From Rhodospirillales bacterium (lineage in GTDB: Bacteria > Pseudomonadota > Alphaproteobacteria > Rhodospirillales > Shumkoniaceae), in the NCBI GenBank assembly GCA_014859895.1, contig JACZKS010000067.1:1-64000 (forward strand): DNA of 64,000 bases. The letters are read 5' to 3'. Positions 1-64,000 of this stretch are shown here, one piece after another. The notes under the pieces are model-generated. The model searched no databases and was not told the DNA's origin. It saw only the letters and a list, made by a program, of their open reading frames with translations. The translations under genes were made by a program, and so were the position numbers. Position 1 is the first letter of the stretch. Each line of letters opens with the position of its first letter.

Positions 1-78
1 TGCGGCCGAGAAGCGCAGCCCCCCTTTTTCCAGGCGCCGGTCGCCAAACCGGCCCAGGTCCACCGCAATCCTCTCCAT
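1..78 (-). CDS. Partial N-terminus, possible IS4-type transposase
   Basis: An ATG at 78-76 on the minus strand opens a frame that runs off the left edge (26 residues visible). It is preceded by an AGGAAAGGA ribosome-binding site at good spacing. The peptide contains DLGRFGDRRLEKGG, which recalls the DLGDxRLxKR signature of the DNA-binding N-terminus of IS4/Tn5-like transposases. That resemblance is the only functional clue. The gene points away from the ferredoxin-EtfA gene, so if it is a transposase the insertion may have separated etfA from its usual partner. It could equally be an unrelated gene. Confidence 0.35.
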   Translation of the reverse strand, partial: MERIAVDLGRFGDRRLEKGGLRFSAA

Positions 79-217
79 GGCCCCGTCCTTTCCTCGCCAG
101 ACCACCCGCAAAGGAATCACGATTTGGCCCCTCTGGAAAGAGTGATCAAAACATGTGTGCATCCCCTAGCGCCTTCGCGGGGGTGACGACTAGCAACTTA
201 TGGACGGACGCCACGCC

Positions 218-1429
218 ATGCTGATCATCGACACCAAGGCCTGCACCGGGTGCAAACTCTGCGAGAAGAACTGCCCGTTTTCCGCCATGGTGGTGGTCAA
301 CGAGAAGGCCCAGGCCAAGGACAACTGCACGCTCTGCGGCGCCTGCATGAACGTCTGTTCGGTGCACGCCATCACCATCGAGCGCACCGCCGCCTCGCCC
401 GAGGAACTGGCCAAGTTCAAGGGTGTCTTCATCTGGGCCGAACTGGATGAGGCCGACGGCGGCGAAAGACTGGTCCCCAAGAAGGTGGTGCTGGAGCTGT
501 TGACCGAGGCCAAACGGCTGGCCGGCACGCTGGGCGAGGAGATCAAGGTGCTGCTGCCGACCGATGGCCGGCCGGTCGACACCGACATCCTGTTCGCCCA
601 CGGCGCCGACGCCATCGTCCGTTTCGAGAACAAGCTGCTCTGGCCTTACTCGACGGACGCCTACACCACCGTCATCTCGGCCATGGTGGCGGCCAAGAAA
701 CCCTCGATCTTCCTGTTGGGCGCCACTCCCAACGGCCGCGATCTGGCGCCGCGTGTCGGGGCCCGGCTCAAGCTCGGCCTCACCGCCGACTGCACCATGC
801 TGGAGATCAACGACGAAAAGCAGCTGGTGCAGACCCGCCCGGCCTTCGGCGGCAACATCATGGCCTCCATCCTCACCCCCTTCTCGCGCCCGCAGATGGC
901 GACCGTCAGACCCAACGTCTTCCAGGTCGGCACCCCAGACGCCACCCGCAAAGGCCCGATCGAAGACTTCGCCGTGACGCTCCAGCGCGGCGTCGTGCGC
1001 ACCAAGATCCTGGAGGTCGAGAAACTGGCCGGGCTGGGCGGCGGCATCGACACCGCCAAGATCATCGTCGCCGGCGGCCACGGCCTGAAATCGCCCGCCA
1101 GCCTGGCCATGCTGCGCGAACTGGCGGCCGAGCTCGGCGGAACGCTGGCCGGTTCGCGCGCCATCGTCGAAGCTGGCTGGATTCCCCATACGCTGCAGGT
1201 CGGACAATCCGGCATCACGGTATCGCCCGACCTCTACATCGCCATCGGCATCTCGGGCGCCGTGCAGCACATCGTTGGCATGAGCAGCGCGCGCACCATC
1301 ATCGCCATCAACAACGACCCCGAGGCGCCCATCTTCAAAGTGGCCGACGTCGGCATCGTCGGTGACGCCTTCGTGGTGGTGCCAGCCCTCATCAAGGAAA
1401 TTCGTGAAGCCAAGAAGAAGGCGGCCTGA
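218..1429 (+). CDS. etfA: Ferredoxin-fused electron transfer flavoprotein alpha subunit
   Basis: A 403-residue fusion. Residues 5-50 hold two bacterial-ferredoxin motifs (CTGCKLCEKNC at 9-19 and CTLCGACMNVC at 37-47), predicted to bind two [4Fe-4S] clusters. The rest is a full-length EtfA with the conserved C-terminal FAD-binding region (SGAVQHIVGM, then NNDPEAPIF). ETF passes electrons from acyl-CoA dehydrogenases to redox partners. EtfA proteins with an N-terminal ferredoxin domain are known from anaerobes, including caffeyl-CoA reductase-type bifurcating complexes. The ATG at 218 starts directly before the ferredoxin fold; an in-frame ATG at 200 would add six residues and has no better ribosome-binding site. 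No etfB is adjacent, which is unusual. A terminator follows. Confidence 0.93.
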   Translation: MLIIDTKACTGCKLCEKNCPFSAMVVVNEKAQAKDNCTLCGACMNVCSVHAITIERTAASPEELAKFKGVFIWAELDEADGGERLVPKKVVLELLTEAKRLAGTLGEEIKVLLPTDGRPVDTDILFAHGADAIVRFENKLLWPYSTDAYTTVISAMVAAKKPSIFLLGATPNGRDLAPRVGARLKLGLTADCTMLEINDEKQLVQTRPAFGGNIMASILTPFSRPQMATVRPNVFQVGTPDATRKGPIEDFAVTLQRGVVRTKILEVEKLAGLGGGIDTAKIIVAGGHGLKSPASLAMLRELAAELGGTLAGSRAIVEAGWIPHTLQVGQSGITVSPDLYIAIGISGAVQHIVGMSSARTIIAINNDPEAPIFKVADVGIVGDAFVVVPALIKEIREAKKKAA

Positions 1430-1464
1430 ACAGCCTCCCAGGCCCGCCCGCCTCTCCTCTCCTC

Positions 1465-1496
1465 AGGCCCCCTTTCTCAAGGGGGCCTTTTCTTTT
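1465..1496 (+). terminator. Rho-independent terminator after the etfA fusion
   Basis: A perfect 10-bp stem (AGGCCCCCTT at 1465-1474, AAGGGGGCCT at 1479-1488) with a 4-nt loop is followed by TTTCTTTT. It lies 36 bases past the etfA stop. Confidence 0.9.
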
Positions 1497-1714
1497 GGCC
1501 GGTCGTGACAATTGGTGATCGCGGGGCTCTTTGCCCGGGCTGGGCCAAGGCATTCATGGATTGGAACAAAAACCGATTTCGGTGGTTTAGCTTCGGCGGG
1601 TTCGGGAAAGCTCCATCGCCCGGTGACGGAATAGGCGCGCACGTGGACCCGTTGTTTCGACTGCCACCACCGCCCCCAGCGGGGCATCGACACCAGGTAC
1701 AGGAGAGAGGCACC

Positions 1715-2128
1715 ATGTCCATTTTGCGTCGACTTCGTCACTTCATCGTCGTGCCGCTGATCGCGGCCATGACGTTCTTGAGCATGCCCCTGGGGGTGGC
1801 CCAGGCCGGCCTGATCGGCTCGGAGGCCATCGTCGCCGCCGAGACGAACGCCGCCAACCGGCAGGCGGTCGACGCCTTCCTGCAGCGGCAGGATGTCCGC
1901 GACCAGCTTCAGACGCTGGGGGTCAGTCCGTCCGAAGCCGATAGCCGAGTCGCCGCGCTGTCGGATGCCGAGATCGCCAAGATCGCCGGCTCCCTGCCCA
2001 CCGATCCGGCTGGCGAGGGCGCGCTCGGCGTCATCGTCGGCGCCGTGATCATCATCGCCATCGTCCTTTTGATCACCGACATCGTCGGCCTCACCTCGGT
2101 TTATCCGTTTACGCGCCCCATTCGCTGA
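1715..2128 (+). CDS. PA2779 family secreted/membrane protein
   Basis: A 137-residue protein with an N-terminal signal segment (hydrophobic run about residues 11-30, ending VAQA). It has a helical middle (about 35-95) and a hydrophobic C-terminal segment (about 105-125, GVIVGAVIIIAIVLLI) likely to span the membrane. This plan and its position directly before a PA2778-type cysteine peptidase fit the PA2779 family, whose function is unknown. The start is the ATG with AGGAGAGAGG six bases upstream; the frame is open further upstream but without a ribosome-binding site. The next gene begins 10 bases after the stop, so the two are probably co-transcribed. Confidence 0.85.
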   Translation: MSILRRLRHFIVVPLIAAMTFLSMPLGVAQAGLIGSEAIVAAETNAANRQAVDAFLQRQDVRDQLQTLGVSPSEADSRVAALSDAEIAKIAGSLPTDPAGEGALGVIVGAVIIIAIVLLITDIVGLTSVYPFTRPIR

Positions 2129-2138
2129 CGGGCCGTTG

Positions 2139-3080
2139 ATGCCTGGGTTCATGGCCCGGTTGGCGGCGGTCGTCCTCGTGACGGCCGTCGCCGGCTGCGC
2201 GGCGCCGCAGACCACCAAGCTGTTGGAAAGCCGCGCCTCGCTTGGGCTGCCTGCCCAGGCCCTCATCGAGGACGTGCCGCTCATCCCGCAGGAGGATCTT
2301 TTCTGCGGCCCCGCCGCACTCGCCATGGCGCTCACCGCCACCGGCGCCCTTGCCGACCAACAGGAAGTCGCCAGGGCCATCTATACGCCGGGCCGTGAAG
2401 GGACGCTCCGCAACGACGTGCTGGGCGGTGCCCGCCGCTGGGGGCGCATGGCCGTGCCCGTGGGCACGCTGACCGACCTGCTGGCCGAAATCGCCGCCGG
2501 CAACCCGGTGATCGTCTTTCAGAACCTGTCGCTCGACATCGCGCCGCAGTGGCATTTCGCACTGGCGATCGGTTACGACCTCGACCGCCGGCAGATCATC
2601 CTCAACTCGGGAACAACCGAGCGGCTGCGCACCGACCTCTCGACTTTCGAGCACACATGGAGGCGCGGCAACCATTGGGCCCTGGTAGTGACGGCACCGG
2701 ACCATTTGGCCGCTACCGCCGACGAGCCCGAGGCGATGGCTGGGGCCGCCGCATTGGAAAGGGTCCGCCGCCTCAACGAGGCGGCCGTCGCCTGGCAGGC
2801 CGTCATCGGCCGCTGGCCCGACTCCTTCGGCGCCCACATGGGGCTCGGCAACACCCGCTTTGCGCAGCGCGATTACGCCGGCGCCAGGGCCGCCTTTCAT
2901 CGCGCCGCCGACATCCGCCCGCTGGCGCCCGACGCCTGGAACAACCTGGCCTACGCGCTGGCCCGCCTGGGCAACAGGAAGGCTGCCATCGCGGCTGCCG
3001 AGAAGGCGGTCAGCCTGGGCGGCGACAACCCCAACTACCAAGACACCCTGAACGAAATCCGCGGCCTCACCGCCATCTGA
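2139..3080 (+). CDS. PA2778 family C39-like cysteine peptidase lipoprotein with TPR tail
   Basis: A 313-residue lipoprotein: hydrophobic leader then lipobox VAGC with the acylated Cys at about residue 20. Residues 46-180 form a C39-like papain-fold domain with the nucleophile in FCGPAALAM (Cys about 56) and the general-base His in QWHFALAIGYD (about 139). The last 100 or so residues carry TPR-like helices (AHMGLGNTRFAQRDY, then AWNNLAYALARLGN). PA2778-type peptidases occur beside PA2779-type proteins, as here; the substrate is unknown, but the pairing suggests the neighbour may be cleaved or matured. The start is ATG 2139, with a weak ribosome-binding site. Confidence 0.88.
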   Translation: MPGFMARLAAVVLVTAVAGCAAPQTTKLLESRASLGLPAQALIEDVPLIPQEDLFCGPAALAMALTATGALADQQEVARAIYTPGREGTLRNDVLGGARRWGRMAVPVGTLTDLLAEIAAGNPVIVFQNLSLDIAPQWHFALAIGYDLDRRQIILNSGTTERLRTDLSTFEHTWRRGNHWALVVTAPDHLAATADEPEAMAGAAALERVRRLNEAAVAWQAVIGRWPDSFGAHMGLGNTRFAQRDYAGARAAFHRAADIRPLAPDAWNNLAYALARLGNRKAAIAAAEKAVSLGGDNPNYQDTLNEIRGLTAI

Positions 3081-3091
3081 AGGCTTTCGCC

Positions 3092-3574
3092 CTACTCTTC
3101 CCCGATATCCTCCAGCCACACCTCGGGGTTCTTCCTGAGGAACTCGTCGAAGAGGGCCTTGCAGGCCACGTCTTCAAGCAGGATCACCTCGACGCCGCGC
3201 CCGCGCAGAAACTCCACGTTTCCGGTGAAGGGTTTATCCGCCGGCCAGTCAACGGCGGTTTGGCCGACGACGACGCGCGGAATCCCGAACTGCACGATGG
3301 TGCCGGAGCACATCATGCACGGGCTCAACGTGGTGTAGAGGGTGATGTCGCGGTAGGTTTTCTGGCGGCCGAGGTTCTGGATGCAGTCGGTCTCGCCGTG
3401 GAGGATGGGGCTGCCCTTCTGCACGCGGTTGTTGTGGCCCCTGGCGATGACCTGGCCCGCCCTGACCATGACGGCGCCGACCGGAATGCCCCGCTCATCC
3501 TTGAAACTGATGCGGGCCTGTTCCAGGGCCTCTTTCATGAACCGGCGGTGCAGGGCGAGGTCTTCCTCTCGCAT
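3092..3574 (-). CDS. Fungal-type cytosine deaminase (CDA fold)
   Basis: A 160-residue zinc deaminase. The zinc site is HGE (His59, catalytic Glu61) with SPCMMC (Cys86, Cys89). From the N-terminal helix to the C-terminal WLEDIGEE tail it follows yeast Fcy1 closely: PVGAVMV, GHNNRVQKGS, TLYTTLSPC and the FxDIGE-type tail that contacts substrate in the yeast enzyme. The length also matches (158 in yeast). The likely reaction is cytosine to uracil plus ammonia (pyrimidine salvage), though guanine or a related base cannot be excluded. The start at 3574 is chosen from GGAG nine bases upstream and the family length; the open frame extends to 3640. It is convergent with the preceding peptidase gene. 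Confidence 0.88.
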   Translation of the reverse strand: MREEDLALHRRFMKEALEQARISFKDERGIPVGAVMVRAGQVIARGHNNRVQKGSPILHGETDCIQNLGRQKTYRDITLYTTLSPCMMCSGTIVQFGIPRVVVGQTAVDWPADKPFTGNVEFLRGRGVEVILLEDVACKALFDEFLRKNPEVWLEDIGEE

Positions 3575-3717
3575 AGTGGAACTCCATGGTTGGTAACGGG
3601 ACATGGCTGCCAACATAGCGGGTTTGCGACCCCCGCGCACGGCACCTATTATCGCCGTTGACAGGCGGACCTTCCGGCGGCCACGCTTGGACGCGGACGG
3701 CGGACAAGGAGCGGAGC

Positions 3718-4101
3718 ATGACGGCGCTTTGGGTGATCATCGGCAGCGCGCTGGGCGGCGGCGCCCGCTACTGGTGCTCCGGCTTCATCGCACGCACCAT
3801 CGGAGAGACCTTCCCGTGGGGCACGCTGACGGTGAATGCCGTGGGTTCGCTGATCATCGGGCTTATCGCCGCGCTGACCGGCCCGGATGGCCGCCTTCTG
3901 ATGGGAACCGAGGCCCGCCAGTTCATCATGATGGGGGTGCTGGGCGGGTTCACCACCTTCTCGTCCTTCAGCTTGCAGACACTGAGCCTGGCCCAGGACG
4001 GCGAATGGACGAGGGCCGGGCTCAACGTCGTCGGCTCGGTAGTCGTGTGCCTGGTGGCGGTGTGGGCCGGCTGGGCCCTTGGCGCCGCGATCAACCGCTA
4101 G
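3718..4101 (+). CDS. crcB: Fluoride efflux channel CrcB/Fluc
   Basis: A 127-residue protein with four hydrophobic helices. It carries the family motifs GGGARYW, WGTLTVNAVGS and GFLGGFTTFSS-like GVLGGFTTFSSF with its conserved Phe and Ser residues. Fluc proteins assemble as dual-topology dimers that export fluoride. The ATG is preceded by AAGGAGCGGAGC; the open frame extends 20 codons upstream without support. It is followed 13 bases later by a DUF190 gene, a common pairing. No fluoride riboswitch consensus could be recognised in the leader. Confidence 0.95.
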   Translation: MTALWVIIGSALGGGARYWCSGFIARTIGETFPWGTLTVNAVGSLIIGLIAALTGPDGRLLMGTEARQFIMMGVLGGFTTFSSFSLQTLSLAQDGEWTRAGLNVVGSVVVCLVAVWAGWALGAAINR

Positions 4102-4114
4102 GGAGGGCAAGGAC

Positions 4115-4462
4115 ATGAACCTGGTCAAGGACGCGGTGCTGTTGCGTATCTTTTTGGGCGAGAACGACAAGGCCGACGGTGCGCCGCTCTATGAGGCCCT
4201 GGTGCTCAAGGCCCGCGAGATGCAGATGGCCGGGGCCACCGTGCTGCGCGGCCCCATGGGATATGGGCGGTCGAGCCGGTTGCACACCGCCAAGATCCTG
4301 AGGCTTTCCGAGGACCTGCCGGTGGTGGTCGAGATCGTCGAGGCCGAAGACAAAGTCGAGGCCTTCCTGGCCGCCGTCGAACCGATGATGGGCAGCGGCC
4401 TGATCACGTTGGAGAAGGTGCGGGTGCGCCGCTACGGCAACGAACGCCCGGCCGGAGCGTGA
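4115..4462 (+). CDS. DUF190 family PII-like protein
   Basis: A 115-residue cytosolic protein of the DUF190 family (PII-like ferredoxin fold). Visible hallmarks are LLRIFLGENDK near the N-terminus, AGATVLRGPMGYG in the middle and LPVVVEIVEAEDKV before the last helix. Members usually sit beside crcB or cation antiporter genes and are thought to be regulatory, but the ligand is not established. AGGGAGG lies 8 bases before the ATG, and the gene forms an operon with crcB. Confidence 0.92.
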   Translation: MNLVKDAVLLRIFLGENDKADGAPLYEALVLKAREMQMAGATVLRGPMGYGRSSRLHTAKILRLSEDLPVVVEIVEAEDKVEAFLAAVEPMMGSGLITLEKVRVRRYGNERPAGA

Positions 4463-4546
4463 CGGGAAAAATCACCCTGCCTTTTCCGGCAAGTTGCCAT
4501 CCCCATATTGAACCGCATCCCTCAATGCGATGAGGAGGACGCTTCC

Positions 4547-4897
4547 ATGCCCCACCGCCTTGCCGCCGCCATCGCCATGGTGGCGGCCTTGCTGCTTACC
4601 CCGGCCGACGCCCAGGCCGACGCCATCGACGGCGACTGGTGTGCGACCGACGGCCCCCGCATGATGTCGATCCGCGGCCCAGCCGTCGTCACGCCGAGCG
4701 GCCAGCAACTCACCGGCGAGTACGAGCGCCACTTCTTCCGCTACCAGGTGCCCGCCGGCGAGCCCAAGGCCGGCGGCACGATTTCCATGGTGCTACTCAA
4801 CGAGGATACCGTGCGTCTCTCCGACGCCGCCGACCGCTGGTCGGCACTGCAGGCGGGAGGCGAAATCTGGCATCGCTGCGCCGCACCGACGAGTTGA
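4547..4897 (+). CDS. Small secreted protein, tandem copy 1
   Basis: A 116-residue protein with a clear signal peptide (hydrophobic residues 5-18, cleavage near AQADA). The mature part contains IDGDWCATDGPR, a central FFRYQVPAG and a C-terminal WHRC; the two Cys could form a disulfide. I do not recognise a named family. It is about half identical to the next gene and clearly paralogous. GAGGAGG precedes the start. The leader resembles that of copy 2 (CATATTG, then GAGGAGGA ahead of ATGCCC), so the duplication included the promoter-proximal region. Confidence 0.75.
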   Translation: MPHRLAAAIAMVAALLLTPADAQADAIDGDWCATDGPRMMSIRGPAVVTPSGQQLTGEYERHFFRYQVPAGEPKAGGTISMVLLNEDTVRLSDAADRWSALQAGGEIWHRCAAPTS

Positions 4898-5061
4898 GGC
4901 CTGCACCACTGGCTGGTGCCGACACCGGAGGCTGTTCATTCTCTCCCACCAAATCTACCGCCTTTGAGCGATGGAACCACAATGATGCCGCGTCGCTTTT
5001 CCAGGTAGTCAGCACCATATTGTGGTGCACCTTCCAGCCTCGTCACGAGGAGGATGCCCCC

Positions 5062-5430
5062 ATGCCCAACCTGCTTGCCGCCGCCGCACTCGTTGCAACG
5101 GCAGCGTACCTGCACGACCCCACCACCGCCCGTGCCCAGACCATCGACGGAGACTGGTGCTCGATCGACGGTGTCCGGTCGATGTCGATCCAAGGCGCCG
5201 CCGCCATCAGTCCGGACGGAAGCCCGATCACAGGCGATTACGAGCACCGTTTCTTCCGCTTTCTTGCGCCGGCCGGTGACCGCCGGGCCGGGGCCACCAT
5301 GTCGATGGTGCTGCTCGACGAGGACACCGCGCGCCTCACCGACACCGGCGACCGCTGGCTGGCAACGGTGGCGGCTGGCGAACTCTGGCACCGATGCCGG
5401 GCGCTGACCATCGAAGCGGCCGAACGCTGA
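5062..5430 (+). CDS. Small secreted protein, tandem copy 2
   Basis: A 122-residue paralogue of the preceding gene: signal peptide ending at ARAQ, then IDGDWCSIDGVR, DYEHRFFRFLAPAG, MSMVLLDEDTARL and C-terminal WHRC. The same two Cys are conserved. The start is ATG 5062 with GAGGAGG upstream; the frame is open back to 4639 but that part overlaps copy 1 in another frame. The 164 bases between the copies hold no gene. The gene ends immediately beside the convergent SDR gene. No function can be assigned. Confidence 0.75.
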   Translation: MPNLLAAAALVATAAYLHDPTTARAQTIDGDWCSIDGVRSMSIQGAAAISPDGSPITGDYEHRFFRFLAPAGDRRAGATMSMVLLDEDTARLTDTGDRWLATVAAGELWHRCRALTIEAAER

Positions 5431-6207
5431 CTACACCACCGGCGAAGCGCCGCCGTCGACGTTGATCGCCGTACCGGTAATGTAGCCGCCGGCGTCGGAG
5501 GCCAGGAAGCAGGCCAGGGCGGCGAATTCCTCGGCACGGCCGACCCGACCGAGCGGGATGGGTTTGCTCATCTGCGCATAGAAGGCGGCAAGGTCCTTGC
5601 CCTCGGCGGCGGCCCGCTTTTCCCACTGGTCGCTCTGGATACGTCCCACCAGGAGGGCGTTGACCAGGATGTTGTCGGGCGCCAGTTCGCTGGCCAACAC
5701 CTTGGTCAGCGCCAGGCCGGCTGCCCGGCTGACGGCGGTGGGAGCGGCCCCGGCCGTCGGCGCCTTGGCCCCGATATTCAGCACGTTGAGGATGCGCCCC
5801 CAGCGCTTGGCGCGCATCGCCGGAATGGCCAAGCGGGCCAGCCGGATGACGCCGAACAGCTTGAGGTCGAGGTCGGCCCGCCAGACGGCGTCGGTGATCT
5901 CCGTAAACGGCTTACGCCGCGAAGTGCCGGCATTGTTGACCAGGATGTCGATGGGACCGAAAGCAGCTGTCGCCGAGGCGAAGGCGCGGGCGCAGTCGGC
6001 GGCATCCGCCACATCGGCCGGCACCGCGAAGACCTGGCCTCCGGTCTCAGAGGCAATGGCGGCCCGGGCCGTTTCCAGTACGTCGGTGCGCCGGCCCACG
6101 ATGGCCACCGCCGCTCCCGAGGCGGAAAACTGCGTGGCGATGGCCCGGCCAATGCCCAGGCTGGCGCCGGTGACGAGCGCAACGTGTCCGTCCAGGCGAA
6201 CGTCCAT
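5431..6207 (-). CDS. Atypical short-chain dehydrogenase without canonical catalytic triad
   Basis: A 258-residue Rossmann-fold SDR. The cofactor motif TGASLGIG (residues 14-21) and NNAG (about 90-93) are intact, and the C-terminus ends in the usual GTAINVDGG. In the active-site stretch NVLNIGAK...APTAVSRAAGLALTK, the catalytic Ser, Tyr and Lys of classical SDRs (as in SS...YSASK) read Asn, Thr and Arg. An SDR subfamily with SRAAG/TRAA in place of YxxxK is known, so this is probably an inherited variant rather than damage. It may bind NAD(P) without classical chemistry. GGAGAGGGAGGGA precedes the ATG. Confidence 0.85.
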   Translation of the reverse strand: MDVRLDGHVALVTGASLGIGRAIATQFSASGAAVAIVGRRTDVLETARAAIASETGGQVFAVPADVADAADCARAFASATAAFGPIDILVNNAGTSRRKPFTEITDAVWRADLDLKLFGVIRLARLAIPAMRAKRWGRILNVLNIGAKAPTAGAAPTAVSRAAGLALTKVLASELAPDNILVNALLVGRIQSDQWEKRAAAEGKDLAAFYAQMSKPIPLGRVGRAEEFAALACFLASDAGGYITGTAINVDGGASPVV

Positions 6208-6616
6208 TCCCTCCCTCTCCTTCGGTTGTCCTGTGAGCGACGGCTGGCGATCCTACCGGCGGCAGCCGGGACCGGCAAGAAGCGGGGCCCAAATGGGGCC
6301 CCGAGCCGTTGTCATTGGAGGGTTGGTTGGGCGAAGTTTTATGGACGTGCGCGCGCCGACCGCCGATTCGGGGCGGCGTCACGAATTCCGGGTGTTTGGA
6401 AACAAACCCCCACGAGGCCCCACCCTCGCTGTAATATTATTTTGAATAAGCACCATAACACAGTTCGATTATTTGCCTAAGTAAAAAGTGGTAGGGGACC
6501 GGCCGGCGGAGATGGCCGCATGGTGATTTCGGCGTCACCCAGCCTGGACGATGGCGGCGGAGTGCCTATATTGGGGGCGCGGCGGCTGGCCGCGGCCTTT
6601 GGGGGACTGCCACGGA
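6208..6616. other. Intergenic region with AT-rich patch
   Basis: No convincing gene in 409 bases between divergent starts. The striking element is an AT-rich island at about 6430-6490, against a GC-rich background. It probably holds the promoter of the FAD-dependent oxidoreductase gene to the right; a TTGAAT at 6442 is a possible -35 but I see no well-spaced -10. The stretch at 6280-6420 shows no repeat or palindrome that I could identify. Confidence 0.5.
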
Positions 6617-7720
6617 ATGACTGAAAAGATCGAGTGTGCGGTGATCGGCGCCGGCGCCATCGGACTGGCTATCGCCCGCGAAATGGCGATGCGCGGCCGC
6701 GAGGTCATCGTGCTCGAGGAAACCGACACCATCGGGTCGGACACCAGCTCGCGCAACAGCGAGGTGGTGCATGCCGGCATCTATTACGACAAGGACAGCC
6801 TGAAGGCGAAACTGTGCGTCGAGGGCCGCGAACGGCTCTACGAGTACTTCGAAAGCCACGGCATCGAACACAGGCGTTGCGGCAAGCTGATCGTCGCCAC
6901 CGACGAGGGCCAGTCCGCCCATCTGGAAGTGCTCAAGGTCAAGGGCGAGTCCAGCGGGGTGACCGACCTGCGCCTGCTCGACGGCGCCGAGGCGCGCGCC
7001 ATGGAGCCCAACCTCCGGGCGGCGGCGGCGCTGCTGTCGCCCTCGTCGGGCATCATGGACAGCCACCGCCTGATGCTGGCCTACCAGGGCGACCTCGAGG
7101 ACAACGGCGGCATGGTCGCCTTCAAGAGCCCGGTATGGGGCGGCCACATGAAGGACGGCATGAAGGTCATCCAGGTGCACGGGGCCGAACCGATGGAACT
7201 GGCCTGTGACATCGTCATCAACAGCGCCGGCCTGGGCGCCCAGGCGCTTTCCTCCTCGTTCGAATTCCTGCCGGCCGACAGCGTGCCGCCCCGCTATCTC
7301 GCCAAGGGCAACTATTTCACACTGGCCGGCAAGGCGCCCTTTTCGCGCCTCGTCTATCCGGTGCCGGAACCGGGTGGGCTCGGCGTCCATCTGACGCTCG
7401 ACCTCGGCGGCCAGGCGCGCTTCGGCCCCGACGTCGAATGGGTCGAGAAAATCGACTACGCCGTCGACCCCGGCCGCGCCGAGCGTTTCTACGCCGCCAT
7501 CCGCACCTATTGGCCGGCCTTGGCCGACGGCGCGCTGCAACCGGGCTACGCCGGGATCCGCCCCAAGGTGTCGCCCCCCGGCACGCCGGCCGGCGATTTC
7601 GTCATCCAGGGCCCGGAAACCCATGGGGTGGAGGGCGTCGTCGCCCTCTACGGCATGGAAAGCCCCGGTCTTACCGCCTCGCTGGCCATCGCCACCCGCG
7701 TCGCCGGCCTGCTGGAGTAA
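6617..7720 (+). CDS. FAD-dependent oxidoreductase, L-2-hydroxyglutarate dehydrogenase (LhgO)-like
   Basis: A 367-residue DAO-superfamily flavoprotein. The N-terminal FAD motif is VIGAGAIGLAIA followed by VIVLE. SSRNSEVVHAGIYY is the hallmark of the LhgO/YgaF group, as are SGIMDSHRLM and the C-terminal GYAGIRPK. LhgO oxidises L-2-hydroxyglutarate to 2-oxoglutarate and feeds electrons to the respiratory chain. A related 2-hydroxyacid substrate is possible. ATG 6617 is chosen because the FAD motif begins ten residues later; the open frame extends to 6551. The secreted GH114-like gene follows 74 bases downstream on the same strand. Confidence 0.88.
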   Translation: MTEKIECAVIGAGAIGLAIAREMAMRGREVIVLEETDTIGSDTSSRNSEVVHAGIYYDKDSLKAKLCVEGRERLYEYFESHGIEHRRCGKLIVATDEGQSAHLEVLKVKGESSGVTDLRLLDGAEARAMEPNLRAAAALLSPSSGIMDSHRLMLAYQGDLEDNGGMVAFKSPVWGGHMKDGMKVIQVHGAEPMELACDIVINSAGLGAQALSSSFEFLPADSVPPRYLAKGNYFTLAGKAPFSRLVYPVPEPGGLGVHLTLDLGGQARFGPDVEWVEKIDYAVDPGRAERFYAAIRTYWPALADGALQPGYAGIRPKVSPPGTPAGDFVIQGPETHGVEGVVALYGMESPGLTASLAIATRVAGLLE

Positions 7721-7794
7721 GGCGCCACCCTTTGCCGCTGGCCTTCCTTTGCGCTACAACAGGGGCGAAAAGGCCCGCCTGCCAAGGGGATGCC

Positions 7795-8955
7795 ATGTTG
7801 CGCCCGAGCCGTTGCCTGTTGCTGTCCGTCGCCATCGCCTTCCTGGGTGTCGCCGCGCCCGCGTTCGCCCAGGCGCCGGCCCAACCGCGTGCGTTGACCC
7901 CGGCCCCGACCGGCGTGACGCCGACGCCGCAGCCCCCGGGCAGCGTGCGCGCCCAGGGCCAGGAGGTGGCGCCCACGCCTGCTGCCCCCGCCGCCGGGCC
8001 GGCCGATGTCTTCCTCGACTACCGCGAGGAGATGCGCAGGTTCGTCCAGGCCATCGCCGCCTATGCGCGCGGCCAGCGCCGCGACTTCGCGGTGGTGCCG
8101 ATGGGCGGGCTCAATCTGTTGGTCAAGCGCGACCCCGCGCAAACCGACCAGGTCCTGCCAGCTCCGGCCTATACGCGGTCCATCGGCGGCATCATGCAGG
8201 AGGGGCTTTTCTACGGCGTGCCGGCCGTGGGCAAGCCTACCGAGGCCGATCGGCGCGAGCGACTGCTGCCGCTGATCGAGCGGGCCAGGAAAAGCGGCCT
8301 GCCGGTACTGATCATCGATTACGCGACCGACTCCAAGACCATCGACGCCGCCCGCAGCCAAGCCGCCAAGCAGGGGGCCGTGCTCTTCGCGGCGCCGGCC
8401 CGCGGGCTGGCCCTCAACGCATTGCCGAAATACCCGGGCCGCCCGTTCGCCGAGAACGGCGACAACGTGCTCGGCCTGCGCGACGTGAAGAACTTCGTCA
8501 TGCTGCGCGATTCCTCGGCCTTCGGGCGCGAGGACGTTTTCGCCATGAAGATGCACGACAGCAACTACGACCTGGTGATCGTCGACGTCTTCCATAAGGT
8601 TGGCGAGCCGCTGTCCAAGCAGGCGGTGGAAACCTTGAAATACAAGAAGCTGGGGGCTCGCCGGCTGGTCTTCGCCTACGTCAACATCGCGGCGGCCGCC
8701 AGCGATGCCTTCTACTGGAAGCCGGGCTGGCGCGAGGGCACCCCCACCTGGATCAGCGCGCCCACCCCAGGCAATCCGGACCAGTACTTCATCGAATACT
8801 GGCAGCCCGAATGGCAGCAGATCGTCTACGGCAACCCGACGTCCTACGTCTACGGCATCATCGCCCAGGGTTTCGACGGGGTGATCCTGGACGGCGTCGA
8901 CAATTACCTGTTCTACGAAGGCGGGCTCGACGCCATGGCGGCGGCGGAGAAGTAG
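7795..8955 (+). CDS. Secreted GH114-like (TM1410 family) glycosidase-type protein
   Basis: A 386-residue exported protein. It has a signal peptide (about 1-26, ending AFAQ), a Pro/Ala-rich linker (27-75), then a TIM-barrel domain with VLIIDYATD, RRLVFAYVNI, a Trp-rich segment (PEWQQIVYG) and a final GFDGVILDGVDNY, where the Asp residues are likely catalytic. This matches the TM1410/GH114 group, some of which are endo-alpha-1,4-polygalactosaminidases. The actual substrate is unknown; degradation of an amino-sugar exopolysaccharide is a reasonable idea. AAGGGGATGCC lies before the ATG. Confidence 0.82.
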   Translation: MLRPSRCLLLSVAIAFLGVAAPAFAQAPAQPRALTPAPTGVTPTPQPPGSVRAQGQEVAPTPAAPAAGPADVFLDYREEMRRFVQAIAAYARGQRRDFAVVPMGGLNLLVKRDPAQTDQVLPAPAYTRSIGGIMQEGLFYGVPAVGKPTEADRRERLLPLIERARKSGLPVLIIDYATDSKTIDAARSQAAKQGAVLFAAPARGLALNALPKYPGRPFAENGDNVLGLRDVKNFVMLRDSSAFGREDVFAMKMHDSNYDLVIVDVFHKVGEPLSKQAVETLKYKKLGARRLVFAYVNIAAAASDAFYWKPGWREGTPTWISAPTPGNPDQYFIEYWQPEWQQIVYGNPTSYVYGIIAQGFDGVILDGVDNYLFYEGGLDAMAAAEK

Positions 8956-8959
8956 GTCG

Positions 8960-10309
8960 CTAGAGCATCGAGGCGATGTCCGACGCACCGGTCGGGTAAC
9001 CGAAGATCGCCGATCGAAGCTGATCCGCCGTCAGGCCGCTACGGATCGCCAGGCCGAAGATGTTGATGACCTCTTCGGCGTGCGGGCCGATGAGATGGGC
9101 CCCGAGGATGCGCTCCGTTCCCTCTTCGACCAACGTTTTGTATCCGGCGCAATCCTCGGCCACCCGCCGCGCCGAATACCAGGCGGACGTCTTGTCGTGC
9201 TTCACCTGGAAGCGGAGGTTTTGCTCCTTCGCCTCCTCCTCCAGCAGGCCGACGCGGGCGAGTGGCGGTACCGCGAAAACAACGCTGGGCACGCCGAGAT
9301 AGTTGGGCCTCTGTCGGTTGCCCTCGAGCATGTTGGCGGCGACGATTTTCGCGTCGTGACTGGCCACCGGCGTGAGCGGCGGCCCCTTGGCGGCGGCGTC
9401 GCCGGCCGCGTAGACCGTCGGGTTGCTGACGCTCTGCATGAATTCGTTGAGCTTGAGACGGCCTCCGTGACGCTCGACGCCGCCCGCCTCCAGGTCGAGA
9501 GGGTCGATGTCGGGGATGCGGCCGGCCGCGTGGACGACGAGGTCGGCCTCGATGGCGGCGGCTCCGTCATCGGCGGTGACGCTGACGCGATATCCATTCC
9601 CCCGCTTCTCGACCGCCTTAACCTCGGCGCCGAAGCGGAAATCGATGCCGAGCGTGGCCGATTTATCCAGGTACAAGGCGACGAGATCGGGATCGAACTG
9701 ACGCAACGCGCGCCTGCCCTTCTGAAGGATGGTAACGCGGGCGCCGGCACGCGCCGCAATGTGCGAGAACTCGGCCGCGATGTAGCCGCCGCCGACCAGA
9801 ACTATCCTTGCGGGCAGGTCGTCAAGATCCAGGAAATCGGCGCTGTTCGCCAAGTGCTCCTCGCCGGGAATGCCGAGGTGTACCGGCACGGCGCCTGCCG
9901 CGATGAGAATGAAGCGGGCCTGGAGCCGCTGGCCTGCCACCTCCAACGCGCTGGCGTCGCAAAAGCGGGCACGACCGCGGAAGGTGTCGATGCCCTTCGC
10001 CGCGTAACCTTCCTGCCGCCGGCCGGGGACGGGTTCGGTAAAGCTTCGCTTGAAGGCCATCAACTCGCCCCAATCGACGGCAGGAACCCCGCCGGACACG
10101 CCTTTGCCGCGCAGCCGACGGACTTGATCGAGGCTTTCGGCGGCGCCGACCAGGACTTTCTTGGGATCGCACCCGCGCAGGGCGCAGGTGCCGCCGAACG
10201 GACGATGGTCCACCACCGCCACCGTCCATCCCGCTGCACGGCACCGGAAAGCCGCCACCGAAGCGGCAGTGCCCGTGCCGATGACGACCAGATCGTAGTG
10301 CGCTGCCAT
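8960..10309 (-). CDS. Pyridine nucleotide-disulfide oxidoreductase (MerA/glutathione reductase-like)
   Basis: A 449-residue class I flavoprotein. FAD motif VVIGTGTAASVAAF at residues 8-21, redox-active pair in GGTCALRGCDPKK (about 43-55), NAD(P) motif VLVGGGYIAAEF and a second FAD contact VYAAGDAAAK. The C-terminal dimerisation segment reads FGYPTGASD where glutathione and lipoamide reductases have HPTxxE, so the usual catalytic His-Glu pair is absent. It is therefore not a standard Gor or Lpd, and the electron acceptor is unknown. The start at 10309 is fixed by AGGAGG nine bases upstream; the open frame continues to 10567 across the rubrerythrin terminator. Confidence 0.88.
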   Translation of the reverse strand: MAAHYDLVVIGTGTAASVAAFRCRAAGWTVAVVDHRPFGGTCALRGCDPKKVLVGAAESLDQVRRLRGKGVSGGVPAVDWGELMAFKRSFTEPVPGRRQEGYAAKGIDTFRGRARFCDASALEVAGQRLQARFILIAAGAVPVHLGIPGEEHLANSADFLDLDDLPARIVLVGGGYIAAEFSHIAARAGARVTILQKGRRALRQFDPDLVALYLDKSATLGIDFRFGAEVKAVEKRGNGYRVSVTADDGAAAIEADLVVHAAGRIPDIDPLDLEAGGVERHGGRLKLNEFMQSVSNPTVYAAGDAAAKGPPLTPVASHDAKIVAANMLEGNRQRPNYLGVPSVVFAVPPLARVGLLEEEAKEQNLRFQVKHDKTSAWYSARRVAEDCAGYKTLVEEGTERILGAHLIGPHAEEVINIFGLAIRSGLTADQLRSAIFGYPTGASDIASML

Positions 10310-10401
10310 GACTCCCATCCTCCTGTGCAGGCGGCGTCTCGACGGTCTGGGATAGACGAGCAAGGGCGCGAAAAGTTCCCTTGCTTCCGGTGCGCACATT
10401 G

Positions 10402-10432
10402 AAAAAGGGCGCGACCCCAAGGCCGCGCCCTT
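10402..10432 (-). terminator. Rho-independent terminator of rubrerythrin
   Basis: On the minus strand a 9-bp stem (AAGGGCGCG/CGCGCCCTT, arms 10424-10432 and 10405-10413) is followed by TTTC. It lies 24 bases after the rubrerythrin stop. Confidence 0.88.
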
Positions 10433-10455
10433 GATGATGAAGCAGCCTTCCCGGC

Positions 10456-11028
10456 TTACCAGTTCTCGCCCAGCAGCTCGAAGTGGCCGCGCGGCTTGGC
10501 GCAGGCCGGACATGTGCGCGGCGCCTCCGGCCCCTCGTGCAGGTAGCCGCAGGTCAAGCAGCGCCAAGTCACGGCGCCGGGACGCTTGAAGACCTGTTCC
10601 TTGGCGACGTTTTCGGCCAGCGCCAGATAGCGTTTCTTGTGCTGGCGCTCGGCCACGGCGATCGCCTCGAAGATGCCGGCGATCGGCTCGAAGCCCTCGG
10701 CGCGCGCCGTCTTGGCGAAGCCGGGATACATCTCGAGTTCCTCGTACTCCTCGCCGGCGGCGGCATGGCGCAGGTTGATTTCCGTGCTTTCGACCCGCCC
10801 GGCCGGAAAGCCGGCGGTGATTTCGACTTCGCCGCCCTGCAGCAGCTTGTAGAGGCGTCCGGCGTGCGCCTTCTCCTGATCGGCGGTCTCGGCGAAGATG
10901 GCGGCGATCTGCTCGTAGCCCTCTTCCTTCGCCTTCTCGGCGTACAGCGTGTAGCGGTTGCGGGCCTGCGATTCGCCGGCGAAGGCGGCGAGGATGTTCT
11001 TCTCGGTCTGGCTGCCCTTCAAGTTCAT
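10456..11028 (-). CDS. rbr: Rubrerythrin
   Basis: A 190-residue peroxide-scavenging non-haem iron protein. The four-helix ferritin-like domain carries the di-iron ligands in AFAGESQARNRY, DQEKAHAGRLY, EEYEELEMYPGFAK and AVAERQHKKRY. The C-terminal rubredoxin-like domain has CLTCGY and CPAC, which hold one Fe(SCys)4. The likely role is reduction of hydrogen peroxide in low-oxygen cytoplasm. The start at 11028 is chosen for MNLKGSQTEKN and the AAAAGGGGAACGTC leader. A monocistronic unit with its own promoter region and terminator. Confidence 0.96.
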   Translation of the reverse strand: MNLKGSQTEKNILAAFAGESQARNRYTLYAEKAKEEGYEQIAAIFAETADQEKAHAGRLYKLLQGGEVEITAGFPAGRVESTEINLRHAAAGEEYEELEMYPGFAKTARAEGFEPIAGIFEAIAVAERQHKKRYLALAENVAKEQVFKRPGAVTWRCLTCGYLHEGPEAPRTCPACAKPRGHFELLGENW

Positions 11029-11068
11029 GACGTTCCCCTTTTCTTGTTGGATGCGAATTCCCACATAC

Positions 11069-11095
11069 GTTATAGGGATTCTAAACTAAGTAAAA
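11069..11095 (-). promoter_or_regulatory. Possible promoter of rubrerythrin
   Basis: In an AT-rich patch about 45 bases upstream of the rubrerythrin start, the minus strand reads TTTTAC (11095-11090), a 15-base spacer, then TATAAC (11074-11069). The -10 is good. The short spacer and poor -35 keep confidence low. Confidence 0.35.
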
Positions 11096-11161
11096 GGGTT
11101 CGATCATGATTCTTGCGGTAAAAATGGCGGAATTCCGCGCTTGATAAGCATTCGCGGCAGC

Positions 11162-11974
11162 TCAGTCGATCTTGTCTGGATCGCCCGTGAACTCCATGCC
11201 GCAAAACCAGCCGCCGTGGAACAGGCGCTCGATCTCCGGCTCGTCCTTGAACTTCTGCTTGGCCAGCACCTGGTCGATGTGATCCTCGGCATCGTCCTCG
11301 GGCTCGTAGCCGATGACCCTGGCGGTCGGGTTATCCCACAGCGGCCGGCTGTTGGCCGAGACGCCGTAGACGACGAGGAAATGGATGTCGGGAGCGTCCA
11401 GGCAGCGCCGCGTCATGTGGACGTAGTCGGGATAGCTCTGCCAGGTCCACAGACCGCGCACGTGGGGCACCGTTTCCTGGGAAACGCCGATGCGCTGGCA
11501 GACTACGCTCATCCCGTACTTGTCGGCATACATGCGGCCCAGCGCCTCGCCGAACACCTTGCTGACGGCGTAGCGCGAATCGGGGCGCGGCGGCGCGTCG
11601 ACGCCGACCACGGTGTCGCGCCGGTAATAGCCGACGATGTGGTGCGTGCTGGCGAAGACGACGCGCTTGACCTTGTGACGGCGCGCCGCCTCCAAGACGT
11701 TGTAGGCGCCGATGATGTTGCTCTGAAGGATTTCCTCCCACTCGCCCTCGACCGCCTTGCCGCCCAGGTGAACCACGGCGTCGACCCCTTCCATAGCGGC
11801 GTCGACTTCCGCGAAGTTCTCCAGGCTGGCGACGTTGATTTCCTCGCCCGGCCCGGCCGGGCCGATGTCGCGGCGGTGCGACAGCCGCAGGATGGGGTAG
11901 GCACCGCGCAATCCTTCGCGCAGCACACGGCCCAGGGCGCCGCCGGCGCCGGTGATCAGAACGCGGTTGTACAT
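11162..11974 (-). CDS. Uronate dehydrogenase-like NAD-dependent oxidoreductase, copy 1
   Basis: A 270-residue extended-type SDR. The cofactor motif is TGAGGALGR (8-16), with VVHLGG after strand 4, VVFASTHHIVGYY, and the active-site YAVSK with upstream Ser/Thr. This run (GR..RE.L, VHLGG, NIIGAYN.LEAAR, FAS..H..GYY, RPD..Y..SK.FGE) matches bacterial uronate dehydrogenase, which oxidises galacturonate or glucuronate to the aldarolactone. The second paralogue lies just upstream in the same direction, and sugar-acid kinase and aldolase genes lie beyond, so a sugar-acid role is plausible. The exact substrate is not shown. GGAAAGGAGG precedes the start. Confidence 0.8.
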   Translation of the reverse strand: MYNRVLITGAGGALGRVLREGLRGAYPILRLSHRRDIGPAGPGEEINVASLENFAEVDAAMEGVDAVVHLGGKAVEGEWEEILQSNIIGAYNVLEAARRHKVKRVVFASTHHIVGYYRRDTVVGVDAPPRPDSRYAVSKVFGEALGRMYADKYGMSVVCQRIGVSQETVPHVRGLWTWQSYPDYVHMTRRCLDAPDIHFLVVYGVSANSRPLWDNPTARVIGYEPEDDAEDHIDQVLAKQKFKDEPEIERLFHGGWFCGMEFTGDPDKID

Positions 11975-12042
11975 GGCGGAAACCTCCTTTCCGTCGGCAC
12001 CATCGACCGGGCGCCGGAATGGCTAATGCCTACGTGGTTTCG

Positions 12043-12945
12043 CTACTTGATCTTGTCGAGGTCGCCTTCGAATTCCATGGCGCAGTAGGGGCCGCCCTGG
12101 AACAGGCCCTCGGCCGGCGGCTCCTCGGCCTGCACCGCCTTGATGGCGGCAACCACGGCGGCCTGGTCGGCAACGTTGGTGACGCCGCTCTTCGACGTCT
12201 TGGCCGCCTCGCGCGCCTTGCGCTGGGCCTCGAAGATCTCGGGGGCGTAGTCCTCGGAATTATCCTGCGGCACGAAGCCCAGCTTGAAGGCCGGCGTGTT
12301 GTCCCACCAGCCGCGCGTGTTGCCGGAAACGCCCCAGACGATCTCGAAATGGGTATCCAGGGGAGCGTTGAGGCAGACCTTGGTCAGTTCGATCATGTCG
12401 CGATGGCTGCACCAGCCGCTCAGCATGCGCACGTTCAAGGGCTTGGGCTGGAACGAGCCGATGCGCTGGCAGATCACGCTCATGCCGTACTTGTCGGCGT
12501 ACATGCGGGCCAGCGCCTCGCCGAACACCTTGGTGGCGGCGTAACGGCAGTCGGGACGCGGCGGATCGTAGACCGTGAGCTTCCGGTCGCGCCGGTAATA
12601 GCCGATGATGTGGTTGGTGGAAGCGAAAATGAAGCGCTTCACCTTGTGGCGCCGGGCCGCATCGAGAACGTTGTAGCCGCCCAGGATGTTGCTTTTCAGC
12701 ACGACGTCCCAGGTCCCCTCCTCGGCCTTGCCGCCCATGTGGATGACGGCATCGACGCCTTCCATCATGGCATCCACCTCGTCCATGTTGTCGAGGTTGG
12801 CCAGCACAATCTCCTCGCCCGGCAGGGCATCGCCAAACGGCCGGCGGTGGGAAAGCCTAAGCACCGGATAGACGCCGCGCAGGGCCTCGCGCAGGACCTT
12901 GCCGATGACGCCGTTGGCACCGGTGAGCAGTACGCGATTATACAT
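12043..12945 (-). CDS. Uronate dehydrogenase-like NAD-dependent oxidoreductase, copy 2
   Basis: A 300-residue paralogue of the next gene downstream, sharing the same N-terminal MYNRVL-TGA-G pattern, VIHMGGKAEEG, FASTNHIIGYY and the active site YAATK. It differs by a lysine/alanine-rich insertion of about 30 residues near the C-terminus (from about residue 240) that copy 1 lacks. Both copies end in a CAMEFEGDLDKIK-type tail. The pair may act on epimeric acids or as a hetero-oligomer; that is inference. It is preceded by a terminator after the kinase gene, so this two-gene unit may have its own promoter. Confidence 0.8.
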   Translation of the reverse strand: MYNRVLLTGANGVIGKVLREALRGVYPVLRLSHRRPFGDALPGEEIVLANLDNMDEVDAMMEGVDAVIHMGGKAEEGTWDVVLKSNILGGYNVLDAARRHKVKRFIFASTNHIIGYYRRDRKLTVYDPPRPDCRYAATKVFGEALARMYADKYGMSVICQRIGSFQPKPLNVRMLSGWCSHRDMIELTKVCLNAPLDTHFEIVWGVSGNTRGWWDNTPAFKLGFVPQDNSEDYAPEIFEAQRKAREAAKTSKSGVTNVADQAAVVAAIKAVQAEEPPAEGLFQGGPYCAMEFEGDLDKIK

Positions 12946-12991
12946 GGGGCTTCCCCTTCATTCTTCGACGATGGCGTCGGTTGGGCGGGCA

Positions 12992-13030
12992 CAATAAAAC
13001 GGCGGGGGCAGCCACGCCACCCCCGCCGCC
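12992..13030 (-). terminator. Rho-independent terminator after the KDG kinase gene
   Basis: On the minus strand GGCGGGGG (13027-13020), an 11-base loop and CCCCCGCC (13008-13001) are followed by GTTTTATT. It separates the kinase/aldolase unit from the two dehydrogenase paralogues. Confidence 0.82.
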
Positions 13031-13050
13031 GTGTTTTTCGCCACGTGGTT

Positions 13051-14085
13051 TTAGCGCTGGACGCGGCCCGAAGCGTCGCCACCCTTGAGCTTCTCGACCT
13101 CGGACACCGAGACACGGTTGAAGTCGCCCATGATCGAGTGCTTGAGGCAGCTTGCCGCCACCGCGAACTCGAGCGCCTCCTGGCGGGTCTTATAGGTGAG
13201 CAGGCCGTAGATCAGGCCCGAACCGAAGGAATCGCCGCCGCCGACGCGATCGACGATGTCTGTGATCGAGTACTTGCGGCTGAGCTTGAAGCCGTCCTTG
13301 TCGCGCAGGCAGGCCGCCCAGTCGTTATGGTCGGCGCTCTTACTCTCGCGCAGCGTAATGGCGATCACCGTCATATTGGGGAACACCTCCAGCATCTTGG
13401 CGCTCAACGCCTCGTACTTGGCGGTGTCGAGCTCGCCGCTCTCGACGTTGACGTCGTCGACGGTAATGCCCAGCGACTTCTGGCAGTCCTCCTCGTTGGC
13501 GATGCCGACGTCGACGAACTTGACCAGCTCGGTCATTACCTCGGGGGCCTTTTTGCCCCACTTCCACAGCTTGCCGCGATAGTTGAAGTCACACGACACG
13601 GTGATGCCCATCTGCTTGGCGGCCTTGACCGACTCCATGGTCATCTCGGCCGCCGCCTGGCTGATGGCCGGCGTAATGCCGGTGACGTGGAACCACTCGG
13701 CGCCCTTCAGCGCCGCCTTCCAGTCGATGCTACCGGACTTGGCCTCGGCGATCGCCGAATGGGCGCGGTCGTAAACCACCTTCGAAGCGCGCTGGTTGGC
13801 GCCGCTTTCGAGATAGTAGATGCCGACGCGGTCGCCGCCACGGGCGATCAGCGAGGTGTCGACGCCGAAACGGCGAAGCTCGGCGATGGCCGCCTCGCCG
13901 ATGTCGTTCTTGGGCAGGACCGAAACGAAGGCCGCATCCAGGCCGTAGTTGGCCAGCGACACGGCGACATTGGCCTCGCCGCCGCCGAAAGTGGCTTCCA
14001 GCGTCGGGCTCTGGAACAGCCGTTCGAAGCCCGGCGATTTCAGGCGAAGCATGATTTCGCCAAAAGTGACAACGCGTTTAGTCAT
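13051..14085 (-). CDS. kdgK: 2-keto-3-deoxygluconate kinase (PfkB family)
   Basis: A 344-residue ribokinase-fold sugar kinase. The N-terminal FGEIMLRL and [16 protein letters not shown] are typical of KDG kinases. The C-terminal PfkB signature is [16 protein letters not shown], whose Asp in GGGDS is the catalytic base. KdgK phosphorylates 2-keto-3-deoxygluconate to KDPG; the next gene upstream encodes the KDPG aldolase that would cleave the product, so the substrate call is strong. The start at 14085 has GGAGAG nine bases upstream; the open frame to 14175 overlaps the aldolase stop region. It is co-directional with the aldolase, 100 bases downstream. Confidence 0.9.
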
Positions 14086-14185
14086 AGTCAGATACTCTCC
14101 TTCGTGCGGGAGGGGCCTATCCCCGGCCAAGCGGCCGGGTCCCCGGACGAGCCCCTCCGGTGTTGCGGATATCAAACGGTTTCGG

Positions 14186-15148
14186 CTAGCGCCGCAGCAG
14201 GTGGACGGCGAAGCCGGCGATTTCGTCCTTGAGATAGATCGCCTTCAGCGAACCGCCTTCCGGGCCCTTGGCCGAGGCCATGTCGAACTCGACGCCCGAG
14301 CGGCGCAGGAAAGCCATGGCCCGCTCGATGTCGTTGGTGCCGATGGCGATATGGCCGTTGGTGCCCGGGCCCTTGCCCTTCATCACTTCGGCGATGGTGC
14401 CGGCGAAGTTGGAGCTGTTGCCTTCCTTCACGGGAAGCGCGAACAGGCCGCCCAGCTTCTTGGTAACGGCAAGCGAGTCGGCGTCGTCCTTGGCGTTGAT
14501 GCCGACGTGCGCCAGGCCGAAGCCCAACATGCTCAGCACCGCCTCGCGGGTGAGGCGCTCGATCTCGCCGAACTTTTCCTGGGCGATCAGCTCGGACTTG
14601 ACCATCCAGCTGCCGCCGCAGGCCAGCACCTTGTCGTAGGCCAGATAGGTGTTGAGGTTGGCCGCGCTGATGCCGCCTGTGGGAATGAACTTGATCATCC
14701 CGTAGGGGCCGGCGATCGCCTTCATGGCCGGCAGGCCGCCAATGTTCTCGGCGGGGAAGAACTTGACCACCTCGAGCCCGAAGCTGAGCGCCATGGCAAT
14801 GTCGCTGGGGCAAGCAACGCCCGGCGTCACCGGAATGTTGTTCTCGACGCACCAGCCGACGACCTTGGGCTCGATGCCGGGCGAGATGATGTAGTTGGCG
14901 CCCGCCGCGACCGCCCGCTTGGCCTGCTCGACGGTCAGCACAGTGCCGGCGCCAAGCATGACTTCGGGCACCTCTTTGGCGATGCGCTTGATGGACTCCT
15001 CGGCGGCGTCCGTACGGAACGTGATCTCGGCGACCGGCAGGCCGCCCGCCACCAGCGCCTTCGCCAACGGCACGGCGTGCTTGGCGTCGTTGATGGCGAC
15101 CACCGGGATGATCCCGAGATCATGAAATTTCTGGTAGATATCCGACAT
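14186..15148 (-). CDS. eda: KDPG/KHG aldolase fused to a glyoxalase-like (VOC) domain
   Basis: A 320-residue protein. Residues 1-205 are a class I KDPG aldolase: VAEITFRTD with the catalytic Glu, GAGTVLT, and the Schiff-base Lys in VVKFFPAEN, then IPTGGIS. It splits KDPG into pyruvate and glyceraldehyde-3-phosphate. Normal Eda is about 210 residues. Here a C-terminal stretch of about 110 residues begins [10 protein letters not shown] and contains [17 protein letters not shown], a vicinal-oxygen-chelate half-domain pattern. The added domain might bind metal or substrate. Such longer aldolases exist but are uncommon. GGGAAGGAACG lies before ATG 15148. Confidence 0.9.
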
Positions 15149-15244
15149 CGTTCGTTCCTTCCCAAAAGGATGTTCCGGGGTTTCGAAACGGCCGCAAGGT
15201 ATACGCTCATGCCGCCTCAAGAAAAGAGGCGATTCGACTGGCCG

Positions 15245-15721
15245 TCATTTTTGTTCGTTTGTTTCACCTTCCCGCATGCGAATCATCATGAGGTTCTCTC
15301 CTTCCTGGACCACTTCGCCATGCTGGTTCCGTACTTGGAACCCGAGAGTGACGATTCCCCGCCCCGGCTTCTTGGTCGGACGCAAGGCCTTGACCGTGAT
15401 GTCGGCCTGGATTCGGTCGTTCACGTGGATCGGCCCCAGGAACTTCCAGTTCCACCCCAGGGACGCGATGGCCTTGATGCGGACCTCGGAGCGGTTCTTG
15501 AGCCCATCGGTCATCGAAAGACCCAGCAGGCCGTGGGCGATGCGCCCGTTGAAGCCGAGGCTGCGGGCGAACTCGTCGTCGGTGTGGACTTCGAAGAAAT
15601 CGCCGGTCAGCCCGGCGAATCCGGCGATGTGGGTTTCGGTGACCAGAATGCCGGGCGTCGTATAGGTACCGCCCACTTCCAGATCCTCGTACCAATAAAT
15701 TCCGGGTTTCAGCTCCGCCAT
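15245..15721 (-). CDS. MaoC-type (R)-enoyl-CoA hydratase
   Basis: A 158-residue single hot-dog domain. The hydratase motif is GLTGDFFEVHTDDEFA with catalytic Asp and His, followed by RIAHGLLGLSM. This fold hydrates trans-2-enoyl-CoA to (R)-3-hydroxyacyl-CoA. The upstream genes are an SDR and an acyl-CoA dehydrogenase, giving a dehydrogenation, hydration, oxidation set for a short or branched acyl-CoA. GGGGAAATCGAT precedes the start, 15 bases after the SDR stop. Confidence 0.87.
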   Translation of the reverse strand: MAELKPGIYWYEDLEVGGTYTTPGILVTETHIAGFAGLTGDFFEVHTDDEFARSLGFNGRIAHGLLGLSMTDGLKNRSEVRIKAIASLGWNWKFLGPIHVNDRIQADITVKALRPTKKPGRGIVTLGFQVRNQHGEVVQEGENLMMIRMREGETNEQK

Positions 15722-15736
15722 ATCGATTTCCCCTGC

Positions 15737-16537
15737 CTAGTAATGCCGGATGTACATGCCGCCGTCGACGCACACGGCCTGGCCGACGGTGAAGGGCAGG
15801 CCGCCCGTCGCCATCGTCGCCACCGTGCGCCCGACGTCCTCGGGCTCGCCCCAGCGGCGGATCGGCGAGATGCCCTCGGCAATGGCGCGGTCGTAATATT
15901 CCTCGGATTTCGCGGTCATCGGCGTGTGGATGAGGCCCGGGCGGATCTCATAGACGCCGATCCCCTCCTGGGCCAGCCGCACGCCGAACAGTTGGACCAT
16001 CATGGCGAGCCCGGCCTTCGATATGCAGTACTCGCCCCGCGCGATCGACACCAGCGTCGCGTTGCTTGACGAGATGGTAATGATCGATCGTAGGGGATCA
16101 CCATCGGCGGCCGGATGAGCCATCATCCAGCGGGCGACAGCCTGGGTCAGAAAGAAGGTGCCGCGCAGGTTGACACCGATGCAACGGTCGAAGCTTTCGG
16201 CCGAGACATCCAACAGGTCGCCGCGGCTGAGCACCGAGACGCCGGCGTTGTTCACCAGGCAGTCCAGGGCCCCAAAAGCGCCCGCCGCCTCGTCGATCAG
16301 GCGCGGGTGCTGATCCACTTCGGCCAGGTTCGCCTTCACGAAGGCCGCCCGCTGGCCGCGCTCGACGACGCCGTCGAGCGTCTCCGCAGCGTCGGAAGAG
16401 CGTTCCAGATCGTTGACCACGACGTCGAAGCCGGCCTCGGCCAAGGCATAGACGCAGCCACGCCCGATGCCCCGCTGCCCGCCGGTGACCAAGGCCACCG
16501 GAGCGCGGCCGGCGCCCTTCGATGACGATGCCGCCAT
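15737..16537 (-). CDS. SDR family oxidoreductase (3-ketoacyl reductase-like), copy A
   Basis: A 266-residue classical SDR: VTGGQRGIGRG (18-28), NNAG, catalytic Ser in ITISSSNA and YCISK. The C-terminal RRWGEPEDVGRTVA and VDGGMYIRHY are typical. A paralogue sharing EYCISKAGL and RPG-I lies at 24028-24801. It may oxidise or reduce a 3-hydroxyacyl-CoA from the neighbouring MaoC step, or a sugar derivative. It sits 27 bases after the acyl-CoA dehydrogenase stop and has GGGAGGAT upstream. Confidence 0.87.
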   Translation of the reverse strand: MAASSSKGAGRAPVALVTGGQRGIGRGCVYALAEAGFDVVVNDLERSSDAAETLDGVVERGQRAAFVKANLAEVDQHPRLIDEAAGAFGALDCLVNNAGVSVLSRGDLLDVSAESFDRCIGVNLRGTFFLTQAVARWMMAHPAADGDPLRSIITISSSNATLVSIARGEYCISKAGLAMMVQLFGVRLAQEGIGVYEIRPGLIHTPMTAKSEEYYDRAIAEGISPIRRWGEPEDVGRTVATMATGGLPFTVGQAVCVDGGMYIRHY

Positions 16538-16564
16538 GAAATCCTCCCTCCCCGTTTCGTGCGG

Positions 16565-17695
16565 TTACTTCAGCAGATTGCGGGCGATGATCATACGCTG
16601 AATCTGGTTGGTTCCCTCATAGATCTGGGTGATCTTGGAATCGCGATAGAGCCGTTCCACCTCGAAGCCGCGGATGTAGCCGCTGCCGCCGAAGATCTGC
16701 ACGGCGTTGCTGGCGTGCGCCACCGCGGCATCGCCAGCGAAGCACTTGGCGATGGAGGATTCCATGGCGGCGCTCTCGCCGCGATCGAGCTTGATCGCCG
16801 CGTTATGGACCAGCAGGCGGGCCGCCGTCAGGTCCTTGGCCATGTCGGCCAGCATCCACTGCACCCCCTGGAACTCGCCGATGGTCTTGCCGAACTGCCG
16901 GCGCACCTTGGCGTAGTCTATGGAAGCGTCGAGCGCCGCCTGGACGATGCCCACCGCCAGGGCACCGATGCCGACGCGGCCTTTCTCCAGGATGCTCATC
17001 ATGATGTGGAAGCCGCGATTCTCGGGGCCCAACAGGGCGTCGGCGGGCAGCGGCACGTTGTCGAATTCGAGCGCCCCGACCTGAGAGGCGCGCTGACCCA
17101 GCTTGTGCTCCTTGGGTCCCGAGCTGAAGCCTTTGTAAGCCCGCTCGACGATGAAGATGCTCATGCCGCGATGCCCAGCCGTCTTGTCGGTGCGGGTCAG
17201 GACCAGGGCGAAATCGCAGACCGGCGCGTTGTTGATCCAAATTTTGTTGCCGTTGAGAAGCCAGCCGTCGCCGTCGCGTACCGCCGTGGTACGCACGTTG
17301 GCAAGGTCGGACCCCGCTTCCGGCTCCGTCAACCCGTACGCGCAACGCAGCTTGCCTTTCAGGAGCGGCCGCAGGTACTTCTCCTTCTGCGCCTCGGTGC
17401 CGTACTGGTTCAAAAGGGTGCTGATCAGCTCGACCAGGCCGCATTGATCGGCGATGGCCGAATAGCCGCGCGACAGCTCCTCCATGACGACGGCATAGGA
17501 CAGGGTGTCGCACCCCGCCCCGCCCCATTTCTCGGGAACGCAGATGCCGAACAGGCCGAGGTCGGACATCTTGTCGAAAATCTCGGCCGGGAAGCGCTCG
17601 CTCTCGTCCAGTTCATTGGCGAAGGGCCGGATCTCCTTCTCCGCGAAATCGTGGGTCATCTCGCGGATGGCTTCGTGCTGCTCGTTCAAGTACAT
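16565..17695 (-). CDS. Acyl-CoA dehydrogenase
   Basis: A 376-residue FAD enzyme with all family landmarks: CAYGLTEPEAGSD, WLLNGNKIWINNA, RRQFGKTIGEFQGVQ, IFGGSGYIRGFEVERLYRD, and the catalytic Glu in ITQIYEGTNQIQ. It forms the 2,3-double bond of an acyl-CoA and passes electrons to ETF. The presence of short/branched-chain-type signatures suggests a small acyl substrate. The start at 17695 has GGAGGA seven bases upstream; the open frame runs to 17842 into the GntR gene. It is probably in one operon with the SDR and MaoC genes. Confidence 0.92.
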   Translation of the reverse strand: MYLNEQHEAIREMTHDFAEKEIRPFANELDESERFPAEIFDKMSDLGLFGICVPEKWGGAGCDTLSYAVVMEELSRGYSAIADQCGLVELISTLLNQYGTEAQKEKYLRPLLKGKLRCAYGLTEPEAGSDLANVRTTAVRDGDGWLLNGNKIWINNAPVCDFALVLTRTDKTAGHRGMSIFIVERAYKGFSSGPKEHKLGQRASQVGALEFDNVPLPADALLGPENRGFHIMMSILEKGRVGIGALAVGIVQAALDASIDYAKVRRQFGKTIGEFQGVQWMLADMAKDLTAARLLVHNAAIKLDRGESAAMESSIAKCFAGDAAVAHASNAVQIFGGSGYIRGFEVERLYRDSKITQIYEGTNQIQRMIIARNLLK

Positions 17696-17741
17696 GGTCG
17701 TTCCTCCGTCTTGACGGCGCCGCCCTGGGGGCGACAAGGTT

Positions 17742-18551
17742 CTATTGGGCGCGTCGGCGGGTCGCTTTGCGCTTGCGCCGGCCGGCCGTGGACTCGGGTT
17801 GCGGGGTGAAGTCGTCTTCGTCCTCGGCGACCAGGGCAGCATCGTGATTGCGGGCGTTTTCCAGATGGCGGGCCATGGCGGCGGCAGCCGCCTCGGGGTC
17901 GCGGCGCTCGATGGCGCGCACCACCGCCTCGTGTTCGGCGATGATGTCGGGCATGCGGTTGTCGCGGTAGGCGTCGAGCTGGATCGAGAACTTCATGATC
18001 TCGGGCTCGATCTGGCTGACGAAGGAGCGCAGCACGGTATTGCCCGAGGCCCCGGCGATGCGCAGGTGGAACAGCATGTTCTCCTCGAGCGCCTTGCGAT
18101 TGTCGCCGGCGACGCCGCTGAAACGGGCGTGGACCTGGCGGATCTCGGCGATCTGGGCATCGCTGGCGTGGGTCGCGGCGAGGCTGGCCGTATGCGCCTC
18201 GATGACCAGGCGGGCCTCGGCCAGGGTCGCGAAGTCGTTGCCCGGGATTTCCAGCACGTTGTCGATGAGCACGGCCAGCGTCGGCGCGCCGATGTTTTCC
18301 AGCACGGTGCCGCTCTGCGGCAGCGTGCGCAGCACACCATAGAATTCCAGGCGGCGCAGGGCTTCGCGCACGATGCCGCGGCTGACCGCGAAGCGCTCCG
18401 ACATGATGCGCTCGGAAGGCAGCTTCTGGCCCGGCTTGAGCACCCCCTCGGCGACCAAATCGCGGATCTGCTCGATAATCAGGTGGGATGGCGACTTCAC
18501 TTCGATCTTCCGGAGGCGGTCGGCGATCAGTTTGACGGTGTTGGCCACCAT
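17742..18551 (-). CDS. GntR/FadR-family (FCD domain) transcriptional regulator
   Basis: A 269-residue regulator. The N-terminal winged helix (about 10-75) has GVLKPGQKLPSER and FAVSRGIVREALRRLE; the C-terminal all-helical FCD domain (about 90-230) has EARLVIEAHTA, LEENMLFHLRIAGASGN and EHEAVVRAIERRDPEAA with metal-binding-type Asp/His positions. FCD regulators usually sense small organic acids. The gene is first in the acyl-CoA/sugar-acid run and divergent from the CoA-transferase, so it probably controls both. The Lys/Arg-rich C-terminal tail is unusual. Candidate operator half-sites lie in the divergent promoter region. Confidence 0.9.
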   Translation of the reverse strand: MVANTVKLIADRLRKIEVKSPSHLIIEQIRDLVAEGVLKPGQKLPSERIMSERFAVSRGIVREALRRLEFYGVLRTLPQSGTVLENIGAPTLAVLIDNVLEIPGNDFATLAEARLVIEAHTASLAATHASDAQIAEIRQVHARFSGVAGDNRKALEENMLFHLRIAGASGNTVLRSFVSQIEPEIMKFSIQLDAYRDNRMPDIIAEHEAVVRAIERRDPEAAAAAMARHLENARNHDAALVAEDEDDFTPQPESTAGRRKRKATRRRAQ

Positions 18552-18572
18552 GGCCGGGAGCCCCTTTAGGCA

Positions 18573-18593
18573 AACTAGCTGTCTAGTTGACCA
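18573..18593. promoter_or_regulatory. Candidate GntR operator between divergent genes
   Basis: AACTAG-N4-CTAGTT (18573-18588) is a perfect inverted repeat. Overlapping it, TAGTTGACCA (18584-18593) fits the TNGT-NN-ACNA pattern typical of FadR/FCD regulators. It lies 22 bases upstream of the GntR start codon. Its GTTGACC core recurs at 26.2 and 30.3 kb. Confidence 0.5.
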
Positions 18594-18669
18594 GTTACGC
18601 GCAGTCGTGTATCCCTGTCAACGGCAAACAAGACCGCGACCCCGAACCGGCCGGAGAGCCCCTATCGTC

Positions 18670-20205
18670 ATGCCCACCCTATTCATGAGCCCCGCCGACG
18701 CCGCGCTCCGCATCGAGGACGGCGCCACCGTCGCCATCACCGCCGCCGGCGGCGGCCTGCTGGAACCGGAAGCCGTGTGCGCCGCCATCGAGGCCCGCTT
18801 CCTGGCCACCGGCCACCCGCGCGACCTGACGTTGGTCAACGCATTGGGCTTCGGCGATGCCGAGCATAAGCAGGGCATCAACCATTTCGCCCACGAAGGG
18901 CTGCTGAAGCGCGCCATCGTCGGCCTGTGGAGCTGGTCGCCTCGCATGCAGGCGATGGCCGAAGCGGGAGCGATCGAGGCCTACTGCCTGCCGGGCGGCG
19001 CCATCATGCAGTTGCTGCGAGAGATCGGAGCCGGCCGCCCCGGGCTTTTCACTCATGTGGGCCTGGGTACCTTCGTCGATCCGCGCCTGGGCGGCGGCAA
19101 GGCCAATGCCCGGACCACCGAGGACATCGTCGAACTAATGCAAATCGACGGCCGCGAGGTGTTGCGCTACCGCCCCTTCAAGGTTGATGTCGGCATCGTG
19201 CGCGGCACCTTCGCCGACCCCCGCGGCAACATCAGCACCATCGAGGAGCCGGCCGACCTCGACGTCTCGGCGGTGGCCACCGCGGCCCATGCCTCGGGCG
19301 GCCGGGTGATCGCCCAGGTCCGCGAGCGGGTGGCGGCCCACAGTCTGCCGCCCCGCGACATCCGGGTGCCGGGCGTCCTGGTCGACTGGGTGGCCGTCGA
19401 TCCCGGCCAGAAGCAGACCCACCGCGCCGCCTACGAGCCCGAGCTTTCCGGCCAGGCGCGGGCCGCCGACCCAAGGCCGCTGATCAATGCGGCGCCGCAG
19501 GCCGGCATCCGCCAGGTGATCGCCAGGCGCGCCGCCGCCGAACTGGTGCCGGGCCAAGTCGTGAATTTCGGCTTCGGCATCCCCGGCGGCATCGCCAACA
19601 TGCTGTTGGAGGCCGGCACGCTGGATCAGTACTGGATCAGCGTCGAGCAGGGCAGCCACAACGGCGCCGTGATCGACGGCGCGCTGTTCGGCGCCGCCGT
19701 CAACCCCGAGACCATCGTCAGTTCGGTCAAGCAGTTCGATTTCTATTCGGGTGGCGGCATCGACATTACCTGCCTTGGCATGGGCGAGGTCGATGCCCTG
19801 GGCAACGTCAACGTTTCGCACCTCGGCGGCCGGCTGGTCGGCACCGGCGGCTTCATCGACATCTCGCAGAACGCCCGCAAGGTGGTGTTCTGCGGCACCT
19901 TCGAAGCCAAGGGCCTGAAGGTGGCGCTGGCCGATGGGGCCATGCGGATCGAGCGGCCGGGCGAAGCCCGCAAGTTCGTGAAATCCGTCCGCCACCTGAC
20001 CTTCAGCGCAGCCCGCGCCCGCCAATGCGGCCAGGAAGTGGTCTACGTCACCGAACGGGCCGTTTTCAGGCTGACGGCGGCCGGGCTGGAGCTCACCGAA
20101 ATCGCCCCCGGCGTCGACATCCGCCGCGACATCCTGGAACGCATGGACTTCGCCCCGGTGGTCAGCCATCCGGCGGTCATGGATCCCCGGCACTTCAGGG
20201 GATAG
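18670..20205 (+). CDS. Acetate/propionate-type CoA-transferase (family I, fused subunits)
   Basis: A 511-residue protein with both family-I CoA-transferase subunits in one chain. The N-terminal half has ITAAGGGLLEPE and GGGKANARTTED; the C-terminal half has FGFGIPGGIAN and ISVEQGSHNGAV, whose Glu would form the glutamyl-CoA thioester, then SGGGIDITCLGMGEVD. This is the YdiF/propionate CoA-transferase layout. It would activate a carboxylate with CoA from acetyl- or another acyl-CoA, feeding the acyl-CoA dehydrogenase operon that diverges from it. The start is ATG 18670 with GGAGAG upstream; the frame is open far upstream across the GntR gene. Confidence 0.9.
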   Translation: MPTLFMSPADAALRIEDGATVAITAAGGGLLEPEAVCAAIEARFLATGHPRDLTLVNALGFGDAEHKQGINHFAHEGLLKRAIVGLWSWSPRMQAMAEAGAIEAYCLPGGAIMQLLREIGAGRPGLFTHVGLGTFVDPRLGGGKANARTTEDIVELMQIDGREVLRYRPFKVDVGIVRGTFADPRGNISTIEEPADLDVSAVATAAHASGGRVIAQVRERVAAHSLPPRDIRVPGVLVDWVAVDPGQKQTHRAAYEPELSGQARAADPRPLINAAPQAGIRQVIARRAAAELVPGQVVNFGFGIPGGIANMLLEAGTLDQYWISVEQGSHNGAVIDGALFGAAVNPETIVSSVKQFDFYSGGGIDITCLGMGEVDALGNVNVSHLGGRLVGTGGFIDISQNARKVVFCGTFEAKGLKVALADGAMRIERPGEARKFVKSVRHLTFSAARARQCGQEVVYVTERAVFRLTAAGLELTEIAPGVDIRRDILERMDFAPVVSHPAVMDPRHFRG

Positions 20206-20228
20206 CGGCGGATCACCCCCCGCCCCGA

Positions 20229-20251
20229 CCCTCCCCCGTCAAGGGGGAGGG
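20229..20251. terminator. GC-rich hairpin between convergent genes
   Basis: CCCTCCCCC, a 5-nt loop and GGGGGAGGG form a perfect 9-bp stem. There is no U-tract. It sits between the convergent CoA-transferase and AsmA-like genes and could terminate either; sequences of this kind are also common dispersed palindromes in GC-rich alphaproteobacteria. Confidence 0.45.
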
Positions 20252-20268
20252 AGGGGACAGAACCCCGT

Positions 20269-21099
20269 CTACTTCTTGCCGCCCAGCAGGCCCTTGATGG
20301 CGTCGCCGGCGCCGGCGGCACCTTCCTTGAGAGCGTCACCGGTACCGCCGGTGCCCTCGGTCGCCTTCTTCATGAGGTCGCCGGCCTGCCCCTTGACGTC
20401 GCCGAGCCGCTGCGCGGCCTGTTTGGCGAGGTCGTCGAGGTTGAGCGAAGCCACCGACTTGCTGGCCGCCGCGATGATCGCCGACATCACCTTGTCGGCC
20501 ACCTCGCTGGCGCTGGCGCCCTTCTTCTCCTTGCCGATATCCTTGAGGTGGATGGTGGGAAGCGGCGCCCCCATCTTCTTGCCCTGCAGGAACTGGGCGG
20601 CGACATCGACGCGGCCGTCTCTCACATACAGGTTCTCGATGACCACTTTCTTGCCGGCGCCGTCATCGGACGATGCGGACTTGCCGGCGCCCATCTTCTG
20701 GGTGAAGGAGTCGATATTTCTCTTGATGACATCGAGGTTGCTGCCGCCGGTGGCCCACTCGTAGGTCACTTCCGGCGCCTGGATGACGACTTCCTTGATG
20801 ACGATGGGATCGCTGGTGATGGAGCCGGTATCGACCTTGAGGCTGACGGCGCCCAGCCGGAACGCGCTGTCCGTCGCAAACCCCGGCGGGTTGCCGACGG
20901 TCAGGCCCTTCAACGACCCCTCGCCCGAAGAGGCGGAAAGGTCGACCGCGTTCAAGGTCACCTTGGCCTGGGTGATCTCGGAGCCGTATTTCTCGACGGC
21001 GGCCTTGATCACCGAGCCCAGGTTTGACCACAGGTAGAACACCGCCACGGCGATGACGACGACAACGACGCCGCCACCGATGAAAATTCCCTTTTTCAT
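20269..21099 (-). CDS. AsmA-like membrane-anchored periplasmic protein
   Basis: A 276-residue protein with one N-terminal membrane segment (about residues 4-24). The body has the beta-rich AsmA-type pattern: KVTLNAVDLSASSGEGSLKGLTVGNPPGF, then VSLKVDTGSI, VVIQAPEVTYE and VVIENLYVRDGRVDV (short segments only). The last 70 residues are Ala/Gly/Lys-rich and helical. AsmA-like proteins help envelope lipid or protein transport, but this short one has no assigned function. AAAGGATAGGTC precedes the start. The two OmpA-like lipoprotein genes lie upstream in the same direction, separated by a terminator. Confidence 0.65.
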   Translation of the reverse strand: MKKGIFIGGGVVVVVIAVAVFYLWSNLGSVIKAAVEKYGSEITQAKVTLNAVDLSASSGEGSLKGLTVGNPPGFATDSAFRLGAVSLKVDTGSITSDPIVIKEVVIQAPEVTYEWATGGSNLDVIKRNIDSFTQKMGAGKSASSDDGAGKKVVIENLYVRDGRVDVAAQFLQGKKMGAPLPTIHLKDIGKEKKGASASEVADKVMSAIIAAASKSVASLNLDDLAKQAAQRLGDVKGQAGDLMKKATEGTGGTGDALKEGAAGAGDAIKGLLGGKK

Positions 21100-21130
21100 G
21101 ACCTATCCTTTCTGCAAACCGACCTGTTCA

Positions 21131-21170
21131 GAAAGAAAGGGCGGGGGGCCCATCAAGGACCGCCCCGCCC
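21131..21170 (-). terminator. Rho-independent terminator after OmpA-like gene 1
   Basis: On the minus strand GGGCGGGGCGGTCC (21170-21157) pairs with the GGGCCCCCCGCCC arm (21151-21139) with one bulge, followed by TTTCTTTC. It lies 17 bases past the gene stop. Confidence 0.82.
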
Positions 21171-21186
21171 CCGTTCGATCGACCGG

Positions 21187-22068
21187 CTACCTCAGAACAA
21201 TGCTGACCCTCCGGTTTCTGGCCTCGCGCTGCCCATCGGCGGTCGGCACCTGAGGATCCGTCTCGCCCAAGCTGGCAACCAGGATCTTCATCTCGGCGGT
21301 CACGCCCGCCTGCTTGAGTGCCGCGGCCACGGAGTCGGCGCGCCGCTTGGAGAGCGCCATGTTGTAGGCGTCCGACCCGGCGCGATCGGTATAGCCGGTG
21401 ACGATGACGGTACCCGATTTGGCGGCGACGGCCGCCTTCGCCGCCGCGGCCACCACCTTCTGCCCCTCCATCGTCACACTCGCGCTGTCGAAGTCGAAAT
21501 AAAGCAGGAAGGGTCCGGGCGCAGGCTGCGCGGCCGGCTGCTGCGGTGCCGGCTGGGGTGCCGGCGCGGCTGCCATGGGGGCTGGCCTGGGCGCCGTTTC
21601 GAGCCTGGCCATCGCCTCCTCGAAGCCGGCGCGGCAGGCGGCGATGTCGTTGGGCTGGAAGTTCTCCTCCTGCTCCTGCATCCAGCAGTCGAACATGGCC
21701 TGGGCACGGGCCGCCGGCTGCGGCAGCCGGTCGGCGGCGCCAGCGCCGAGAACGGCAACCAGGCGTCCGCGCGCCGAGGTCAATTCGCCGACCTTGTCGG
21801 CCGGCAGGCTGCGGGCGGCGATCGCCTCCGGGTCCGGCGACTTGCCCGAACCGGCGGCGACGGCACGGAGTGCGAAGGTGTCGGAATCCCGGTAGTCGGC
21901 CTCGTCATACTCCATCTGCGAAAGGGTGATGTATTCCGCGTACAGGTGCTGATCGAAAGGCGATCCCTTGGGGCCTACGCTCTTTGCCTTGCCCAGTTCC
22001 AGCCCACCGCAGGCGGAAAGCGCCACGGCGACCGCTCCGAGGACGCAAATTCTCCCAAAACTCATCAT
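21187..22068 (-). CDS. OmpA-family lipoprotein, copy 1
   Basis: A 293-residue lipoprotein (lipobox VALSAC, Cys about 20). Residues 35-160 are helical with a Cys pair (FDCWMQ, IAACRAGF). A Pro/Ala-rich linker (about 160-190) leads to the C-terminal OmpA domain with LYFDFDSASV, TGYTDRAGSDAYNMALSKRR and REARNRRVSI, which binds peptidoglycan. It probably tethers the outer membrane to the wall. AAGGAG lies 9 bases before the ATG. A shorter paralogue with matching lipobox region and OmpA domain lies upstream. Confidence 0.9.
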   Translation of the reverse strand: MMSFGRICVLGAVAVALSACGGLELGKAKSVGPKGSPFDQHLYAEYITLSQMEYDEADYRDSDTFALRAVAAGSGKSPDPEAIAARSLPADKVGELTSARGRLVAVLGAGAADRLPQPAARAQAMFDCWMQEQEENFQPNDIAACRAGFEEAMARLETAPRPAPMAAAPAPQPAPQQPAAQPAPGPFLLYFDFDSASVTMEGQKVVAAAAKAAVAAKSGTVIVTGYTDRAGSDAYNMALSKRRADSVAAALKQAGVTAEMKILVASLGETDPQVPTADGQREARNRRVSIVLR

Positions 22069-22330
22069 GAAATGAACTCCTTGGCTACCAATACCACTGG
22101 CGGACGACGCTCACCGCGATCCCGGCCTCCCGCCGAGATCGTCGGCCGAACGACCGGTTGAATTATCATTTTGGGTCTTGCGCCCCACCCCTATCCGACC
22201 GGCAAACCGACCGCCGGACGGCCTCAAGAACATGTCGTTGCCGTGCGGCAACACCCGTGCCAACATGGATTCTGCGCTTCATTCTACATCTCAAGTTGAC
22301 GGCGCGACAATACGACCTTCGGCGATCCTT

Positions 22331-22834
22331 CTAACGGCTCTCTGCACCTAATTGCGGATGGACGGAAAACGGCTTCAAGGCGATAACGGCGCGCCGGTTC
22401 CTGGGCTCGCGCCGTTCATCGCCGGTCGGCACTTGAAGCTCGCTTTCGCCATAGCTGGCGACGAAGATTCCGATGTCGGTCGTGACACCCGCCAGAATGA
22501 GCGCCAAGGCCACCGCCTCGGCGCGCCGCTTCGAGAGTGCCATGTTATAGGCGTCCGACCCAGCGCGATCGGTATGGCCCGTGACGATGACGGCGGCCGG
22601 CTTGGCGGCGGCGATCGCCGCGGCTGCCGAGGCCACGACCTTCTGCCCTTCCGCCGTCACCTTTGCGCTGTCGAAATCGAAATAGAGGGGAAAGGGTCCG
22701 GGCATCGGCTGCGGCATCGGCGCCGACGGACCATCCGGGCTTGCGGTTCCCGCCGGTCTCAGGTCAATACCTTCGCAGGCGGACAGCACAAGCGCGATCG
22801 CGCCGAAAGCGCAAATGTTCCGAAGACTTATCAT
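22331..22834 (-). CDS. OmpA-family lipoprotein, short copy 2
   Basis: A 167-residue lipoprotein: lipobox LVLSAC (Cys about 20), a linker of about 25 Pro-rich residues, then an OmpA domain (LYFDFDSAKV, TGHTDRAGSDAYNMALSKRR, RREPRNRRAVI). It lacks the long helical middle domain of copy 1. Signal and OmpA parts are so alike that tandem duplication followed by loss of the middle (or its gain in copy 1) is clear. It ends in a unique tail of about 14 residues. GGGGGG lies before the start. Confidence 0.88.
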   Translation of the reverse strand: MISLRNICAFGAIALVLSACEGIDLRPAGTASPDGPSAPMPQPMPGPFPLYFDFDSAKVTAEGQKVVASAAAAIAAAKPAAVIVTGHTDRAGSDAYNMALSKRRAEAVALALILAGVTTDIGIFVASYGESELQVPTGDERREPRNRRAVIALKPFSVHPQLGAESR

Positions 22835-23155
22835 AGAACCGACCCCCCTTGGGCGAAGCGGTCAAAAATCGCCCACGCCCCGCGTTTGGCGCGATCCCAA
22901 ATTCGGCAGGGACCGTCCGTCGCACGGTTGACCGATTTATCGTGCCACGCCCGGGGGGCTTTTCCCCACCCCTCATTCGGACGAGAATCCGCCACCGAAT
23001 GGCCTAAGGGCACCGCTGCCATGCCGGCAACACCCGTACCGAAACGGGCTCCCTTATCCGCCTAAAACTTAAGCACGCCTGACGGCGGTTGCAACCTACG
23101 CCGGTCTCGCCCGCCGCCGGAGAAGGGACGATCGGCGGGAGAACGCCGGAAGGGG
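22835..23155. other. Intergenic region duplicated upstream of both OmpA-like genes
   Basis: No gene. Parts of this 321-base stretch resemble the region upstream of copy 1 (22069-22330): both carry CCCCACCCCT, a Cys-poor GACCG/CCGCC block and GCAACACCCGT at matching order and spacing, with drift between. The tandem duplication therefore included upstream DNA. A GC-rich palindromic segment, CGCCCGCCGCCGG, lies near 23109-23121. Confidence 0.55.
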
Positions 23156-23989
23156 TCAGCACACCGTGCGGTGACGCTCGATGCACAGGCGCATCACGTC
23201 GTCGGGGTCGGCGTCCCACCAGCGGCTGGACAGGATCTCGACTTCGGCGTAGCCCTCGTAGCCGGCATCTTCCACCCATTTGCGGATGAGCGGCAAGTCG
23301 ATGACCCCATCGCCCATCATGCCGCGATCGAGCAACCGGTCCTTGGTGTCATAGTGCCAGTCGCAGATGTGATAGGCCTGGATGCGCCTGGGGTCGGTCT
23401 TGGCTGCGCGTTCGATCTCGGCCTTCAGGTCGGGGTCCCACCACAGGTGGTAAACGTCGACCGCGATGCCGACCCCCTCGCCCAACTCGTCGCAGATGTC
23501 GTTGGCCTGAGCCATGGTGTTGATGCAGTTGCGGTCGGCCGCGTACATGGGATGCAAGGGCTCGATGGCGAGCGGCATGCCGGCGGCCCGCGCGTGCGGC
23601 AGGATAGCGGCGATGCCGTCCTTCACCATCTGCCGGGCGCCGGCGATGTCCTTGGACCCGACGGGAAGGCCGCCGCAGACCAGGACCAGGCATCGCGCAT
23701 CGATGCCGACCGCCTCTTCGAGGGCGCGCAGGTTGTCCTCGATCGCGGCTTTCCGGCCTGCCGCGTCGGCGGCCGGGAACATACCGCCGCGACAAAGGCC
23801 CGAGACCTTCAGGCCGGCGTCGCGGATCAGCTTGGCCGCCGTCTTGACGCCGCATTCGGCCAGCTTGTCGCGCCACGGCGCGATGCCGGTAACGCCGTGC
23901 CGGGCGCAGCCCTCGATGGCCTGGCGCAGGGTCCATTTGGTCTTGGCCGTGTACTGGTTGAACGACAGTGGATAGCGGATGTCACCCAT
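23156..23989 (-). CDS. Sugar phosphate isomerase/epimerase (AP endonuclease 2-like TIM barrel)
   Basis: A 277-residue TIM barrel of the xylose-isomerase-like family. Likely metal-binding positions are visible in LAIEPLHPMY (Glu), IAVDVYHLWWD (Asp, His), AYHICDW (His, Asp) and YAEVEILS (Glu). Family members isomerise or epimerise sugars, inositol intermediates or hydroxypyruvate. The downstream-oriented partners (SDR, Gfo/Idh/MocA and a second isomerase) suggest an inositol-like or sugar-acid pathway. The start at 23989 follows AGGTGAG; two extra in-frame residues upstream are less likely. Confidence 0.85.
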   Translation of the reverse strand: MGDIRYPLSFNQYTAKTKWTLRQAIEGCARHGVTGIAPWRDKLAECGVKTAAKLIRDAGLKVSGLCRGGMFPAADAAGRKAAIEDNLRALEEAVGIDARCLVLVCGGLPVGSKDIAGARQMVKDGIAAILPHARAAGMPLAIEPLHPMYAADRNCINTMAQANDICDELGEGVGIAVDVYHLWWDPDLKAEIERAAKTDPRRIQAYHICDWHYDTKDRLLDRGMMGDGVIDLPLIRKWVEDAGYEGYAEVEILSSRWWDADPDDVMRLCIERHRTVC

Positions 23990-24027
23990 GCTTCTCACCT
24001 TTCCAGTCCGGCGGGACGACGACCCGC

Positions 24028-24801
24028 CTAGAGCGTCTGAATCTGCATGCCGCCGTCGACCATGATGACCTGGCCGGTCGAATAGGCCAGGTCGCCGCGC
24101 ACCAGGGCGGCGACCGCCCGGCCGACGTCCTCGGGCGTTCCCCAGCGCGGCAGCAGCGCAAGCCCTTCGGCAAACAGCTTGTCGTACTTCGCCTTGACCC
24201 CGGCGGTAAGATCGGTAGCGATGATGCCGGGCCTGACCTCGTGCACCGGGATGCCGAACTCGGCCAGGCGCACGGCATAGAGCTGGGCCGCCATGGAAAG
24301 GCCGGCCTTGGAGATGCAGTACTCGCCGCGATTGACCGACACCACGGTCGAGGAGATCGAGGTGATGAAGACGACCACGCCCTCGAAGGCGGGATCGGCC
24401 TTCTTCTGCTCGACCATGAAATTGGCCACCCGCTGGGTCAGGAAATAGGGACCGCGCAGGTTGGTCTGCATGACATGATCGTAGTTTTCGGGGGTGGCGG
24501 TCAGAATGTCGTCGCGCGAGCGCGGCCCGATGCCGGCGTTGTTGATCAGCACGTTGAGCCGCCCGAAGCGTTCGCGCACCGCCTCGACCATGCGCGCGTG
24601 GTCGGCGGGATCGGCGACGTCGCCCTGGACGTAGAAGGCGTCGCCCCCAAGCGCTTTAAGCTCGGCGATGCCGGCGCCGCCTTCCGGGCTGATGCCGTTG
24701 ATGGCGATATCGCAACCTTGGGCGGCCAGCGCCTTGGCGATGCCGAAGCCGATTCCCCGGCGCCCGCCGGTAACCAGCGCAACCTTGCGGTCCTTAGCCA
24801 T
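24028..24801 (-). CDS. SDR family oxidoreductase (3-ketoacyl reductase-like), copy B
   Basis: A 257-residue classical SDR: VTGGRRGIGFG, NNAG, ITSISS with catalytic Ser, and YCISK. The tail VDGGMQIQTL is typical. It parallels copy A at 15737-16537, especially around EYCISKAGL and RPGIIATD, so the two probably arose by duplication. The substrate is unknown; its neighbours favour a sugar or polyol. GAGGGAAAGAC lies before the ATG. A 90-base fold-back element begins 15 bases upstream of the start codon, so the mRNA leader would contain a strong hairpin. Confidence 0.88.
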   Translation of the reverse strand: MAKDRKVALVTGGRRGIGFGIAKALAAQGCDIAINGISPEGGAGIAELKALGGDAFYVQGDVADPADHARMVEAVRERFGRLNVLINNAGIGPRSRDDILTATPENYDHVMQTNLRGPYFLTQRVANFMVEQKKADPAFEGVVVFITSISSTVVSVNRGEYCISKAGLSMAAQLYAVRLAEFGIPVHEVRPGIIATDLTAGVKAKYDKLFAEGLALLPRWGTPEDVGRAVAALVRGDLAYSTGQVIMVDGGMQIQTL

Positions 24802-24816
24802 GTCTTTCCCTCATAT

Positions 24817-24906
24817 ATTTCGGGGACACCATACTTAATTCACGTGCATGGCACTCGATGCCAAGCGGGTAAAATTCAGGTGAATTAAGTATGGTGTCCC
24901 CGAAAT
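24817..24906. repeat. Perfect 27-bp inverted repeat fold-back element (REP/MITE-like)
   Basis: Arms 24817-24843 and 24880-24906 are exact reverse complements (27 bp, containing GGGGACACCATACTTAATT). The 36-base centre includes a smaller stem, TGGCA-N5-TGCCA. The arms are AT-richer than the surroundings. I recall GGGGACACCATACTTAATT-type ends flanking REP-associated Y1 transposase genes in many bacteria, so this is probably a non-autonomous relic; no transposase is present here. Confidence 0.85.
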
Positions 24907-24916
24907 TGTTTTTCGA

Positions 24917-26068
24917 TCAGCCTTCCAGCTTCGGCACCTCGACCCAGCGCTTTTCTTCCCAGCTCTTGAAGGCCAGCTCGACGGTCTGCAGGCCCTTGGC
25001 CCCTTCAAGCAGGCCGTGCGGGAAGGGTGCGCCGTCGTACAGGTGACGGATGAACATCTCCCACTCGATCTTGAAGGCGTTCTGGGGTGGCAACACGGTC
25101 GGCATCTTCTGCCAGTCCTTGAAGTAGTCGGTAGGCACCGAGGTATCGGGGTTCCATACCGGGCGCGGCGTGTTGACCCGCTCCTGCGTCCAGCAGTCGG
25201 CCAGACCGGCAACCGCCGAGCCATGGGTGCCGTCGATCTTGAAGGTCACCAGGTCGTCGCGGCGCACCCTGACGTTCCAGTCGAAATTGATCTGCGCCAC
25301 GGCACCGCCTTCCAATTGCAGGATGGCGTAGGCCGCGTCGTCGCAATCGGCTTCGTAAGGATTGCCCTGCTCGTCCCAGCGCTTCTGGATGTGGTTGACC
25401 GGCATGCAGAACATGCCCGTCATGGGACCGAACACGTTGTCGACCACGTAGCGCCAGTGGGGCATCATGTCGAGCACGATGCCGCCGCCTTCCGCCTTGC
25501 GGTAGTTCCAGCTCGGCCGCTGGATCGGCTGCAGATCGCCCTCGAACACCCAGTAGCCGAAATCGATTCGACACGACAGAATGCGCCCGAAGAAACCGGC
25601 CTGGCGCAGCATTTTAAGCTTGAGCAGGCCGGGGAGGTAAAGTTTGTCCTGCACGACGCCATGCTTGATGCCGGCCTTCTTGGCCAGGTGGTAGATTTCC
25701 TGCGCATCCTCCAGGGTATCGGCAGTCGGCTTCTCGACGTAGACATGCTTGCCGGCGGTGATCGCCTTCTTGACCAGGGCGGCGCGCAGCTGGGTGCTGG
25801 CGGCGTCGAAGAACAGCTCGTCCTTCTTGTCGGCCAGCGCGGCGTCGAGGTCGGTGGTCCAGCGTTCCACGCCGTGCGCCTTGGCCAGGCGGCTTACCTT
25901 GTCGGCGTTGCGGCCGACCAGGATGGGGTCGAGCACGACACGCGTACCGTCCTTCAGCACGACGCCCCCTTCCTTGTTGATCTCCAGCACCGAGCGGACC
26001 AGGTGCTGGTTGGTCCCCATGCGGCCCGTCACCCCGTTCATGATGATGCCAAGGCGCTTCTCAGCCAT
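24917..26068 (-). CDS. Gfo/Idh/MocA family oxidoreductase
   Basis: A 383-residue NAD(P)-dependent dehydrogenase. The Rossmann part reads LGIIMNGVTGRMGTNQH (about 6-22); the family signature is KHVYVEKPTAD, where Lys of EKP is catalytic. The C-terminal half-barrel includes GGGIVLDMMPHWRYVVD with the likely catalytic His. Substrates in this family are sugars, inositols and their acids. It lies between two isomerase genes and the SDR, in one direction. AAGGAAGGATTTGAATC precedes the start, and a perfect palindrome lies about 120 bases upstream. Confidence 0.9.
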   Translation of the reverse strand: MAEKRLGIIMNGVTGRMGTNQHLVRSVLEINKEGGVVLKDGTRVVLDPILVGRNADKVSRLAKAHGVERWTTDLDAALADKKDELFFDAASTQLRAALVKKAITAGKHVYVEKPTADTLEDAQEIYHLAKKAGIKHGVVQDKLYLPGLLKLKMLRQAGFFGRILSCRIDFGYWVFEGDLQPIQRPSWNYRKAEGGGIVLDMMPHWRYVVDNVFGPMTGMFCMPVNHIQKRWDEQGNPYEADCDDAAYAILQLEGGAVAQINFDWNVRVRRDDLVTFKIDGTHGSAVAGLADCWTQERVNTPRPVWNPDTSVPTDYFKDWQKMPTVLPPQNAFKIEWEMFIRHLYDGAPFPHGLLEGAKGLQTVELAFKSWEEKRWVEVPKLEG

Positions 26069-26184
26069 GATTCAAATCCTTCCTTGTCGCCCATTCGCCG
26101 GGGCAGCGCCCCTTGCACGCCCCGCACTCCACCGGCCGGCCGTCGAGCCCGCCTGCGTTCCAGATAACCGTCCGCCGAGCCTTT

Positions 26185-26216
26185 GTCAACCATTTGGTTG
26201 ACTGCGCTGGTTGACC
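26185..26216. promoter_or_regulatory. Candidate operator palindrome upstream of the Gfo/Idh/MocA gene
   Basis: GTCAACCA-TT-TGGTTGAC (26185-26202) is an 8-bp perfect inverted repeat. A further half-site, TGGTTGACC, follows at 26208-26216. The ACCA-N2-TGGT core recurs upstream of tctC at 30285-30294. Confidence 0.6.
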
Positions 26217-26226
26217 GCGCCGCCGT

Positions 26227-27057
26227 CTACTTCAACGTTTCGAGGATGCCCCGGATGTAGCCGACGGCCAGCGCCGCCGTGGTCGGGCCGTCCGGCTCGT
26301 AGATGAAGGGCTCGACCGCCGCCACGCCACCGTATTTCATCCGCTTGAGGGCCGAGAGGATGGGCGCAAAGGCATCCGTACCCTGGCCCGGCGCCCGCCG
26401 GTTGGTGTCGTTAAGCTGGATGTGGGCGATCTTGCCGGTGGGCAGCCACTTGCGGATAAGATCGGCGACCGGCACGGTTTCGGTCAGTCCGGCGGCGCTG
26501 GTGTCGATCATGGTGCGGAAAGCCGGACTGCCGATTTCGTCGACGAGGCGCACCGCCTCGGTCACCGTATTGACGAAGTTGGTTTCGTGGCGGGCCAGCG
26601 GCTCGATGCAGTAGACGACGCCGGCCCTCTCGGCGGCGCGGGCCGCCGCCGCAAGCGTCTCGACGGCGCGCCCGCGAACCGCCACCGCATCGTCATCCTC
26701 GGCAATGGAGCGCTGCTTGGGTGAGCCATGCACGAGTACGCTGCCGCCCAGATCGGCGCACAGGCCGACCAGACGCTCGATGACGTCGATGGTCTTTTTC
26801 CGGATGGCCGCGTCGGCCGCGTTGATCGACAGCCCCTGCGGCGTGACCAGCAGCCAATGCAGCCCGGTGATGGCGATGCCGGCCTCGGTCGCCGCCCGTC
26901 GCAGTTCGGCCCGCCGGGCCGCCGTCAGCAGATGGGGATGATCGCCCAGCGTGAACGGCGCCACCTCCAGCCCCATGTAGCCAAGCTTGGCCGCCATGTC
27001 GCATTGGGCGGAGAAATCGAGTTCACGAATGACTTCGTTGCACAGGGCGATCCGCAT
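26227..27057 (-). CDS. Sugar phosphate isomerase/epimerase (TIM barrel), second family member
   Basis: A 276-residue xylose-isomerase-like TIM barrel. Metal-site candidates are VLVHGSP (His), YCIEPL (Glu), TMIDTSAAG (Asp), IAHIQLNDT (His) and VAAVEPF (Glu). It is not a close copy of the one at 23156-23989. It is last in the transporter direction, starting 31 bases after tctA, so it is probably transcribed with tctCBA and linked to use of the imported substrate. The start at 27057 has GAGGGAGGG upstream. Confidence 0.85.
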   Translation of the reverse strand: MRIALCNEVIRELDFSAQCDMAAKLGYMGLEVAPFTLGDHPHLLTAARRAELRRAATEAGIAITGLHWLLVTPQGLSINAADAAIRKKTIDVIERLVGLCADLGGSVLVHGSPKQRSIAEDDDAVAVRGRAVETLAAAARAAERAGVVYCIEPLARHETNFVNTVTEAVRLVDEIGSPAFRTMIDTSAAGLTETVPVADLIRKWLPTGKIAHIQLNDTNRRAPGQGTDAFAPILSALKRMKYGGVAAVEPFIYEPDGPTTAALAVGYIRGILETLK

Positions 27058-27087
27058 CGCACCCTCCCTCGTCGCCACCCTTGCCGG

Positions 27088-28626
27088 TCAGTTGCCTTCC
27101 CGGGAAGCGCGGCCCGGAAGCACGGCGCCCACCACCCGGCCGACCAGCCGCCGGAAGGCCGGAATGCTCATCAGAACCGAACTCAACGTTATCAGAAACA
27201 GCACGGCGCAGATCGGCCGCGTGAAGAAAGGCGTCAGATCGCCGTCGCTCAGCACCAGACCGCGCCTGAGACTCTTGTCCAGGATGTCGCCCAGGATGAT
27301 GCCAAGCACGAGAGGCGCCATCGGATACTTCATCTCGCGCAGGATATAGCCGCCGATACCGAAGGCGATCATCACGCCGACGTCGAAGGGGCGCTCGGCG
27401 ATGGCGTAGGAACCAATGACGCACAGCACGAAGACGATCGGCATCAGGCGCTCGCGCGGCACAGACAGCACCTTGAGCAGCGGCCTCGTCATTGACAGAC
27501 CGAAAACCAGCATGGCCAGCGTGGCGAAAAACACCATGGCCACCACCTGATAAACGAAATGCGGGTTCTCGATCATGATCATCGGGCCCGGCCGGACGCC
27601 GTGGATGAACATGGCAGCCAACAGCACGGCCGCCGGGGCGGACCCCGGAATGGCCAGTGTCAACACCGGGATGAGGGCGCCGGGCACGGCGGCGTTGTTG
27701 CCGCATTCGGCGGCCATCAACCCCTCGATCGAGCCCTTGCCGAACAGATGGCGCTCCTTGCTCTTGCGGCGTGCCGCCGCGTAGGACACCCAGGCGCCGA
27801 TATCCTCGCCAACCCCGGGAATGATGCCAACGCCGGTACCGATGATGCCGCTGCGGATAATGGTGCGCCAATAGCGGAACACCTCGCCCAGCTTCGGGAT
27901 GACGCTGTCGCGGGCCGCGTTGATGACCTCGGCGGCCGGATTGCGCATGACGGTCAGCACCTCGGCGAAACCGAAAGCGCCGACCATCGCCGGAATCAGG
28001 GCGAATCCGCCAAGCAACTCGGTCGTGCCGTAAGTGAAACGCTGGTAGGCGTGGATGCCTTCCTGGCCGACCATTGCCACGGTCAGCCCGAGGAAACCGG
28101 CGATCCAACCCTTGAGGGGATCGTCGAGCGCGGTCAGATGGCCGGAGATGACGATGCCAAAGATGGCCAGCCAGAAGAATTCGTAGGACTGGAACTTGAG
28201 CGCGTAGTTGCCCAGCAGCGGCGCCAGCGTGGCCAGAAAGAACATGCCGATGATGCTGCCCAGCACCGATCCCGAGGTGGCGATGCCCATCGCCTTGCCG
28301 GCCAGGCCCTGCCTGGCCAGTGGGTTGCCGTCAAGCGTGGTGGCAGCGTTGGCGGGGGTGCCGGGGATGTTGAGCAGGATGGCCGTGCGGCTGCCGCCGT
28401 AGATTGCGCCGACATACATGCAAATGAGAATGAGCACGGCCAAGTCGGGCGCCAGCTTGTATGTCAGCGTCGTCATCAAGGCGACGCCCATGGTTGCCGT
28501 CAGCCCGGGCAGCGCGCCGATGATGATGCCAAGCCCCGTCGACCACGCCACGTGGAAAAGCGCCGTCGGCGTCAGGAAATCGCCGATTGCCGTCAGGAAC
28601 GAGAGGAGGTTTTCGAGAAGGATCAC
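27088..28626 (-). CDS. tctA: Tripartite tricarboxylate transporter large permease TctA
   Basis: A 512-residue inner-membrane protein with about 12 hydrophobic segments. Family motifs visible are GIIIGALPGLTATMG near residue 30, YVGAIYGGSRTAILLNIPGTP (split here as YGGSRTAILLNIPGTPA) and GIIPGVGEDIGAW in the middle. It carries sodium- or proton-driven uptake of carboxylates delivered by TctC. The start is a GTG at 28626 that overlaps the tctB stop as GTGA. The frame is open to 29055 but that part is a shadow of tctB. Confidence 0.93.
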   Translation of the reverse strand: MILLENLLSFLTAIGDFLTPTALFHVAWSTGLGIIIGALPGLTATMGVALMTTLTYKLAPDLAVLILICMYVGAIYGGSRTAILLNIPGTPANAATTLDGNPLARQGLAGKAMGIATSGSVLGSIIGMFFLATLAPLLGNYALKFQSYEFFWLAIFGIVISGHLTALDDPLKGWIAGFLGLTVAMVGQEGIHAYQRFTYGTTELLGGFALIPAMVGAFGFAEVLTVMRNPAAEVINAARDSVIPKLGEVFRYWRTIIRSGIIGTGVGIIPGVGEDIGAWVSYAAARRKSKERHLFGKGSIEGLMAAECGNNAAVPGALIPVLTLAIPGSAPAAVLLAAMFIHGVRPGPMIMIENPHFVYQVVAMVFFATLAMLVFGLSMTRPLLKVLSVPRERLMPIVFVLCVIGSYAIAERPFDVGVMIAFGIGGYILREMKYPMAPLVLGIILGDILDKSLRRGLVLSDGDLTPFFTRPICAVLFLITLSSVLMSIPAFRRLVGRVVGAVLPGRASREGN

Positions 28627-29138
28627 GGCAACGTCACCAGGAAAAGGTTGGCAAAGACCCAGGTCACCACCCCCGCGACGAGGACCGCGATGACGGCCGC
28701 TAACGTCAGTCCGCGCACGCGCGTCCGCCGGTCGGCCCCGGGGTTCCACTCGAACAGGGCAATGAACAGGAATGTGAAAATGCCGGTCGCCAGCCAGTAG
28801 GGCATGTTGCCGATCATGAAGGCGGCATAGCCGATGCATAGCACCAGCGTGACGATCAGGCGCAGGTTGCCCGGCTGACGGAAGGTCCGGGCCGTATTCT
28901 CGCGGGTGATCCCCAGATGATGACCGCCTCGTCTGACCGAGCGGACGGTCAGGACGGCGCCGAGGATCAGAAGGATGACACCAAGCATCCCCGGTACCAG
29001 GCCCGGCACGCTTGACGGGTGCACACCCAACTGTTCGAGGCGCGGCATGCGCCATGCTTCTTCGATGAGTGTCAAACTGAAGACAAGCAGGACCAACCCC
29101 GTGATCAGGTCGGCCTTCGTTATGGTATCGGGTTTCAT
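28623..29138 (-). CDS. tctB: Tripartite tricarboxylate transporter small permease TctB
   Basis: A 171-residue membrane protein with four predicted segments (about 10-30, 45-65, 95-130 split in two, 145-168). It matches the TctB/DUF1468 layout in length and position between tctC and tctA. It ends in the GTGA overlap with tctA. A hairpin with a T-run lies in the 66 bases between it and tctC, which probably lowers permease expression relative to the binding protein. Confidence 0.88.
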   Translation of the reverse strand: MKPDTITKADLITGLVLLVFSLTLIEEAWRMPRLEQLGVHPSSVPGLVPGMLGVILLILGAVLTVRSVRRGGHHLGITRENTARTFRQPGNLRLIVTLVLCIGYAAFMIGNMPYWLATGIFTFLFIALFEWNPGADRRTRVRGLTLAAVIAVLVAGVVTWVFANLFLVTLP

Positions 29139-29152
29139 CGGTGCGTATCGCC

Positions 29153-29189
29153 AGATAAAAGGGGGCGGGCCCCCCGAAGGAGGCCCGCC
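29153..29189 (-). terminator. Partial terminator/attenuator between tctC and tctB
   Basis: On the minus strand GGCGGGCC (29189-29182), a 10-base loop and GGCCCGCC (29171-29164) are followed by CCCTTTTATC. It stands between tctC and tctB, so some transcripts would end after tctC. Confidence 0.7.
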
Positions 29190-29204
29190 GACTGAACTAC
29201 GGTC

Positions 29205-30215
29205 TTACGGCTTTTCGAAGCCGAGGTCGGCCGGATTGGTCTTGGCCTGGCCGCTGTTATGCAACCCCCACGCCGCAGCGCGGATGGCCGGCCACACCCT
29301 CTTGAGAGCGTCTTCGCCATAGTACGGGAAGACAACCTGTCCCTTGTCGCTGGCCCACTTCTTCAAGGCCGTCGACGTCTTGATGTTCTTTTCCCATACG
29401 TCGTTCATCTTGGCGACGACGTCGGCCGGCACGCCCTTGGGCGCCCAAATGCCGAAGTAGTAGGGGGTCGGATCGAGCTTCGGCAGCCACTTCTTGACCG
29501 ATTCGACCTTACCCGCGCCTTCAAGCTCCACGGCTTCCGCCGCCATGACGGCGATCGGGCGCAGTTTCTTGCCGCGGATCATTTCCATCTGCTCGGAGAG
29601 CAATTGCGGGGTGGAGACGGTCTCGCCGGCGACGGTCGAAATGACGGCCGGGTTGCCGCCGTCGTAGGCCACCGACTTGTAGGCGCCGCCTTCGACGTGG
29701 GCTTTGATGGCTTCGATCGTCGTATGACCGGCCGACGGAATGCCGGCAATCGCCACCGACAAATCGCTCGGCTTGGTCTTCATCCAGGTGACGAAGTCGC
29801 CAAAGTCCTTGATCGCCGAGCCCGGATTGACCGAGATCACGGTGGCGTTCATCGAGTCGAGATAGATATGCCAGTCCTTGACTTGGGTATTGAGCGAGCC
29901 GCGGACCGCGTAGGTGCCGAGATCGTGGATGGCGCCGGAGCCCCAGGTATAACCGTCCTTGGGAGCGTCGAGCACGGTCTGGGTGCCGATGGCACCGCCG
30001 CCGCCCGGCTGGTTCACGATCACCACCTTCTGGCCAAGCCCCGCCTCGAGGTCTCCCGCGATGGCGCGAATCGCCTGGTCCGTCGAGCCACCGGCTCCCC
30101 ACGGAACGATGATGCGAATCGGTTTGTCCGGCTTCCATTCCGCCGAGGCGGGTGCCCCGATGGCCAACGTTGCTCCAGCCGCAAGTGCGGCCAACAGGCC
30201 GAGTTTCTTCATCAT
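29205..30215 (-). CDS. tctC: Tripartite tricarboxylate transporter substrate-binding protein TctC
   Basis: A 336-residue exported binding protein: signal peptide (about 1-26, cleavage near ASAEW), then the family opening KPIRIIVPWGAGGSTDQ, VVIVNQPGGGGAIGT, and the carboxylate-binding beta-strand loops around GYTWGSG. Bug/TctC proteins capture carboxylates or related compounds in the periplasm. The start is MMKK at 30215 with GGAGGGAGGTTGC upstream. A palindromic site and a hairpin lie in the promoter region. Confidence 0.92.
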   Translation of the reverse strand: MMKKLGLLAALAAGATLAIGAPASAEWKPDKPIRIIVPWGAGGSTDQAIRAIAGDLEAGLGQKVVIVNQPGGGGAIGTQTVLDAPKDGYTWGSGAIHDLGTYAVRGSLNTQVKDWHIYLDSMNATVISVNPGSAIKDFGDFVTWMKTKPSDLSVAIAGIPSAGHTTIEAIKAHVEGGAYKSVAYDGGNPAVISTVAGETVSTPQLLSEQMEMIRGKKLRPIAVMAAEAVELEGAGKVESVKKWLPKLDPTPYYFGIWAPKGVPADVVAKMNDVWEKNIKTSTALKKWASDKGQVVFPYYGEDALKRVWPAIRAAAWGLHNSGQAKTNPADLGFEKP

Positions 30216-30280
30216 GCAACCTCCCTCCAAAAAAGGGGCCCACGCTGAACGCGCGGGTCGTTTCGCCCGTCAGGGCACAA

Positions 30281-30298
30281 ATCAACCACGTGGTCAAA
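30281..30298. promoter_or_regulatory. Candidate operator upstream of tctC
   Basis: ATCAACCACGTGGTCAAA carries a 10-bp perfect palindrome ACCACGTGGT (30285-30294). Its TCAACCA left half matches the palindrome at 26185. It lies about 70 bases before the tctC start. Confidence 0.5.
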
Positions 30299-30313
30299 AT
30301 GACCGAATTGGTA

Positions 30314-30343
30314 GGGCCGGTCAAGGTGAAGAGGGACCGGCCC
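30314..30343 (-). terminator. Hairpin after the ABC ATPase gene
   Basis: GGGCCGGTC (30314-30322) and GACCGGCCC (30335-30343) form a perfect 9-bp stem with a 12-base loop. There is no clear T-run on either strand. It may end the ATPase transcript before tctC. Confidence 0.45.
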
Positions 30344-30376
30344 CTGCTGGCCCGCCGGCAACCGGCCAGGCGGACG

Positions 30377-31150
30377 TCACAGGGTGCTGGCCAGGAACTG
30401 CCGGCAACGCTCGGAGGTGGGGTTGCCGAAGACCTGCGATGGCGGCCCGATCTCCTCGACCTTGCCCTGATGCAGGAAGACGATCTGGTCGGACACCTCG
30501 CGGGCAAAGCCCATCTCGTGGGTGACCATGATCATGGTGCGGCCTTCCAGGGCCAAGTCGCGGATGACCTTCAGCACCTCGCCCACCAGTTCGGGGTCGA
30601 GCGCCGAGGTCGCCTCGTCGAAGAGAATTAGCTTGGGCTCCATGGCCAGCGTGCGGGCGATGGCGCAGCGCTGCTGCTGGCCGCCCGAAAGCTGCGAGGG
30701 ATAGTGGTTGTGCTTGTCCGCGATGCCGACCTTCTCGAGCAAGGCCTCGGCCCGCTCGACGGCCGTCTTGCGCGGCAGCTTGAGCACGTGGATCGGTGCC
30801 TCGATAATGTTCTGCACGACCGTCATGTGGGACCACAGGTTGAAGCTCTGGAAGACCATGCCGACCCGGGAGCGGATGCGGTCGACCTGCTTGTGGCTGG
30901 CCGGCACCGATCGGCCGTCGGGCAGGCGGCGCATTTCAATCAGTTCCCCCGCCACCTCGACATGGCCGCTGTCAGGGATCTCCAGCAGGTTGATGCAGCG
31001 CAGGAAGGTGCTCTTGCCCGATCCGCTCGACCCGATGATGGAAATGACGTCGTGCTCGTTGGCGGTCAGGCTGATGCCCTTCAAGACCTCCAGGTCGCCG
31101 AAGCGCTTGTGGATGTCCTTGACGACCAGGGCCGGGGTCTTTTCTGCCAC
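30377..31150 (-). CDS. Polar amino acid-type ABC transporter ATP-binding protein (orphan)
   Basis: A 257-residue ATPase of the HisP/GlnQ group. Walker A GSSGSGKST (about 41-49), Q-loop in VFQSFNLWSHM, signature LSGGQQQR, Walker B LILFDEATSALD and the switch His in MVTHEMGFA. It includes the HisP-type insertion between Walker A and the Q-loop. No permease or binding protein of this class is nearby, so its partners must be elsewhere. The start is GTG 31150 with AAGGA upstream, where the sequence VAEKTPALVVKDI begins; the open frame runs on to 31201. Confidence 0.9.
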   Translation of the reverse strand: MAEKTPALVVKDIHKRFGDLEVLKGISLTANEHDVISIIGSSGSGKSTFLRCINLLEIPDSGHVEVAGELIEMRRLPDGRSVPASHKQVDRIRSRVGMVFQSFNLWSHMTVVQNIIEAPIHVLKLPRKTAVERAEALLEKVGIADKHNHYPSQLSGGQQQRCAIARTLAMEPKLILFDEATSALDPELVGEVLKVIRDLALEGRTMIMVTHEMGFAREVSDQIVFLHQGKVEEIGPPSQVFGNPTSERCRQFLASTL

Positions 31151-31317
31151 GTTTCTCGGTCCTTTCGCGCTTTGCCCGCCGGGCGAGCCCGGGACACCCA
31201 TTCTGCGGTTTCGCCCCCGGGGCCGTCAATGCGCGGTGCCACCCGTCACCGCCCCCACCAACTAAGAACCGTTCTCACCGGTGGACTTGGCGGCACGCGC
31301 GCCCTATACTCTTCCTC

Positions 31318-31863
31318 ATGTACGCCGACAACACGCTGACCCCGAAGGAAGCCATCCGCCTGTGCGCCCTGGGCACGCTGGCCGGCGGCCCCCTGCGCTA
31401 TTCGGCGCTGGCCAATTCCATTCGCCAGTTTGTCGGCCACACGCTGGGGCCATCGCTCGACCTGATGGGCACGTCGGTCGAGCTGTTGAAATACGAGGGC
31501 CTGATCGAGGCCGTCGACGGCGAGGGCATGGCCGACGACGCCGATCTGCGCGTCACCGAAGCCGGCCGGCGCGAATTGCGTACCCTGCTGACCACTCGCC
31601 TACGCATGGGCGCCGCCGAGCTCAACAAACTGGTCGTGGCGCTCAAGTTCCGCTTCCTGCACCTACTGGAAGACGACGACCGGCGGGCCCAGGCCGATCA
31701 CCTGATCGAGGTGTGCGAGAACGAACTGGCCCGCCTCGACGCCCTGCGCCAACACTATGGCGAAGCCCCCGGCTTCCTGCTTGTCTGGCTCGATCACGAC
31801 CTCGAGCAGACCGAGAAGCGGCTGGCTTGGCTCAAGGATTTCCACGCCTCCCTCGGCGGCTGA
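31318..31863 (+). CDS. PadR-like winged-helix transcriptional regulator
   Basis: A 181-residue protein. The N-terminal 80 residues look like a winged helix of the PadR type: LCALGTLAGGPLRYSALANSI, then SVELLKYEGLIEAV and DLRVTEAGRREL (shown in pieces). The C-terminal part (about 95-180) is helical with heptad-like Leu spacing, like the PadR dimerisation arm. The ligand and targets are unknown. It diverges from the ABC ATPase gene and no strong ribosome-binding site is visible, so the mRNA may be leaderless. Confidence 0.65.
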   Translation: MYADNTLTPKEAIRLCALGTLAGGPLRYSALANSIRQFVGHTLGPSLDLMGTSVELLKYEGLIEAVDGEGMADDADLRVTEAGRRELRTLLTTRLRMGAAELNKLVVALKFRFLHLLEDDDRRAQADHLIEVCENELARLDALRQHYGEAPGFLLVWLDHDLEQTEKRLAWLKDFHASLGG

Positions 31864-31998
31864 AACCCAACGGCCGCTCTCCCGATTGTTGATGCGACAG
31901 CCTGCGAAACGGCGCCATCTCCAGAACTGCGCCGCTGCGATTTCGCGGCTTGTGTTCCACGCCCATTCTTTCTCCAGCCCCCCCAATTGGGAGACGTT

Positions 31999-32787
31999 AT
32001 GAAGAAGAAGTTGAAACTGGGCATCGTCGGATGCGGTTTCCTGGGCAATGTCATCGTGGAAGCGTGGCGCAATGGCCTGCTGGCGGAATACGAATTTGTC
32101 GGCTGCATGAGCCGTTCCCCAGAATCCACCCAGGCATTGGCGGAAAAGGCAGGATGCGCGACGTGCGGCAACCTCGAAGAGTTGCTGGCATTGATGCCGG
32201 ATTACGTGCTGGAAACCGCCTCGCCGACCGCGATGAAGGACATCGCGGAAAAAGTACTGCGAAGCGGCGCCAGTCTGGTGACTCTATCCATAGGCGCGTT
32301 TGCCGATGCCGATTTTTACGAGAGAACCATACAGACGGCGCGCGAAACAGGGACCCGGGTCCATCTGGCATCCGGCGCCATCGGCGGTTTCGATGTCCTG
32401 CGCACCGCTGCGCTGATGGGCGGCATTCAATCCGGCATCACCACCGAAAAGGGGCCGGCGTCGCTGAAAGGCACGCCCATTTTTCAGGAAAGCCTGTTGA
32501 CGGATATCGATAAGACCCAGGTGTTTTCCGGCAGCGCCAAAGAGGCCATAGCGCTATTCCCCACCAAGGTGAACGTGGCCGTGGGCACCGCACTGGCGAC
32601 CGCAGGCCCGGACAACACCCGCGTCACCATCCGCAGCGTGCCGGGTTTCCAAGGTGACGATCACCGGATCGAGGTGGTGGGCGAAGACGTCCACGTCGAG
32701 ATGAAATTCTATTCCAGGACCAGCGCCATTGCCGGGTGGAGCGTCGTGGCACTATTGCGCAACCTGGTTTCGCCTATCGCATTCTAA
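31999..32787 (+). CDS. L-aspartate dehydrogenase-like oxidoreductase
   Basis: A 262-residue NAD(P) enzyme. The Rossmann motif is LGIVGCGFLGNVI (about 6-18). HLASGAIGGFDVLRTA and FPTKVNVAVGTALA match aspartate dehydrogenase (NadX family), including the conserved Gly-Ala-Ile-Gly-Gly-Asp/Phe stretch and the Lys-Asn of FPxxxNVA. It would convert L-aspartate to iminoaspartate or oxaloacetate, or the reverse. It stands alone. Codon use is slightly less GC-biased than its neighbours. The start at 31999 has GGGAGA upstream; an extension starting at TTG 31987 is unlikely. Confidence 0.85.
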   Translation: MKKKLKLGIVGCGFLGNVIVEAWRNGLLAEYEFVGCMSRSPESTQALAEKAGCATCGNLEELLALMPDYVLETASPTAMKDIAEKVLRSGASLVTLSIGAFADADFYERTIQTARETGTRVHLASGAIGGFDVLRTAALMGGIQSGITTEKGPASLKGTPIFQESLLTDIDKTQVFSGSAKEAIALFPTKVNVAVGTALATAGPDNTRVTIRSVPGFQGDDHRIEVVGEDVHVEMKFYSRTSAIAGWSVVALLRNLVSPIAF

Positions 32788-32835
32788 AGAATGGGCATGA
32801 CGAGATTTCCCGCCGGCTGACTTGCCGCCGAGCTT

Positions 32836-33261
32836 TCAGCCACCGGCGGCCAGTTCCAGACTTTCGATCAAGGCCTCGGCTTCGGGCGTTGCCGGCTCCT
32901 TCATCCGTTCGCCGATGACCCGATCGAGTGCCTCGACATGGCGCAACACGACGGCTACTCCGGCGTCATCCATGGTGTCCCGGCGTTTCTCGATGAACCG
33001 GCACAGTCGATTGCCGATGGTTGTGACCAGCGGGTAGCCGAAGGTGGCGCCCTGGCCCTTCATGTCGTGGCTGATTTGAAATAGGCGATCGAGGTGCGAG
33101 GTCCGCCCCGCCGGATCGGCCGCCAGGCTGGCGGCGGCAACCTTGAGGCGGGCAAGGTCGGCTTCCGCCGCCGCCAGATACTGCCCGGTCAGCCCGGCGA
33201 TCACCGCCTCGGCCCGGGCGATCGCCTGGCGCTCCTCGTTCGACAGCGGCCGTTCCGCCAT
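32836..33261 (-). CDS. Hpt domain phosphotransfer protein
   Basis: A 141-residue helical protein. The Hpt signature is FQISHDMKGQGATFGYP, with the phospho-accepting His in SHDMKG at about residue 64, followed by a helix ending LCRFIEKR. It can relay phosphate between kinases and response regulators. There is no kinase beside it. It is last in a RidA/DUF1489/DapA-like operon, starting 12 bases after the preceding stop and with GCGGAGGAGAACC upstream. Confidence 0.8.
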   Translation of the reverse strand: MAERPLSNEERQAIARAEAVIAGLTGQYLAAAEADLARLKVAAASLAADPAGRTSHLDRLFQISHDMKGQGATFGYPLVTTIGNRLCRFIEKRRDTMDDAGVAVVLRHVEALDRVIGERMKEPATPEAEALIESLELAAGG

Positions 33262-33273
33262 GGTTCTCCTCCG

Positions 33274-34161
33274 CTAAAGGACGCCGACGGCGGCCAGGGC
33301 CTGGCGCACCTCGTCGCGGCCCTCGGGCGTCAATTCGGGCTGCGGCGCCAGCGGCGCCCCAACCTCGAAGCCCATCAGTTCCAGGCCGCCCTTGACGCAG
33401 GCGGCCAGCGAATACTTGGCGAACATCTGGTTCACCCGCCACAGGCGGCGCTGCAATTCCATGGCTTCGGCCCAGGCACCAGCCCGGCACAACTCGTAGA
33501 GCTTGACGCTGGCCTCGGGGATCAGGCAGGCCGGCCCGGCCATCCAGCCGACGCCGCCGATCATCATGACGCAGGCCGGAATGTGCGACGAGGCGGCGAA
33601 GATGCCTAGGCGATCGCCCACCCGGTTGATGATGGAAAGCAGCCGCCCGGTATTGGTCGAGGCATCCTTGAGGTAGAGGATGTTGGGCACTTCGGCCAAC
33701 CGCTCGATTACCGGAAGCGAAAGGTCGGAGCGCTGGAACTGCGGGTTGGTGTAGAGCACCACCGGGCAGGAAACGGCCCCGGCGATGGCCCGGAAATAGT
33801 CTTCGATACCGGCGTCGGGGATCGGGAAATAGGCTTCCATGACCGCCAGGATGCCGTCCGCCCCCATCGCCGCGAACTCGCCGGCCTGACGCACCGCCTC
33901 GGCGGTGGTGGTCGCCGCGACACCAGCTACCACCGGCACCCGGCCGGCCGCCGCCCGAATGACCGTTTCCACGACGGCCCGGCGCTGTTGCCAGTCGAGA
34001 TAGGCGAACTCGCCGGTACTGCCCAGGGGTGTCAACCCATGCACGCCGCGCTCGATCAGATAATCGACCAGGCGTTCCAGCACCGCCATCTTCACCCGGC
34101 CGTCGTCACCGATCGGCGACACCAGATAGGGAAACACGCCGTGGAAACCGGAATCGTTCAT
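33274..34161 (-). CDS. Dihydrodipicolinate synthase/N-acetylneuraminate lyase family aldolase
   Basis: A 295-residue class I aldolase. The family motif GSTGEFAYL (about 46-54), YTNP with the catalytic Tyr (about 138), and the Schiff-base Lys in ILYLKDAS (about 166) are all present. Subfamily members act on dihydrodipicolinate, KDG or 5-keto-4-deoxyglucarate, among others. A sugar-acid substrate would fit the rest of the window but the neighbours do not prove it. GGGAGGGGAGGACC precedes the start. Confidence 0.88.
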
Positions 34162-34197
34162 GGTCCTCCCCTCCCCCTTTAATGATGTTCGTGGCGC

Positions 34198-34635
34198 CTA
34201 AAGGAGCCCGAGCGCCCTCAGTTCCTCGGCCATCTCGGGCGGCAGATCCCCCGTCGCCGCGCCTTCCGCCCTGAGATCGGGCGGCGCCTTTTCCTCCGCC
34301 AAGTAGCGCCACCCCTGGAACGGCCGCATCGGACGCAATTCGGTGCGCACGACATGCGGGTCCAACACCAGGGCGCAGGCCGGTGTGCCGTCGGCCTCCG
34401 CGTGCTCGGCGACGTCGACGATCGCCTGGCGAACCTGGATGAAACCACGAAACACCCAATAGATCGAGCCCCCGTCGAGGATCTCGTCGGCGCGCCTCGG
34501 CGTATTGCGGGTAACGTGACGCAGCACCGCCGGGCCGCCGGCCCCGACCGCCGCGCGCAGTCGTTTGGCCTGGATCTCCTCCAGGTGCGGGATGCTCTCC
34601 ACCCCCACCGCCATTTTGATCAAATGGACCGTCAC
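34198..34635 (-). CDS. DUF1489 family protein
   Basis: A 145-residue protein of the alphaproteobacterial DUF1489 family: VTVHLIKMAVGVESI at the start, HVTRNTPRRADEILDGGSIYWV with its DGGSxYW hallmark, and IQVRQAIVD. Function unknown. The start is a GTG at 34635 that overlaps the RidA stop as GTGA, with GGGGAG eight bases upstream. The upstream open frame to 35082 is an artefact over the RidA gene. Confidence 0.88.
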   Translation of the reverse strand: MTVHLIKMAVGVESIPHLEEIQAKRLRAAVGAGGPAVLRHVTRNTPRRADEILDGGSIYWVFRGFIQVRQAIVDVAEHAEADGTPACALVLDPHVVRTELRPMRPFQGWRYLAEEKAPPDLRAEGAATGDLPPEMAEELRALGLL

Positions 34636-35024
34636 GCCCGGGTCTCCCCTTTCAGCGCCGTCACCTCGATTTCGACCTTCATACGCGTATCGACGAGGGC
34701 GCACACCACGGTGGTGTTGGCCGGGCGGATGCCGGCGAAATGGCGCCCGACGATCGGCGCCACCACCTCGAAGTCGGCCCGTTCGGCCAGATAAATCCGT
34801 ACCCGCACGACATCGGCGAGAGAGGCCCCGGCCTGAGCCAGAGCCGTCGCCAGGTTGGTAAAGGCCTGCTCGGTCTGCGCGGCAACGTCGGGAGCAATGG
34901 TGCCGGCCGTGTAGTCGAAGCCGGTGGTGCCGGACACGAATACCCACGGCCCGTCGACCACCGCCCGCGAATAGCCGGCCAGTGCCTCGAACGTCGATCC
35001 CGAAGAAATCCTCCGACGCGCCAT
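34632..35024 (-). CDS. RidA/YjgF family enamine/imine deaminase
   Basis: A 130-residue RidA-like protein: VFVSGTTGFDY, AFTNLATALAQAG, VVRVRIYLA, and the IRPANTTVVCALVD stretch. In active RidA, an Arg at the RPA position binds the substrate carboxylate, and it is retained here (GIRPAN). It would hydrolyse reactive enamines to ketoacids. The start at 35024 has AAGGGG upstream; the frame is open to 35174. It is first of the four-gene minus-strand operon. Confidence 0.88.
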   Translation of the reverse strand: MARRRISSGSTFEALAGYSRAVVDGPWVFVSGTTGFDYTAGTIAPDVAAQTEQAFTNLATALAQAGASLADVVRVRIYLAERADFEVVAPIVGRHFAGIRPANTTVVCALVDTRMKVEIEVTALKGETRA

Positions 35025-35162
35025 TTGCCCCTTGATGTCCCGGCCGCGCCCCCAACCGGCGCTCGCCCCCCATGTAAGCCACCGCGAAGGGCTTGTCACG
35101 TCGTTCCCGCGACCGCGTCGGAAACGCGTGTGGCGTTTTCGCTTGAATGGTGTCGGGGCCAT

Positions 35163-35186
35163 AATTATGGTCATTTGATCATAATT
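35163..35186. promoter_or_regulatory. Palindromic operator between ridA and the DUF134 gene
   Basis: AATTATG (35163-35169) and CATAATT (35180-35186) form perfect 7-bp arms around a 10-base centre that is itself nearly symmetric (GTCATTTGAT). It ends 15 bases before the DUF134 start codon, so it probably binds that protein or another repressor. Confidence 0.65.
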
Positions 35187-35201
35187 GGAAGTGCTCGCGT
35201 C

Positions 35202-35555
35202 ATGCCCAGGCCGTGCAAGTGCCGGTGCGTCGCCACTCTACCCGGCGTCATCGATTTCAAGCCGCGCGGCATTCCCATGCACGCGCTCCAGGAGGTCTAT
35301 CTCGCCTTCGACGGCTACGAGGCCCTGCGCCTTTCCGATCTCGAAGGCCTGGACCAGGGCGCGGCGGCCGAGCGTATGGGCGTGTCGCGCCAGACCTTCG
35401 GACGCATCCTCGGCGCCGCCCGGCGCACCGTGACCCGAGCCATCGTCGAGGGCATGGCCCTTCGCGTCGAGGGCGGCAACGTCCGCCTCGCCGAAGCGTC
35501 CGAACCCGTCCAACACCAACAAAACACCGACCAAGGAAGGAGAAGTCCAAAATGA
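35202..35555 (+). CDS. DUF134 family DNA-binding protein
   Basis: A 117-residue protein. The N-terminal MPRPCKCRCV matches the DUF134 opening MPRPxKxRxV. The helix-turn-helix is GLDQGAAAERMGVSRQTFGRIL (given here as AAERMGVSRQTFGRIL), like sigma region 4. The Cys pair CKCRC might hold metal. It probably regulates its own operon through the palindrome just upstream. It overlaps the following NifX-like gene as ATGA, so the two are translationally coupled. Confidence 0.88.
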   Translation: MPRPCKCRCVATLPGVIDFKPRGIPMHALQEVYLAFDGYEALRLSDLEGLDQGAAAERMGVSRQTFGRILGAARRTVTRAIVEGMALRVEGGNVRLAEASEPVQHQQNTDQGRRSPK

Positions 35556-35938
35556 CCACTATCGTTGCCGTGCCGTCCGCTCATCCGGGCGGGCTGGAGG
35601 CCGCAGTGTCCGACCACTTCGGCCACTGCGACGTGTTCACCCTGGTCTCCGTCGACGGCGGCCGCATCGAGGGCGTGCGCATCGTACCCAACCTGGCCCA
35701 CGAGCAGGGCGGCTGTTTGGGCCCCGTCCACTACTTGGCTGAACAGGGCGCCCGCGTGCTGATCGCCGGCGGCATGGGCATGAGGCCATTGGCAGGTTTC
35801 ACCGAGGTCGGCATCATAGTCATGCACCATGGCGGCAACCGCTCGGTGAGCGAGGCGATGGTCGCCTTCGCCCAGGGCCAACTCTTGCGCTTCGGCAACG
35901 ACCACACCTGCGGCGGCGGCCAGGGCCACTGCCACTAG
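35552..35938 (+). CDS. NifX/NafY-like (dinitrogenase iron-molybdenum cofactor) protein
   Basis: A 128-residue single-domain protein: IVAVPSAHPGGLEAAVSDHFGHCDVF opening (SDHFGHC is the family core), a central GGMGMRPL, and a His/Cys-rich tail (NDHTCGGGQGHCH) likely to bind metal. Such proteins bind metal clusters, and those beside DUF134 genes are found outside nif operons, often in anaerobes. The role here is unknown. AAGGAAGGAG lies before the ATG. Confidence 0.88.
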   Translation: MTTIVAVPSAHPGGLEAAVSDHFGHCDVFTLVSVDGGRIEGVRIVPNLAHEQGGCLGPVHYLAEQGARVLIAGGMGMRPLAGFTEVGIIVMHHGGNRSVSEAMVAFAQGQLLRFGNDHTCGGGQGHCH

Positions 35939-35976
35939 GACGCAGCCAAGCGGAAGGCTGATCCCGGCAGCGCCCA

Positions 35977-36581
35977 CTACCCGTCGACCTCCTCATCGTC
36001 ACGATGCCAGCGGTTGAGGGCGCCGGCGTAGCGGGGCATGACGTCCGGCATGATGGTCTCGCCTTCCGGCGGCCTTCCGACGCCGAAAACCACTTCCGGG
36101 AAGTTGAGCGACTTCTGGATCGCCCAGATCTGCTCGTGGCGATCGGGCGGCAGGATTGCCGCCGTGGCGCCGGCCGGCACCACCGTCTTGATATGGACGA
36201 TGGCGTTGACACGCACCTCGGCGCCCTTGCCGATTCGCGCGCCGTTGAAGACGGTGGCGCCGGTGGCGATGAACACCTCGTCCTCAACCGTACAGTCCGA
36301 GTGATAGGCGCGTGGCCCGATAAGGACGTTGTCACCGATGGCAACCGGCGAACGAGCGCCCCCCCTCCCCTAAGACCCGTATTCATGACGACAGTGTTGG
36401 CGCCGACCATGATCGGGCCGCTTTCGGCCGTCGGCACGGCACCGAAACCGATCGATGTGCCAGGCCCGATGCAAACGTCGCCGCACAAGACGGCGGTAAG
36501 GGCGATGCGCGCCGTCGGATCGACCCGTGGCCGCTTCCCTCGGTGTCCCTTGTCGCATGCCGTTCTTAACACGGCGATCAT
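35977..36581 (-). pseudogene. Gamma-carbonic-anhydrase-like left-handed beta-helix protein, frameshifted
   Basis: Two frames join into one gene. The 5' part (36581 to about 36366) has RPRVDPTARIALTAVL and CIGPGTSIGFGAV hexapeptide repeats. The 3' part (from about 36360) continues SPVAIGDNVLIGPRAYH, VEDEVFIATGATVFNG and the C-terminal tail. The break falls in a run of seven C on the plus strand (36359-36365); one more C would restore a single frame of about 200 residues. This may be a real inactivating deletion, a phase-variable tract or a sequencing error. Members of this fold include zinc carbonic anhydrases and acyltransferases. The start is uncertain. Confidence 0.75.
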
Positions 36582-36820
36582 TGTTGCGGGGAGCGGGTCG
36601 GTCGCGACTGAATTTGACAGCACCGCCACACAAATCTTGAAATAATCAAAAAGGAACAACGCAACACAATTGGGGTAATCCTACATCATTGGTGGTAATC
36701 ACAAAGCATTATCTGAGTATTAAATGGCCATACGCGTATACCTTTTTGCAATATTCATGATTTTTATTAAGTCTATCATGCGAATTGCAGTCGCGTTTCA
36801 TTTATATTCCAGGTGCCACC
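36582..36820. promoter_or_regulatory. AT-rich promoter region of the sigma factor gene
   Basis: The most AT-rich stretch in the window (about 36610-36790). It contains GGAAC at 36653, the -35 motif of EcfG-type promoters, but at 17 bases spacing the -10 position reads GTAA rather than CGTT, so autoregulation is only suggested. No ORF is convincing here. Confidence 0.4.
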
Positions 36821-37618
36821 ATGCACGACGCCAAGCTCGACGAGATGGAATGGTTGGACGAACAGGAATGGGAGTTCGCCGAGCGGACGCCACTCCAGGA
36901 TGAGTGGCCGCCCATGACACAACATTGTCACAACCTTGCCCAGGAGATGCCCCAGCCACCGGCACAACTCCCTCTAAAGAGCATCGAGAGAGGGAGATCG
37001 CGCGTGCCCAACCACACGTCCCTTCAAAAGGGTATCTCCACCCCCCTTGATGTCGTCGAAGACGACCTGGAATCGCACATCCGGGCCCTGCGGCGTTACG
37101 CGCGGGCCCTGACCGCGAACCCGGACGATGCCGATGATCTTGTCCAGGAAACCCTGAAAAGGGCGCTGACCTATCTGGACAGCGGCGGCGAGATCCGCAA
37201 CTTGCGCTACTATCTGCTCACCATTCTTCATCACGCCCGGATCGACCATGCCAAACGCGAGAGCCGCGGGGGTGAGCATATTCCCTTTGATACCTGCCTG
37301 TTCCTCGCCTCCGGCCCCATCCAGTCCGACCGCATGGTGTGCAGCGAGGCCATGGACGCCATCAATCGCCTGCCCGAAGAGCAGCGCGCGGTGATCCTGT
37401 TGATCGGCTTCGAGGGGTTGGCCTACCAGGAAGTCGCCGATGTGCTGCAAATCCCCATCGGCACGGTCATGTCGCGTCTGAACCGGGCGCGGAAGAACCT
37501 TCGTAAAATCCTCCACCTCGAGGACATTTCGGTGGACATCGTCTCGACCCAGTTGGAAGGCGGGTACATTCCCGAGCCTTCGTCGCGCAAAATCGCGCTG
37601 TCCTCCGATACAGCCTGA
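36821..37618 (+). CDS. ecfG: EcfG-like general stress response sigma factor
   Basis: A sigma-70 ECF-type factor. Region 2 is IRALRRYARALTANPDDADDLVQE with LRYYLLTILHH; region 4 is INRLPEEQRAVILLIGFEGL and VADVLQIPIGTVMSRLNRARK (shown in pieces). The same region-2 opening (RRYARAL) appears in the sigma-like domain of the nearby PhyR, as expected for the mimicry mechanism. From ATG 36821 the protein has 265 residues, with an acidic 61-residue N-terminal extension of normal codon use. A GTG at 37004 with strong GAGAGGGAG would give the usual 204 residues and may be the true start. It is convergent with the sensor kinase gene. Confidence 0.88.
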   Translation: MHDAKLDEMEWLDEQEWEFAERTPLQDEWPPMTQHCHNLAQEMPQPPAQLPLKSIERGRSRVPNHTSLQKGISTPLDVVEDDLESHIRALRRYARALTANPDDADDLVQETLKRALTYLDSGGEIRNLRYYLLTILHHARIDHAKRESRGGEHIPFDTCLFLASGPIQSDRMVCSEAMDAINRLPEEQRAVILLIGFEGLAYQEVADVLQIPIGTVMSRLNRARKNLRKILHLEDISVDIVSTQLEGGYIPEPSSRKIALSSDTA

Positions 37619-37659
37619 GTGATCGAGAACGTCGGCGGGCAGGCGGGCGCGGGCGCGCT

Positions 37660-39501
37660 TTACGCGGCGCTCGCCGCCCCCCTCTCCGGCATGGCAAGCT
37701 CGCGCATCGGAACAACGGGCAGATTGCGCCACTCCCCCTCCCCGGTCAGCCTGTCGACACCGAAACGAACCTTGATGGTCATGCCGGGGGGGCCCGAAAT
37801 GGCCAAGTCGCCGCCGATCTGACGGGCAAAAGCCTGGATCAGGTGGAGCCCCAGGTGGCGGCTGGACTGATCCGGGTCGGACAGGGGCGGCCCAACGCCA
37901 TCATCGGAAACGGTCAGCACCGCCTGCCCCGTCGCCCCATTCAGGGCAAGGCGAACGGCAATATTGCCCGCTCGCCCGTCAGGGAAGGCGTGTTTCATGG
38001 CGTTGGTGATCGCCTCGGTCACCAGCAATGCCACGGGAACGGCCCAATCGGACACGATCGTCATCTCAGGAATGTCGACGCGCAAGGATACACGGCGCTT
38101 GGCGTCCGAGAGACTGTTGACAAGCGTCCGGCACAGTTCCGTCATGAACATCTGCAAGGGAACCACCCGCACGTCGTCGGCCTCGTAGAGATAGCGGTGG
38201 ACGAGGGCCAGGGCACGCACCCGCATCTTGACGTCGTCCAGCGCGTTACGGGCGTTAGGCTCGACCACCGACTTGCCATGGAGGTTGAGAAGGCTGCTGA
38301 CGATTTGCAGGTTGTTCTTGACCCGATGGTGGATTTCCTTGAGCAAAATGTCCTTCTGTTGCACCGATCGGGACAATTCCTCCTCGCGCGCCTCGATGCG
38401 GCCGGCCATGAGCACCATCGTCTCGCCGAGGCTGCGCAATTCGCTCGGCGCTTCGTTCAGGTTGAAATCCGCCACCGCGTAGTTGCCGCCCGCGAGCGCC
38501 TGGGCCATTCTTCTCAGCGTCATGATCCAGCGGGTGATCAGCAGCCGCGTCCCCAGCCAAGCCGCGGCGATGCCCGTCCACCAGATGCCGCAGACGCTCA
38601 AGATCCGGGTTACGAGGTCCTTCTCGATCCAGCCCAAGGCCGTCGCCGCGGGAACGCCGAACAGAACCGTCACATTGCCATGCGGAAGCGCGACGCTGCT
38701 GTAGACGCGGCGTACTTCGTCGTTGCCGATCGCCTCGAAGTCGATCAACCGCCGGCCGACCACCTCGTCGACCAGATCCTGGCCAACCGCGGAGTGCAGG
38801 GTTTCGTTGCGCGACGTCCCCGATCCCGTCTTGGGCAGGGCCGGATTTCGGTTGTCGAAAAAGAGGGCCCGATTGGCCAGTACGTTGCCATTGCTGTCGA
38901 GAAGGAAAAAGACGCCATCAGACGGCAAGCGGGCTTCGTGTACGAAGGTGGTCAGCCAGTAGAGCTCGATGGACGCGCTCAATACCCCTTTCAGGTGCCC
39001 GTCGTCGGCAAACACCGGCTGGGTGGCGATGATTACCGGGAAGGGCGAATCCGGCGTAAACATGTAGTCGCTGAGCGAGAAATCGCGAATTGCCGTGCGT
39101 TCCTGCAACTGCGCCTGGGCCGGCACCTCTTTGATGCTGTCGGCGGTCCAGCAGATCGGTCCGCCATCGGCGCCGGAATAGACCAGATTGGAGAATTCTC
39201 GGGAATTTTCGAGGATCTGCCTCAACAGCCGGGCGCAACGATCCGTCTCTTGATTCCGAATGGCCTGTTCGTTGGCCAACCGTTGGAGGACGCGCCGCGT
39301 ATCGTCGAAGAACCGCCGTTCGTAGGTGGCAGCCAGCACCGCGAACTGGCGGACCGCCAATTTTGCCCGTTTGGTGTTTTCCGAAAAAGCGTCCCAAGCC
39401 AGAAACACGTTGAGGACGGTCGGCACCAGCAGAATGAAGGTGAACAGAATCACCAGCCGCTGGGTCAGTGACCCGGTGGTGATGGGACGGAAAAACGGCA
39501 C
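37660..39501 (-). CDS. Membrane sensor histidine kinase (HisKA_2/HWE-like) of the general stress response
   Basis: A 613-residue kinase: N-terminal membrane helix (about 13-33), a periplasmic Cache-like sensor (about 40-285, with FSLSDYMFTPDSPFPVI and GVFFLLDSNGNVLANR), a second helix (about 290-320), HAMP-like linker, then HisKA_2 with the phospho-His in KEIHHRVKNNLQIVSSL and an ATPase domain with TEAITNAMKHAF and DDGVGPP. This dimerisation motif is typical of kinases that phosphorylate PhyR. It follows phyR by 29 bases on the same strand. The start is GTG 39501. The signal sensed is unknown; Cache domains bind small ligands. Confidence 0.88.
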   Translation of the reverse strand: MPFFRPITTGSLTQRLVILFTFILLVPTVLNVFLAWDAFSENTKRAKLAVRQFAVLAATYERRFFDDTRRVLQRLANEQAIRNQETDRCARLLRQILENSREFSNLVYSGADGGPICWTADSIKEVPAQAQLQERTAIRDFSLSDYMFTPDSPFPVIIATQPVFADDGHLKGVLSASIELYWLTTFVHEARLPSDGVFFLLDSNGNVLANRALFFDNRNPALPKTGSGTSRNETLHSAVGQDLVDEVVGRRLIDFEAIGNDEVRRVYSSVALPHGNVTVLFGVPAATALGWIEKDLVTRILSVCGIWWTGIAAAWLGTRLLITRWIMTLRRMAQALAGGNYAVADFNLNEAPSELRSLGETMVLMAGRIEAREEELSRSVQQKDILLKEIHHRVKNNLQIVSSLLNLHGKSVVEPNARNALDDVKMRVRALALVHRYLYEADDVRVVPLQMFMTELCRTLVNSLSDAKRRVSLRVDIPEMTIVSDWAVPVALLVTEAITNAMKHAFPDGRAGNIAVRLALNGATGQAVLTVSDDGVGPPLSDPDQSSRHLGLHLIQAFARQIGGDLAISGPPGMTIKVRFGVDRLTGEGEWRNLPVVPMRELAMPERGAASAA

Positions 39502-39530
39502 ACCTCACCCCCCGCGCGGACCCGGCCGCC

Positions 39531-40436
39531 TCAGCACACGGTACCGGGAATCGGGGGCTTCCTCCGCGACAGCAGCGCCTGATAGATGGTCACCCGCAGG
39601 ACATCCGGTTCGAACGGTTTGGTCACCAGGTACGCCGGCTCGCGGCGGGCCCCTGTCAGCAGTCTTTCCGGATAGGCCGTCACGAACACCACCGGCACAT
39701 CGCGCGAGCGCTGGATCTCCGCCACCGCGTCGATGCCCGAGCTGCCGTCGCCCAACTGGATATCCGCCAGGATGATGCCTGGCCGCCTGCGCATTGCCAG
39801 CGCCACCGCTTCGTCCTTGGTTGCCGCGGTGCCCACGACATCGTGGCCCATCTCGCTGACGATATCGCTCAAATCGAACGCGATGATCGGCTCGTCTTCG
39901 ATGATGAGGACGGACGTCGCCGCCTGGTCGTTGAGCTCGATGCGGGCGGCGGTCAACTCCGTCTCCGCCGCCTCCGGCGGCATCTCCATGATCGCCGCCG
40001 CCTCGTCCAGCGAAAACCCTTCCACCGCCGTCAACAGCAACACCTGCCGCCGTTGGGAAGGGAGCCTGTGCAACGGGTCCACGGGTTCGCCAACCGCCGG
40101 ATCGGGAGGAAGGTCGCTCGGGAAAATTGGTTCGGCGATCTTCGTCCACGTCCGATGGAAAAGATGGTAAAGCTGAAGCCGACGGAAGGGCCCGGGACGC
40201 AAGCTGTCCGGCTCCTCCACCAGTGCCTCCAAGCAGATCCGCACATAGTGGTCGCCCGCTTCCTGCGAACCGGCAAGCGCCCGGGCATACCGTCGCAGAT
40301 AGGGGATATGACGGACGATGTCATTCCGTGGGTGGGTGTCTCCTGCCGCCCCTGCCGGCGGCCCCGGACGCCTCGTTGCCAAGTTGCTTCCGGGCACGCT
40401 GATCCGGCCTCCCGGACTCCGATGGGTTCCTTCCAT
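39531..40436 (-). CDS. phyR: PhyR anti-anti-sigma response regulator
   Basis: A 301-residue protein. Residues about 45-165 are a sigma-like domain (HIPYLRRYARALAGSQ, then LTAVEGFSLDEAAAIM) that lacks DNA-binding ability in known PhyR. Residues about 175-295 are a receiver domain with the phospho-Asp in IILADIQLGDG and Lys in VTKPFEP. When phosphorylated, PhyR binds NepR and frees EcfG. The start is ATG 40436 with GAAGGA seven bases upstream; this leaves an unusual 45-residue N-terminal extension and a 116-base overlap with nepR in another frame. Confidence 0.92.
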   Translation of the reverse strand: MEGTHRSPGGRISVPGSNLATRRPGPPAGAAGDTHPRNDIVRHIPYLRRYARALAGSQEAGDHYVRICLEALVEEPDSLRPGPFRRLQLYHLFHRTWTKIAEPIFPSDLPPDPAVGEPVDPLHRLPSQRRQVLLLTAVEGFSLDEAAAIMEMPPEAAETELTAARIELNDQAATSVLIIEDEPIIAFDLSDIVSEMGHDVVGTAATKDEAVALAMRRRPGIILADIQLGDGSSGIDAVAEIQRSRDVPVVFVTAYPERLLTGARREPAYLVTKPFEPDVLRVTIYQALLSRRKPPIPGTVC

Positions 40437-40650
40437 GTGCACGTTCCTTCGCATCGAGTTTGGCCTGGTAGAGGCGCACAAGTTCGGCGAGCTTGGGCGG
40501 TAACGGGGCGTCGAGCACGTCCCGGTAAAGAGTGTCGAGTTCGTTCTTCAGCCAGCGATCAAGGGAGTCCTCGAAGCGATAGGCAGCGGTGCCACCTTTC
40601 TCGGTCCGGCTCCCGGGCGGCTTCAAAGGCCTGAAGGCGCTATCCAGCAT
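40321..40650 (-). CDS. nepR: NepR-like anti-sigma factor
   Basis: A 109-residue protein whose core is LDRWLKNELDTLYRDVLDAP followed by LPPKLAELVRLYQAKLD, matching the two NepR helices that clamp EcfG or PhyR. NepR is usually 60-70 residues; here an extra Arg/Gly-rich tail of about 40 residues is encoded by DNA that also encodes the start of phyR in another frame. The tail may be disordered or the overlap may serve translational coupling. AAGGTG lies before ATG 40650. Confidence 0.82.
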   Translation of the reverse strand: MLDSAFRPLKPPGSRTEKGGTAAYRFEDSLDRWLKNELDTLYRDVLDAPLPPKLAELVRLYQAKLDAKERAHGRNPSESGRPDQRARKQLGNEASGAAGRGGRRHPPTE

Positions 40651-41033
40651 TTGACACCTTATCCCGAATCCCTTCGACGGCAGCATCGGGTGACGCCCGA
40701 TTTCGTGGCTCTTTTGGCCCTGTGGCCGTCTTTTTTTCTATTCGCCCTGCCTTTCAAGACCAGCAATCGGGTGAAATTATTCCGTAATAATGCGCGCGAT
40801 CCGCCTGCATCCGTCCGAATCCGGAATAATGGTTGCTGCCGCTTGGTCTACGGGGACGTTCCTTCTCGCGATCTCACCTCCCTGCAACGACAGACTGGCC
40901 CCCGCAAGTTTCGGCTTCGGGGGCCTTTTGCCGGCCGTGGCCATCCGGGACGGAGCGAGCCGGGAATATCGGGCACGCCCCGAGAGTCTGCTTCGACGAC
41001 TCCCACACCATCGCGCAATTGGAGGAGGAGACC
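40651..41033. other. Regulatory intergenic region between nepR and the PRC-barrel gene
   Basis: No protein gene is credible in these 383 bases. It holds an inverted pair ATTATTCCG (40776-40784) and CGGAATAAT (40822-40830), a local palindrome ATTATTCCGTAATAAT at 40776-40791, and a terminator-like hairpin at 40897-40929. Divergent promoters for nepR-phyR-kinase and the PRC-barrel gene must be here. A similar inverted pair occurs at 49.1 kb. Confidence 0.6.
40897..40929 (+). terminator. Terminator hairpin in the intergenic region, no upstream gene
   Basis: GGCCCCCG (40897-40904) pairs with CGGGGGCC (40918-40925), a perfect 8-bp stem with a 13-base loop, followed by TTTT. No plus-strand gene ends before it, so it may end a small RNA begun near 40800 or act on the PRC-barrel leader. 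Confidence 0.65.
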
Positions 41034-41534
41034 ATGTCGAAACGACTGCTCCTTGTGGCTGGTGCCGTCCTGCTGACGGCAGCGCCCGCGCTGGGGCAAC
41101 CGGCGGCACAGACGCCGCCCGGCACCGGACAAGCGCAAGCGCATGCCGAGGGCCGTCAGGCCGCCCCCGGGACCATTATTGCTGCCGAGGGCTCGTCCCA
41201 GGTCCGCGTCGAGACACTTCTTGGCATGAAAGTCGTCAACACCGCGGGCGAGGAAGTCGGCATCGTCGACGACATCGTCTTCGACAAGGCCGGCACGGTC
41301 TCCGGGCTGGTGGTAGAAGCCGGCGGTTTAATGGGCATCGGGACCAAACCCATAGGGGTCGCCTGGCGGGATGTCGGCAGCGCGCTGACATCGAACGTGA
41401 TCAGAGTTTCGCTCACCAAGGAGGAAATCGACAGGGCTCCGCCCTTCAAGGTCGGCAACGAGCGGTCGGAGACATTGAAGCCGCAGAAGCCGCTCGGCCT
41501 CGTCCCCCTGGAATCGGACGATCCGCGTCGTTAA
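41034..41534 (+). CDS. Secreted PRC-barrel domain protein
   Basis: A 166-residue exported protein: signal peptide (1-21, ending ALG), a Gln/Ala-rich linker, then a PRC-barrel domain with LLGMKVVNTAGEEVGIVDDIVFDKAG and GLVVEAGGLMGIGTKPIGV (seen in pieces). PRC-barrel proteins are often stress-induced in alphaproteobacteria, which fits its place beside the general stress response genes. GGAGGAGGAGACC gives a very strong ribosome-binding site. Confidence 0.85.
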   Translation: MSKRLLLVAGAVLLTAAPALGQPAAQTPPGTGQAQAHAEGRQAAPGTIIAAEGSSQVRVETLLGMKVVNTAGEEVGIVDDIVFDKAGTVSGLVVEAGGLMGIGTKPIGVAWRDVGSALTSNVIRVSLTKEEIDRAPPFKVGNERSETLKPQKPLGLVPLESDDPRR

Positions 41535-41740
41535 GAACCTTCCGCTCCAAAGTGCGGTTTCCCAACCGGTCGTCTTGGAGGCCATTTCCTTGATTTTTGC
41601 AGCGGGAGAGAAGACGGCGGGAATGCGTGACCGCCTTGGCAAGTCTACCACGACAGGAAACGCACACAGCCATGACGTTCAAAGCTAGCTTTCAGTCGCG
41701 CAAGCACCTTCCGTTTTCCTCACAGTCCGGAGAGACCGCG

Positions 41741-42094
41741 ATGAGTTCCGCTGCCCCATCCCACGTTCTGCTGCAGACAAACCATGGCCCTCACGGACGT
41801 CAAAGCCATCCCAGCCTTCCGGCCGACGCCTTGCACCCTATGCTCCCGTCCAAGCCGGCGAACCTTTCCCTTTCGGTCACCGCACCTCCCCCTCAGGAGG
41901 TTCCTGGTGCTGCCGATACCGGCGCACATGCCTCCTATCCCGAGGTGCCGCCGGAATCGCCACTGCCGATGCACGCCAGGGCCTTCGATTTCGTTGGAAT
42001 GCGGGATCTTTTCGGCTTCCTGATCCAGGGACGGCGACATCGGTCGCCACCGGCGCTGACCGCCACTCCGCCGTCAGCCGTTCGACACGGATGA
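41741..42094 (+). CDS. Small ORF with OpgH N-terminal-like signature, coupled to opgH
   Basis: A 117-residue reading frame. Its VPPESPLPM motif is like the LPPEAPLAM motif at the N-terminus of many OpgH proteins, while the opgH ORF downstream lacks it. The frame ends in an ATGA overlap with the opgH start and has GGAGAGACCGCG upstream. Either a frameshift has split the OpgH N-terminus from its body, or this is a separate coupled peptide. The sequence is Pro/Ser/His-rich and low in secondary structure. Confidence 0.5.
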   Translation: MSSAAPSHVLLQTNHGPHGRQSHPSLPADALHPMLPSKPANLSLSVTAPPPQEVPGAADTGAHASYPEVPPESPLPMHARAFDFVGMRDLFGFLIQGRRHRSPPALTATPPSAVRHG

Positions 42095-43926
42095 CGGGCC
42101 GTCAAGCAATGACGACAGCGTCGAAACGCCGCAAGCTGCTGGCCGGTCTCATCGCCATGACCAGCCTGAGCGGCACAGCGGGGATTGTGGACATCCAGAT
42201 GTCGGCCGACGGCCTGACCTGGGGCGAGGCGATCCTGGTGGGCGTGTATGCGCTTCTGCTGGCCTGGATCAGTGCCGGCTTCTGGCTGTTCGCGATCGGC
42301 GCCGTGTCGCGGATTCGCGGCACGGACGGTCCTTCCACGGAAACCATCCAGACGTTGCGGGGGCATCCCCGCACGGCCGTGGTCGTCCCCATCTATCATG
42401 AAGATCCGGCCGACGTTTTCAATCGGCTTAGAGTGATCTATCGGTCGCTCGAGAGGACCGGACACCTTCGGATGTTCGAATTTTTTGTCCTCAGCGACTC
42501 GCGCGACCCCGCGGCGGGGCGTGCCGAAATCCGAGCTTGGCAGGATGCCTGCCGCGACCTTTCGGCATCCGGCCGGCTTTTCTATCGTCGCCGTCGTGAC
42601 AATCGCGGTCGCAAAAGCGGCAACATCGAGGAGTTCTGCCGGCGCTGGGGCGGTCGCTACACCTATATGGTGGTCCTCGATGCCGACAGCCTGATCAGCG
42701 GCCGCACCCTGGTTTCGATGGTGGCCCGCATGGAGGCGGATCCGGGCATGGCCCTTCTCCAGACGTGGCCGGTTTCCATTGGCGGCCGGTCACTGTTCGC
42801 CAGGTTGCAGCAATTTGCGGGCAGCGTTTATGGCAAGCTGTTCGTCGCCGGCCTCACCTGGATTCAAATGGGGGCCGGAACTTATTGGGGACATAACGCC
42901 ATCATCCGCGTCCAGGCGTTTGCGCAGCATTGCGCCCTGCCGCCGCTGCCGGGACGCAAGCCATTGGGCGGCGAGATCTTGAGCCACGACTTCGTCGAGG
43001 CGGCGCTGCTGGTCAAGGCCGGGTGGCGCGTCTGCCTGGCTCCCGATTTGGCCGGCAGTTATGAAGAAGGGGTATCCAATCTCATCGAACACGCCCGCCG
43101 GGATCGCCGGTGGTGCCAGGGCAATCTGCAACATTGGCGTCTGCTTTTCGCACGGGGCCTGCACGTCATGAGCCGAATGACTTTTCTCATCGGCATCATG
43201 AGCTACCTCTCCGGTCCGCTGTGGCTGACGTTTCTCGCCCTGTCCATTCTGACGTTTCCAGGTGACTTCGGGGGCTGGCTGTGGCCGGAAGCCCATAGCC
43301 GACTGCCGGGCTTCCTGGTACTCGCCCTGACGCTCACCCTCCTTTTTGGGCCCAAGGTCCTTGGCCTCTTTGCAACCTTGGCCAATCGCCAGGCCCGCCA
43401 AGTCCACGGCGGAGGTGTTCGACTCACCTTCAGCATCTTCATCGAGGCGTTCTTCTCGGCGCTCATCGCCCCTTTGATGGCGCTCCTCCATACCCGGTTC
43501 GTCTTTGCCGTACTTGCCGGCCGCGATTCCGGATGGGGCCCGCCGCGCCGAGGCACCACCGAAGTCGACTGGGCAACAGCGTTGGCGAGCCATTGGGTCG
43601 AAATGGCTGCCGGAGTGGGACTTGGCGCCCTGGCTGCGGTTCTCGCGCCGGGCCTGTTCTGGTGGCTGATGCCGATCACCGCTCCTCTCGTGCTGGCGGC
43701 CCCCATATCGGTGTTGACCGGCCGAACGGCATGGGGCGAGACGCTCCGCCGGCTGGGGTTCCTTTTGACCCCGGCCGAGGCCCGTCAAACGCCAGAAGTC
43801 CGAGAGTTCGGCGTGCTTTGCGCGGCCCAGCAGGCAATCTGCGCCATTCCCCCGTTGGCTCCTGCCATGGCGGCGCCTTACAGCCCCAAGGAAAAGCGGG
43901 TGCTTTCGGCGGGCCCCGGATCGTGA
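42091..43926 (+). CDS. opgH: Glucans biosynthesis glucosyltransferase H
   Basis: A 611-residue inner-membrane family-2 glycosyltransferase making the beta-1,2-glucan backbone of osmoregulated periplasmic glucans. Two N-terminal helices (about 15-75), then the catalytic domain with HEDPADVFNRL, KSGNIEEFCRRWG, VVLDADSLISG, GHNAIIRVQAF, SHDFVEAALL and the RRWCQGNLQHWR motif; several C-terminal helices follow (about 370-560). E. coli OpgH is over 840 residues; shorter forms are normal in alphaproteobacteria, but this one also lacks the PPEAPL motif found in the upstream ORF. It overlaps the next gene as GTGA. Confidence 0.93.
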   Translation: MTGRQAMTTASKRRKLLAGLIAMTSLSGTAGIVDIQMSADGLTWGEAILVGVYALLLAWISAGFWLFAIGAVSRIRGTDGPSTETIQTLRGHPRTAVVVPIYHEDPADVFNRLRVIYRSLERTGHLRMFEFFVLSDSRDPAAGRAEIRAWQDACRDLSASGRLFYRRRRDNRGRKSGNIEEFCRRWGGRYTYMVVLDADSLISGRTLVSMVARMEADPGMALLQTWPVSIGGRSLFARLQQFAGSVYGKLFVAGLTWIQMGAGTYWGHNAIIRVQAFAQHCALPPLPGRKPLGGEILSHDFVEAALLVKAGWRVCLAPDLAGSYEEGVSNLIEHARRDRRWCQGNLQHWRLLFARGLHVMSRMTFLIGIMSYLSGPLWLTFLALSILTFPGDFGGWLWPEAHSRLPGFLVLALTLTLLFGPKVLGLFATLANRQARQVHGGGVRLTFSIFIEAFFSALIAPLMALLHTRFVFAVLAGRDSGWGPPRRGTTEVDWATALASHWVEMAAGVGLGALAAVLAPGLFWWLMPITAPLVLAAPISVLTGRTAWGETLRRLGFLLTPAEARQTPEVREFGVLCAAQQAICAIPPLAPAMAAPYSPKEKRVLSAGPGS

Positions 43927-45473
43927 ACCGGCGAAGTTTTCTGCGCCGGACCGCTCTGTTGCTGGCCGCCCAAATCGCCGCCAACCGAGACTTCGCCGCC
44001 TATGCCCAAACGCCGCCCGATGCCGGCGACGGTTCGGCCTTCAGCCGCGAATGGCTCAAGGAGGAAGCCCGCCGCCTCAGTGCCGCTGAGTATCGCCCGC
44101 CCGCAGCGATCCCCCGCCAACTCGTGGAACTGCCCCCCGAACGATACCGGGAGATCCGGTTCAGGCCGGACCACGCGCTCTGGCACGACCAGGATCTCGC
44201 TTTCCAGCTTCGCTTCTTTCACGTCGGGCGGCGCTTTGCGCAGCCCGTGGCGATCCACCAGGTCAGCGACGGCCGCTCCCAACCGGTTCGCTTTTCTGGC
44301 GAGATGTTCGACTACGGCCAAAATCGTTTCGAACCGCCGTTGGCGGACATTCCCGGTTTCGCCGGATTTCGCATTCACTACCGGACCGACTTCGAACGCG
44401 ATATGGCGGCCTTCCTTGGCGCCAGCTATTTCCGGGCGGTGGGTTGGCAGATGCAGTACGGCATTTCGGCGCGCGGCCTCGGCATCGACACCGTGTTTCC
44501 CGGACGCGAGGAATTCCCCCTTTTCACTGCCTTCTGGATCGAGAAGCCGGCCCCGGAACAGGCTGACCTCACGGTCCATGCCCTACTGAACAGTCCGAGC
44601 GTTACCGGCGCCTATCGGTTCATCATCCACCCCGGCCGGACGACCGTGATGGATGTCGAGGCTACTCTGTTTCCGCGCAAGAAAGTCCGCCAACTGGGCC
44701 TGGCGCCCCTGACCAGCATGTATCACCACGGCGAGAACGATCGCCGGGCCGCCGACGATTTCCGGCCCGAGGTCCATGATTCCGACGGCCTTTCCCTGGT
44801 GCGTGGCAATGGCGAGCGTCTCTGGCGGCCACTGGCCAACCCTGCCGGCTTTCGGGTCACCACCTTTCTGGACGAAAACCCGCGCGCGTTCGGGCTGTTG
44901 CAGCGGGACCGGAACTTCCGGAACTACCAGGACGACCGCATCTATTACGACAGGCGCCCGAACCTCTGGGTTGAACCACAGGGGCAATGGGGGGTGGGTG
45001 CTGTCGGCCTCGTCGAGATCCCCACCGACAACGAAGACTTCGACAACATCGTAGCCTTCTGGTCGCCCGCCGAGTCTCCCGAACCGGGGCAGGAACTGTC
45101 CCTGGCCTATCGCCTTTCATGGGGTAGCGAGGTTCCGGACTCCCAGTCTCCGGTCGGCCGCGTGGTTGCCACCCGCCTTGGCCGCGGACTCCATCGGCAA
45201 AAGGACAACAATGGCCTCCAGTTCGTCGTTGATTTTGCAGGCGGCCCCCTCGACCCCCTGGCCAAGGATGCCGAGGTCGAGCCGGTCATCACCGCGTCCC
45301 GCGGCCGCATCGAGGGTGCATCTGCCTACCTGGTCGGAGAAATTGCCGCCTGGCGTGCCACGTTCGACCTGCGCCCGGACGGCGGCGACCCCGTTGAGCT
45401 CAGGTGCTACCTGCGCCTGAAGACCGGCGCGCTGACCGAAACGTGGACGTATCTATGGGCACCTGCCCGGTGA
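43923..45473 (+). CDS. opgD: Glucan biosynthesis protein OpgD/OpgG, Tat-exported
   Basis: A 516-residue periplasmic protein. The N-terminus VNRRSFLRRTALLLAAQ is a twin-arginine signal, as in OpgD rather than OpgG. The mature domain shows the MdoG pattern: FDYGQNRF, PGFAGFRIHY, FLGASYFRAVG, GISARGLGIDT, SMYHHGEND, VHDSDGLSL, then FGLLQRDRNFRNYQD and NLWVEPQGQWG. OpgD and OpgG act on the glucan backbone after export; both are now known as endo-beta-1,2-glucanase-like. The start is GTG 43923, overlapping opgH. The frame is open upstream within opgH. Confidence 0.92.
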   Translation: MNRRSFLRRTALLLAAQIAANRDFAAYAQTPPDAGDGSAFSREWLKEEARRLSAAEYRPPAAIPRQLVELPPERYREIRFRPDHALWHDQDLAFQLRFFHVGRRFAQPVAIHQVSDGRSQPVRFSGEMFDYGQNRFEPPLADIPGFAGFRIHYRTDFERDMAAFLGASYFRAVGWQMQYGISARGLGIDTVFPGREEFPLFTAFWIEKPAPEQADLTVHALLNSPSVTGAYRFIIHPGRTTVMDVEATLFPRKKVRQLGLAPLTSMYHHGENDRRAADDFRPEVHDSDGLSLVRGNGERLWRPLANPAGFRVTTFLDENPRAFGLLQRDRNFRNYQDDRIYYDRRPNLWVEPQGQWGVGAVGLVEIPTDNEDFDNIVAFWSPAESPEPGQELSLAYRLSWGSEVPDSQSPVGRVVATRLGRGLHRQKDNNGLQFVVDFAGGPLDPLAKDAEVEPVITASRGRIEGASAYLVGEIAAWRATFDLRPDGGDPVELRCYLRLKTGALTETWTYLWAPAR

Positions 45474-45643
45474 CGCTCGGCAAAAGACACGTGGGACCCG
45501 TGACGGGTCATGGCCAGGATGCTCAAAAAAGGCGAAAATCGCAACAAACTGAGGGGGTTCGGAAACAATTCATATTCCAAAATTGAAATACAGCGGGTAG
45601 ACTTGCGGCAATTTGTTACCCATGCCTGGGAAAAGGGGGGGTT

Positions 45644-46921
45644 ATGCGTGCGTTCCTTGGTCTTTTCGTCGTTCCGGCCTTGATGGTTGCCGGCGTCCCC
45701 GGTTGGGCGCAAACGCCGCCCGCAACTCCGCAGGAACAGATGGAGAGTCAGCCCGAGCCGGGCGAACACGACACCGTGACCTCGCGGGCGCGTCCCGAGT
45801 ACGACCCGCTGGGCGTTCGCTTGGGCGGGTTCTTCCTGTACCCCAAGGCGGAGATCACGGAATTCTATCGCGACAACATCTTTTATCGGGACAGCAATAA
45901 AGAGTCGGACTTCGTCACGGTTCTCTCTCCGGAGCTATTGCTGAAATCGAATTGGAACAACCACGCCCTCAACTTCTTCGCCGGCGCCGATGTCGGGCGG
46001 CACCTCGACAATACGGCCGAAAATTACGAAGACTGGCATGCCGGATTTGACGGCCGGGTGGATATCGACCGCAGCTTCAATGTGTCCGGCGGCTTCCAGT
46101 ACGCCGAGAAGCACGAGAATCGCTCCTCGCCCACCAGCCAGACCGGCGCCTCGGAACCCGTAACCTATACGGAGTACGGGCCGTCGGCGGCGATCACCAA
46201 GCGGTTCAATCGTTTGTCGATGCGCCTCGGCGGCGACCTCACGGTCCTCGACTACAAGGATACGACCGCCAACGATGGCACCCATCTCGAACAGGACACA
46301 CGCGATCGCATGGAGACGGAACAGAACTTCCGCCTTGGCTATGAGATCGCGCCGCAATACGAGGCTTTCGTCCGGGCCGCCATCAACCAGCGCGAATACG
46401 ACAACCCGGGAACCACGAACCGCGATTCCGATGGTTGGGAAACGCGGGCCGGCATTGCCCTGGATCTGGGCGGCCTCATGTTCGGCAATGTTTTCGTCGG
46501 CTACATGAGCCAGGATTTCGATGATCCCACCCTGAAAACCATTGATGGCGCCAGCTTCGGCGGCGACCTCACATGGAATCCGACGCGGCTGACGACGGCT
46601 AAATTTCTCGTTCAGCGGACAATCGAGGAAACGACCCTCGGCGGAGCCGCGGGCGCGCTTTCGACCTTGTTCCGTGCGGGCGTTGATCACGAACTGCTGC
46701 GCAATGTCATTCTTTCGGCCAATGCCGAATACGAGAACAACGATTACGAAGGTATTTCGCGGGAGGATGACATCATCGCGCTGGGCGCCGGTGGCGACTA
46801 CCTGCTTAACCGGTATCTCCGGTTGCGCCTCAGCTACACCTATGAAACCCGCGATTCGACGGCAGCCGATTCCGACTACGACACCAACACCGTTTTCCTG
46901 AGGCTTGTCACCCAGTATTAG
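45644..46921 (+). CDS. BBP2-type outer-membrane beta-barrel protein (polysaccharide export)
   Basis: A 425-residue exported protein with a signal peptide (1-22, ending GWAQ). It is full of amphipathic beta-strands, with repeated YxxN and aromatic girdle residues, and ends in VFLRLVTQY, a typical C-terminal barrel strand. The start EITEFYRDNIFYRD and strands such as FNVSGGFQYAEKH resemble the BBP2_2 family found in exopolysaccharide loci (VpsM, EpsX). In those systems the barrel pairs with a short OPX protein as the outer-membrane exit. A short OPX gene lies at 53042-53623. Confidence 0.82.
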   Translation: MRAFLGLFVVPALMVAGVPGWAQTPPATPQEQMESQPEPGEHDTVTSRARPEYDPLGVRLGGFFLYPKAEITEFYRDNIFYRDSNKESDFVTVLSPELLLKSNWNNHALNFFAGADVGRHLDNTAENYEDWHAGFDGRVDIDRSFNVSGGFQYAEKHENRSSPTSQTGASEPVTYTEYGPSAAITKRFNRLSMRLGGDLTVLDYKDTTANDGTHLEQDTRDRMETEQNFRLGYEIAPQYEAFVRAAINQREYDNPGTTNRDSDGWETRAGIALDLGGLMFGNVFVGYMSQDFDDPTLKTIDGASFGGDLTWNPTRLTTAKFLVQRTIEETTLGGAAGALSTLFRAGVDHELLRNVILSANAEYENNDYEGISREDDIIALGAGGDYLLNRYLRLRLSYTYETRDSTAADSDYDTNTVFLRLVTQY

Positions 46922-46947
46922 CCGGGAACGTTCCCGGCCGGTATTCC

Positions 46948-46981
46948 CCCTGAAGTCAGCGTCCAAACGCGGACTTCAGGG
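46948..46981. terminator. Strong hairpin between convergent genes
   Basis: CCCTGAAGTC (46948-46957) and GACTTCAGGG (46972-46981) form a perfect 10-bp stem with an inner GCG/CGC pair. It includes the stop codon of the minus-strand gene. No T-run follows. A second palindrome, GCCGGGAACGTTCCCGGC, lies at 46921-46938. Confidence 0.6.
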
Positions 46982-48943
46982 TGATCTTGTGGGCGCGACC
47001 TCGCCACCGAAGGCATGGATCTGCTGACCGAGAATACCCAGGCTCTGCAGAAGGGTGACGCTGATGTCACCATCCTCTTCGTGGTTGTTGTCTCGTTGGA
47101 ACTTCCGAATGGCCGCCCGCGTCCGGGGGCCGGCGCGGCCGTCAACAATCCCCGGGTCATAACCGCGTTCCCGCAGCCGCTGTTGAACCAAGGTGACGAT
47201 CTCGCCCGCGGCGGTGATGCCGGATGCTTCCAACGCCCCAAGAACCGGTGACTGGCCCCGGTGTTCGCTCAAGGCTTTCCTGACGGCCGTCGCAAAGTCC
47301 TCGGTCAAGGGAACTTCCACGGGCTCCCGCCGGGGCGCCGCCCGTTCGACGTTCCGGCCACTGCGGGCAGAATCCGAACCGGCGGTGCTTTTCCCGGGCG
47401 CCGAAGGCGCCGACCGGGCAGCAACCTTCGGCGGCGGCGTCAGCGCCTCTCTGCCCTGCTGTCCACCGGCGCTATCGGCTGGGCGATCGGCTTTGGAGGC
47501 AGGATCCGCGAGATTCCCCGAACTGTCGGCTCCGGCCACCCTTCCCGACGAAGGAAACAACGAATCCGCGTCGCCGGTCTCGTCCGCTTCCGGATCTCCC
47601 GAGGCGGTTTCCCATTCGTTGGTCGGATCGCCGGCCGGCGCCGGAATATCCCGCATCTCCGCCATGTTTGAATTCAACGCCGAGGGCGGCGACAGACGGG
47701 AAATCCAGGGGCCCGTGTAGGGAGCCAGCAAGACCGCCATGACGGCAAGCACCCCCACCAGCGCAAGCGAGGCTCGGCGCCCCCGTGGTTTACGCTGGCG
47801 GCCCTGATTCAAGGCCGGAAATCCGGGTCGCCCTTCCCGCCATGCATCGGCCAGCCGCGGATCACTTCCTCCCATCCGCGGCTCCACGTAAAGCCGCTTA
47901 TCCTCCGGAGGCGCCCACCCGTCCTCATTGCCGGCAACATCTTCCGTGGAATCCGCACTATCGAAGCGCGGCTCCTCTCTCCCGTCGTCCCGATCGTCTT
48001 GTCCCAGCGGCGCCGGGTGCCGGTCCTCAATCCTCTCCTCCTCGGCCTGCCCCTCCGCGTTGGCTAGTTCCGCCTCACCCTGCCATTCCGCTTCGGCCAG
48101 CCGTCTCGCTTCAGCGTGCCGCTCTGCGATCAGTCGCCTCGCCTCAGCCTTCCGTTCCGCCTCGGCCTGTCTCTTCGCCTCGGCTTGGCGCCGCGCTTCA
48201 GCCTGTTGCTCCGCGGCCTGGCGCCGCGCTGCTGCCTGCCGTTCCGCCTCGGCCTGCCGCTCCGCCTCGGCCTGGCGCCGCGCTTCAGCTTGCCGCTCTG
48301 CAGCCTGCCACCTCTCCTCGGCCTGCCGCTGCGCTTCGGTATGCCGATCCGCCTGGGCCCGCCGTTCCGCATCAGCTTGATCCGCTTGCCGGCGAGCCTC
48401 GGCTTCGTCCTTGGACTCCCGCGCCGGCTCTGCCACCGCGTCTTCGCCGTGCTGCTCTGCCTCCGAGCGGTGCATCTCGACGGTTATGCGCGCAAACGCC
48501 TCGTCAAGACGCCTGAACATGGGGTCATGGGGGGCAGATTCCGTCTTGCGCGCGGCCGGTTTAGCTGCCGCCGCAGCCGCCCGCTGCTCACGCCGCGCCG
48601 AGCGCTCCCCACCGCGCACTTCGGAATCCTCCGAGGCCGGAGCGTCGGAAGTTGAATAGTTGATGAGGGATTTCCGGCAGACACGGCACACGACCGCCTC
48701 AGTGTCCGCCCTGGCGCCACAATGCGGGCAATTGCCGCCGCGGCTGGGCAGCCCGAAACGCTCCGGCTTCCACCCTCGTTCGTCTCGGCGATCCTTGACC
48801 AACAAAAGGTAAGGCACAACAACAATGCCGAGAACAGCGCCTCCGACCCCCCACAGCAAAGGGGGACGGCCTTTCGAGTATGCGATCGAAGCAGCCAGAA
48901 TGCCCAGACCGGCGGCAGCGATGAAGGTGAACCAAATGATCAT
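46976..48943 (-). CDS. Membrane protein with zinc ribbon, long coiled coil and peptidoglycan-binding domain
   Basis: A 655-residue protein I cannot assign to a named family. In order: membrane helix or hairpin (about 1-48), zinc ribbon (CPHC at 72-75, CRVC at 86-89), an acidic linker, an Ala/Arg/Gln/Glu-rich coiled coil (about 178-303), an acidic Pro-rich stretch, a second membrane helix (about 391-410), a low-complexity periplasmic linker and a C-terminal PG_binding_1-like domain (LVQQRLRERGYDPGIVDG, IRKFQRDNN). So the coiled coil should be cytoplasmic and the last domain periplasmic, joining the cell interior to the wall. It sits between the glucan and exopolysaccharide genes. Confidence 0.75.
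   Translation of the reverse strand: MIIWFTFIAAAGLGILAASIAYSKGRPPLLWGVGGAVLGIVVVPYLLLVKDRRDERGWKPERFGLPSRGGNCPHCGARADTEAVVCRVCRKSLINYSTSDAPASEDSEVRGGERSARREQRAAAAAAKPAARKTESAPHDPMFRRLDEAFARITVEMHRSEAEQHGEDAVAEPARESKDEAEARRQADQADAERRAQADRHTEAQRQAEERWQAAERQAEARRQAEAERQAEAERQAAARRQAAEQQAEARRQAEAKRQAEAERKAEARRLIAERHAEARRLAEAEWQGEAELANAEGQAEEERIEDRHPAPLGQDDRDDGREEPRFDSADSTEDVAGNEDGWAPPEDKRLYVEPRMGGSDPRLADAWREGRPGFPALNQGRQRKPRGRRASLALVGVLAVMAVLLAPYTGPWISRLSPPSALNSNMAEMRDIPAPAGDPTNEWETASGDPEADETGDADSLFPSSGRVAGADSSGNLADPASKADRPADSAGGQQGREALTPPPKVAARSAPSAPGKSTAGSDSARSGRNVERAAPRREPVEVPLTEDFATAVRKALSEHRGQSPVLGALEASGITAAGEIVTLVQQRLRERGYDPGIVDGRAGPRTRAAIRKFQRDNNHEEDGDISVTLLQSLGILGQQIHAFGGEVAPTRSP
48035..48412 (-). 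repeat. Degenerate tandem repeat encoding Arg-Gln-Ala-Glu heptads
   Basis: The DNA shows degenerate copies of a 15-to-30-base unit (minus-strand sense: CGGCAGGCCGAGGCG-like) that encode repeated RRQAEAERQAE segments. It is coding; the repetition makes it prone to length change by slippage or recombination. Confidence 0.75.
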
Positions 48944-49419
48944 CGTGTCGGACGCCTTCTCTTCGGTCGCGGGGCGTCACGACCCACTCAGACCACGACT
49001 CGCATGCAAGCAAGGAATGGCCCGTCATATTCGACGCGCAAACCAATCCTCGTGGCCATCTATTCCGCCCCTTTAAACTAAGGACTCTTTTCCACCCGAA
49101 TTATTCCCGCGGCGGGGCGGACTTGGCCGCTTTCACAAAACGTCTCGGCATGTGCGGGAATAATTATCCCAACAATATCGTCTGTTTATTCGAGGACCGC
49201 GTCCTCCACGGGCATTTGTGCAGATCAACCGGTGGTTGGTGCGTGGAAGGGAAGCGTTTTATGGCCTCGTTTGAGGTCGACGGGGGGGCATGGGATCGCA
49301 CGCTTTCAGGTGGCGCGTCAGCCGCTGTTCGGTCCGCTTCCTCCCTATCCTGCGAAGACGGCGTCTAGGCGATCGCGCCTTGAGATTGCGTGAGCCGCCG
49401 AAGCAAGACAGGTGATGTG
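48944..49419. other. Intergenic region with long inverted pair
   Basis: No credible gene in 476 bases between divergent genes. The clear signal is AATTATTCCCGC (49099-49110) and GCGGGAATAATT (49154-49165), perfect 12-bp arms with 43 bases between. It could be a paired operator for the response regulator or another factor. The rest, including 49170-49419, shows only short GC palindromes; an open frame at 49123-49368 has no ribosome-binding site and poor codon use. Confidence 0.6.
49099..49165. promoter_or_regulatory. Candidate paired operator upstream of the response regulator
   Basis: Twelve-base perfect inverted arms, AATTATTCCCGC and GCGGGAATAATT. Its core ATTATTCC/GGAATAAT also occurs at 40776-40830, with the gap shorter by exactly 10 bases (39 against 49). 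Confidence 0.5.
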
Positions 49420-50361
49420 ATGAGACAAGCGTGGATCAATTCGAATACGGACGCTCCGCCTTTTCTTGGGCGGCGTGCCGCGCGTGAGCCCGTCAGGCCC
49501 GAGAGATCGTCATCGGCGATCCAGTGGGCGGGAACCTCCCCTCGCGTCGTACTCATTCATGCAGAAGATTCCTATTGCACCGCACTGGCAGCCTGCCTGC
49601 GCGCGCAAGAGCTTTTTGTCATTGAATTCGACGACCCCCGAGCCGCCTTGCTTTATGTGACGAACGGCGGCGGCATCGACGCCGTATTGATCGATGCCGA
49701 TCTGCCTCAGGCATCCGGAATCGATCTTCTCGTACGCTTTCGGAGCCTGGGCGGGTTGGCGCCCGCAGCCATTGTCGCGGATGACGGCGAGGAAGAGGTC
49801 GAAGAAGTCGCCCTAGAGCACGGGGCTTCGGATTTCCTCAGCAAATCCCGCAGCCCATCGATCGGTGCCAAGCGAGTGCGCCTGTTGATCGGCGGCCGGA
49901 AGTTCGTTCCGATGATCGGGCGGCCGTTGACCCAGTCCGTCACGGTCGGAGAGTTGGATCTCAAGCTGCAAAGTCACCGGGCCCTTTGGCGGAAAGCCCT
50001 AGTCCCGCTGACGGTGACCGAGTTCAAGATCGTTCGGCTCCTGGTTTGCCGGGCCGGCGAAGAGGTATCGTACCGCGAAATCTACGATGTCGTGCACGGC
50101 GCCGGGTTTCTGGCCGGCGACGGCCAGCATGGCTACCGGAGCAACGTTCGCTCCTTGATCCGCAAGATCCGCAATCGGTTTCGGGCGATCGACCCCGATT
50201 TCCTGGAGATCGAAAACTATCCGGGCTTCGGATACCGGTGGCGCGAGCAGTCGCGCAGCGAGGGTGGCCAGCCCGTGGCATTGTCCAAAGTCACCGGGCT
50301 TTCCAGCACCTACCGGAACAACGGTGGCCTGAGCCCCTCTTCCCCCGCGCCTTCGAGTTAA
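49420..50361 (+). CDS. OmpR-type response regulator of the exopolysaccharide locus
   Basis: A 313-residue regulator with an unusual N-terminal extension of about 40 residues. The receiver domain (about 42-155) has the phospho-Asp in AVLIDADLPQ and Lys in DFLSKSRS. The C-terminal winged helix (about 180-285) has LTVTEFKIVRLLV, SYREIYDVVHG, VRSLIRKIRNRFR and YPGFGYRW. A low-complexity tail ends it. It lies directly before manC and probably controls the operon. No partner kinase is adjacent. ATG 49420 has AGGTGATGTG upstream; GTG 49390 is a weaker alternative. Confidence 0.88.
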   Translation: MRQAWINSNTDAPPFLGRRAAREPVRPERSSSAIQWAGTSPRVVLIHAEDSYCTALAACLRAQELFVIEFDDPRAALLYVTNGGGIDAVLIDADLPQASGIDLLVRFRSLGGLAPAAIVADDGEEEVEEVALEHGASDFLSKSRSPSIGAKRVRLLIGGRKFVPMIGRPLTQSVTVGELDLKLQSHRALWRKALVPLTVTEFKIVRLLVCRAGEEVSYREIYDVVHGAGFLAGDGQHGYRSNVRSLIRKIRNRFRAIDPDFLEIENYPGFGYRWREQSRSEGGQPVALSKVTGLSSTYRNNGGLSPSSPAPSS

Positions 50362-50417
50362 ATCATCGGGGAGAGAGGGGGGGGCCCGTCGCGCCAAACC
50401 GCGGGGACCGACAAGGG

Positions 50418-51920
50418 ATGCACCACGTCGAAAAAGTCGCCAGGAACAATGAACTCCGCGCGGATTTGTCGCCTGAGCGTTCCTCGCTCGCTCAGACCCA
50501 GCATCTGTATCCGGTCATCCTGTGCGGGGGGGCGGGAAAGCGTTTGTGGCCGCTGTCGCGAAAGGCCTATCCCAAGCAACTCCTGCCGCTGGCGTCCGAA
50601 CGGACGATGCTACAGGAAACGGCGGAACGGGCGCGGATCCTGATCGGATTGCGTTCCCCCGTCGTGCTGTGCAGCGAAGACCACCGGTTCCTGGTCAACG
50701 AGCAGCTTTCCGCCATCGACATGATCCCGGAAGCCATCCTCTGCGAGCCGGTCAGCCGCAATACCGGGCCCGCGCTGGCCGCCGCCGCTGCCTATCTCCG
50801 GGAACGCGATCCCGAGGCCATCATGCTGGTGCTGCCCGCCGACCATTACATCGGCAATGGCCCCGCCTTCGCCGAGGCGGCAATCCGCGCCCTCCGGCCG
50901 GCCGCCAACGGTTGGCTCGTCACCTTCGGCATCAAGCCTACGCACGCCGAGACAGGTTACGGGTACATCGAACGCGGTTCGGCGTTGGATGGCGGCGCCG
51001 AGGGCGTCTATGCGGTCGAACGGTTCGTCGAAAAGCCCGATGCGGCGACGGCCTCCCTGTTGGTCGCCGATGGTTCCCATTTCTGGAACAGCGGGATGTT
51101 CGTTCTGCCCGTCGAAGCATTTCTGGAACAATTGGACCTGTACAGCCCGGCGGTCGCCAAGGCAGCCGGCGACGCGGTCACCCGGTGCCGGGTCGAGGAT
51201 ACTTACGTTCATCTCGACGAAACCGCCTTTGCCGCCGCACCCGACCTGTCTGTCGACTACGCGGTCATGGAACACACCGATCGGGCCGTCATCATTCCCG
51301 CCGACATGGCGTGGAGCGACATCGGGTCGTGGCGGGCGCTCCGCGACGTCAAAGAGGCCGATCACGACGGCAACGTCCTGCAAGGCAACGTCTTCGTGGA
51401 GGACGTGCAAAATTCCTATATCCGGGCCGATGACCGGCTGGTCGCCGTGCTGGGACTGGACGACGTCGTGGTCGTCGATACCGACGACGCCCTGCTGGTA
51501 ACCCACGCCTCCCGCGCGGCCGACGTCGGCCAACTGGTGCAGAGGCTGAGCGAAATGCGGCACCCGGAGTCGATCCAGCACCGGCGAGCCCATCGCCCTT
51601 GGGGCCACTATGAATCCATCGACCTCGGCCAGCGCTTCCAGGTCAAGCACATCGTCGTCAAGCCGGGCGCGCAACTGAGCCTCCAGATGCATCACCACCG
51701 CGCCGAGCACTGGGTGGTGGTGAGCGGAACGGCCCGCGTGACCTGCGGCACCCAGACCCGCCTCCTTTACGAAAACCAGTGGGTATTCATCCCGATCGGC
51801 GCCCTGCACCGGCTGGAAAACCCCGGCAACATCCCGCTGCACCTGATCGAGGTGCAGATCGGCACCTATCTGGGCGAGGACGACATCGTCCGTTTCGAAG
51901 ACAACTATGGAAGAGCCTGA
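50418..51920 (+). CDS. manC: Mannose-1-phosphate guanylyltransferase/mannose-6-phosphate isomerase
   Basis: A 500-residue bifunctional enzyme. The nucleotidyltransferase half (about 30-320) has LCGGAGKRLWPLSRKAYPK, LPADHYI, GYGYIERG and the active-site FVEKPD. The C-terminal cupin (about 370-500) is a type II phosphomannose isomerase with SLQMHHHRAEHWVVVSGTA and metal-binding His residues. It converts fructose-6-phosphate to GDP-mannose (through mannose-6- and mannose-1-phosphate, with a phosphomannomutase elsewhere) for the polysaccharide. The start is ATG 50418, with AAGGG close upstream. Confidence 0.94.
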   Translation: MHHVEKVARNNELRADLSPERSSLAQTQHLYPVILCGGAGKRLWPLSRKAYPKQLLPLASERTMLQETAERARILIGLRSPVVLCSEDHRFLVNEQLSAIDMIPEAILCEPVSRNTGPALAAAAAYLRERDPEAIMLVLPADHYIGNGPAFAEAAIRALRPAANGWLVTFGIKPTHAETGYGYIERGSALDGGAEGVYAVERFVEKPDAATASLLVADGSHFWNSGMFVLPVEAFLEQLDLYSPAVAKAAGDAVTRCRVEDTYVHLDETAFAAAPDLSVDYAVMEHTDRAVIIPADMAWSDIGSWRALRDVKEADHDGNVLQGNVFVEDVQNSYIRADDRLVAVLGLDDVVVVDTDDALLVTHASRAADVGQLVQRLSEMRHPESIQHRRAHRPWGHYESIDLGQRFQVKHIVVKPGAQLSLQMHHHRAEHWVVVSGTARVTCGTQTRLLYENQWVFIPIGALHRLENPGNIPLHLIEVQIGTYLGEDDIVRFEDNYGRA

Positions 51921-51923
51921 CCG

Positions 51924-52955
51924 ATGCCTGGAACCATCCTCGTTACCGGCGGTGCCGGATATATCGGCAGCCATGTCTGCAAAGCTCTGGCGCGGGCTGG
52001 TTACCTTCCGGTTGTCTATGACAACCTGTTCAACGGCCATCGCGAGGCGGTCCGCTGGGGCCCCCTCGAGGTCGGCAATCTGGAGGACAGGAGCCGGCTG
52101 TCCGCCTGCCTGGCCGAACACCATCCCGAGGGGGTCATTCATTTGGCCGGATACATCGCCGCCGGCGAATCCGTGGTAGCCCCTGCCAAATACTACGGCA
52201 ACAACCTCTGCGGGTTCCTGACGCTGCTCGACGGCATGCGCCATCATGGCATCGCCCGCATTGTCTTTTCCTCGACCGCCGCGGTCTATGGGGCACCGAA
52301 AGAGGTCCCCATCAAGGAGACATCTCCGATCCGGCCGGTCAACCCTTACGGACATTCCAAGGCGATGTGCGAGCAGGTCCTGCAGGACTATGCCGTCGCC
52401 TACGGCATGCGGTCGATCTCGCTGCGCTACTTCAATGCGGCGGGCGCCGATCCCGACGGCGAACTCGGTGAATGTCATGAGCCGGAAACCCACCTGATCC
52501 CGCTCGTGCTGGAGGCGGCGGCCGGGATTCGGAACGGTATCGACGTCTACGGCGACGAGTATCCCACCCGCGATGGAACGTGCGTCCGCGACTACATCCA
52601 CGTCGCCGACCTGGCGGCGGCCCATGTCCTGGCGCTTCGCAAGATGGAGACGTCCGCCGTCGTTGGCGCCTACAACCTGGGGAACGGCCAGGGCTTTACG
52701 GTATTGGAGGTGATCGACGCGGCGGAACGTGTCACCGGCTGTCCGGTTCCGACGCGACGACATCCGCCCCGTGCCGGCGACCCGCCGATTCTGCTGGCCG
52801 ACGCCACGCTGGCCAAGGCCGAACTCGGTTGGGTTCCTGCCTTCGGTGCCCTCGAAACCCAATTGGAGCACGCTTGGAACTGGCTGCGTCGGCGCCACCC
52901 CGCCGTGGTGGCGTCACGGCTGTCGGTTCCTGTAGCTGGAGTGACCACCGATTGA
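51924..52955 (+). CDS. galE: UDP-glucose 4-epimerase
   Basis: A 343-residue extended SDR: LVTGGAGYIGSHV at the N-terminus, VIHLAGYIAAGESV, catalytic Ser in FSSTAAVYG and Tyr/Lys in PYGHSK, and GTCVRDYIHVADLA. It interconverts UDP-glucose and UDP-galactose, providing galactose (or an N-acetyl analogue) for the polysaccharide. It starts 3 bases after the manC stop. Confidence 0.93.
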   Translation: MPGTILVTGGAGYIGSHVCKALARAGYLPVVYDNLFNGHREAVRWGPLEVGNLEDRSRLSACLAEHHPEGVIHLAGYIAAGESVVAPAKYYGNNLCGFLTLLDGMRHHGIARIVFSSTAAVYGAPKEVPIKETSPIRPVNPYGHSKAMCEQVLQDYAVAYGMRSISLRYFNAAGADPDGELGECHEPETHLIPLVLEAAAGIRNGIDVYGDEYPTRDGTCVRDYIHVADLAAAHVLALRKMETSAVVGAYNLGNGQGFTVLEVIDAAERVTGCPVPTRRHPPRAGDPPILLADATLAKAELGWVPAFGALETQLEHAWNWLRRRHPAVVASRLSVPVAGVTTD

Positions 52956-53041
52956 TCACATTATCCCCCCTGCGCGGCCTGTTAGCATCCCAGGGATGCC
53001 ACGTTTCGGTGAACCCCAGAAAGACCGACGCGAGGATAGCG

Positions 53042-53623
53042 ATGACCCAGATACTCTTCGGCCGCCTGCGCGGGTGGCGTCGTTTTGTCTTGGCCCTCGT
53101 GTTGGCCGTGCCCGTTGTTGCCTGTGAAACACCTCCCCCCATGGACGTCGCCGTCCCCGCCTCGGCACCCACTTCGACGGAATACCAGTTGGGCGCCGGC
53201 GACAAGGTCCGCGTCCACGTATTTGGCGATGAAACGCTGTCCGGGGAACATCAGATCGACGGCCGGGGCGCCTTCACCTTCCCGCTGGTGGGGGCCATCG
53301 AGGCCGGCGGCCTGACGTCGGCGCAGTTGGAATCCGTACTGGAAACCAAGCTCAAGGAATACATGCGGGCCCCCAATGTCAGCGTCGAGATCCTGAATTA
53401 CCGGCCGTTCTATATCGTCGGCGAGATCAGGAAGCCGGGCAGTTATCCGTATGTCGACGGCATGACGGTCGTCAACGCCGTCGCCATCGCCGGCGGGTTC
53501 ACCTACCGGGCCCGCGAAAACGAGTTCGTCATCCAGCGCAAACCCAGCAGCCAGATCAATGCGCGCCCTGCAACCCCCGTGCTGCCCGGTGACGTGATCA
53601 TCGTGCGCGAACGGTTTTTCTGA
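53042..53623 (+). CDS. Short outer-membrane polysaccharide export (OPX, Wza-like) lipoprotein
   Basis: A 193-residue lipoprotein (lipobox VPVVAC, Cys about 22). It has the Poly_export domain (YQLGAGDKVRVHVFGDE, FPLVGAIEAGGLT) and an SLBB domain (FYIVGEIRKPGSYPYVDG, VVNAVAIAGGFTY). It ends soon after, without the C-terminal helix that forms the outer-membrane pore in E. coli Wza (over 370 residues). Such class-3 OPX proteins rely on a separate beta-barrel. GAGGA precedes the start. The Wzc-like gene follows after 6 bases. Confidence 0.9.
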   Translation: MTQILFGRLRGWRRFVLALVLAVPVVACETPPPMDVAVPASAPTSTEYQLGAGDKVRVHVFGDETLSGEHQIDGRGAFTFPLVGAIEAGGLTSAQLESVLETKLKEYMRAPNVSVEILNYRPFYIVGEIRKPGSYPYVDGMTVVNAVAIAGGFTYRARENEFVIQRKPSSQINARPATPVLPGDVIIVRERFF

Positions 53624-53629
53624 GGCATC

Positions 53630-55930
53630 ATGCGAGAGATACGCCAAATCCCCTCGAGCCCCGCCGCCTTGCCGGAACCCCGTTGGCCATCGCCCTATTA
53701 CGACGCAGGCTACGGGCCCGATCCTGCCCAGGAAGACAATTGGGACGTCGTGCGCAAGATATGGCGCCGCAAGTGGCTGGTGATGGGCGCCACATTCGCC
53801 TTCATCCTCGCCGGTGCCGGGGCCGCCGCGTTCATGACCCCACGCTACACCGCGGAAGTGCGGGTCCTGATCGGCCTCCCCGATCCGCATATCGCCAATA
53901 TCGAAGCGGTTCTCAAATCCATCCTGCCCAACAGCGAGACGACGCAGAGCGAGGCCTATGTGATCGCGTCGCGCGAGGTGGCGCAAAAGGTGGCCTACCG
54001 TCTGGCTTTGGATAAATCGCCGGAATTCAATCCGGCCCTCCTGCCCAAGGATACGTGGCGGGACGCCATCTCGCCTTCCCGGCTCTTCCGGCAGTTGATC
54101 AATCTGATTGCGCCCAAGCAGGGCGACGTCGCCCCAGCCGGCGGTGCCTCGGAGGTGGATCAGCATGTCCCGAGCGCGGAACAACGCCAGGAAGAGATGA
54201 TCGAGGCCGCGCTGCTCAACCGGATCGAGGTGCTTCCACTCAATCGCTCGCACGTGCTCGGCATCTCGGCCGAGTCCCGGGAACCGGTCACGGCGGCGCG
54301 TATCGCCAACACCTTCGCCGACGTCTACATCGAACAGCAACTGACGCGCAAACAGCGGGCGACCGACCGCGCCAATACTTGGCTTCAGACACGGATCGGC
54401 GAGTTGCAGCGAACCGCCCACGAGTCCGAACGGGCGGTCGAGGAATATCGGCGCGAGAACGGCTTGTATGAAACCAAGTCCGATACGGTGATTGCCCAGC
54501 AGCTGGCTGCGCTCAACGCGGACCTCGTGGCCGCCGAGAATGGCAAGGCAGAAGCTCAGGTCCGCCTGGCCCAGGCCACATCCGGGCAGGAAAACCCGAA
54601 TAATGTGGAAAGCCTGCCCTCCGTTCTTCAATCGTCGCTGATCGCCACCTTGCGCGGTCAGCAGGCCGAACTCGAAAGGCAGGCCGCGGAGCTTTCCTCC
54701 ACCTATACCAACAAACATCCAAGGGTCCGGGATATCCGCGCCCAGATCGCCGAAAACCGAGCCAAGATCAAGGACGAGATCGAAAAGATCGTGCGCGGCT
54801 TGCGTCACGAATCGCGGATGGCGGATGACCGCTACACCCGCATCACGAGCCGCATGGAGCAGCTCAAGCGGCAGATGGGCCAGTCAAATGACAAATCCGT
54901 CAAGCTGCGGGAACTGGAGCGTGAGGCCATGGCCAACCGCACCATGCTCCAGACCCTGATGCAGCGTGCCAAGGAAACGGTCGATCAGCGTGACATCCAG
55001 ACGTCAAACGCCGAAATCATTTCCTACGCGACCGTGCCGCTCAGCCCGAGCTTCCCGCCCGTCACCCTGATCCTGGTGATGGCCACCCTCGTCGGAGCCG
55101 GGGTCGGCATCCTGCTGGCGCTGCTTCTCGAAAATCTCGACCGCACCTTTCGCACGTCGGAGGAAGTCGAGGAGTACACAGGATTGCCTTCGCTTGCCCT
55201 CGTCCCGATCATAAAGGGGCGCCACAAGGGACCGGGGCATGTCGTCAAGAAGCCCTACTCGACGTTCACGGGCTCACTTAGGATGCTGAACGCCCGGCTG
55301 TCGTTGGGAAACGAGAATTCGGCGACGCCTGGCGGCGTCATGATGTTCACCTCCGCCTTGCCCGGCGAAGGAAAGACCCGGATCAGCAGTTCGTTCGCCC
55401 AGCTCATGGCGACTGAGGGACAGCGCGTCATCCTGCTCGATCTCGATTGGAAGCGGCCGAGCCTGCATCGGATGTTCAACCAGCCCCCGGGGGCCGGGCT
55501 TTCCGATCTCCTGAACGGCGACATCACGCCCGAACAGGCCGTCTATCACGATCCCGCTTCCGGCGCCCATGTGATGTTCGCCGGCAACGTTGGCCGCTTT
55601 CCGGGATACGTCGCCTGGATCGAGCGGCTGCGCATGCTGCTTTACACCCTGTCGCGGCACTATGACCTGATCGTCCTCGACACGTCGCCCGCCTTGCTGG
55701 CTCCGGAGGTCTTGCACCTCGCCCGTCTCGTCGATCGGACCATCCTGGTCGTCAAGTGGGCGAGCACGCCGCGAAGGGTGGTTTCCAGCGAAATCCGCAA
55801 CCTCTACAGCGTCGGCGGACGCATCGCCGGCGTGGTTCTGTCTCAAGTCAATCCACGCCGCTACCGGAAGTATGGCTACGATGATGCCGGGTATCTCAAC
55901 CCCCGGCATCTCGTCCACACCGCAGGCTGA
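53630..55930 (+). CDS. Wzc/GumC-like polysaccharide co-polymerase with tyrosine autokinase domain
   Basis: A 766-residue PCP-2 protein. First membrane helix (about 47-70), a large periplasmic coiled-coil region (about 190-440), second helix (about 470-492), then a cytoplasmic BY-kinase: Walker A in ALPGEGKTRISSS (about 575), Walker A' VILLDLDWKRPS and Walker B DLIVLDTSPAL. The tail has clustered Tyr (RRYRKYGYDDAGYL) for autophosphorylation. It controls chain length and export together with the OPX protein. Confidence 0.92.
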   Translation: MREIRQIPSSPAALPEPRWPSPYYDAGYGPDPAQEDNWDVVRKIWRRKWLVMGATFAFILAGAGAAAFMTPRYTAEVRVLIGLPDPHIANIEAVLKSILPNSETTQSEAYVIASREVAQKVAYRLALDKSPEFNPALLPKDTWRDAISPSRLFRQLINLIAPKQGDVAPAGGASEVDQHVPSAEQRQEEMIEAALLNRIEVLPLNRSHVLGISAESREPVTAARIANTFADVYIEQQLTRKQRATDRANTWLQTRIGELQRTAHESERAVEEYRRENGLYETKSDTVIAQQLAALNADLVAAENGKAEAQVRLAQATSGQENPNNVESLPSVLQSSLIATLRGQQAELERQAAELSSTYTNKHPRVRDIRAQIAENRAKIKDEIEKIVRGLRHESRMADDRYTRITSRMEQLKRQMGQSNDKSVKLRELEREAMANRTMLQTLMQRAKETVDQRDIQTSNAEIISYATVPLSPSFPPVTLILVMATLVGAGVGILLALLLENLDRTFRTSEEVEEYTGLPSLALVPIIKGRHKGPGHVVKKPYSTFTGSLRMLNARLSLGNENSATPGGVMMFTSALPGEGKTRISSSFAQLMATEGQRVILLDLDWKRPSLHRMFNQPPGAGLSDLLNGDITPEQAVYHDPASGAHVMFAGNVGRFPGYVAWIERLRMLLYTLSRHYDLIVLDTSPALLAPEVLHLARLVDRTILVVKWASTPRRVVSSEIRNLYSVGGRIAGVVLSQVNPRRYRKYGYDDAGYLNPRHLVHTAG

Positions 55931-55935
55931 AAGCG

Positions 55936-57201
55936 ATGACACCGCCACGCCGCCGGACGTCGCTGTTCGTGACGCAGCATTACTGGCCGGAAGCGCTCGG
56001 TTCCGCCCCCTATTGCTCCGACATTGCCGGCACCCTGGCGGCGCATGGCGTGGCGACAACCGTCTTCACTTGCCGGCCGCACTATCCGGAAGGGGTGGTG
56101 CCGCCGGACTATGTCGACGGGAGCCATGATCGGGAACGCCTGAGCGGGGTGCGTGTCGAACGGGTGGCTCCCTGGCTGCCGCGCCGCCGCGACGCGTTCG
56201 GGCGCATCTTCGCCGAGATGGTCTTCCTGCTGAAGGGCCTCGCAGCCTTGGCAACCAGGCGCATCCGCCGGACGGATTTGGTCATTTCGCTGTGTCCCTC
56301 GATTTTGACGGTCCTGCTGGGCGTGTTCGCGACCCGGCGCCAGGGCCGCCATATCGCCGTGGTACACGACATCCAGTCGGGCTTGGCGTCAGGGCTGGGC
56401 ATGGTCGGCGCCGGCCCGTTGGTCAAGCTCATGAGTTGGACCGAACGCGTCGTGCTCAATCGCACGACCGTCGTTCTGGTACTGTCGGAGAACATGCGAC
56501 GGCGTCTTCAGGCGCAGGGAGTGACCGCGCCGATCGAGATACTGCCTATCTGGGTCGATACCACGGTGATCGAGCCTCGCGAAAAGGCGGAATCCGACGT
56601 GGTGAACGTCCTCTACAGCGGCAACTTCGGCAAGAAGCAGGCCCTGCCCCAGATCGTGGACATGGCGGCCCTGTTGGAGAAGCGCGGCCGAAACGTTCGA
56701 GTTACCCTGCGCGGCGCCGGCAGCGAAGCGGCCAGGTTGGCCGAAGATGTCGCCAGCCGGGGACTTGGCAACGTCCGGTTCGCGCCGCTCGTCCCGGAGG
56801 AAGCCCTGGTTGAGGGTCTGGCCGAGGGAGACATCCACCTCGTCCCGCAGAGCGGTGATGCCGCCGACTTCGCGGTCCCTTCCAAAGTGTACACGATCAT
56901 GGCCGCCGGGCGGCCGTTCGTCGCCAGCGCCCGCCCGGGCAGCATGCTATGGCAGTTGATGGATGATTCCCGCGCCCTGCTATGCGTCCCGGCGGGCGAC
57001 GCGAACGCCCTGGCCGATGCCGTCGAGCGCTTGGCGGAGGATTCCGAACTTCGGAGCGAGTTGGGCCGCAACGGCCGCAATTACGCGATGACGCGTCACG
57101 ACAAGGCGGTCGTCCTGCAACGCTTTATGACCATCACTGAGGGCGGCACATCCGAAAGGATCGGCCGGGGCGAACGTGCGGCCACACCTTCTCATCTTTG
57201 A
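55936..57201 (+). CDS. Family 4 glycosyltransferase (WbuB-like)
   Basis: A 421-residue GT-B enzyme. The N-terminal domain opens LFVTQHYWPEALGSAPY, typical of WbuB-like transferases, with CRPHYPEG; the C-terminal donor domain has NVLYSGNFGKKQALPQ, AGSEAARL, and VPSKVYTIMAAGRPFVAS with the usual Glu position replaced by Tyr-Thr-Ile. It adds a sugar to the lipid-linked repeat. The donor is unknown. It starts 5 bases after the Wzc-like gene and overlaps the next by 26 bases. Confidence 0.88.
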   Translation: MTPPRRRTSLFVTQHYWPEALGSAPYCSDIAGTLAAHGVATTVFTCRPHYPEGVVPPDYVDGSHDRERLSGVRVERVAPWLPRRRDAFGRIFAEMVFLLKGLAALATRRIRRTDLVISLCPSILTVLLGVFATRRQGRHIAVVHDIQSGLASGLGMVGAGPLVKLMSWTERVVLNRTTVVLVLSENMRRRLQAQGVTAPIEILPIWVDTTVIEPREKAESDVVNVLYSGNFGKKQALPQIVDMAALLEKRGRNVRVTLRGAGSEAARLAEDVASRGLGNVRFAPLVPEEALVEGLAEGDIHLVPQSGDAADFAVPSKVYTIMAAGRPFVASARPGSMLWQLMDDSRALLCVPAGDANALADAVERLAEDSELRSELGRNGRNYAMTRHDKAVVLQRFMTITEGGTSERIGRGERAATPSHL

Positions 57202-58441
57202 GCCCGATCCGCGCGGTCATTCCTGCGAGTGGATCGAACACCTTCTGGCCGCCGCGCCGAAAAGTCCGGAGCAGCCGATCCTCAGCCTGGTCGTCGCGGC
57301 CGATCTCGCCCATCTGCTCGGTGATGCCGTGGCGCGGGCCCCGGCGAACCAGGTGCGTGTCGTCGCCCTTACGTCCCGCGAGCAGGCGCTGTGCACCCAC
57401 CATCGCCTGGCCGTCAGCGCGTTCGCCCGGTGGTGGTTGATGCGCCGCTATCTGCAACGGACCGGCGCCTCCGCCGGCATGTTCCTGCAATTCGATCATC
57501 TCTCCCTGCCATTGGGGCTCGGTCTGCGGACGGGACGGCCGGTCTCCGGCGTTCTGTTTCGCCCCTCCGTCCACTACGGCGCCTTCGGCCCTGGTCGCCC
57601 ATCCGCCAAGGAGCGGCTGCGCGACGGGCGCAAGGAAGTGCTCTATCGGCTCATGCTGGCCAACCCGTCTCTTCGCGCAGTCCTTTCGCTCGATCCCTAT
57701 TTCCCCGAGTTCGCCTGGCGGCGCTATCGCTACGGCGAGAAGGTTCTCGCCTTGCCGGACCCGGCGTTTCCAGCGCCTGCCGGCGTTTCTGCGCGGGAAC
57801 CGGCGTTCATGGCCGGCATCCCGAAGGAACGCGCGCTTTTCGTTCTTTTCGGCGAGCTGACGGCGCGCAAGGGCGTCCTGCCGTTGATCGAAGCCCTGGC
57901 GATGCTTCCGGCCGACGCGGCCGGGCGAATTGCCGTCATCGTCGCCGGCCGTCTCGACGCCGCCTTGCGTCCGACGGTTCAACAAGCCGCCGCCAAGCTG
58001 GCCTTGGCACGACGGGACCTTTGGTTTCACCTGGAAGACCGGCGGCTTGGCGCAGATGAGCTCGCCCAACTGGTCAGCCGCAGCGACGTCATCCTGGCCC
58101 CCTATCAGCGATTCGTTGGATCGAGCGGAATCCTCATGTGGGCGGCCCGGACGCAGCGTCCCGTCATCTGCCAGGATTACGGCCTTCTCGGCCATCTGAC
58201 GCGCCGGCACGCACTTGGCTTGACGGTCGATACCACGGACGCCGGCGCGCTTTCCGGCGCTATCGCACTCGCCGCCCAGCGCGGACCGGCGGCGTTGGGC
58301 GATGCCGCCGGGATGGCTGCCTTCGCCGCCTCCCATACGGTCGAGAATTTCGCGCTGACGCTTCTGCGTGGCGCGCTCAGGGACCCGGCACATGCCACGG
58401 CCCATTCGCTGTCCCCGGCTCCGCGTACCGCACCAAAATAA
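57176..58441 (+). CDS. Family 4-like glycosyltransferase
   Basis: A 421-residue GT-B-like protein. It has a Rossmann-like N-terminus (LLIFEPDPRGHSCEWIEHLL), FVLFGELTARKGVLPLIEAL at the start of the donor domain and VILAPYQRFVGSSGILMWAA, where the Glu of the usual EX7E motif is replaced. Similar to the group that includes EPS galactosyl- and glucosyltransferases, but the specificity cannot be read. The start is GTG 57176, inside the end of the preceding gene. About 92 bases without coding follow it before the initiating transferase. Confidence 0.82.
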   Translation: MRPHLLIFEPDPRGHSCEWIEHLLAAAPKSPEQPILSLVVAADLAHLLGDAVARAPANQVRVVALTSREQALCTHHRLAVSAFARWWLMRRYLQRTGASAGMFLQFDHLSLPLGLGLRTGRPVSGVLFRPSVHYGAFGPGRPSAKERLRDGRKEVLYRLMLANPSLRAVLSLDPYFPEFAWRRYRYGEKVLALPDPAFPAPAGVSAREPAFMAGIPKERALFVLFGELTARKGVLPLIEALAMLPADAAGRIAVIVAGRLDAALRPTVQQAAAKLALARRDLWFHLEDRRLGADELAQLVSRSDVILAPYQRFVGSSGILMWAARTQRPVICQDYGLLGHLTRRHALGLTVDTTDAGALSGAIALAAQRGPAALGDAAGMAAFAASHTVENFALTLLRGALRDPAHATAHSLSPAPRTAPK

Positions 58442-58533
58442 GTCACATTCGTGCACGGCTTGGTCACAGGCCACGGCTGCGAAAATCTCGCAAAATCGGT
58501 CTCCTCCTTCCGTCGCCCGCAGAGGAGAACTAC

Positions 58534-60033
58534 ATGGCCCAAAACGGTTTGCTGTTGTCACGCCTGTATCGCTTCGGTCGCCGCAGTGATCGTCGCCCAG
58601 GCGGACAGGTCGTTCGGCCGTCGAGACCCTATTCGCTGGCGATGATATGCAGCCTGCTGCTTCCGCTGGATATTCTGGTGCTGACGGCAAGTGCGTCGCT
58701 TGCCTACGCTCTCTGGCTGGTCGGCGATCCGTATTCGCTGTGGACCGAGTACGGGCTGATCACGGCCTTCGGCACCTTGCTGGCCGTCAACCTCTTCTAT
58801 CTGACGGGCCTCTATCAACCCGACATCCTGAAGCAGCCGGGAGTCGCCATCCGCCGCGTCGCGGCCTGTTGGATGGCCGTCGCCGCAACCTTGGTGGCCG
58901 TGGGCTTCCTCACTAAGACGTCGGAAGACTATTCGCGGCTGTGGGCGCTGTCGTGGTTCACGCTTTCGCTGGCCACACTGATCGGCCTGCGGTGGCTGTT
59001 CTTCGTCCAGACGGCACGCTGGACCGCCCAGGGAAAACTGCAGCGGACCGTCGCCATCGTCGGAAGCGGGCCGCTGGCCATACGCCTGGCCGACCACTTC
59101 TCGGCCAATCCCGCGGACGGCATCCGGGTCGCGGGCATTTTTTCCGACGAGAACCGACCGGCTTCATCATCAAGCCGGGTACCGGCCCGGCGCGGCGGCA
59201 GTTTGGTCGATCTCCTCGCCCGCGTCCGTCGCGGAACCATCGACACCGTGGTCATCGCATTGCCGAAGTTTTCCGAGCGGCGCCTGCAGCGAATTCTTGT
59301 TCAGCTGGCCGAGATGCCGGTCGACATCCGACTCTGTCCCGGGCCGGCCGCCCTGCGCCTCATGCAAGGGGGCATTTCGCACTATGCCAACATCCCGATG
59401 TTCAACGTGACCGACCGGCCGTTCTCCGATTGGCGATACGCCGCCAAGGAAATCGAAGACCGCCTTCTGGCGTCCTTGATCCTGCTGATGATCGCGCCGC
59501 TGCTGCTGCTGATCGCCAGCCTGATCCGGCTGGACAGCCCGGGCCCGGTCCTCTTCCGGCAAAAGCGGTACGGGTACAACAACCAGCTTATCGAGGTCTT
59601 CAAGTTCCGCACCATGTATCACGAACGCCAGGATCTGCATGGCGATCAGTTGACCCAGCGCAACGACCCACGCATCACACCCATCGGCCGGCTGCTCCGG
59701 CGGTGGAGCCTGGACGAGCTGCCCCAGTTCCTCAATGTGCTGCGCGGTGAAATGTCGATCGTAGGCCCACGGCCGCACGCCGTTTCAGCCAAGGCCGCCG
59801 GGCTGCTCTATCAGGATGCGGTCTCCCAATACCGGGCGCGCCACCGGGTCAAGCCGGGGATCACCGGGTGGGCCCAGATCAATGGCTGGCGGGGCCCCAC
59901 CGACACCGTGCGGCAAATCCAGAAGCGCGTCGAGCACGACCTCTACTACATCGAAAACTGGTCCCTGTGGCTGGACTTCAAGATCATCCTGCTGACCCCC
60001 ATCAAGGGGCTGATCGGCCGCAATGCATACTGA
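58534..60033 (+). CDS. Undecaprenyl-phosphate glucose/galactose phosphotransferase (WcaJ-like)
   Basis: A 499-residue polyprenyl-phosphate hexose-1-phosphate transferase. Four N-terminal helices (about 35-160), a Rossmann-like CoA-binding-type domain (about 165-300, TVAIVGSGPLAIRLADHF), a fifth helix (about 310-340) and the catalytic bac_transf domain: VFKFRTMYHERQD, RRWSLDELPQFLNV, IVGPRPHA and RVKPGITGWAQING. It starts the repeat unit by moving a sugar phosphate onto undecaprenyl phosphate. AGAGGAGAACTAC precedes the start; it overlaps the next gene by 11 bases. Confidence 0.93.
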   Translation: MAQNGLLLSRLYRFGRRSDRRPGGQVVRPSRPYSLAMICSLLLPLDILVLTASASLAYALWLVGDPYSLWTEYGLITAFGTLLAVNLFYLTGLYQPDILKQPGVAIRRVAACWMAVAATLVAVGFLTKTSEDYSRLWALSWFTLSLATLIGLRWLFFVQTARWTAQGKLQRTVAIVGSGPLAIRLADHFSANPADGIRVAGIFSDENRPASSSSRVPARRGGSLVDLLARVRRGTIDTVVIALPKFSERRLQRILVQLAEMPVDIRLCPGPAALRLMQGGISHYANIPMFNVTDRPFSDWRYAAKEIEDRLLASLILLMIAPLLLLIASLIRLDSPGPVLFRQKRYGYNNQLIEVFKFRTMYHERQDLHGDQLTQRNDPRITPIGRLLRRWSLDELPQFLNVLRGEMSIVGPRPHAVSAKAAGLLYQDAVSQYRARHRVKPGITGWAQINGWRGPTDTVRQIQKRVEHDLYYIENWSLWLDFKIILLTPIKGLIGRNAY

Positions 60034-61255
60034 GTTGAGTACCGCCGCCGATGGCGCCGAGACCAAGCACTGTCTGTGGGTCACGTGGACCGACCCGCAG
60101 CCGGAATACGACGGCCAGCGCATATATTCGGGCCGCCTGATCGAGGCTCTCGCCAGCGCGGGTGCCAGAGTGGACGTGCTGTGCTTTGCCAGCAAGGGAT
60201 CTCAAAGGCGACCCGGCACGGTGGAAGGGCGAGTCGTTTGGTGGCCGGCTCCCCGTACCTCGCGACCCGATTGGGCCAGTTTGTTTTCGATCCTGCCCAA
60301 TCTTGCCTACCGATCCGATTCCGTCCCCTTGCGCAAGGCCCTGCGGCAAGCGGCGACGCAGCAGGCGTGGGATGCCGTTGTGTTGGACGGACTGTGGGCG
60401 GGCTGGGCACTGCCCCTGCTGTCAGACCTGCGGGGGCCCAGCGGCGCCCCGCCGCACGTCGCCTATGTCGCCCACAACCACGAGGAAAGCACCCGCTCGA
60501 GAGTCGCCAGCGAGTATCGGGGGAACCCCTTCGTCAAGATCGCGCTTCGTCTCGACTCGCTGAAGGTCCGGCGGCTGGAGAGACGCATGGTCGATCGCGC
60601 CGACCTGGTCACGGCCATCACCTCCGACGATGCCGAACGGTTCGCCACGCGACGACCCGGCGAGCGGATCATCGTGTTGCCCCCCGGCTATGCGGGGCAA
60701 CGCGTTCCACGCCGCCTGATCACTGCCGACCATCCCCGGCGCGCCATCCTGGTCGGCAGCTTCGACTGGCTTGCCAAACGAATGAATCTGGAGCGTTTCC
60801 TCGCCGTCGCCGACCCCCTGTTCGCGGCGAGCGGGACCGAACTCCACGTCGTCGGAAACGGCGACGCGAACTTCATGGAACGGTTGCGCCGGCGGGTCAA
60901 GGCGACACGTTTCGTAGGCACCGTCGAGGCGATCGAGCCCTATCTGGCCGATGCCCGCATTGCGGTGGTTCCCGAACTCACGGGCGGTGGCTTTAAGCTG
61001 AAGGTTCTCGACTACGTGTTCAACCGGCTGCCGATCGCTGCGATCGACGGCTCGGTGACCGGCGTGCCATTGCACGCGCCCGATTCCCTCCTCAGCTTTC
61101 CGAGCGTCGAAACGCTCGCCGCCGGCGTGGTGGCCGCCATCGACGATCTGCCCCTTCTCAACAGTCTTCAGGACCGGGCCTACGCGGCATGCGCCAACCA
61201 TTTCGAATGGCGCGAGCGCGGCGAAAGTCTTTTGGCGCACGCGGCACCCCCATGA
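60023..61255 (+). CDS. Family 4 glycosyltransferase
   Basis: A 410-residue GT-B enzyme. N-terminal WVTWTDPQPEYDGQRIYSGRL (in pieces), VAYVAHNHEESTRSR, then an Arg-rich linker helix (RRLERRMVDRADLVTAI). The donor domain has AILVGSFDWLAKRMNLE, LHVVGNGD and a C-terminal ELTGGGFKLKVLDYVFN, a GGGxKxKVLD signature seen in hexosyltransferases of exopolysaccharide loci. The donor is unknown. It ends in an ATGA overlap with the polymerase gene. Confidence 0.86.
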   Translation: MHTELSTAADGAETKHCLWVTWTDPQPEYDGQRIYSGRLIEALASAGARVDVLCFASKGSQRRPGTVEGRVVWWPAPRTSRPDWASLFSILPNLAYRSDSVPLRKALRQAATQQAWDAVVLDGLWAGWALPLLSDLRGPSGAPPHVAYVAHNHEESTRSRVASEYRGNPFVKIALRLDSLKVRRLERRMVDRADLVTAITSDDAERFATRRPGERIIVLPPGYAGQRVPRRLITADHPRRAILVGSFDWLAKRMNLERFLAVADPLFAASGTELHVVGNGDANFMERLRRRVKATRFVGTVEAIEPYLADARIAVVPELTGGGFKLKVLDYVFNRLPIAAIDGSVTGVPLHAPDSLLSFPSVETLAAGVVAAIDDLPLLNSLQDRAYAACANHFEWRERGESLLAHAAPP

Positions 61256-62628
61256 GACCTACCTGGTACCCGGCGCAGCCCCCATCCATCATCGACCACT
61301 TGCTGGTCGTCATGTTCCTGCTCGGCATCTATCTCGGCATCGACGCACGTCTGCCCGGGGGCATCCCCATCCCAGGTATCGTGGCGGGAGCCGCCGGCGG
61401 GTTGCTTCTGCTCAAGAACGCCGGCCGCATCAAGGAACGGCAAGTCGTCGCCCTCACCGTCGCCTTGGTGATTTTCCTGTTGTCGACGCTGACGGCACCG
61501 AACTATGCCTATCTGTCCGAACGTTTCAAAGGCTTCATTCAGCTCAGTTACTCGCTGGCCATTGCCTATGGCTTCTTCCTCGCCGCCACCCGCTTCGACC
61601 GCCGGCGGCTATCTCGCGTATTCCTTTGGTTCTGCCTGATCGTGCTGGTCGGCTGCGCACTCGAGAATGTCTCCACGGCCTTCCGCAACCTCAGCGATAC
61701 GTTCCGCGCCCAGGTATTCGCAAGCGGCGTCTATGTCGCGGACGCGCGTGACCAGCTGTTCTACGGCCGCATCCGCCCGAAGCTCTTTACTTCCGAGCCG
61801 TCTGCCGTGACCTTCGCCTACACGCTCTTCGCCTTCGCCTGGTACGTGCTGACACAAGCCCGGCTGAAGCTGTTCATCTATCTCGGTATGCTGGCCGCCG
61901 GATACTTGGCGATGCGCGGCCCTTCTCTGTTCCTGGGCGTCGCCGCAATCCCGTTTCACGAGATCCTGCTGGCCTCCCGGCGCGGGCCGCCGTGGGCGGT
62001 GCGCTACAATCCGATGGCCGCAGCCGGCGCACTTGTTGTGGCGGCGGTCCTATCGAGCGCCACCATTCTGGTTGGAGAATCCCTCTATCAGGAGAGAATC
62101 AGCTCTATTCTCGCCGGCCAAGACCCCAGTTTCTTCTCGCGCATCATCGCCCCCGTGCTGACGGCCGTAAGCGTGGTTGGCGAACACCCTCTCGGAGGTG
62201 CCGGGCTGACGGGTTGGGAATTCATCGAGCCGACGGTCCAGCAGATCTACGCCAGCGCTCCCTCTCTGGCCAGCGGCTACTATTTCGGCAGCGCCATGGC
62301 GGCCGTCACCAACTATTTCTGGCTGCATTGGATTTTCCTCGGGCTGTTCTGGGGCAGCCTGACTCTGATCGCGCTCAGCGGATTTCTTCGGTCGCTGGGA
62401 ACCCCGTCGCTTTTGTTTTGTTGGGCGGTGTGGATCGTCTTCGGTCAGTCATCCGGCGGGTACGTGGATCCGCGCACTTGGATCGTGCTGCTGCTGGCAT
62501 GCGCGGTTTCCGTAATCCACGAACGGGACGCCAGAGCCGCCGACGCCAGGCGTATCCCGCAATCGAACCGTGCCTTCCCGCAACCCGTCGGAGAGGTGCG
62601 GCGGCGACTGATCATGGAGGCGCGATGA
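61252..62628 (+). CDS. Wzy-like O-antigen/exopolysaccharide polymerase
   Basis: A 458-residue integral membrane protein with about 10-12 hydrophobic segments and a larger periplasmic loop around residues 275-345 (QERISSILAGQDPSFFSRI, GEHPLGGAGLTGWEF). This matches the usual plan of Wzy polymerases and WaaL-type ligases; sequence identity between them is low, so the call rests on topology and context. In this operon, polymerase is the better reading. Overlaps ATGA at both ends. Confidence 0.78.
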   Translation: MRPTWYPAQPPSIIDHLLVVMFLLGIYLGIDARLPGGIPIPGIVAGAAGGLLLLKNAGRIKERQVVALTVALVIFLLSTLTAPNYAYLSERFKGFIQLSYSLAIAYGFFLAATRFDRRRLSRVFLWFCLIVLVGCALENVSTAFRNLSDTFRAQVFASGVYVADARDQLFYGRIRPKLFTSEPSAVTFAYTLFAFAWYVLTQARLKLFIYLGMLAAGYLAMRGPSLFLGVAAIPFHEILLASRRGPPWAVRYNPMAAAGALVVAAVLSSATILVGESLYQERISSILAGQDPSFFSRIIAPVLTAVSVVGEHPLGGAGLTGWEFIEPTVQQIYASAPSLASGYYFGSAMAAVTNYFWLHWIFLGLFWGSLTLIALSGFLRSLGTPSLLFCWAVWIVFGQSSGGYVDPRTWIVLLLACAVSVIHERDARAADARRIPQSNRAFPQPVGEVRRRLIMEAR

Positions 62629-63878
62629 GAATTCTGCACATCAGTACGAGCGACACCCGAGGTGGAGCCGCTCGCGGCTCCTATGGGCTTCATCAGGCGT
62701 TGTGCGAAGCGGGCGTCGATTCACTGATGCTGGTCGGACGCAAATATAGCGATGACGAGCGGGTCGTTCCCCTGGCCGGCGCGACAGCCCGCGTGCACGA
62801 ATGGGTTCGCGACTCTCTCGATCAGTTGCCGCTTAACGGATACCGCAAGACCGATGCATCATTCTGGACGGTTGGCTGGGTCCCTCGCGGGCTGTCGCGC
62901 GCCATCGAGGCTCTGCGGCCGGATATCGTGCATCTTCACTGGATAGGGGGCGGCTTCATGCCGATCGGAGCCCTCCGCAGCATTCCCGTCCCGGTGGTCT
63001 GGACTTTGCGCGACATGTGGGCATTCACCGGCGGGTGCCATTACACGGCCGGATGCACCGGCTACCGAACGAGTTGCGGGCATTGCCCACAGTTGGGCTC
63101 AACCCACGAGAATGACCTCAGCCGCGTGGTGTGGCGCAACAAAAGCAAGGCTTGGGCCGGCCTCGATCTTTGGCTGGTTCCCATCAGCGACTGGCTGGCC
63201 AAGTGTGCCGGGCAAAGCAGCCTCTTTGCCGACGTCCCGACGCGAGTGATCCCAAACGGTGTCGATTCGCGCCGCTTCAGACCGGTACCACCCGCCGAGG
63301 CGCGCGCGGCCTGGGGACTGGCTCCGGATAAGCGTTACATTCTTTTTGGCGCGGTCGGGGCTCTCAGCGATGAACGAAAGGGATTTGGCCACTTGGTCGA
63401 GGCGGCCAACGTGTTGGCCGCCTCGCACAGCACGGCCCCGGCCGAACTGCTTGTCTTCGGAGACATCGCCCCGGACGTATCGCCGCAGCTTGGCTTGAAG
63501 ACGCATTTTCTCGGGCATATCGACGACGATGCCCAGTTGGCCCGCCTGTATGCCGGCGCCGATGTCATGGTGGCCCCCTCGCTGCAGGAAGCCTTCGGCA
63601 AGACTTTGATCGAGTCGATGTCCTGCGGTACGCCGGTCGTTGCCTTCGCCAGCGGCGGCCCGTTGGACATCGTCGCGCATCGGGAAAACGGCTATCTCGC
63701 CCACCCCTTCGTGGCCACCGATCTGGCCAACGGCGTCGCCTGGTGCCTGGACTCGCCGGGCCGCACGGAAGAACTGGGCCGGCGGGCCCGCCGTCGGGTC
63801 AAGGAAAGATTCGACATGGGTATCGTAGTTCAGCACTACAGCGATCTCTACGAATCGATTTTGGCACGGGCAGCATGA
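62625..63878 (+). CDS. Family 4 glycosyltransferase (WcaC-like)
   Basis: A 417-residue GT-B enzyme: LHISTSDTRGGAARGSYGLH, VHLHWIGGGFMPI, VWTLRDMWAFTGGCHYT and a Cys-rich YRTSCGHCPQLG typical of colanic-acid-type transferases. The donor domain has VIPNGVDSRRF, FGAVGALSDERKGF and VAPSLQEAFGKTLIESMSCGTPVV, with the EX7E glutamates. It adds a hexose to the repeat unit. It overlaps the polymerase gene and the following gene by ATGA. Confidence 0.92.
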   Translation: MRILHISTSDTRGGAARGSYGLHQALCEAGVDSLMLVGRKYSDDERVVPLAGATARVHEWVRDSLDQLPLNGYRKTDASFWTVGWVPRGLSRAIEALRPDIVHLHWIGGGFMPIGALRSIPVPVVWTLRDMWAFTGGCHYTAGCTGYRTSCGHCPQLGSTHENDLSRVVWRNKSKAWAGLDLWLVPISDWLAKCAGQSSLFADVPTRVIPNGVDSRRFRPVPPAEARAAWGLAPDKRYILFGAVGALSDERKGFGHLVEAANVLAASHSTAPAELLVFGDIAPDVSPQLGLKTHFLGHIDDDAQLARLYAGADVMVAPSLQEAFGKTLIESMSCGTPVVAFASGGPLDIVAHRENGYLAHPFVATDLANGVAWCLDSPGRTEELGRRARRRVKERFDMGIVVQHYSDLYESILARAA

Positions 63879-64000
63879 CCGGGCACGGCATTGGTCGACG
63901 TGGCCTGTTCGCCGGCGGCGCCGGCCTCGCCGTTTTGGCCGCCGCCGGAGGCAGCCACGTCGCATCTTCCGCCGCACCGCCCGGAACCATGGCTTCGGCA
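63875..64000 (+). CDS. Start of a Tat-exported protein (partial)
   Basis: The frame starts at ATG 63875, overlapping the preceding stop as ATGA, and runs off the right edge (42 residues). The N-terminus GIGRRGLFAGGAGLAVLAAAGG is a twin-arginine signal (RRGLF then a hydrophobic stretch; given here only as RRGLFAGGAG). Exported enzymes in this position are often polysaccharide lyases or hydrolases of the same operon, but nothing of the mature protein is visible. Confidence 0.75.
   Translation, partial: MTGHGIGRRGLFAGGAGLAVLAAAGGSHVASSAAPPGTMASA

Follow-up and report, generated by a model that had tools for sequence, protein, structure and literature searches.

We identified, in a stretch of 64,000 nucleotides from a Rhodospirillales bacterium (contig JACZKS010000067.1; hereafter the window), a putative zinc-ribbon membrane protein with a predicted peptidoglycan-binding domain (PGBD) whose gene lies divergently beside that of an OmpR-type response regulator with a degenerate receiver and no adjacent histidine kinase. 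A functional link between the two proteins is probable. With less assurance, and from comparative evidence, we propose that the protein may be a wall-anchored transmembrane (TM) partner, possibly a sensing or gating one, of this kinase-less regulator of exopolysaccharide (EPS) and envelope genes. An earlier sequence-only reading of the window had stressed a long helical stretch, which is the least conserved part of the protein; the notable feature is the pairing with the regulator, which that reading did not mention.

Architecture and conservation of the protein

The protein and its parts are encoded as follows.

46976..48943 (-): zinc-ribbon, three-TM, peptidoglycan-binding protein; ORF of 655 aa with a same-genus orthologue
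48797..48940 (-): N-terminal membrane hairpin, two helices and a KGR turn (aa 2-49); hydropathy and AlphaFold2
48662..48736 (-): CX2CX10CX2C zinc ribbon (aa 70-94); four cysteines conserved in P0003 and P0005
48026..48412 (-): Ala/Arg/Gln/Glu helical repeat (aa 178-306, 129 residues), a genus-specific insert
47708..47773 (-): third TM helix (~aa 391-412); hydropathy, predicted helix 393-405
47018..47302 (-): conserved, predicted-periplasmic C-terminal region (aa 548-642) holding the PGBD (aa 580-629); Pfam

First, the open reading frame that had been read as a transmembrane protein is a real gene. Compared with P0003, its orthologue from another species of the genus (676 aa, 70% identity), dN/dS is 0.25 overall and far lower at the conserved parts (0.05 for the hairpin, 0.06 for aa 51-97 with the ribbon and 0.14 for the C-terminus), so that the frame is coding and not due to chance. 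The least constrained parts are the repeat (0.37) and the periplasmic linker (0.44). Long ORFs also lie opposite the repeat on the plus strand (47193-48655), for example one of 243 aa at 47785-48516; since constraint tracks the minus-strand frame, these are probably an overprinting artefact of GC-rich DNA.

The membrane segment noticed at the start of the protein is present, but it is a hairpin of two helices (aa 2-23 and 28-49, by hydropathy and AlphaFold2) and not a single pass. There are thus three TM helices in all, and the helix correctly foreseen ahead of the PGBD, which we also found by hydropathy and AlphaFold2, becomes the third. The four cysteines of the proposed zinc ribbon (C72-x2-C75-x10-C86-x2-C89) are kept in P0003 and in P0005, a homologue from another family, and the same CX2CX10CX2C spacing recurs in P0006, a protein from another order described below. 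The Pfam zinc-ribbon models (Zn_ribbon_3 / DZR) score the window protein below cut-off, while P0005 is at the cut-off of Zn_ribbon_3 (27.7 vs 27). The assignment of the peptidoglycan-binding domain was sound: PG_binding_1 (PF01471) matches aa 580-629 with an E-value of 2.3e-12 and 47.3 bits, above the Pfam curated cut-off of 23. Moreover, the C-terminal model superposes on the PGBD of SltB3 (0.8 A over 56 columns, Foldseek probability 1.00, E 0.033), and further solved PGBD structures were matched, all Foldseek E-values for this model being at least 0.001. The full-length AlphaFold2 model, built from four sequences, has a mean pLDDT of 57 and is of low confidence outside the repeat helix.

Basic residues follow helix 2 and precede helix 3, and the positive-inside rule applied to these flanking charges therefore places the ribbon and the repeat in the cytoplasm; the PGBD is predicted to be periplasmic. 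The order of parts, which had been called unfamiliar, indeed corresponds to no single family in Pfam or NCBIfam, and our literature search found no description of this architecture or of this gene pair. The models for HxsA and SleB gave weak matches, far below cut-off and due only to the common PGBD, and were set aside. The hairpin and ribbon (first ~95 residues) match phrog_8436 (E 1.2e-8). No paralogue was found in the window genome, where the sole other match is to the PGBD.

P0005 (genome G174), a protein of 550 aa with hairpin, ribbon, TM helix and PGBD, is the nearest full-length homologue from beyond the genus. P0002 (genome G091) has the hairpin, the TM helix and the PGBD without the ribbon, and P0004, from a congener of the latter (G022), has only the TM helix and the PGBD. 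The conserved ends expected of homologues are thus kept in three of the four (P0003, P0005 and P0002), whereas P0004 misses the hairpin. As judged from this comparison, the conserved core is the hairpin, in most cases the ribbon, the TM helix and the PGBD. Most other PGBD matches among relatives were discarded as unrelated, such as a caspase-like protein (L005) and a TPR protein (L009), both named from their sequences. No match was returned when plasmids were searched with either the window protein or P0006, nor in a first scan of genome contigs with the former as query.

A genus-specific helical repeat

The stretch taken for a 125-residue Ala/Arg/Gln/Glu coiled coil is 129 residues long and is modelled by AlphaFold2 as one continuous helix (aa 178-306; pLDDT of the block mostly ~80-95), which would measure ~19 nm if fully extended. 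While the continuous helix is still predicted, a coiled coil of the heptad type was rejected: heptad and hendecad tests revealed no apolar power at 3.4-3.75 residues above that of shuffles (p 0.65 and 0.71). The apolar residues recur with a period of 5.7-5.8 residues instead of 3.5-3.67, and 7/128 residues are strongly hydrophobic. At the DNA level, imperfect tandem repeats of an 87-bp unit (3.4 copies) and of an 18-bp unit (19 copies) occupy 48035-48370, and the variation in length anticipated from them is seen between species (655 aa for the window protein vs 676 aa for P0003).

The repeat is absent from P0002 and from the syntenic homologue P0005. Since it has no heptads and is missing from the latter, we do not consider it as the defining feature; by this comparison it is the least essential part of the protein and a genus-level insertion. 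In the window genus it could be a rapidly evolving addition to the core that acts as a spacer or as an arm for interactions. Ala- and charge-rich helices between membrane and envelope parts are familiar from TolA-type rods, which are periplasmic, whereas charge placement assigns the window rod to the cytoplasm, with a membrane anchor on either side.

A conserved place among exopolysaccharide genes

Three neighbouring features complete the locus.

45644..46921 (+): BBP2_2 outer-membrane beta-barrel (EpsL-like); Pfam 3.6e-123, G174 neighbour 55% identical
49390..50361 (+): OmpR-type response regulator, divergent, no adjacent histidine kinase, degenerate receiver; Pfam, alignment and tree
49986..55930 (+): EPS genes downstream of the regulator, manC-like, galE, wza-like and wzc-like; G174 synteny

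Along the window, opgH (+) and opgG (+) are followed by the BBP2 barrel (+), the ribbon-TM-PGBD gene (-), the regulator (+), manC, galE, wza and wzc, and then by glycosyltransferases, more of which are found up to ~61255. The true start of the manC-like gene lies inside the ORF that opens at 49986. In G174, from another family, we observed an identical order: barrel (+), PGBD gene (-), regulator (+), then manC-, galE-, wza- and wzc-like genes, with 48-66% identity between the neighbouring proteins of the two loci. That a different family keeps the gene at this place and in this orientation beside the regulator, within its EPS cluster, argues for a functional partnership.

Of the setting beside glucan and exopolysaccharide genes, the EPS link is conserved in G174, but the opgH/opgG glucan genes are not beside the syntenic locus, and OpgH/OpgG were therefore rejected as functional partners. 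In the window, the OpgH (MdoH) and OpgG homologues adjoin one another at 42091-45473, almost or entirely without a gap near 43926; at 611 aa, the OpgH homologue is short. A general stress response locus (36785-40481; EcfG-type sigma factor, HWE/HisKA_2 kinase with a Cache domain, and PhyR) is also found beside the glucan and EPS genes, and an EcfG-like gene is present near the G174 EPS cluster. In Caulobacter, the ChvI regulon takes in general stress genes (PMC9731502).

A related EPS cluster in a different alphaproteobacterial genome (L056) offers a point of comparison. There, the regulator is followed by a histidine kinase, manC, galE, the barrel, wza and wzc; the 19 kb examined revealed no PGBD homologue. 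The presence of a regulator-kinase pair in a cluster where no such homologue was seen favours the partnership.

A regulator with a degenerate receiver and no adjacent kinase

From motifs of its DNA-binding domain, we take the regulator family to be ChvI-like, and we think that the kinase-less regulator derives from the ChvG-ChvI family; no ChvI model was among the NCBIfam matches listed for it. Its receiver matches Response_reg (Pfam) and reads IHAED at the pocket: the acidic pair and the beta-4 Thr/Ser are lost and the acceptor Asp and the Lys are kept. The window regulator thus departs from the VDD / D / T / K pocket and the adjacent kinase of ChvI-type regulators and, by its sequence, corresponds to a pseudo-receiver (PsR) regulator, with a receiver fold without key phosphotransfer residues.

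We searched 317 genomes of the order for this regulator and examined every locus at E <= 1e-45, including second copies in four genomes, adjacent kinases being detected with the L056 kinase as query. An adjacent histidine kinase was found at 39 loci (L056 among them), and all 39 receivers keep the Asp, the beta-4 Thr and the Lys, as well as, in all sequences that extend over it, the acidic pair. At four loci (L058-L061), from the window genome, G001, G174 and G091, no HAMP/HATPase kinase adjoining the regulator was detected with this query. In these four the acidic pair is fully or partly lost (IHA, IHA, IDG and VHP) and the beta-4 Thr is absent from its usual place; the acceptor Asp and the Lys are kept and the DNA-binding domains are strongly conserved. 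They form one clade (support 100/99), in a tree whose long branches were flagged by the program. The contrast with the 39 other loci, which combine an adjacent kinase with an intact receiver, also favours the partnership.

A second, intact regulator is encoded beside a kinase in all four genomes (L096-L099). As the kinase-less regulators keep the acceptor Asp and the Lys, they may still be phosphorylated by a distant kinase, a point that counts against the scheme proposed below. We also noticed, before the regulator-kinase pair of some relatives, a small secreted-looking ORF with similar C-terminal motifs (L056:3289-4134 and L089:6838-7362), which may belong to the kinase-paired system as an additional component; an unnamed ORF occupies the equivalent place in Azospirillum (L104:3259-3960).

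Co-distribution of the two proteins

At the thresholds used, the hairpin-TM-PGBD protein is found in 4/317 genomes of the order, and the identical four hold the kinase-less regulator clade. By our own arithmetic, the chance of such an overlap is ~2e-9 counting genomes and ~4e-6 counting genera. This coincidence is a further argument for the partnership, although the sample as a whole is small, with three families of the order and a single genome from beyond it. In G091, the PGBD gene and the regulator are unlinked, on different contigs, which counts against the partnership, as does the missing ribbon of P0002; the regulator (L088:11531-12517, minus strand) lies among unrelated genes, remote from those for EPS. 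Its congener G022, the genome whose PGBD homologue misses the hairpin, also misses the kinase-less regulator, which again points to a partnership.

A strict search of 385 genomes of the class with the regulator alone yielded one new genome, G437, in another order; it is a single case, not chosen for its neighbour gene. No kinase adjoins the G437 regulator, whose immediate upstream neighbour, in the same orientation, is the gene of P0006; this protein carries the zinc ribbon, an acidic linker, a TM helix and a PGBD (Pfam 2.2e-16). That a ribbon-TM-PGBD gene was reached in this way supports the partnership. P0006 has its architecture in common with the window protein but no clear full-length homology to it. 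The G437 regulator has an intact receiver and is placed, with only moderate support, as sister to the degenerate clade (92/77). Given this intact receiver its kinase could be encoded elsewhere; no second regulator of the ChvI-like type was found in G437, and no EPS genes were recognised in the 16 kb examined around the pair.

Proposed role and alternative explanations

ChvG-ChvI, the presumed parent system, responds to peptidoglycan damage in Caulobacter and controls envelope genes, and members of the ChvI family are known to control EPS (PMC9731502), which also speaks for a partnership between a wall-binding protein and a regulator of this type. The window regulator differs by the lack of an adjacent kinase, by its degenerate receiver and by its ribbon-TM-PGBD neighbour. 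We infer the following scheme, of which the sensing step is possible but held with some reserve. The PGBD would hold peptidoglycan in the periplasm, and the third TM helix would transmit the state or tension of the wall. On the cytoplasmic side, ribbon and linker would then bind or release the regulator, in place of phosphorylation by a kinase, and the regulator would determine how strongly the neighbouring EPS genes, and perhaps the PGBD gene itself, are expressed. More speculatively still, the two genes could form a module in which a peptidoglycan-tethered zinc-ribbon membrane protein replaced the kinase of a ChvI-like regulator, the receiver decayed to a pseudo-receiver, and the state of the wall came to control EPS genes by direct contact instead of phosphorylation.

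The main rivals are a PodJ-like scaffold and a passive target gene. The protein might tether the machinery of EPS export (Wzc/Wza/barrel) to the wall, with the PGBD as anchor and the ribbon and repeat recruiting Wzc or others. Its conserved place among EPS genes, its long predicted helical arm and its likeness to PodJ, which has a cytoplasmic coiled-coil region, a TM segment and a periplasmic peptidoglycan-binding domain (PMC9684454), all agree with such a role. We nonetheless regard it as rather unlikely: the arm is missing from the syntenic P0005, co-distribution tracks the regulator clade, the G437 pair has no recognised EPS genes around it in the 16 kb examined, and the L056 EPS cluster does without such a protein in the stretch examined.

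Alternatively, the neighbouring gene may be merely a target of the divergent regulator and encode an envelope-maintenance protein that does not act on it. The two genes share an intergenic region of ~450 bp in the window, too diverged in a three-way alignment to call conserved regulator sites, and peptidoglycan genes belong to ChvI regulons (PMC9731502). This explanation, somewhat less likely again, leaves unaccounted for the association with kinase-less, receiver-degenerate regulators and not with their many kinase-paired relatives. Finally, a generic wall-binding protein born of domain shuffling, its neighbourhood reflecting the shared descent of one EPS island without functional meaning, would fit the separate occurrence of the PGBD and the hairpin-ribbon module in many genomes and the poorly constrained middle of the protein, but it is improbable given the strong purifying selection on the conserved ends, the co-occurrence in G091 despite unlinked genes and the recurrence of the adjacency in another order in a different arrangement.

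If the partnership with the regulator holds, it would provide a direct molecular link from the peptidoglycan layer to exopolysaccharide control in Alphaproteobacteria, and through the protein the cell may couple the making of slime polysaccharide to how its wall is faring. A 2025 review calls the on/off switching mechanisms of pseudo-receiver regulators a mystery (PMC12632262); the ribbon-TM-PGBD protein would be a natural candidate partner for one of them. Comparable evolutionary intermediates are at hand: a kinase-paired regulator with an intact receiver, a kinase-less one with an intact receiver and a ribbon-TM-PGBD neighbour (G437), and kinase-less ones with a degenerate receiver and the partner.

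Comparison with known systems

PodJ, a polarity scaffold that organises the cell pole in Caulobacter, combines a cytoplasmic helical or disordered region with a TM segment and a periplasmic peptidoglycan-binding domain (PMC9684454), as predicted for the window protein. The comparison was made with the published description of PodJ. That protein contains multiple coiled coils together with a periplasmic repeat domain, and neither a zinc ribbon nor an N-terminal hairpin is described there, whereas the window protein has an evolutionarily dispensable repeat without heptads, three predicted TM helices and no periplasmic repeat domain in Pfam; it thus falls outside the PodJ family.

The CX2CX10CX2C motif is also carried by two Lactococcus membrane proteins, Llmg_0524 and Llmg_0526, in which it was shown to bind zinc, one of them affecting cell-wall integrity (PMC4628341). 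They are from a Gram-positive organism, and the abstract of that report describes neither a PGBD nor a link to a regulator.

The first ~95 residues of the window protein correspond to the stand-alone hairpin and zinc-ribbon module of PHROG 8436 (for example L093 and L051), whose members are proteins of ~90-125 aa without a PGBD. Small stand-alone membrane-hairpin proteins were seen at L093:1474-1752 (+), L051:1324-1701 (-) and L094:1408-1677 (-); two of the three have the zinc ribbon (phrog_8436), and a KGR..W turn is common to them and the window protein.
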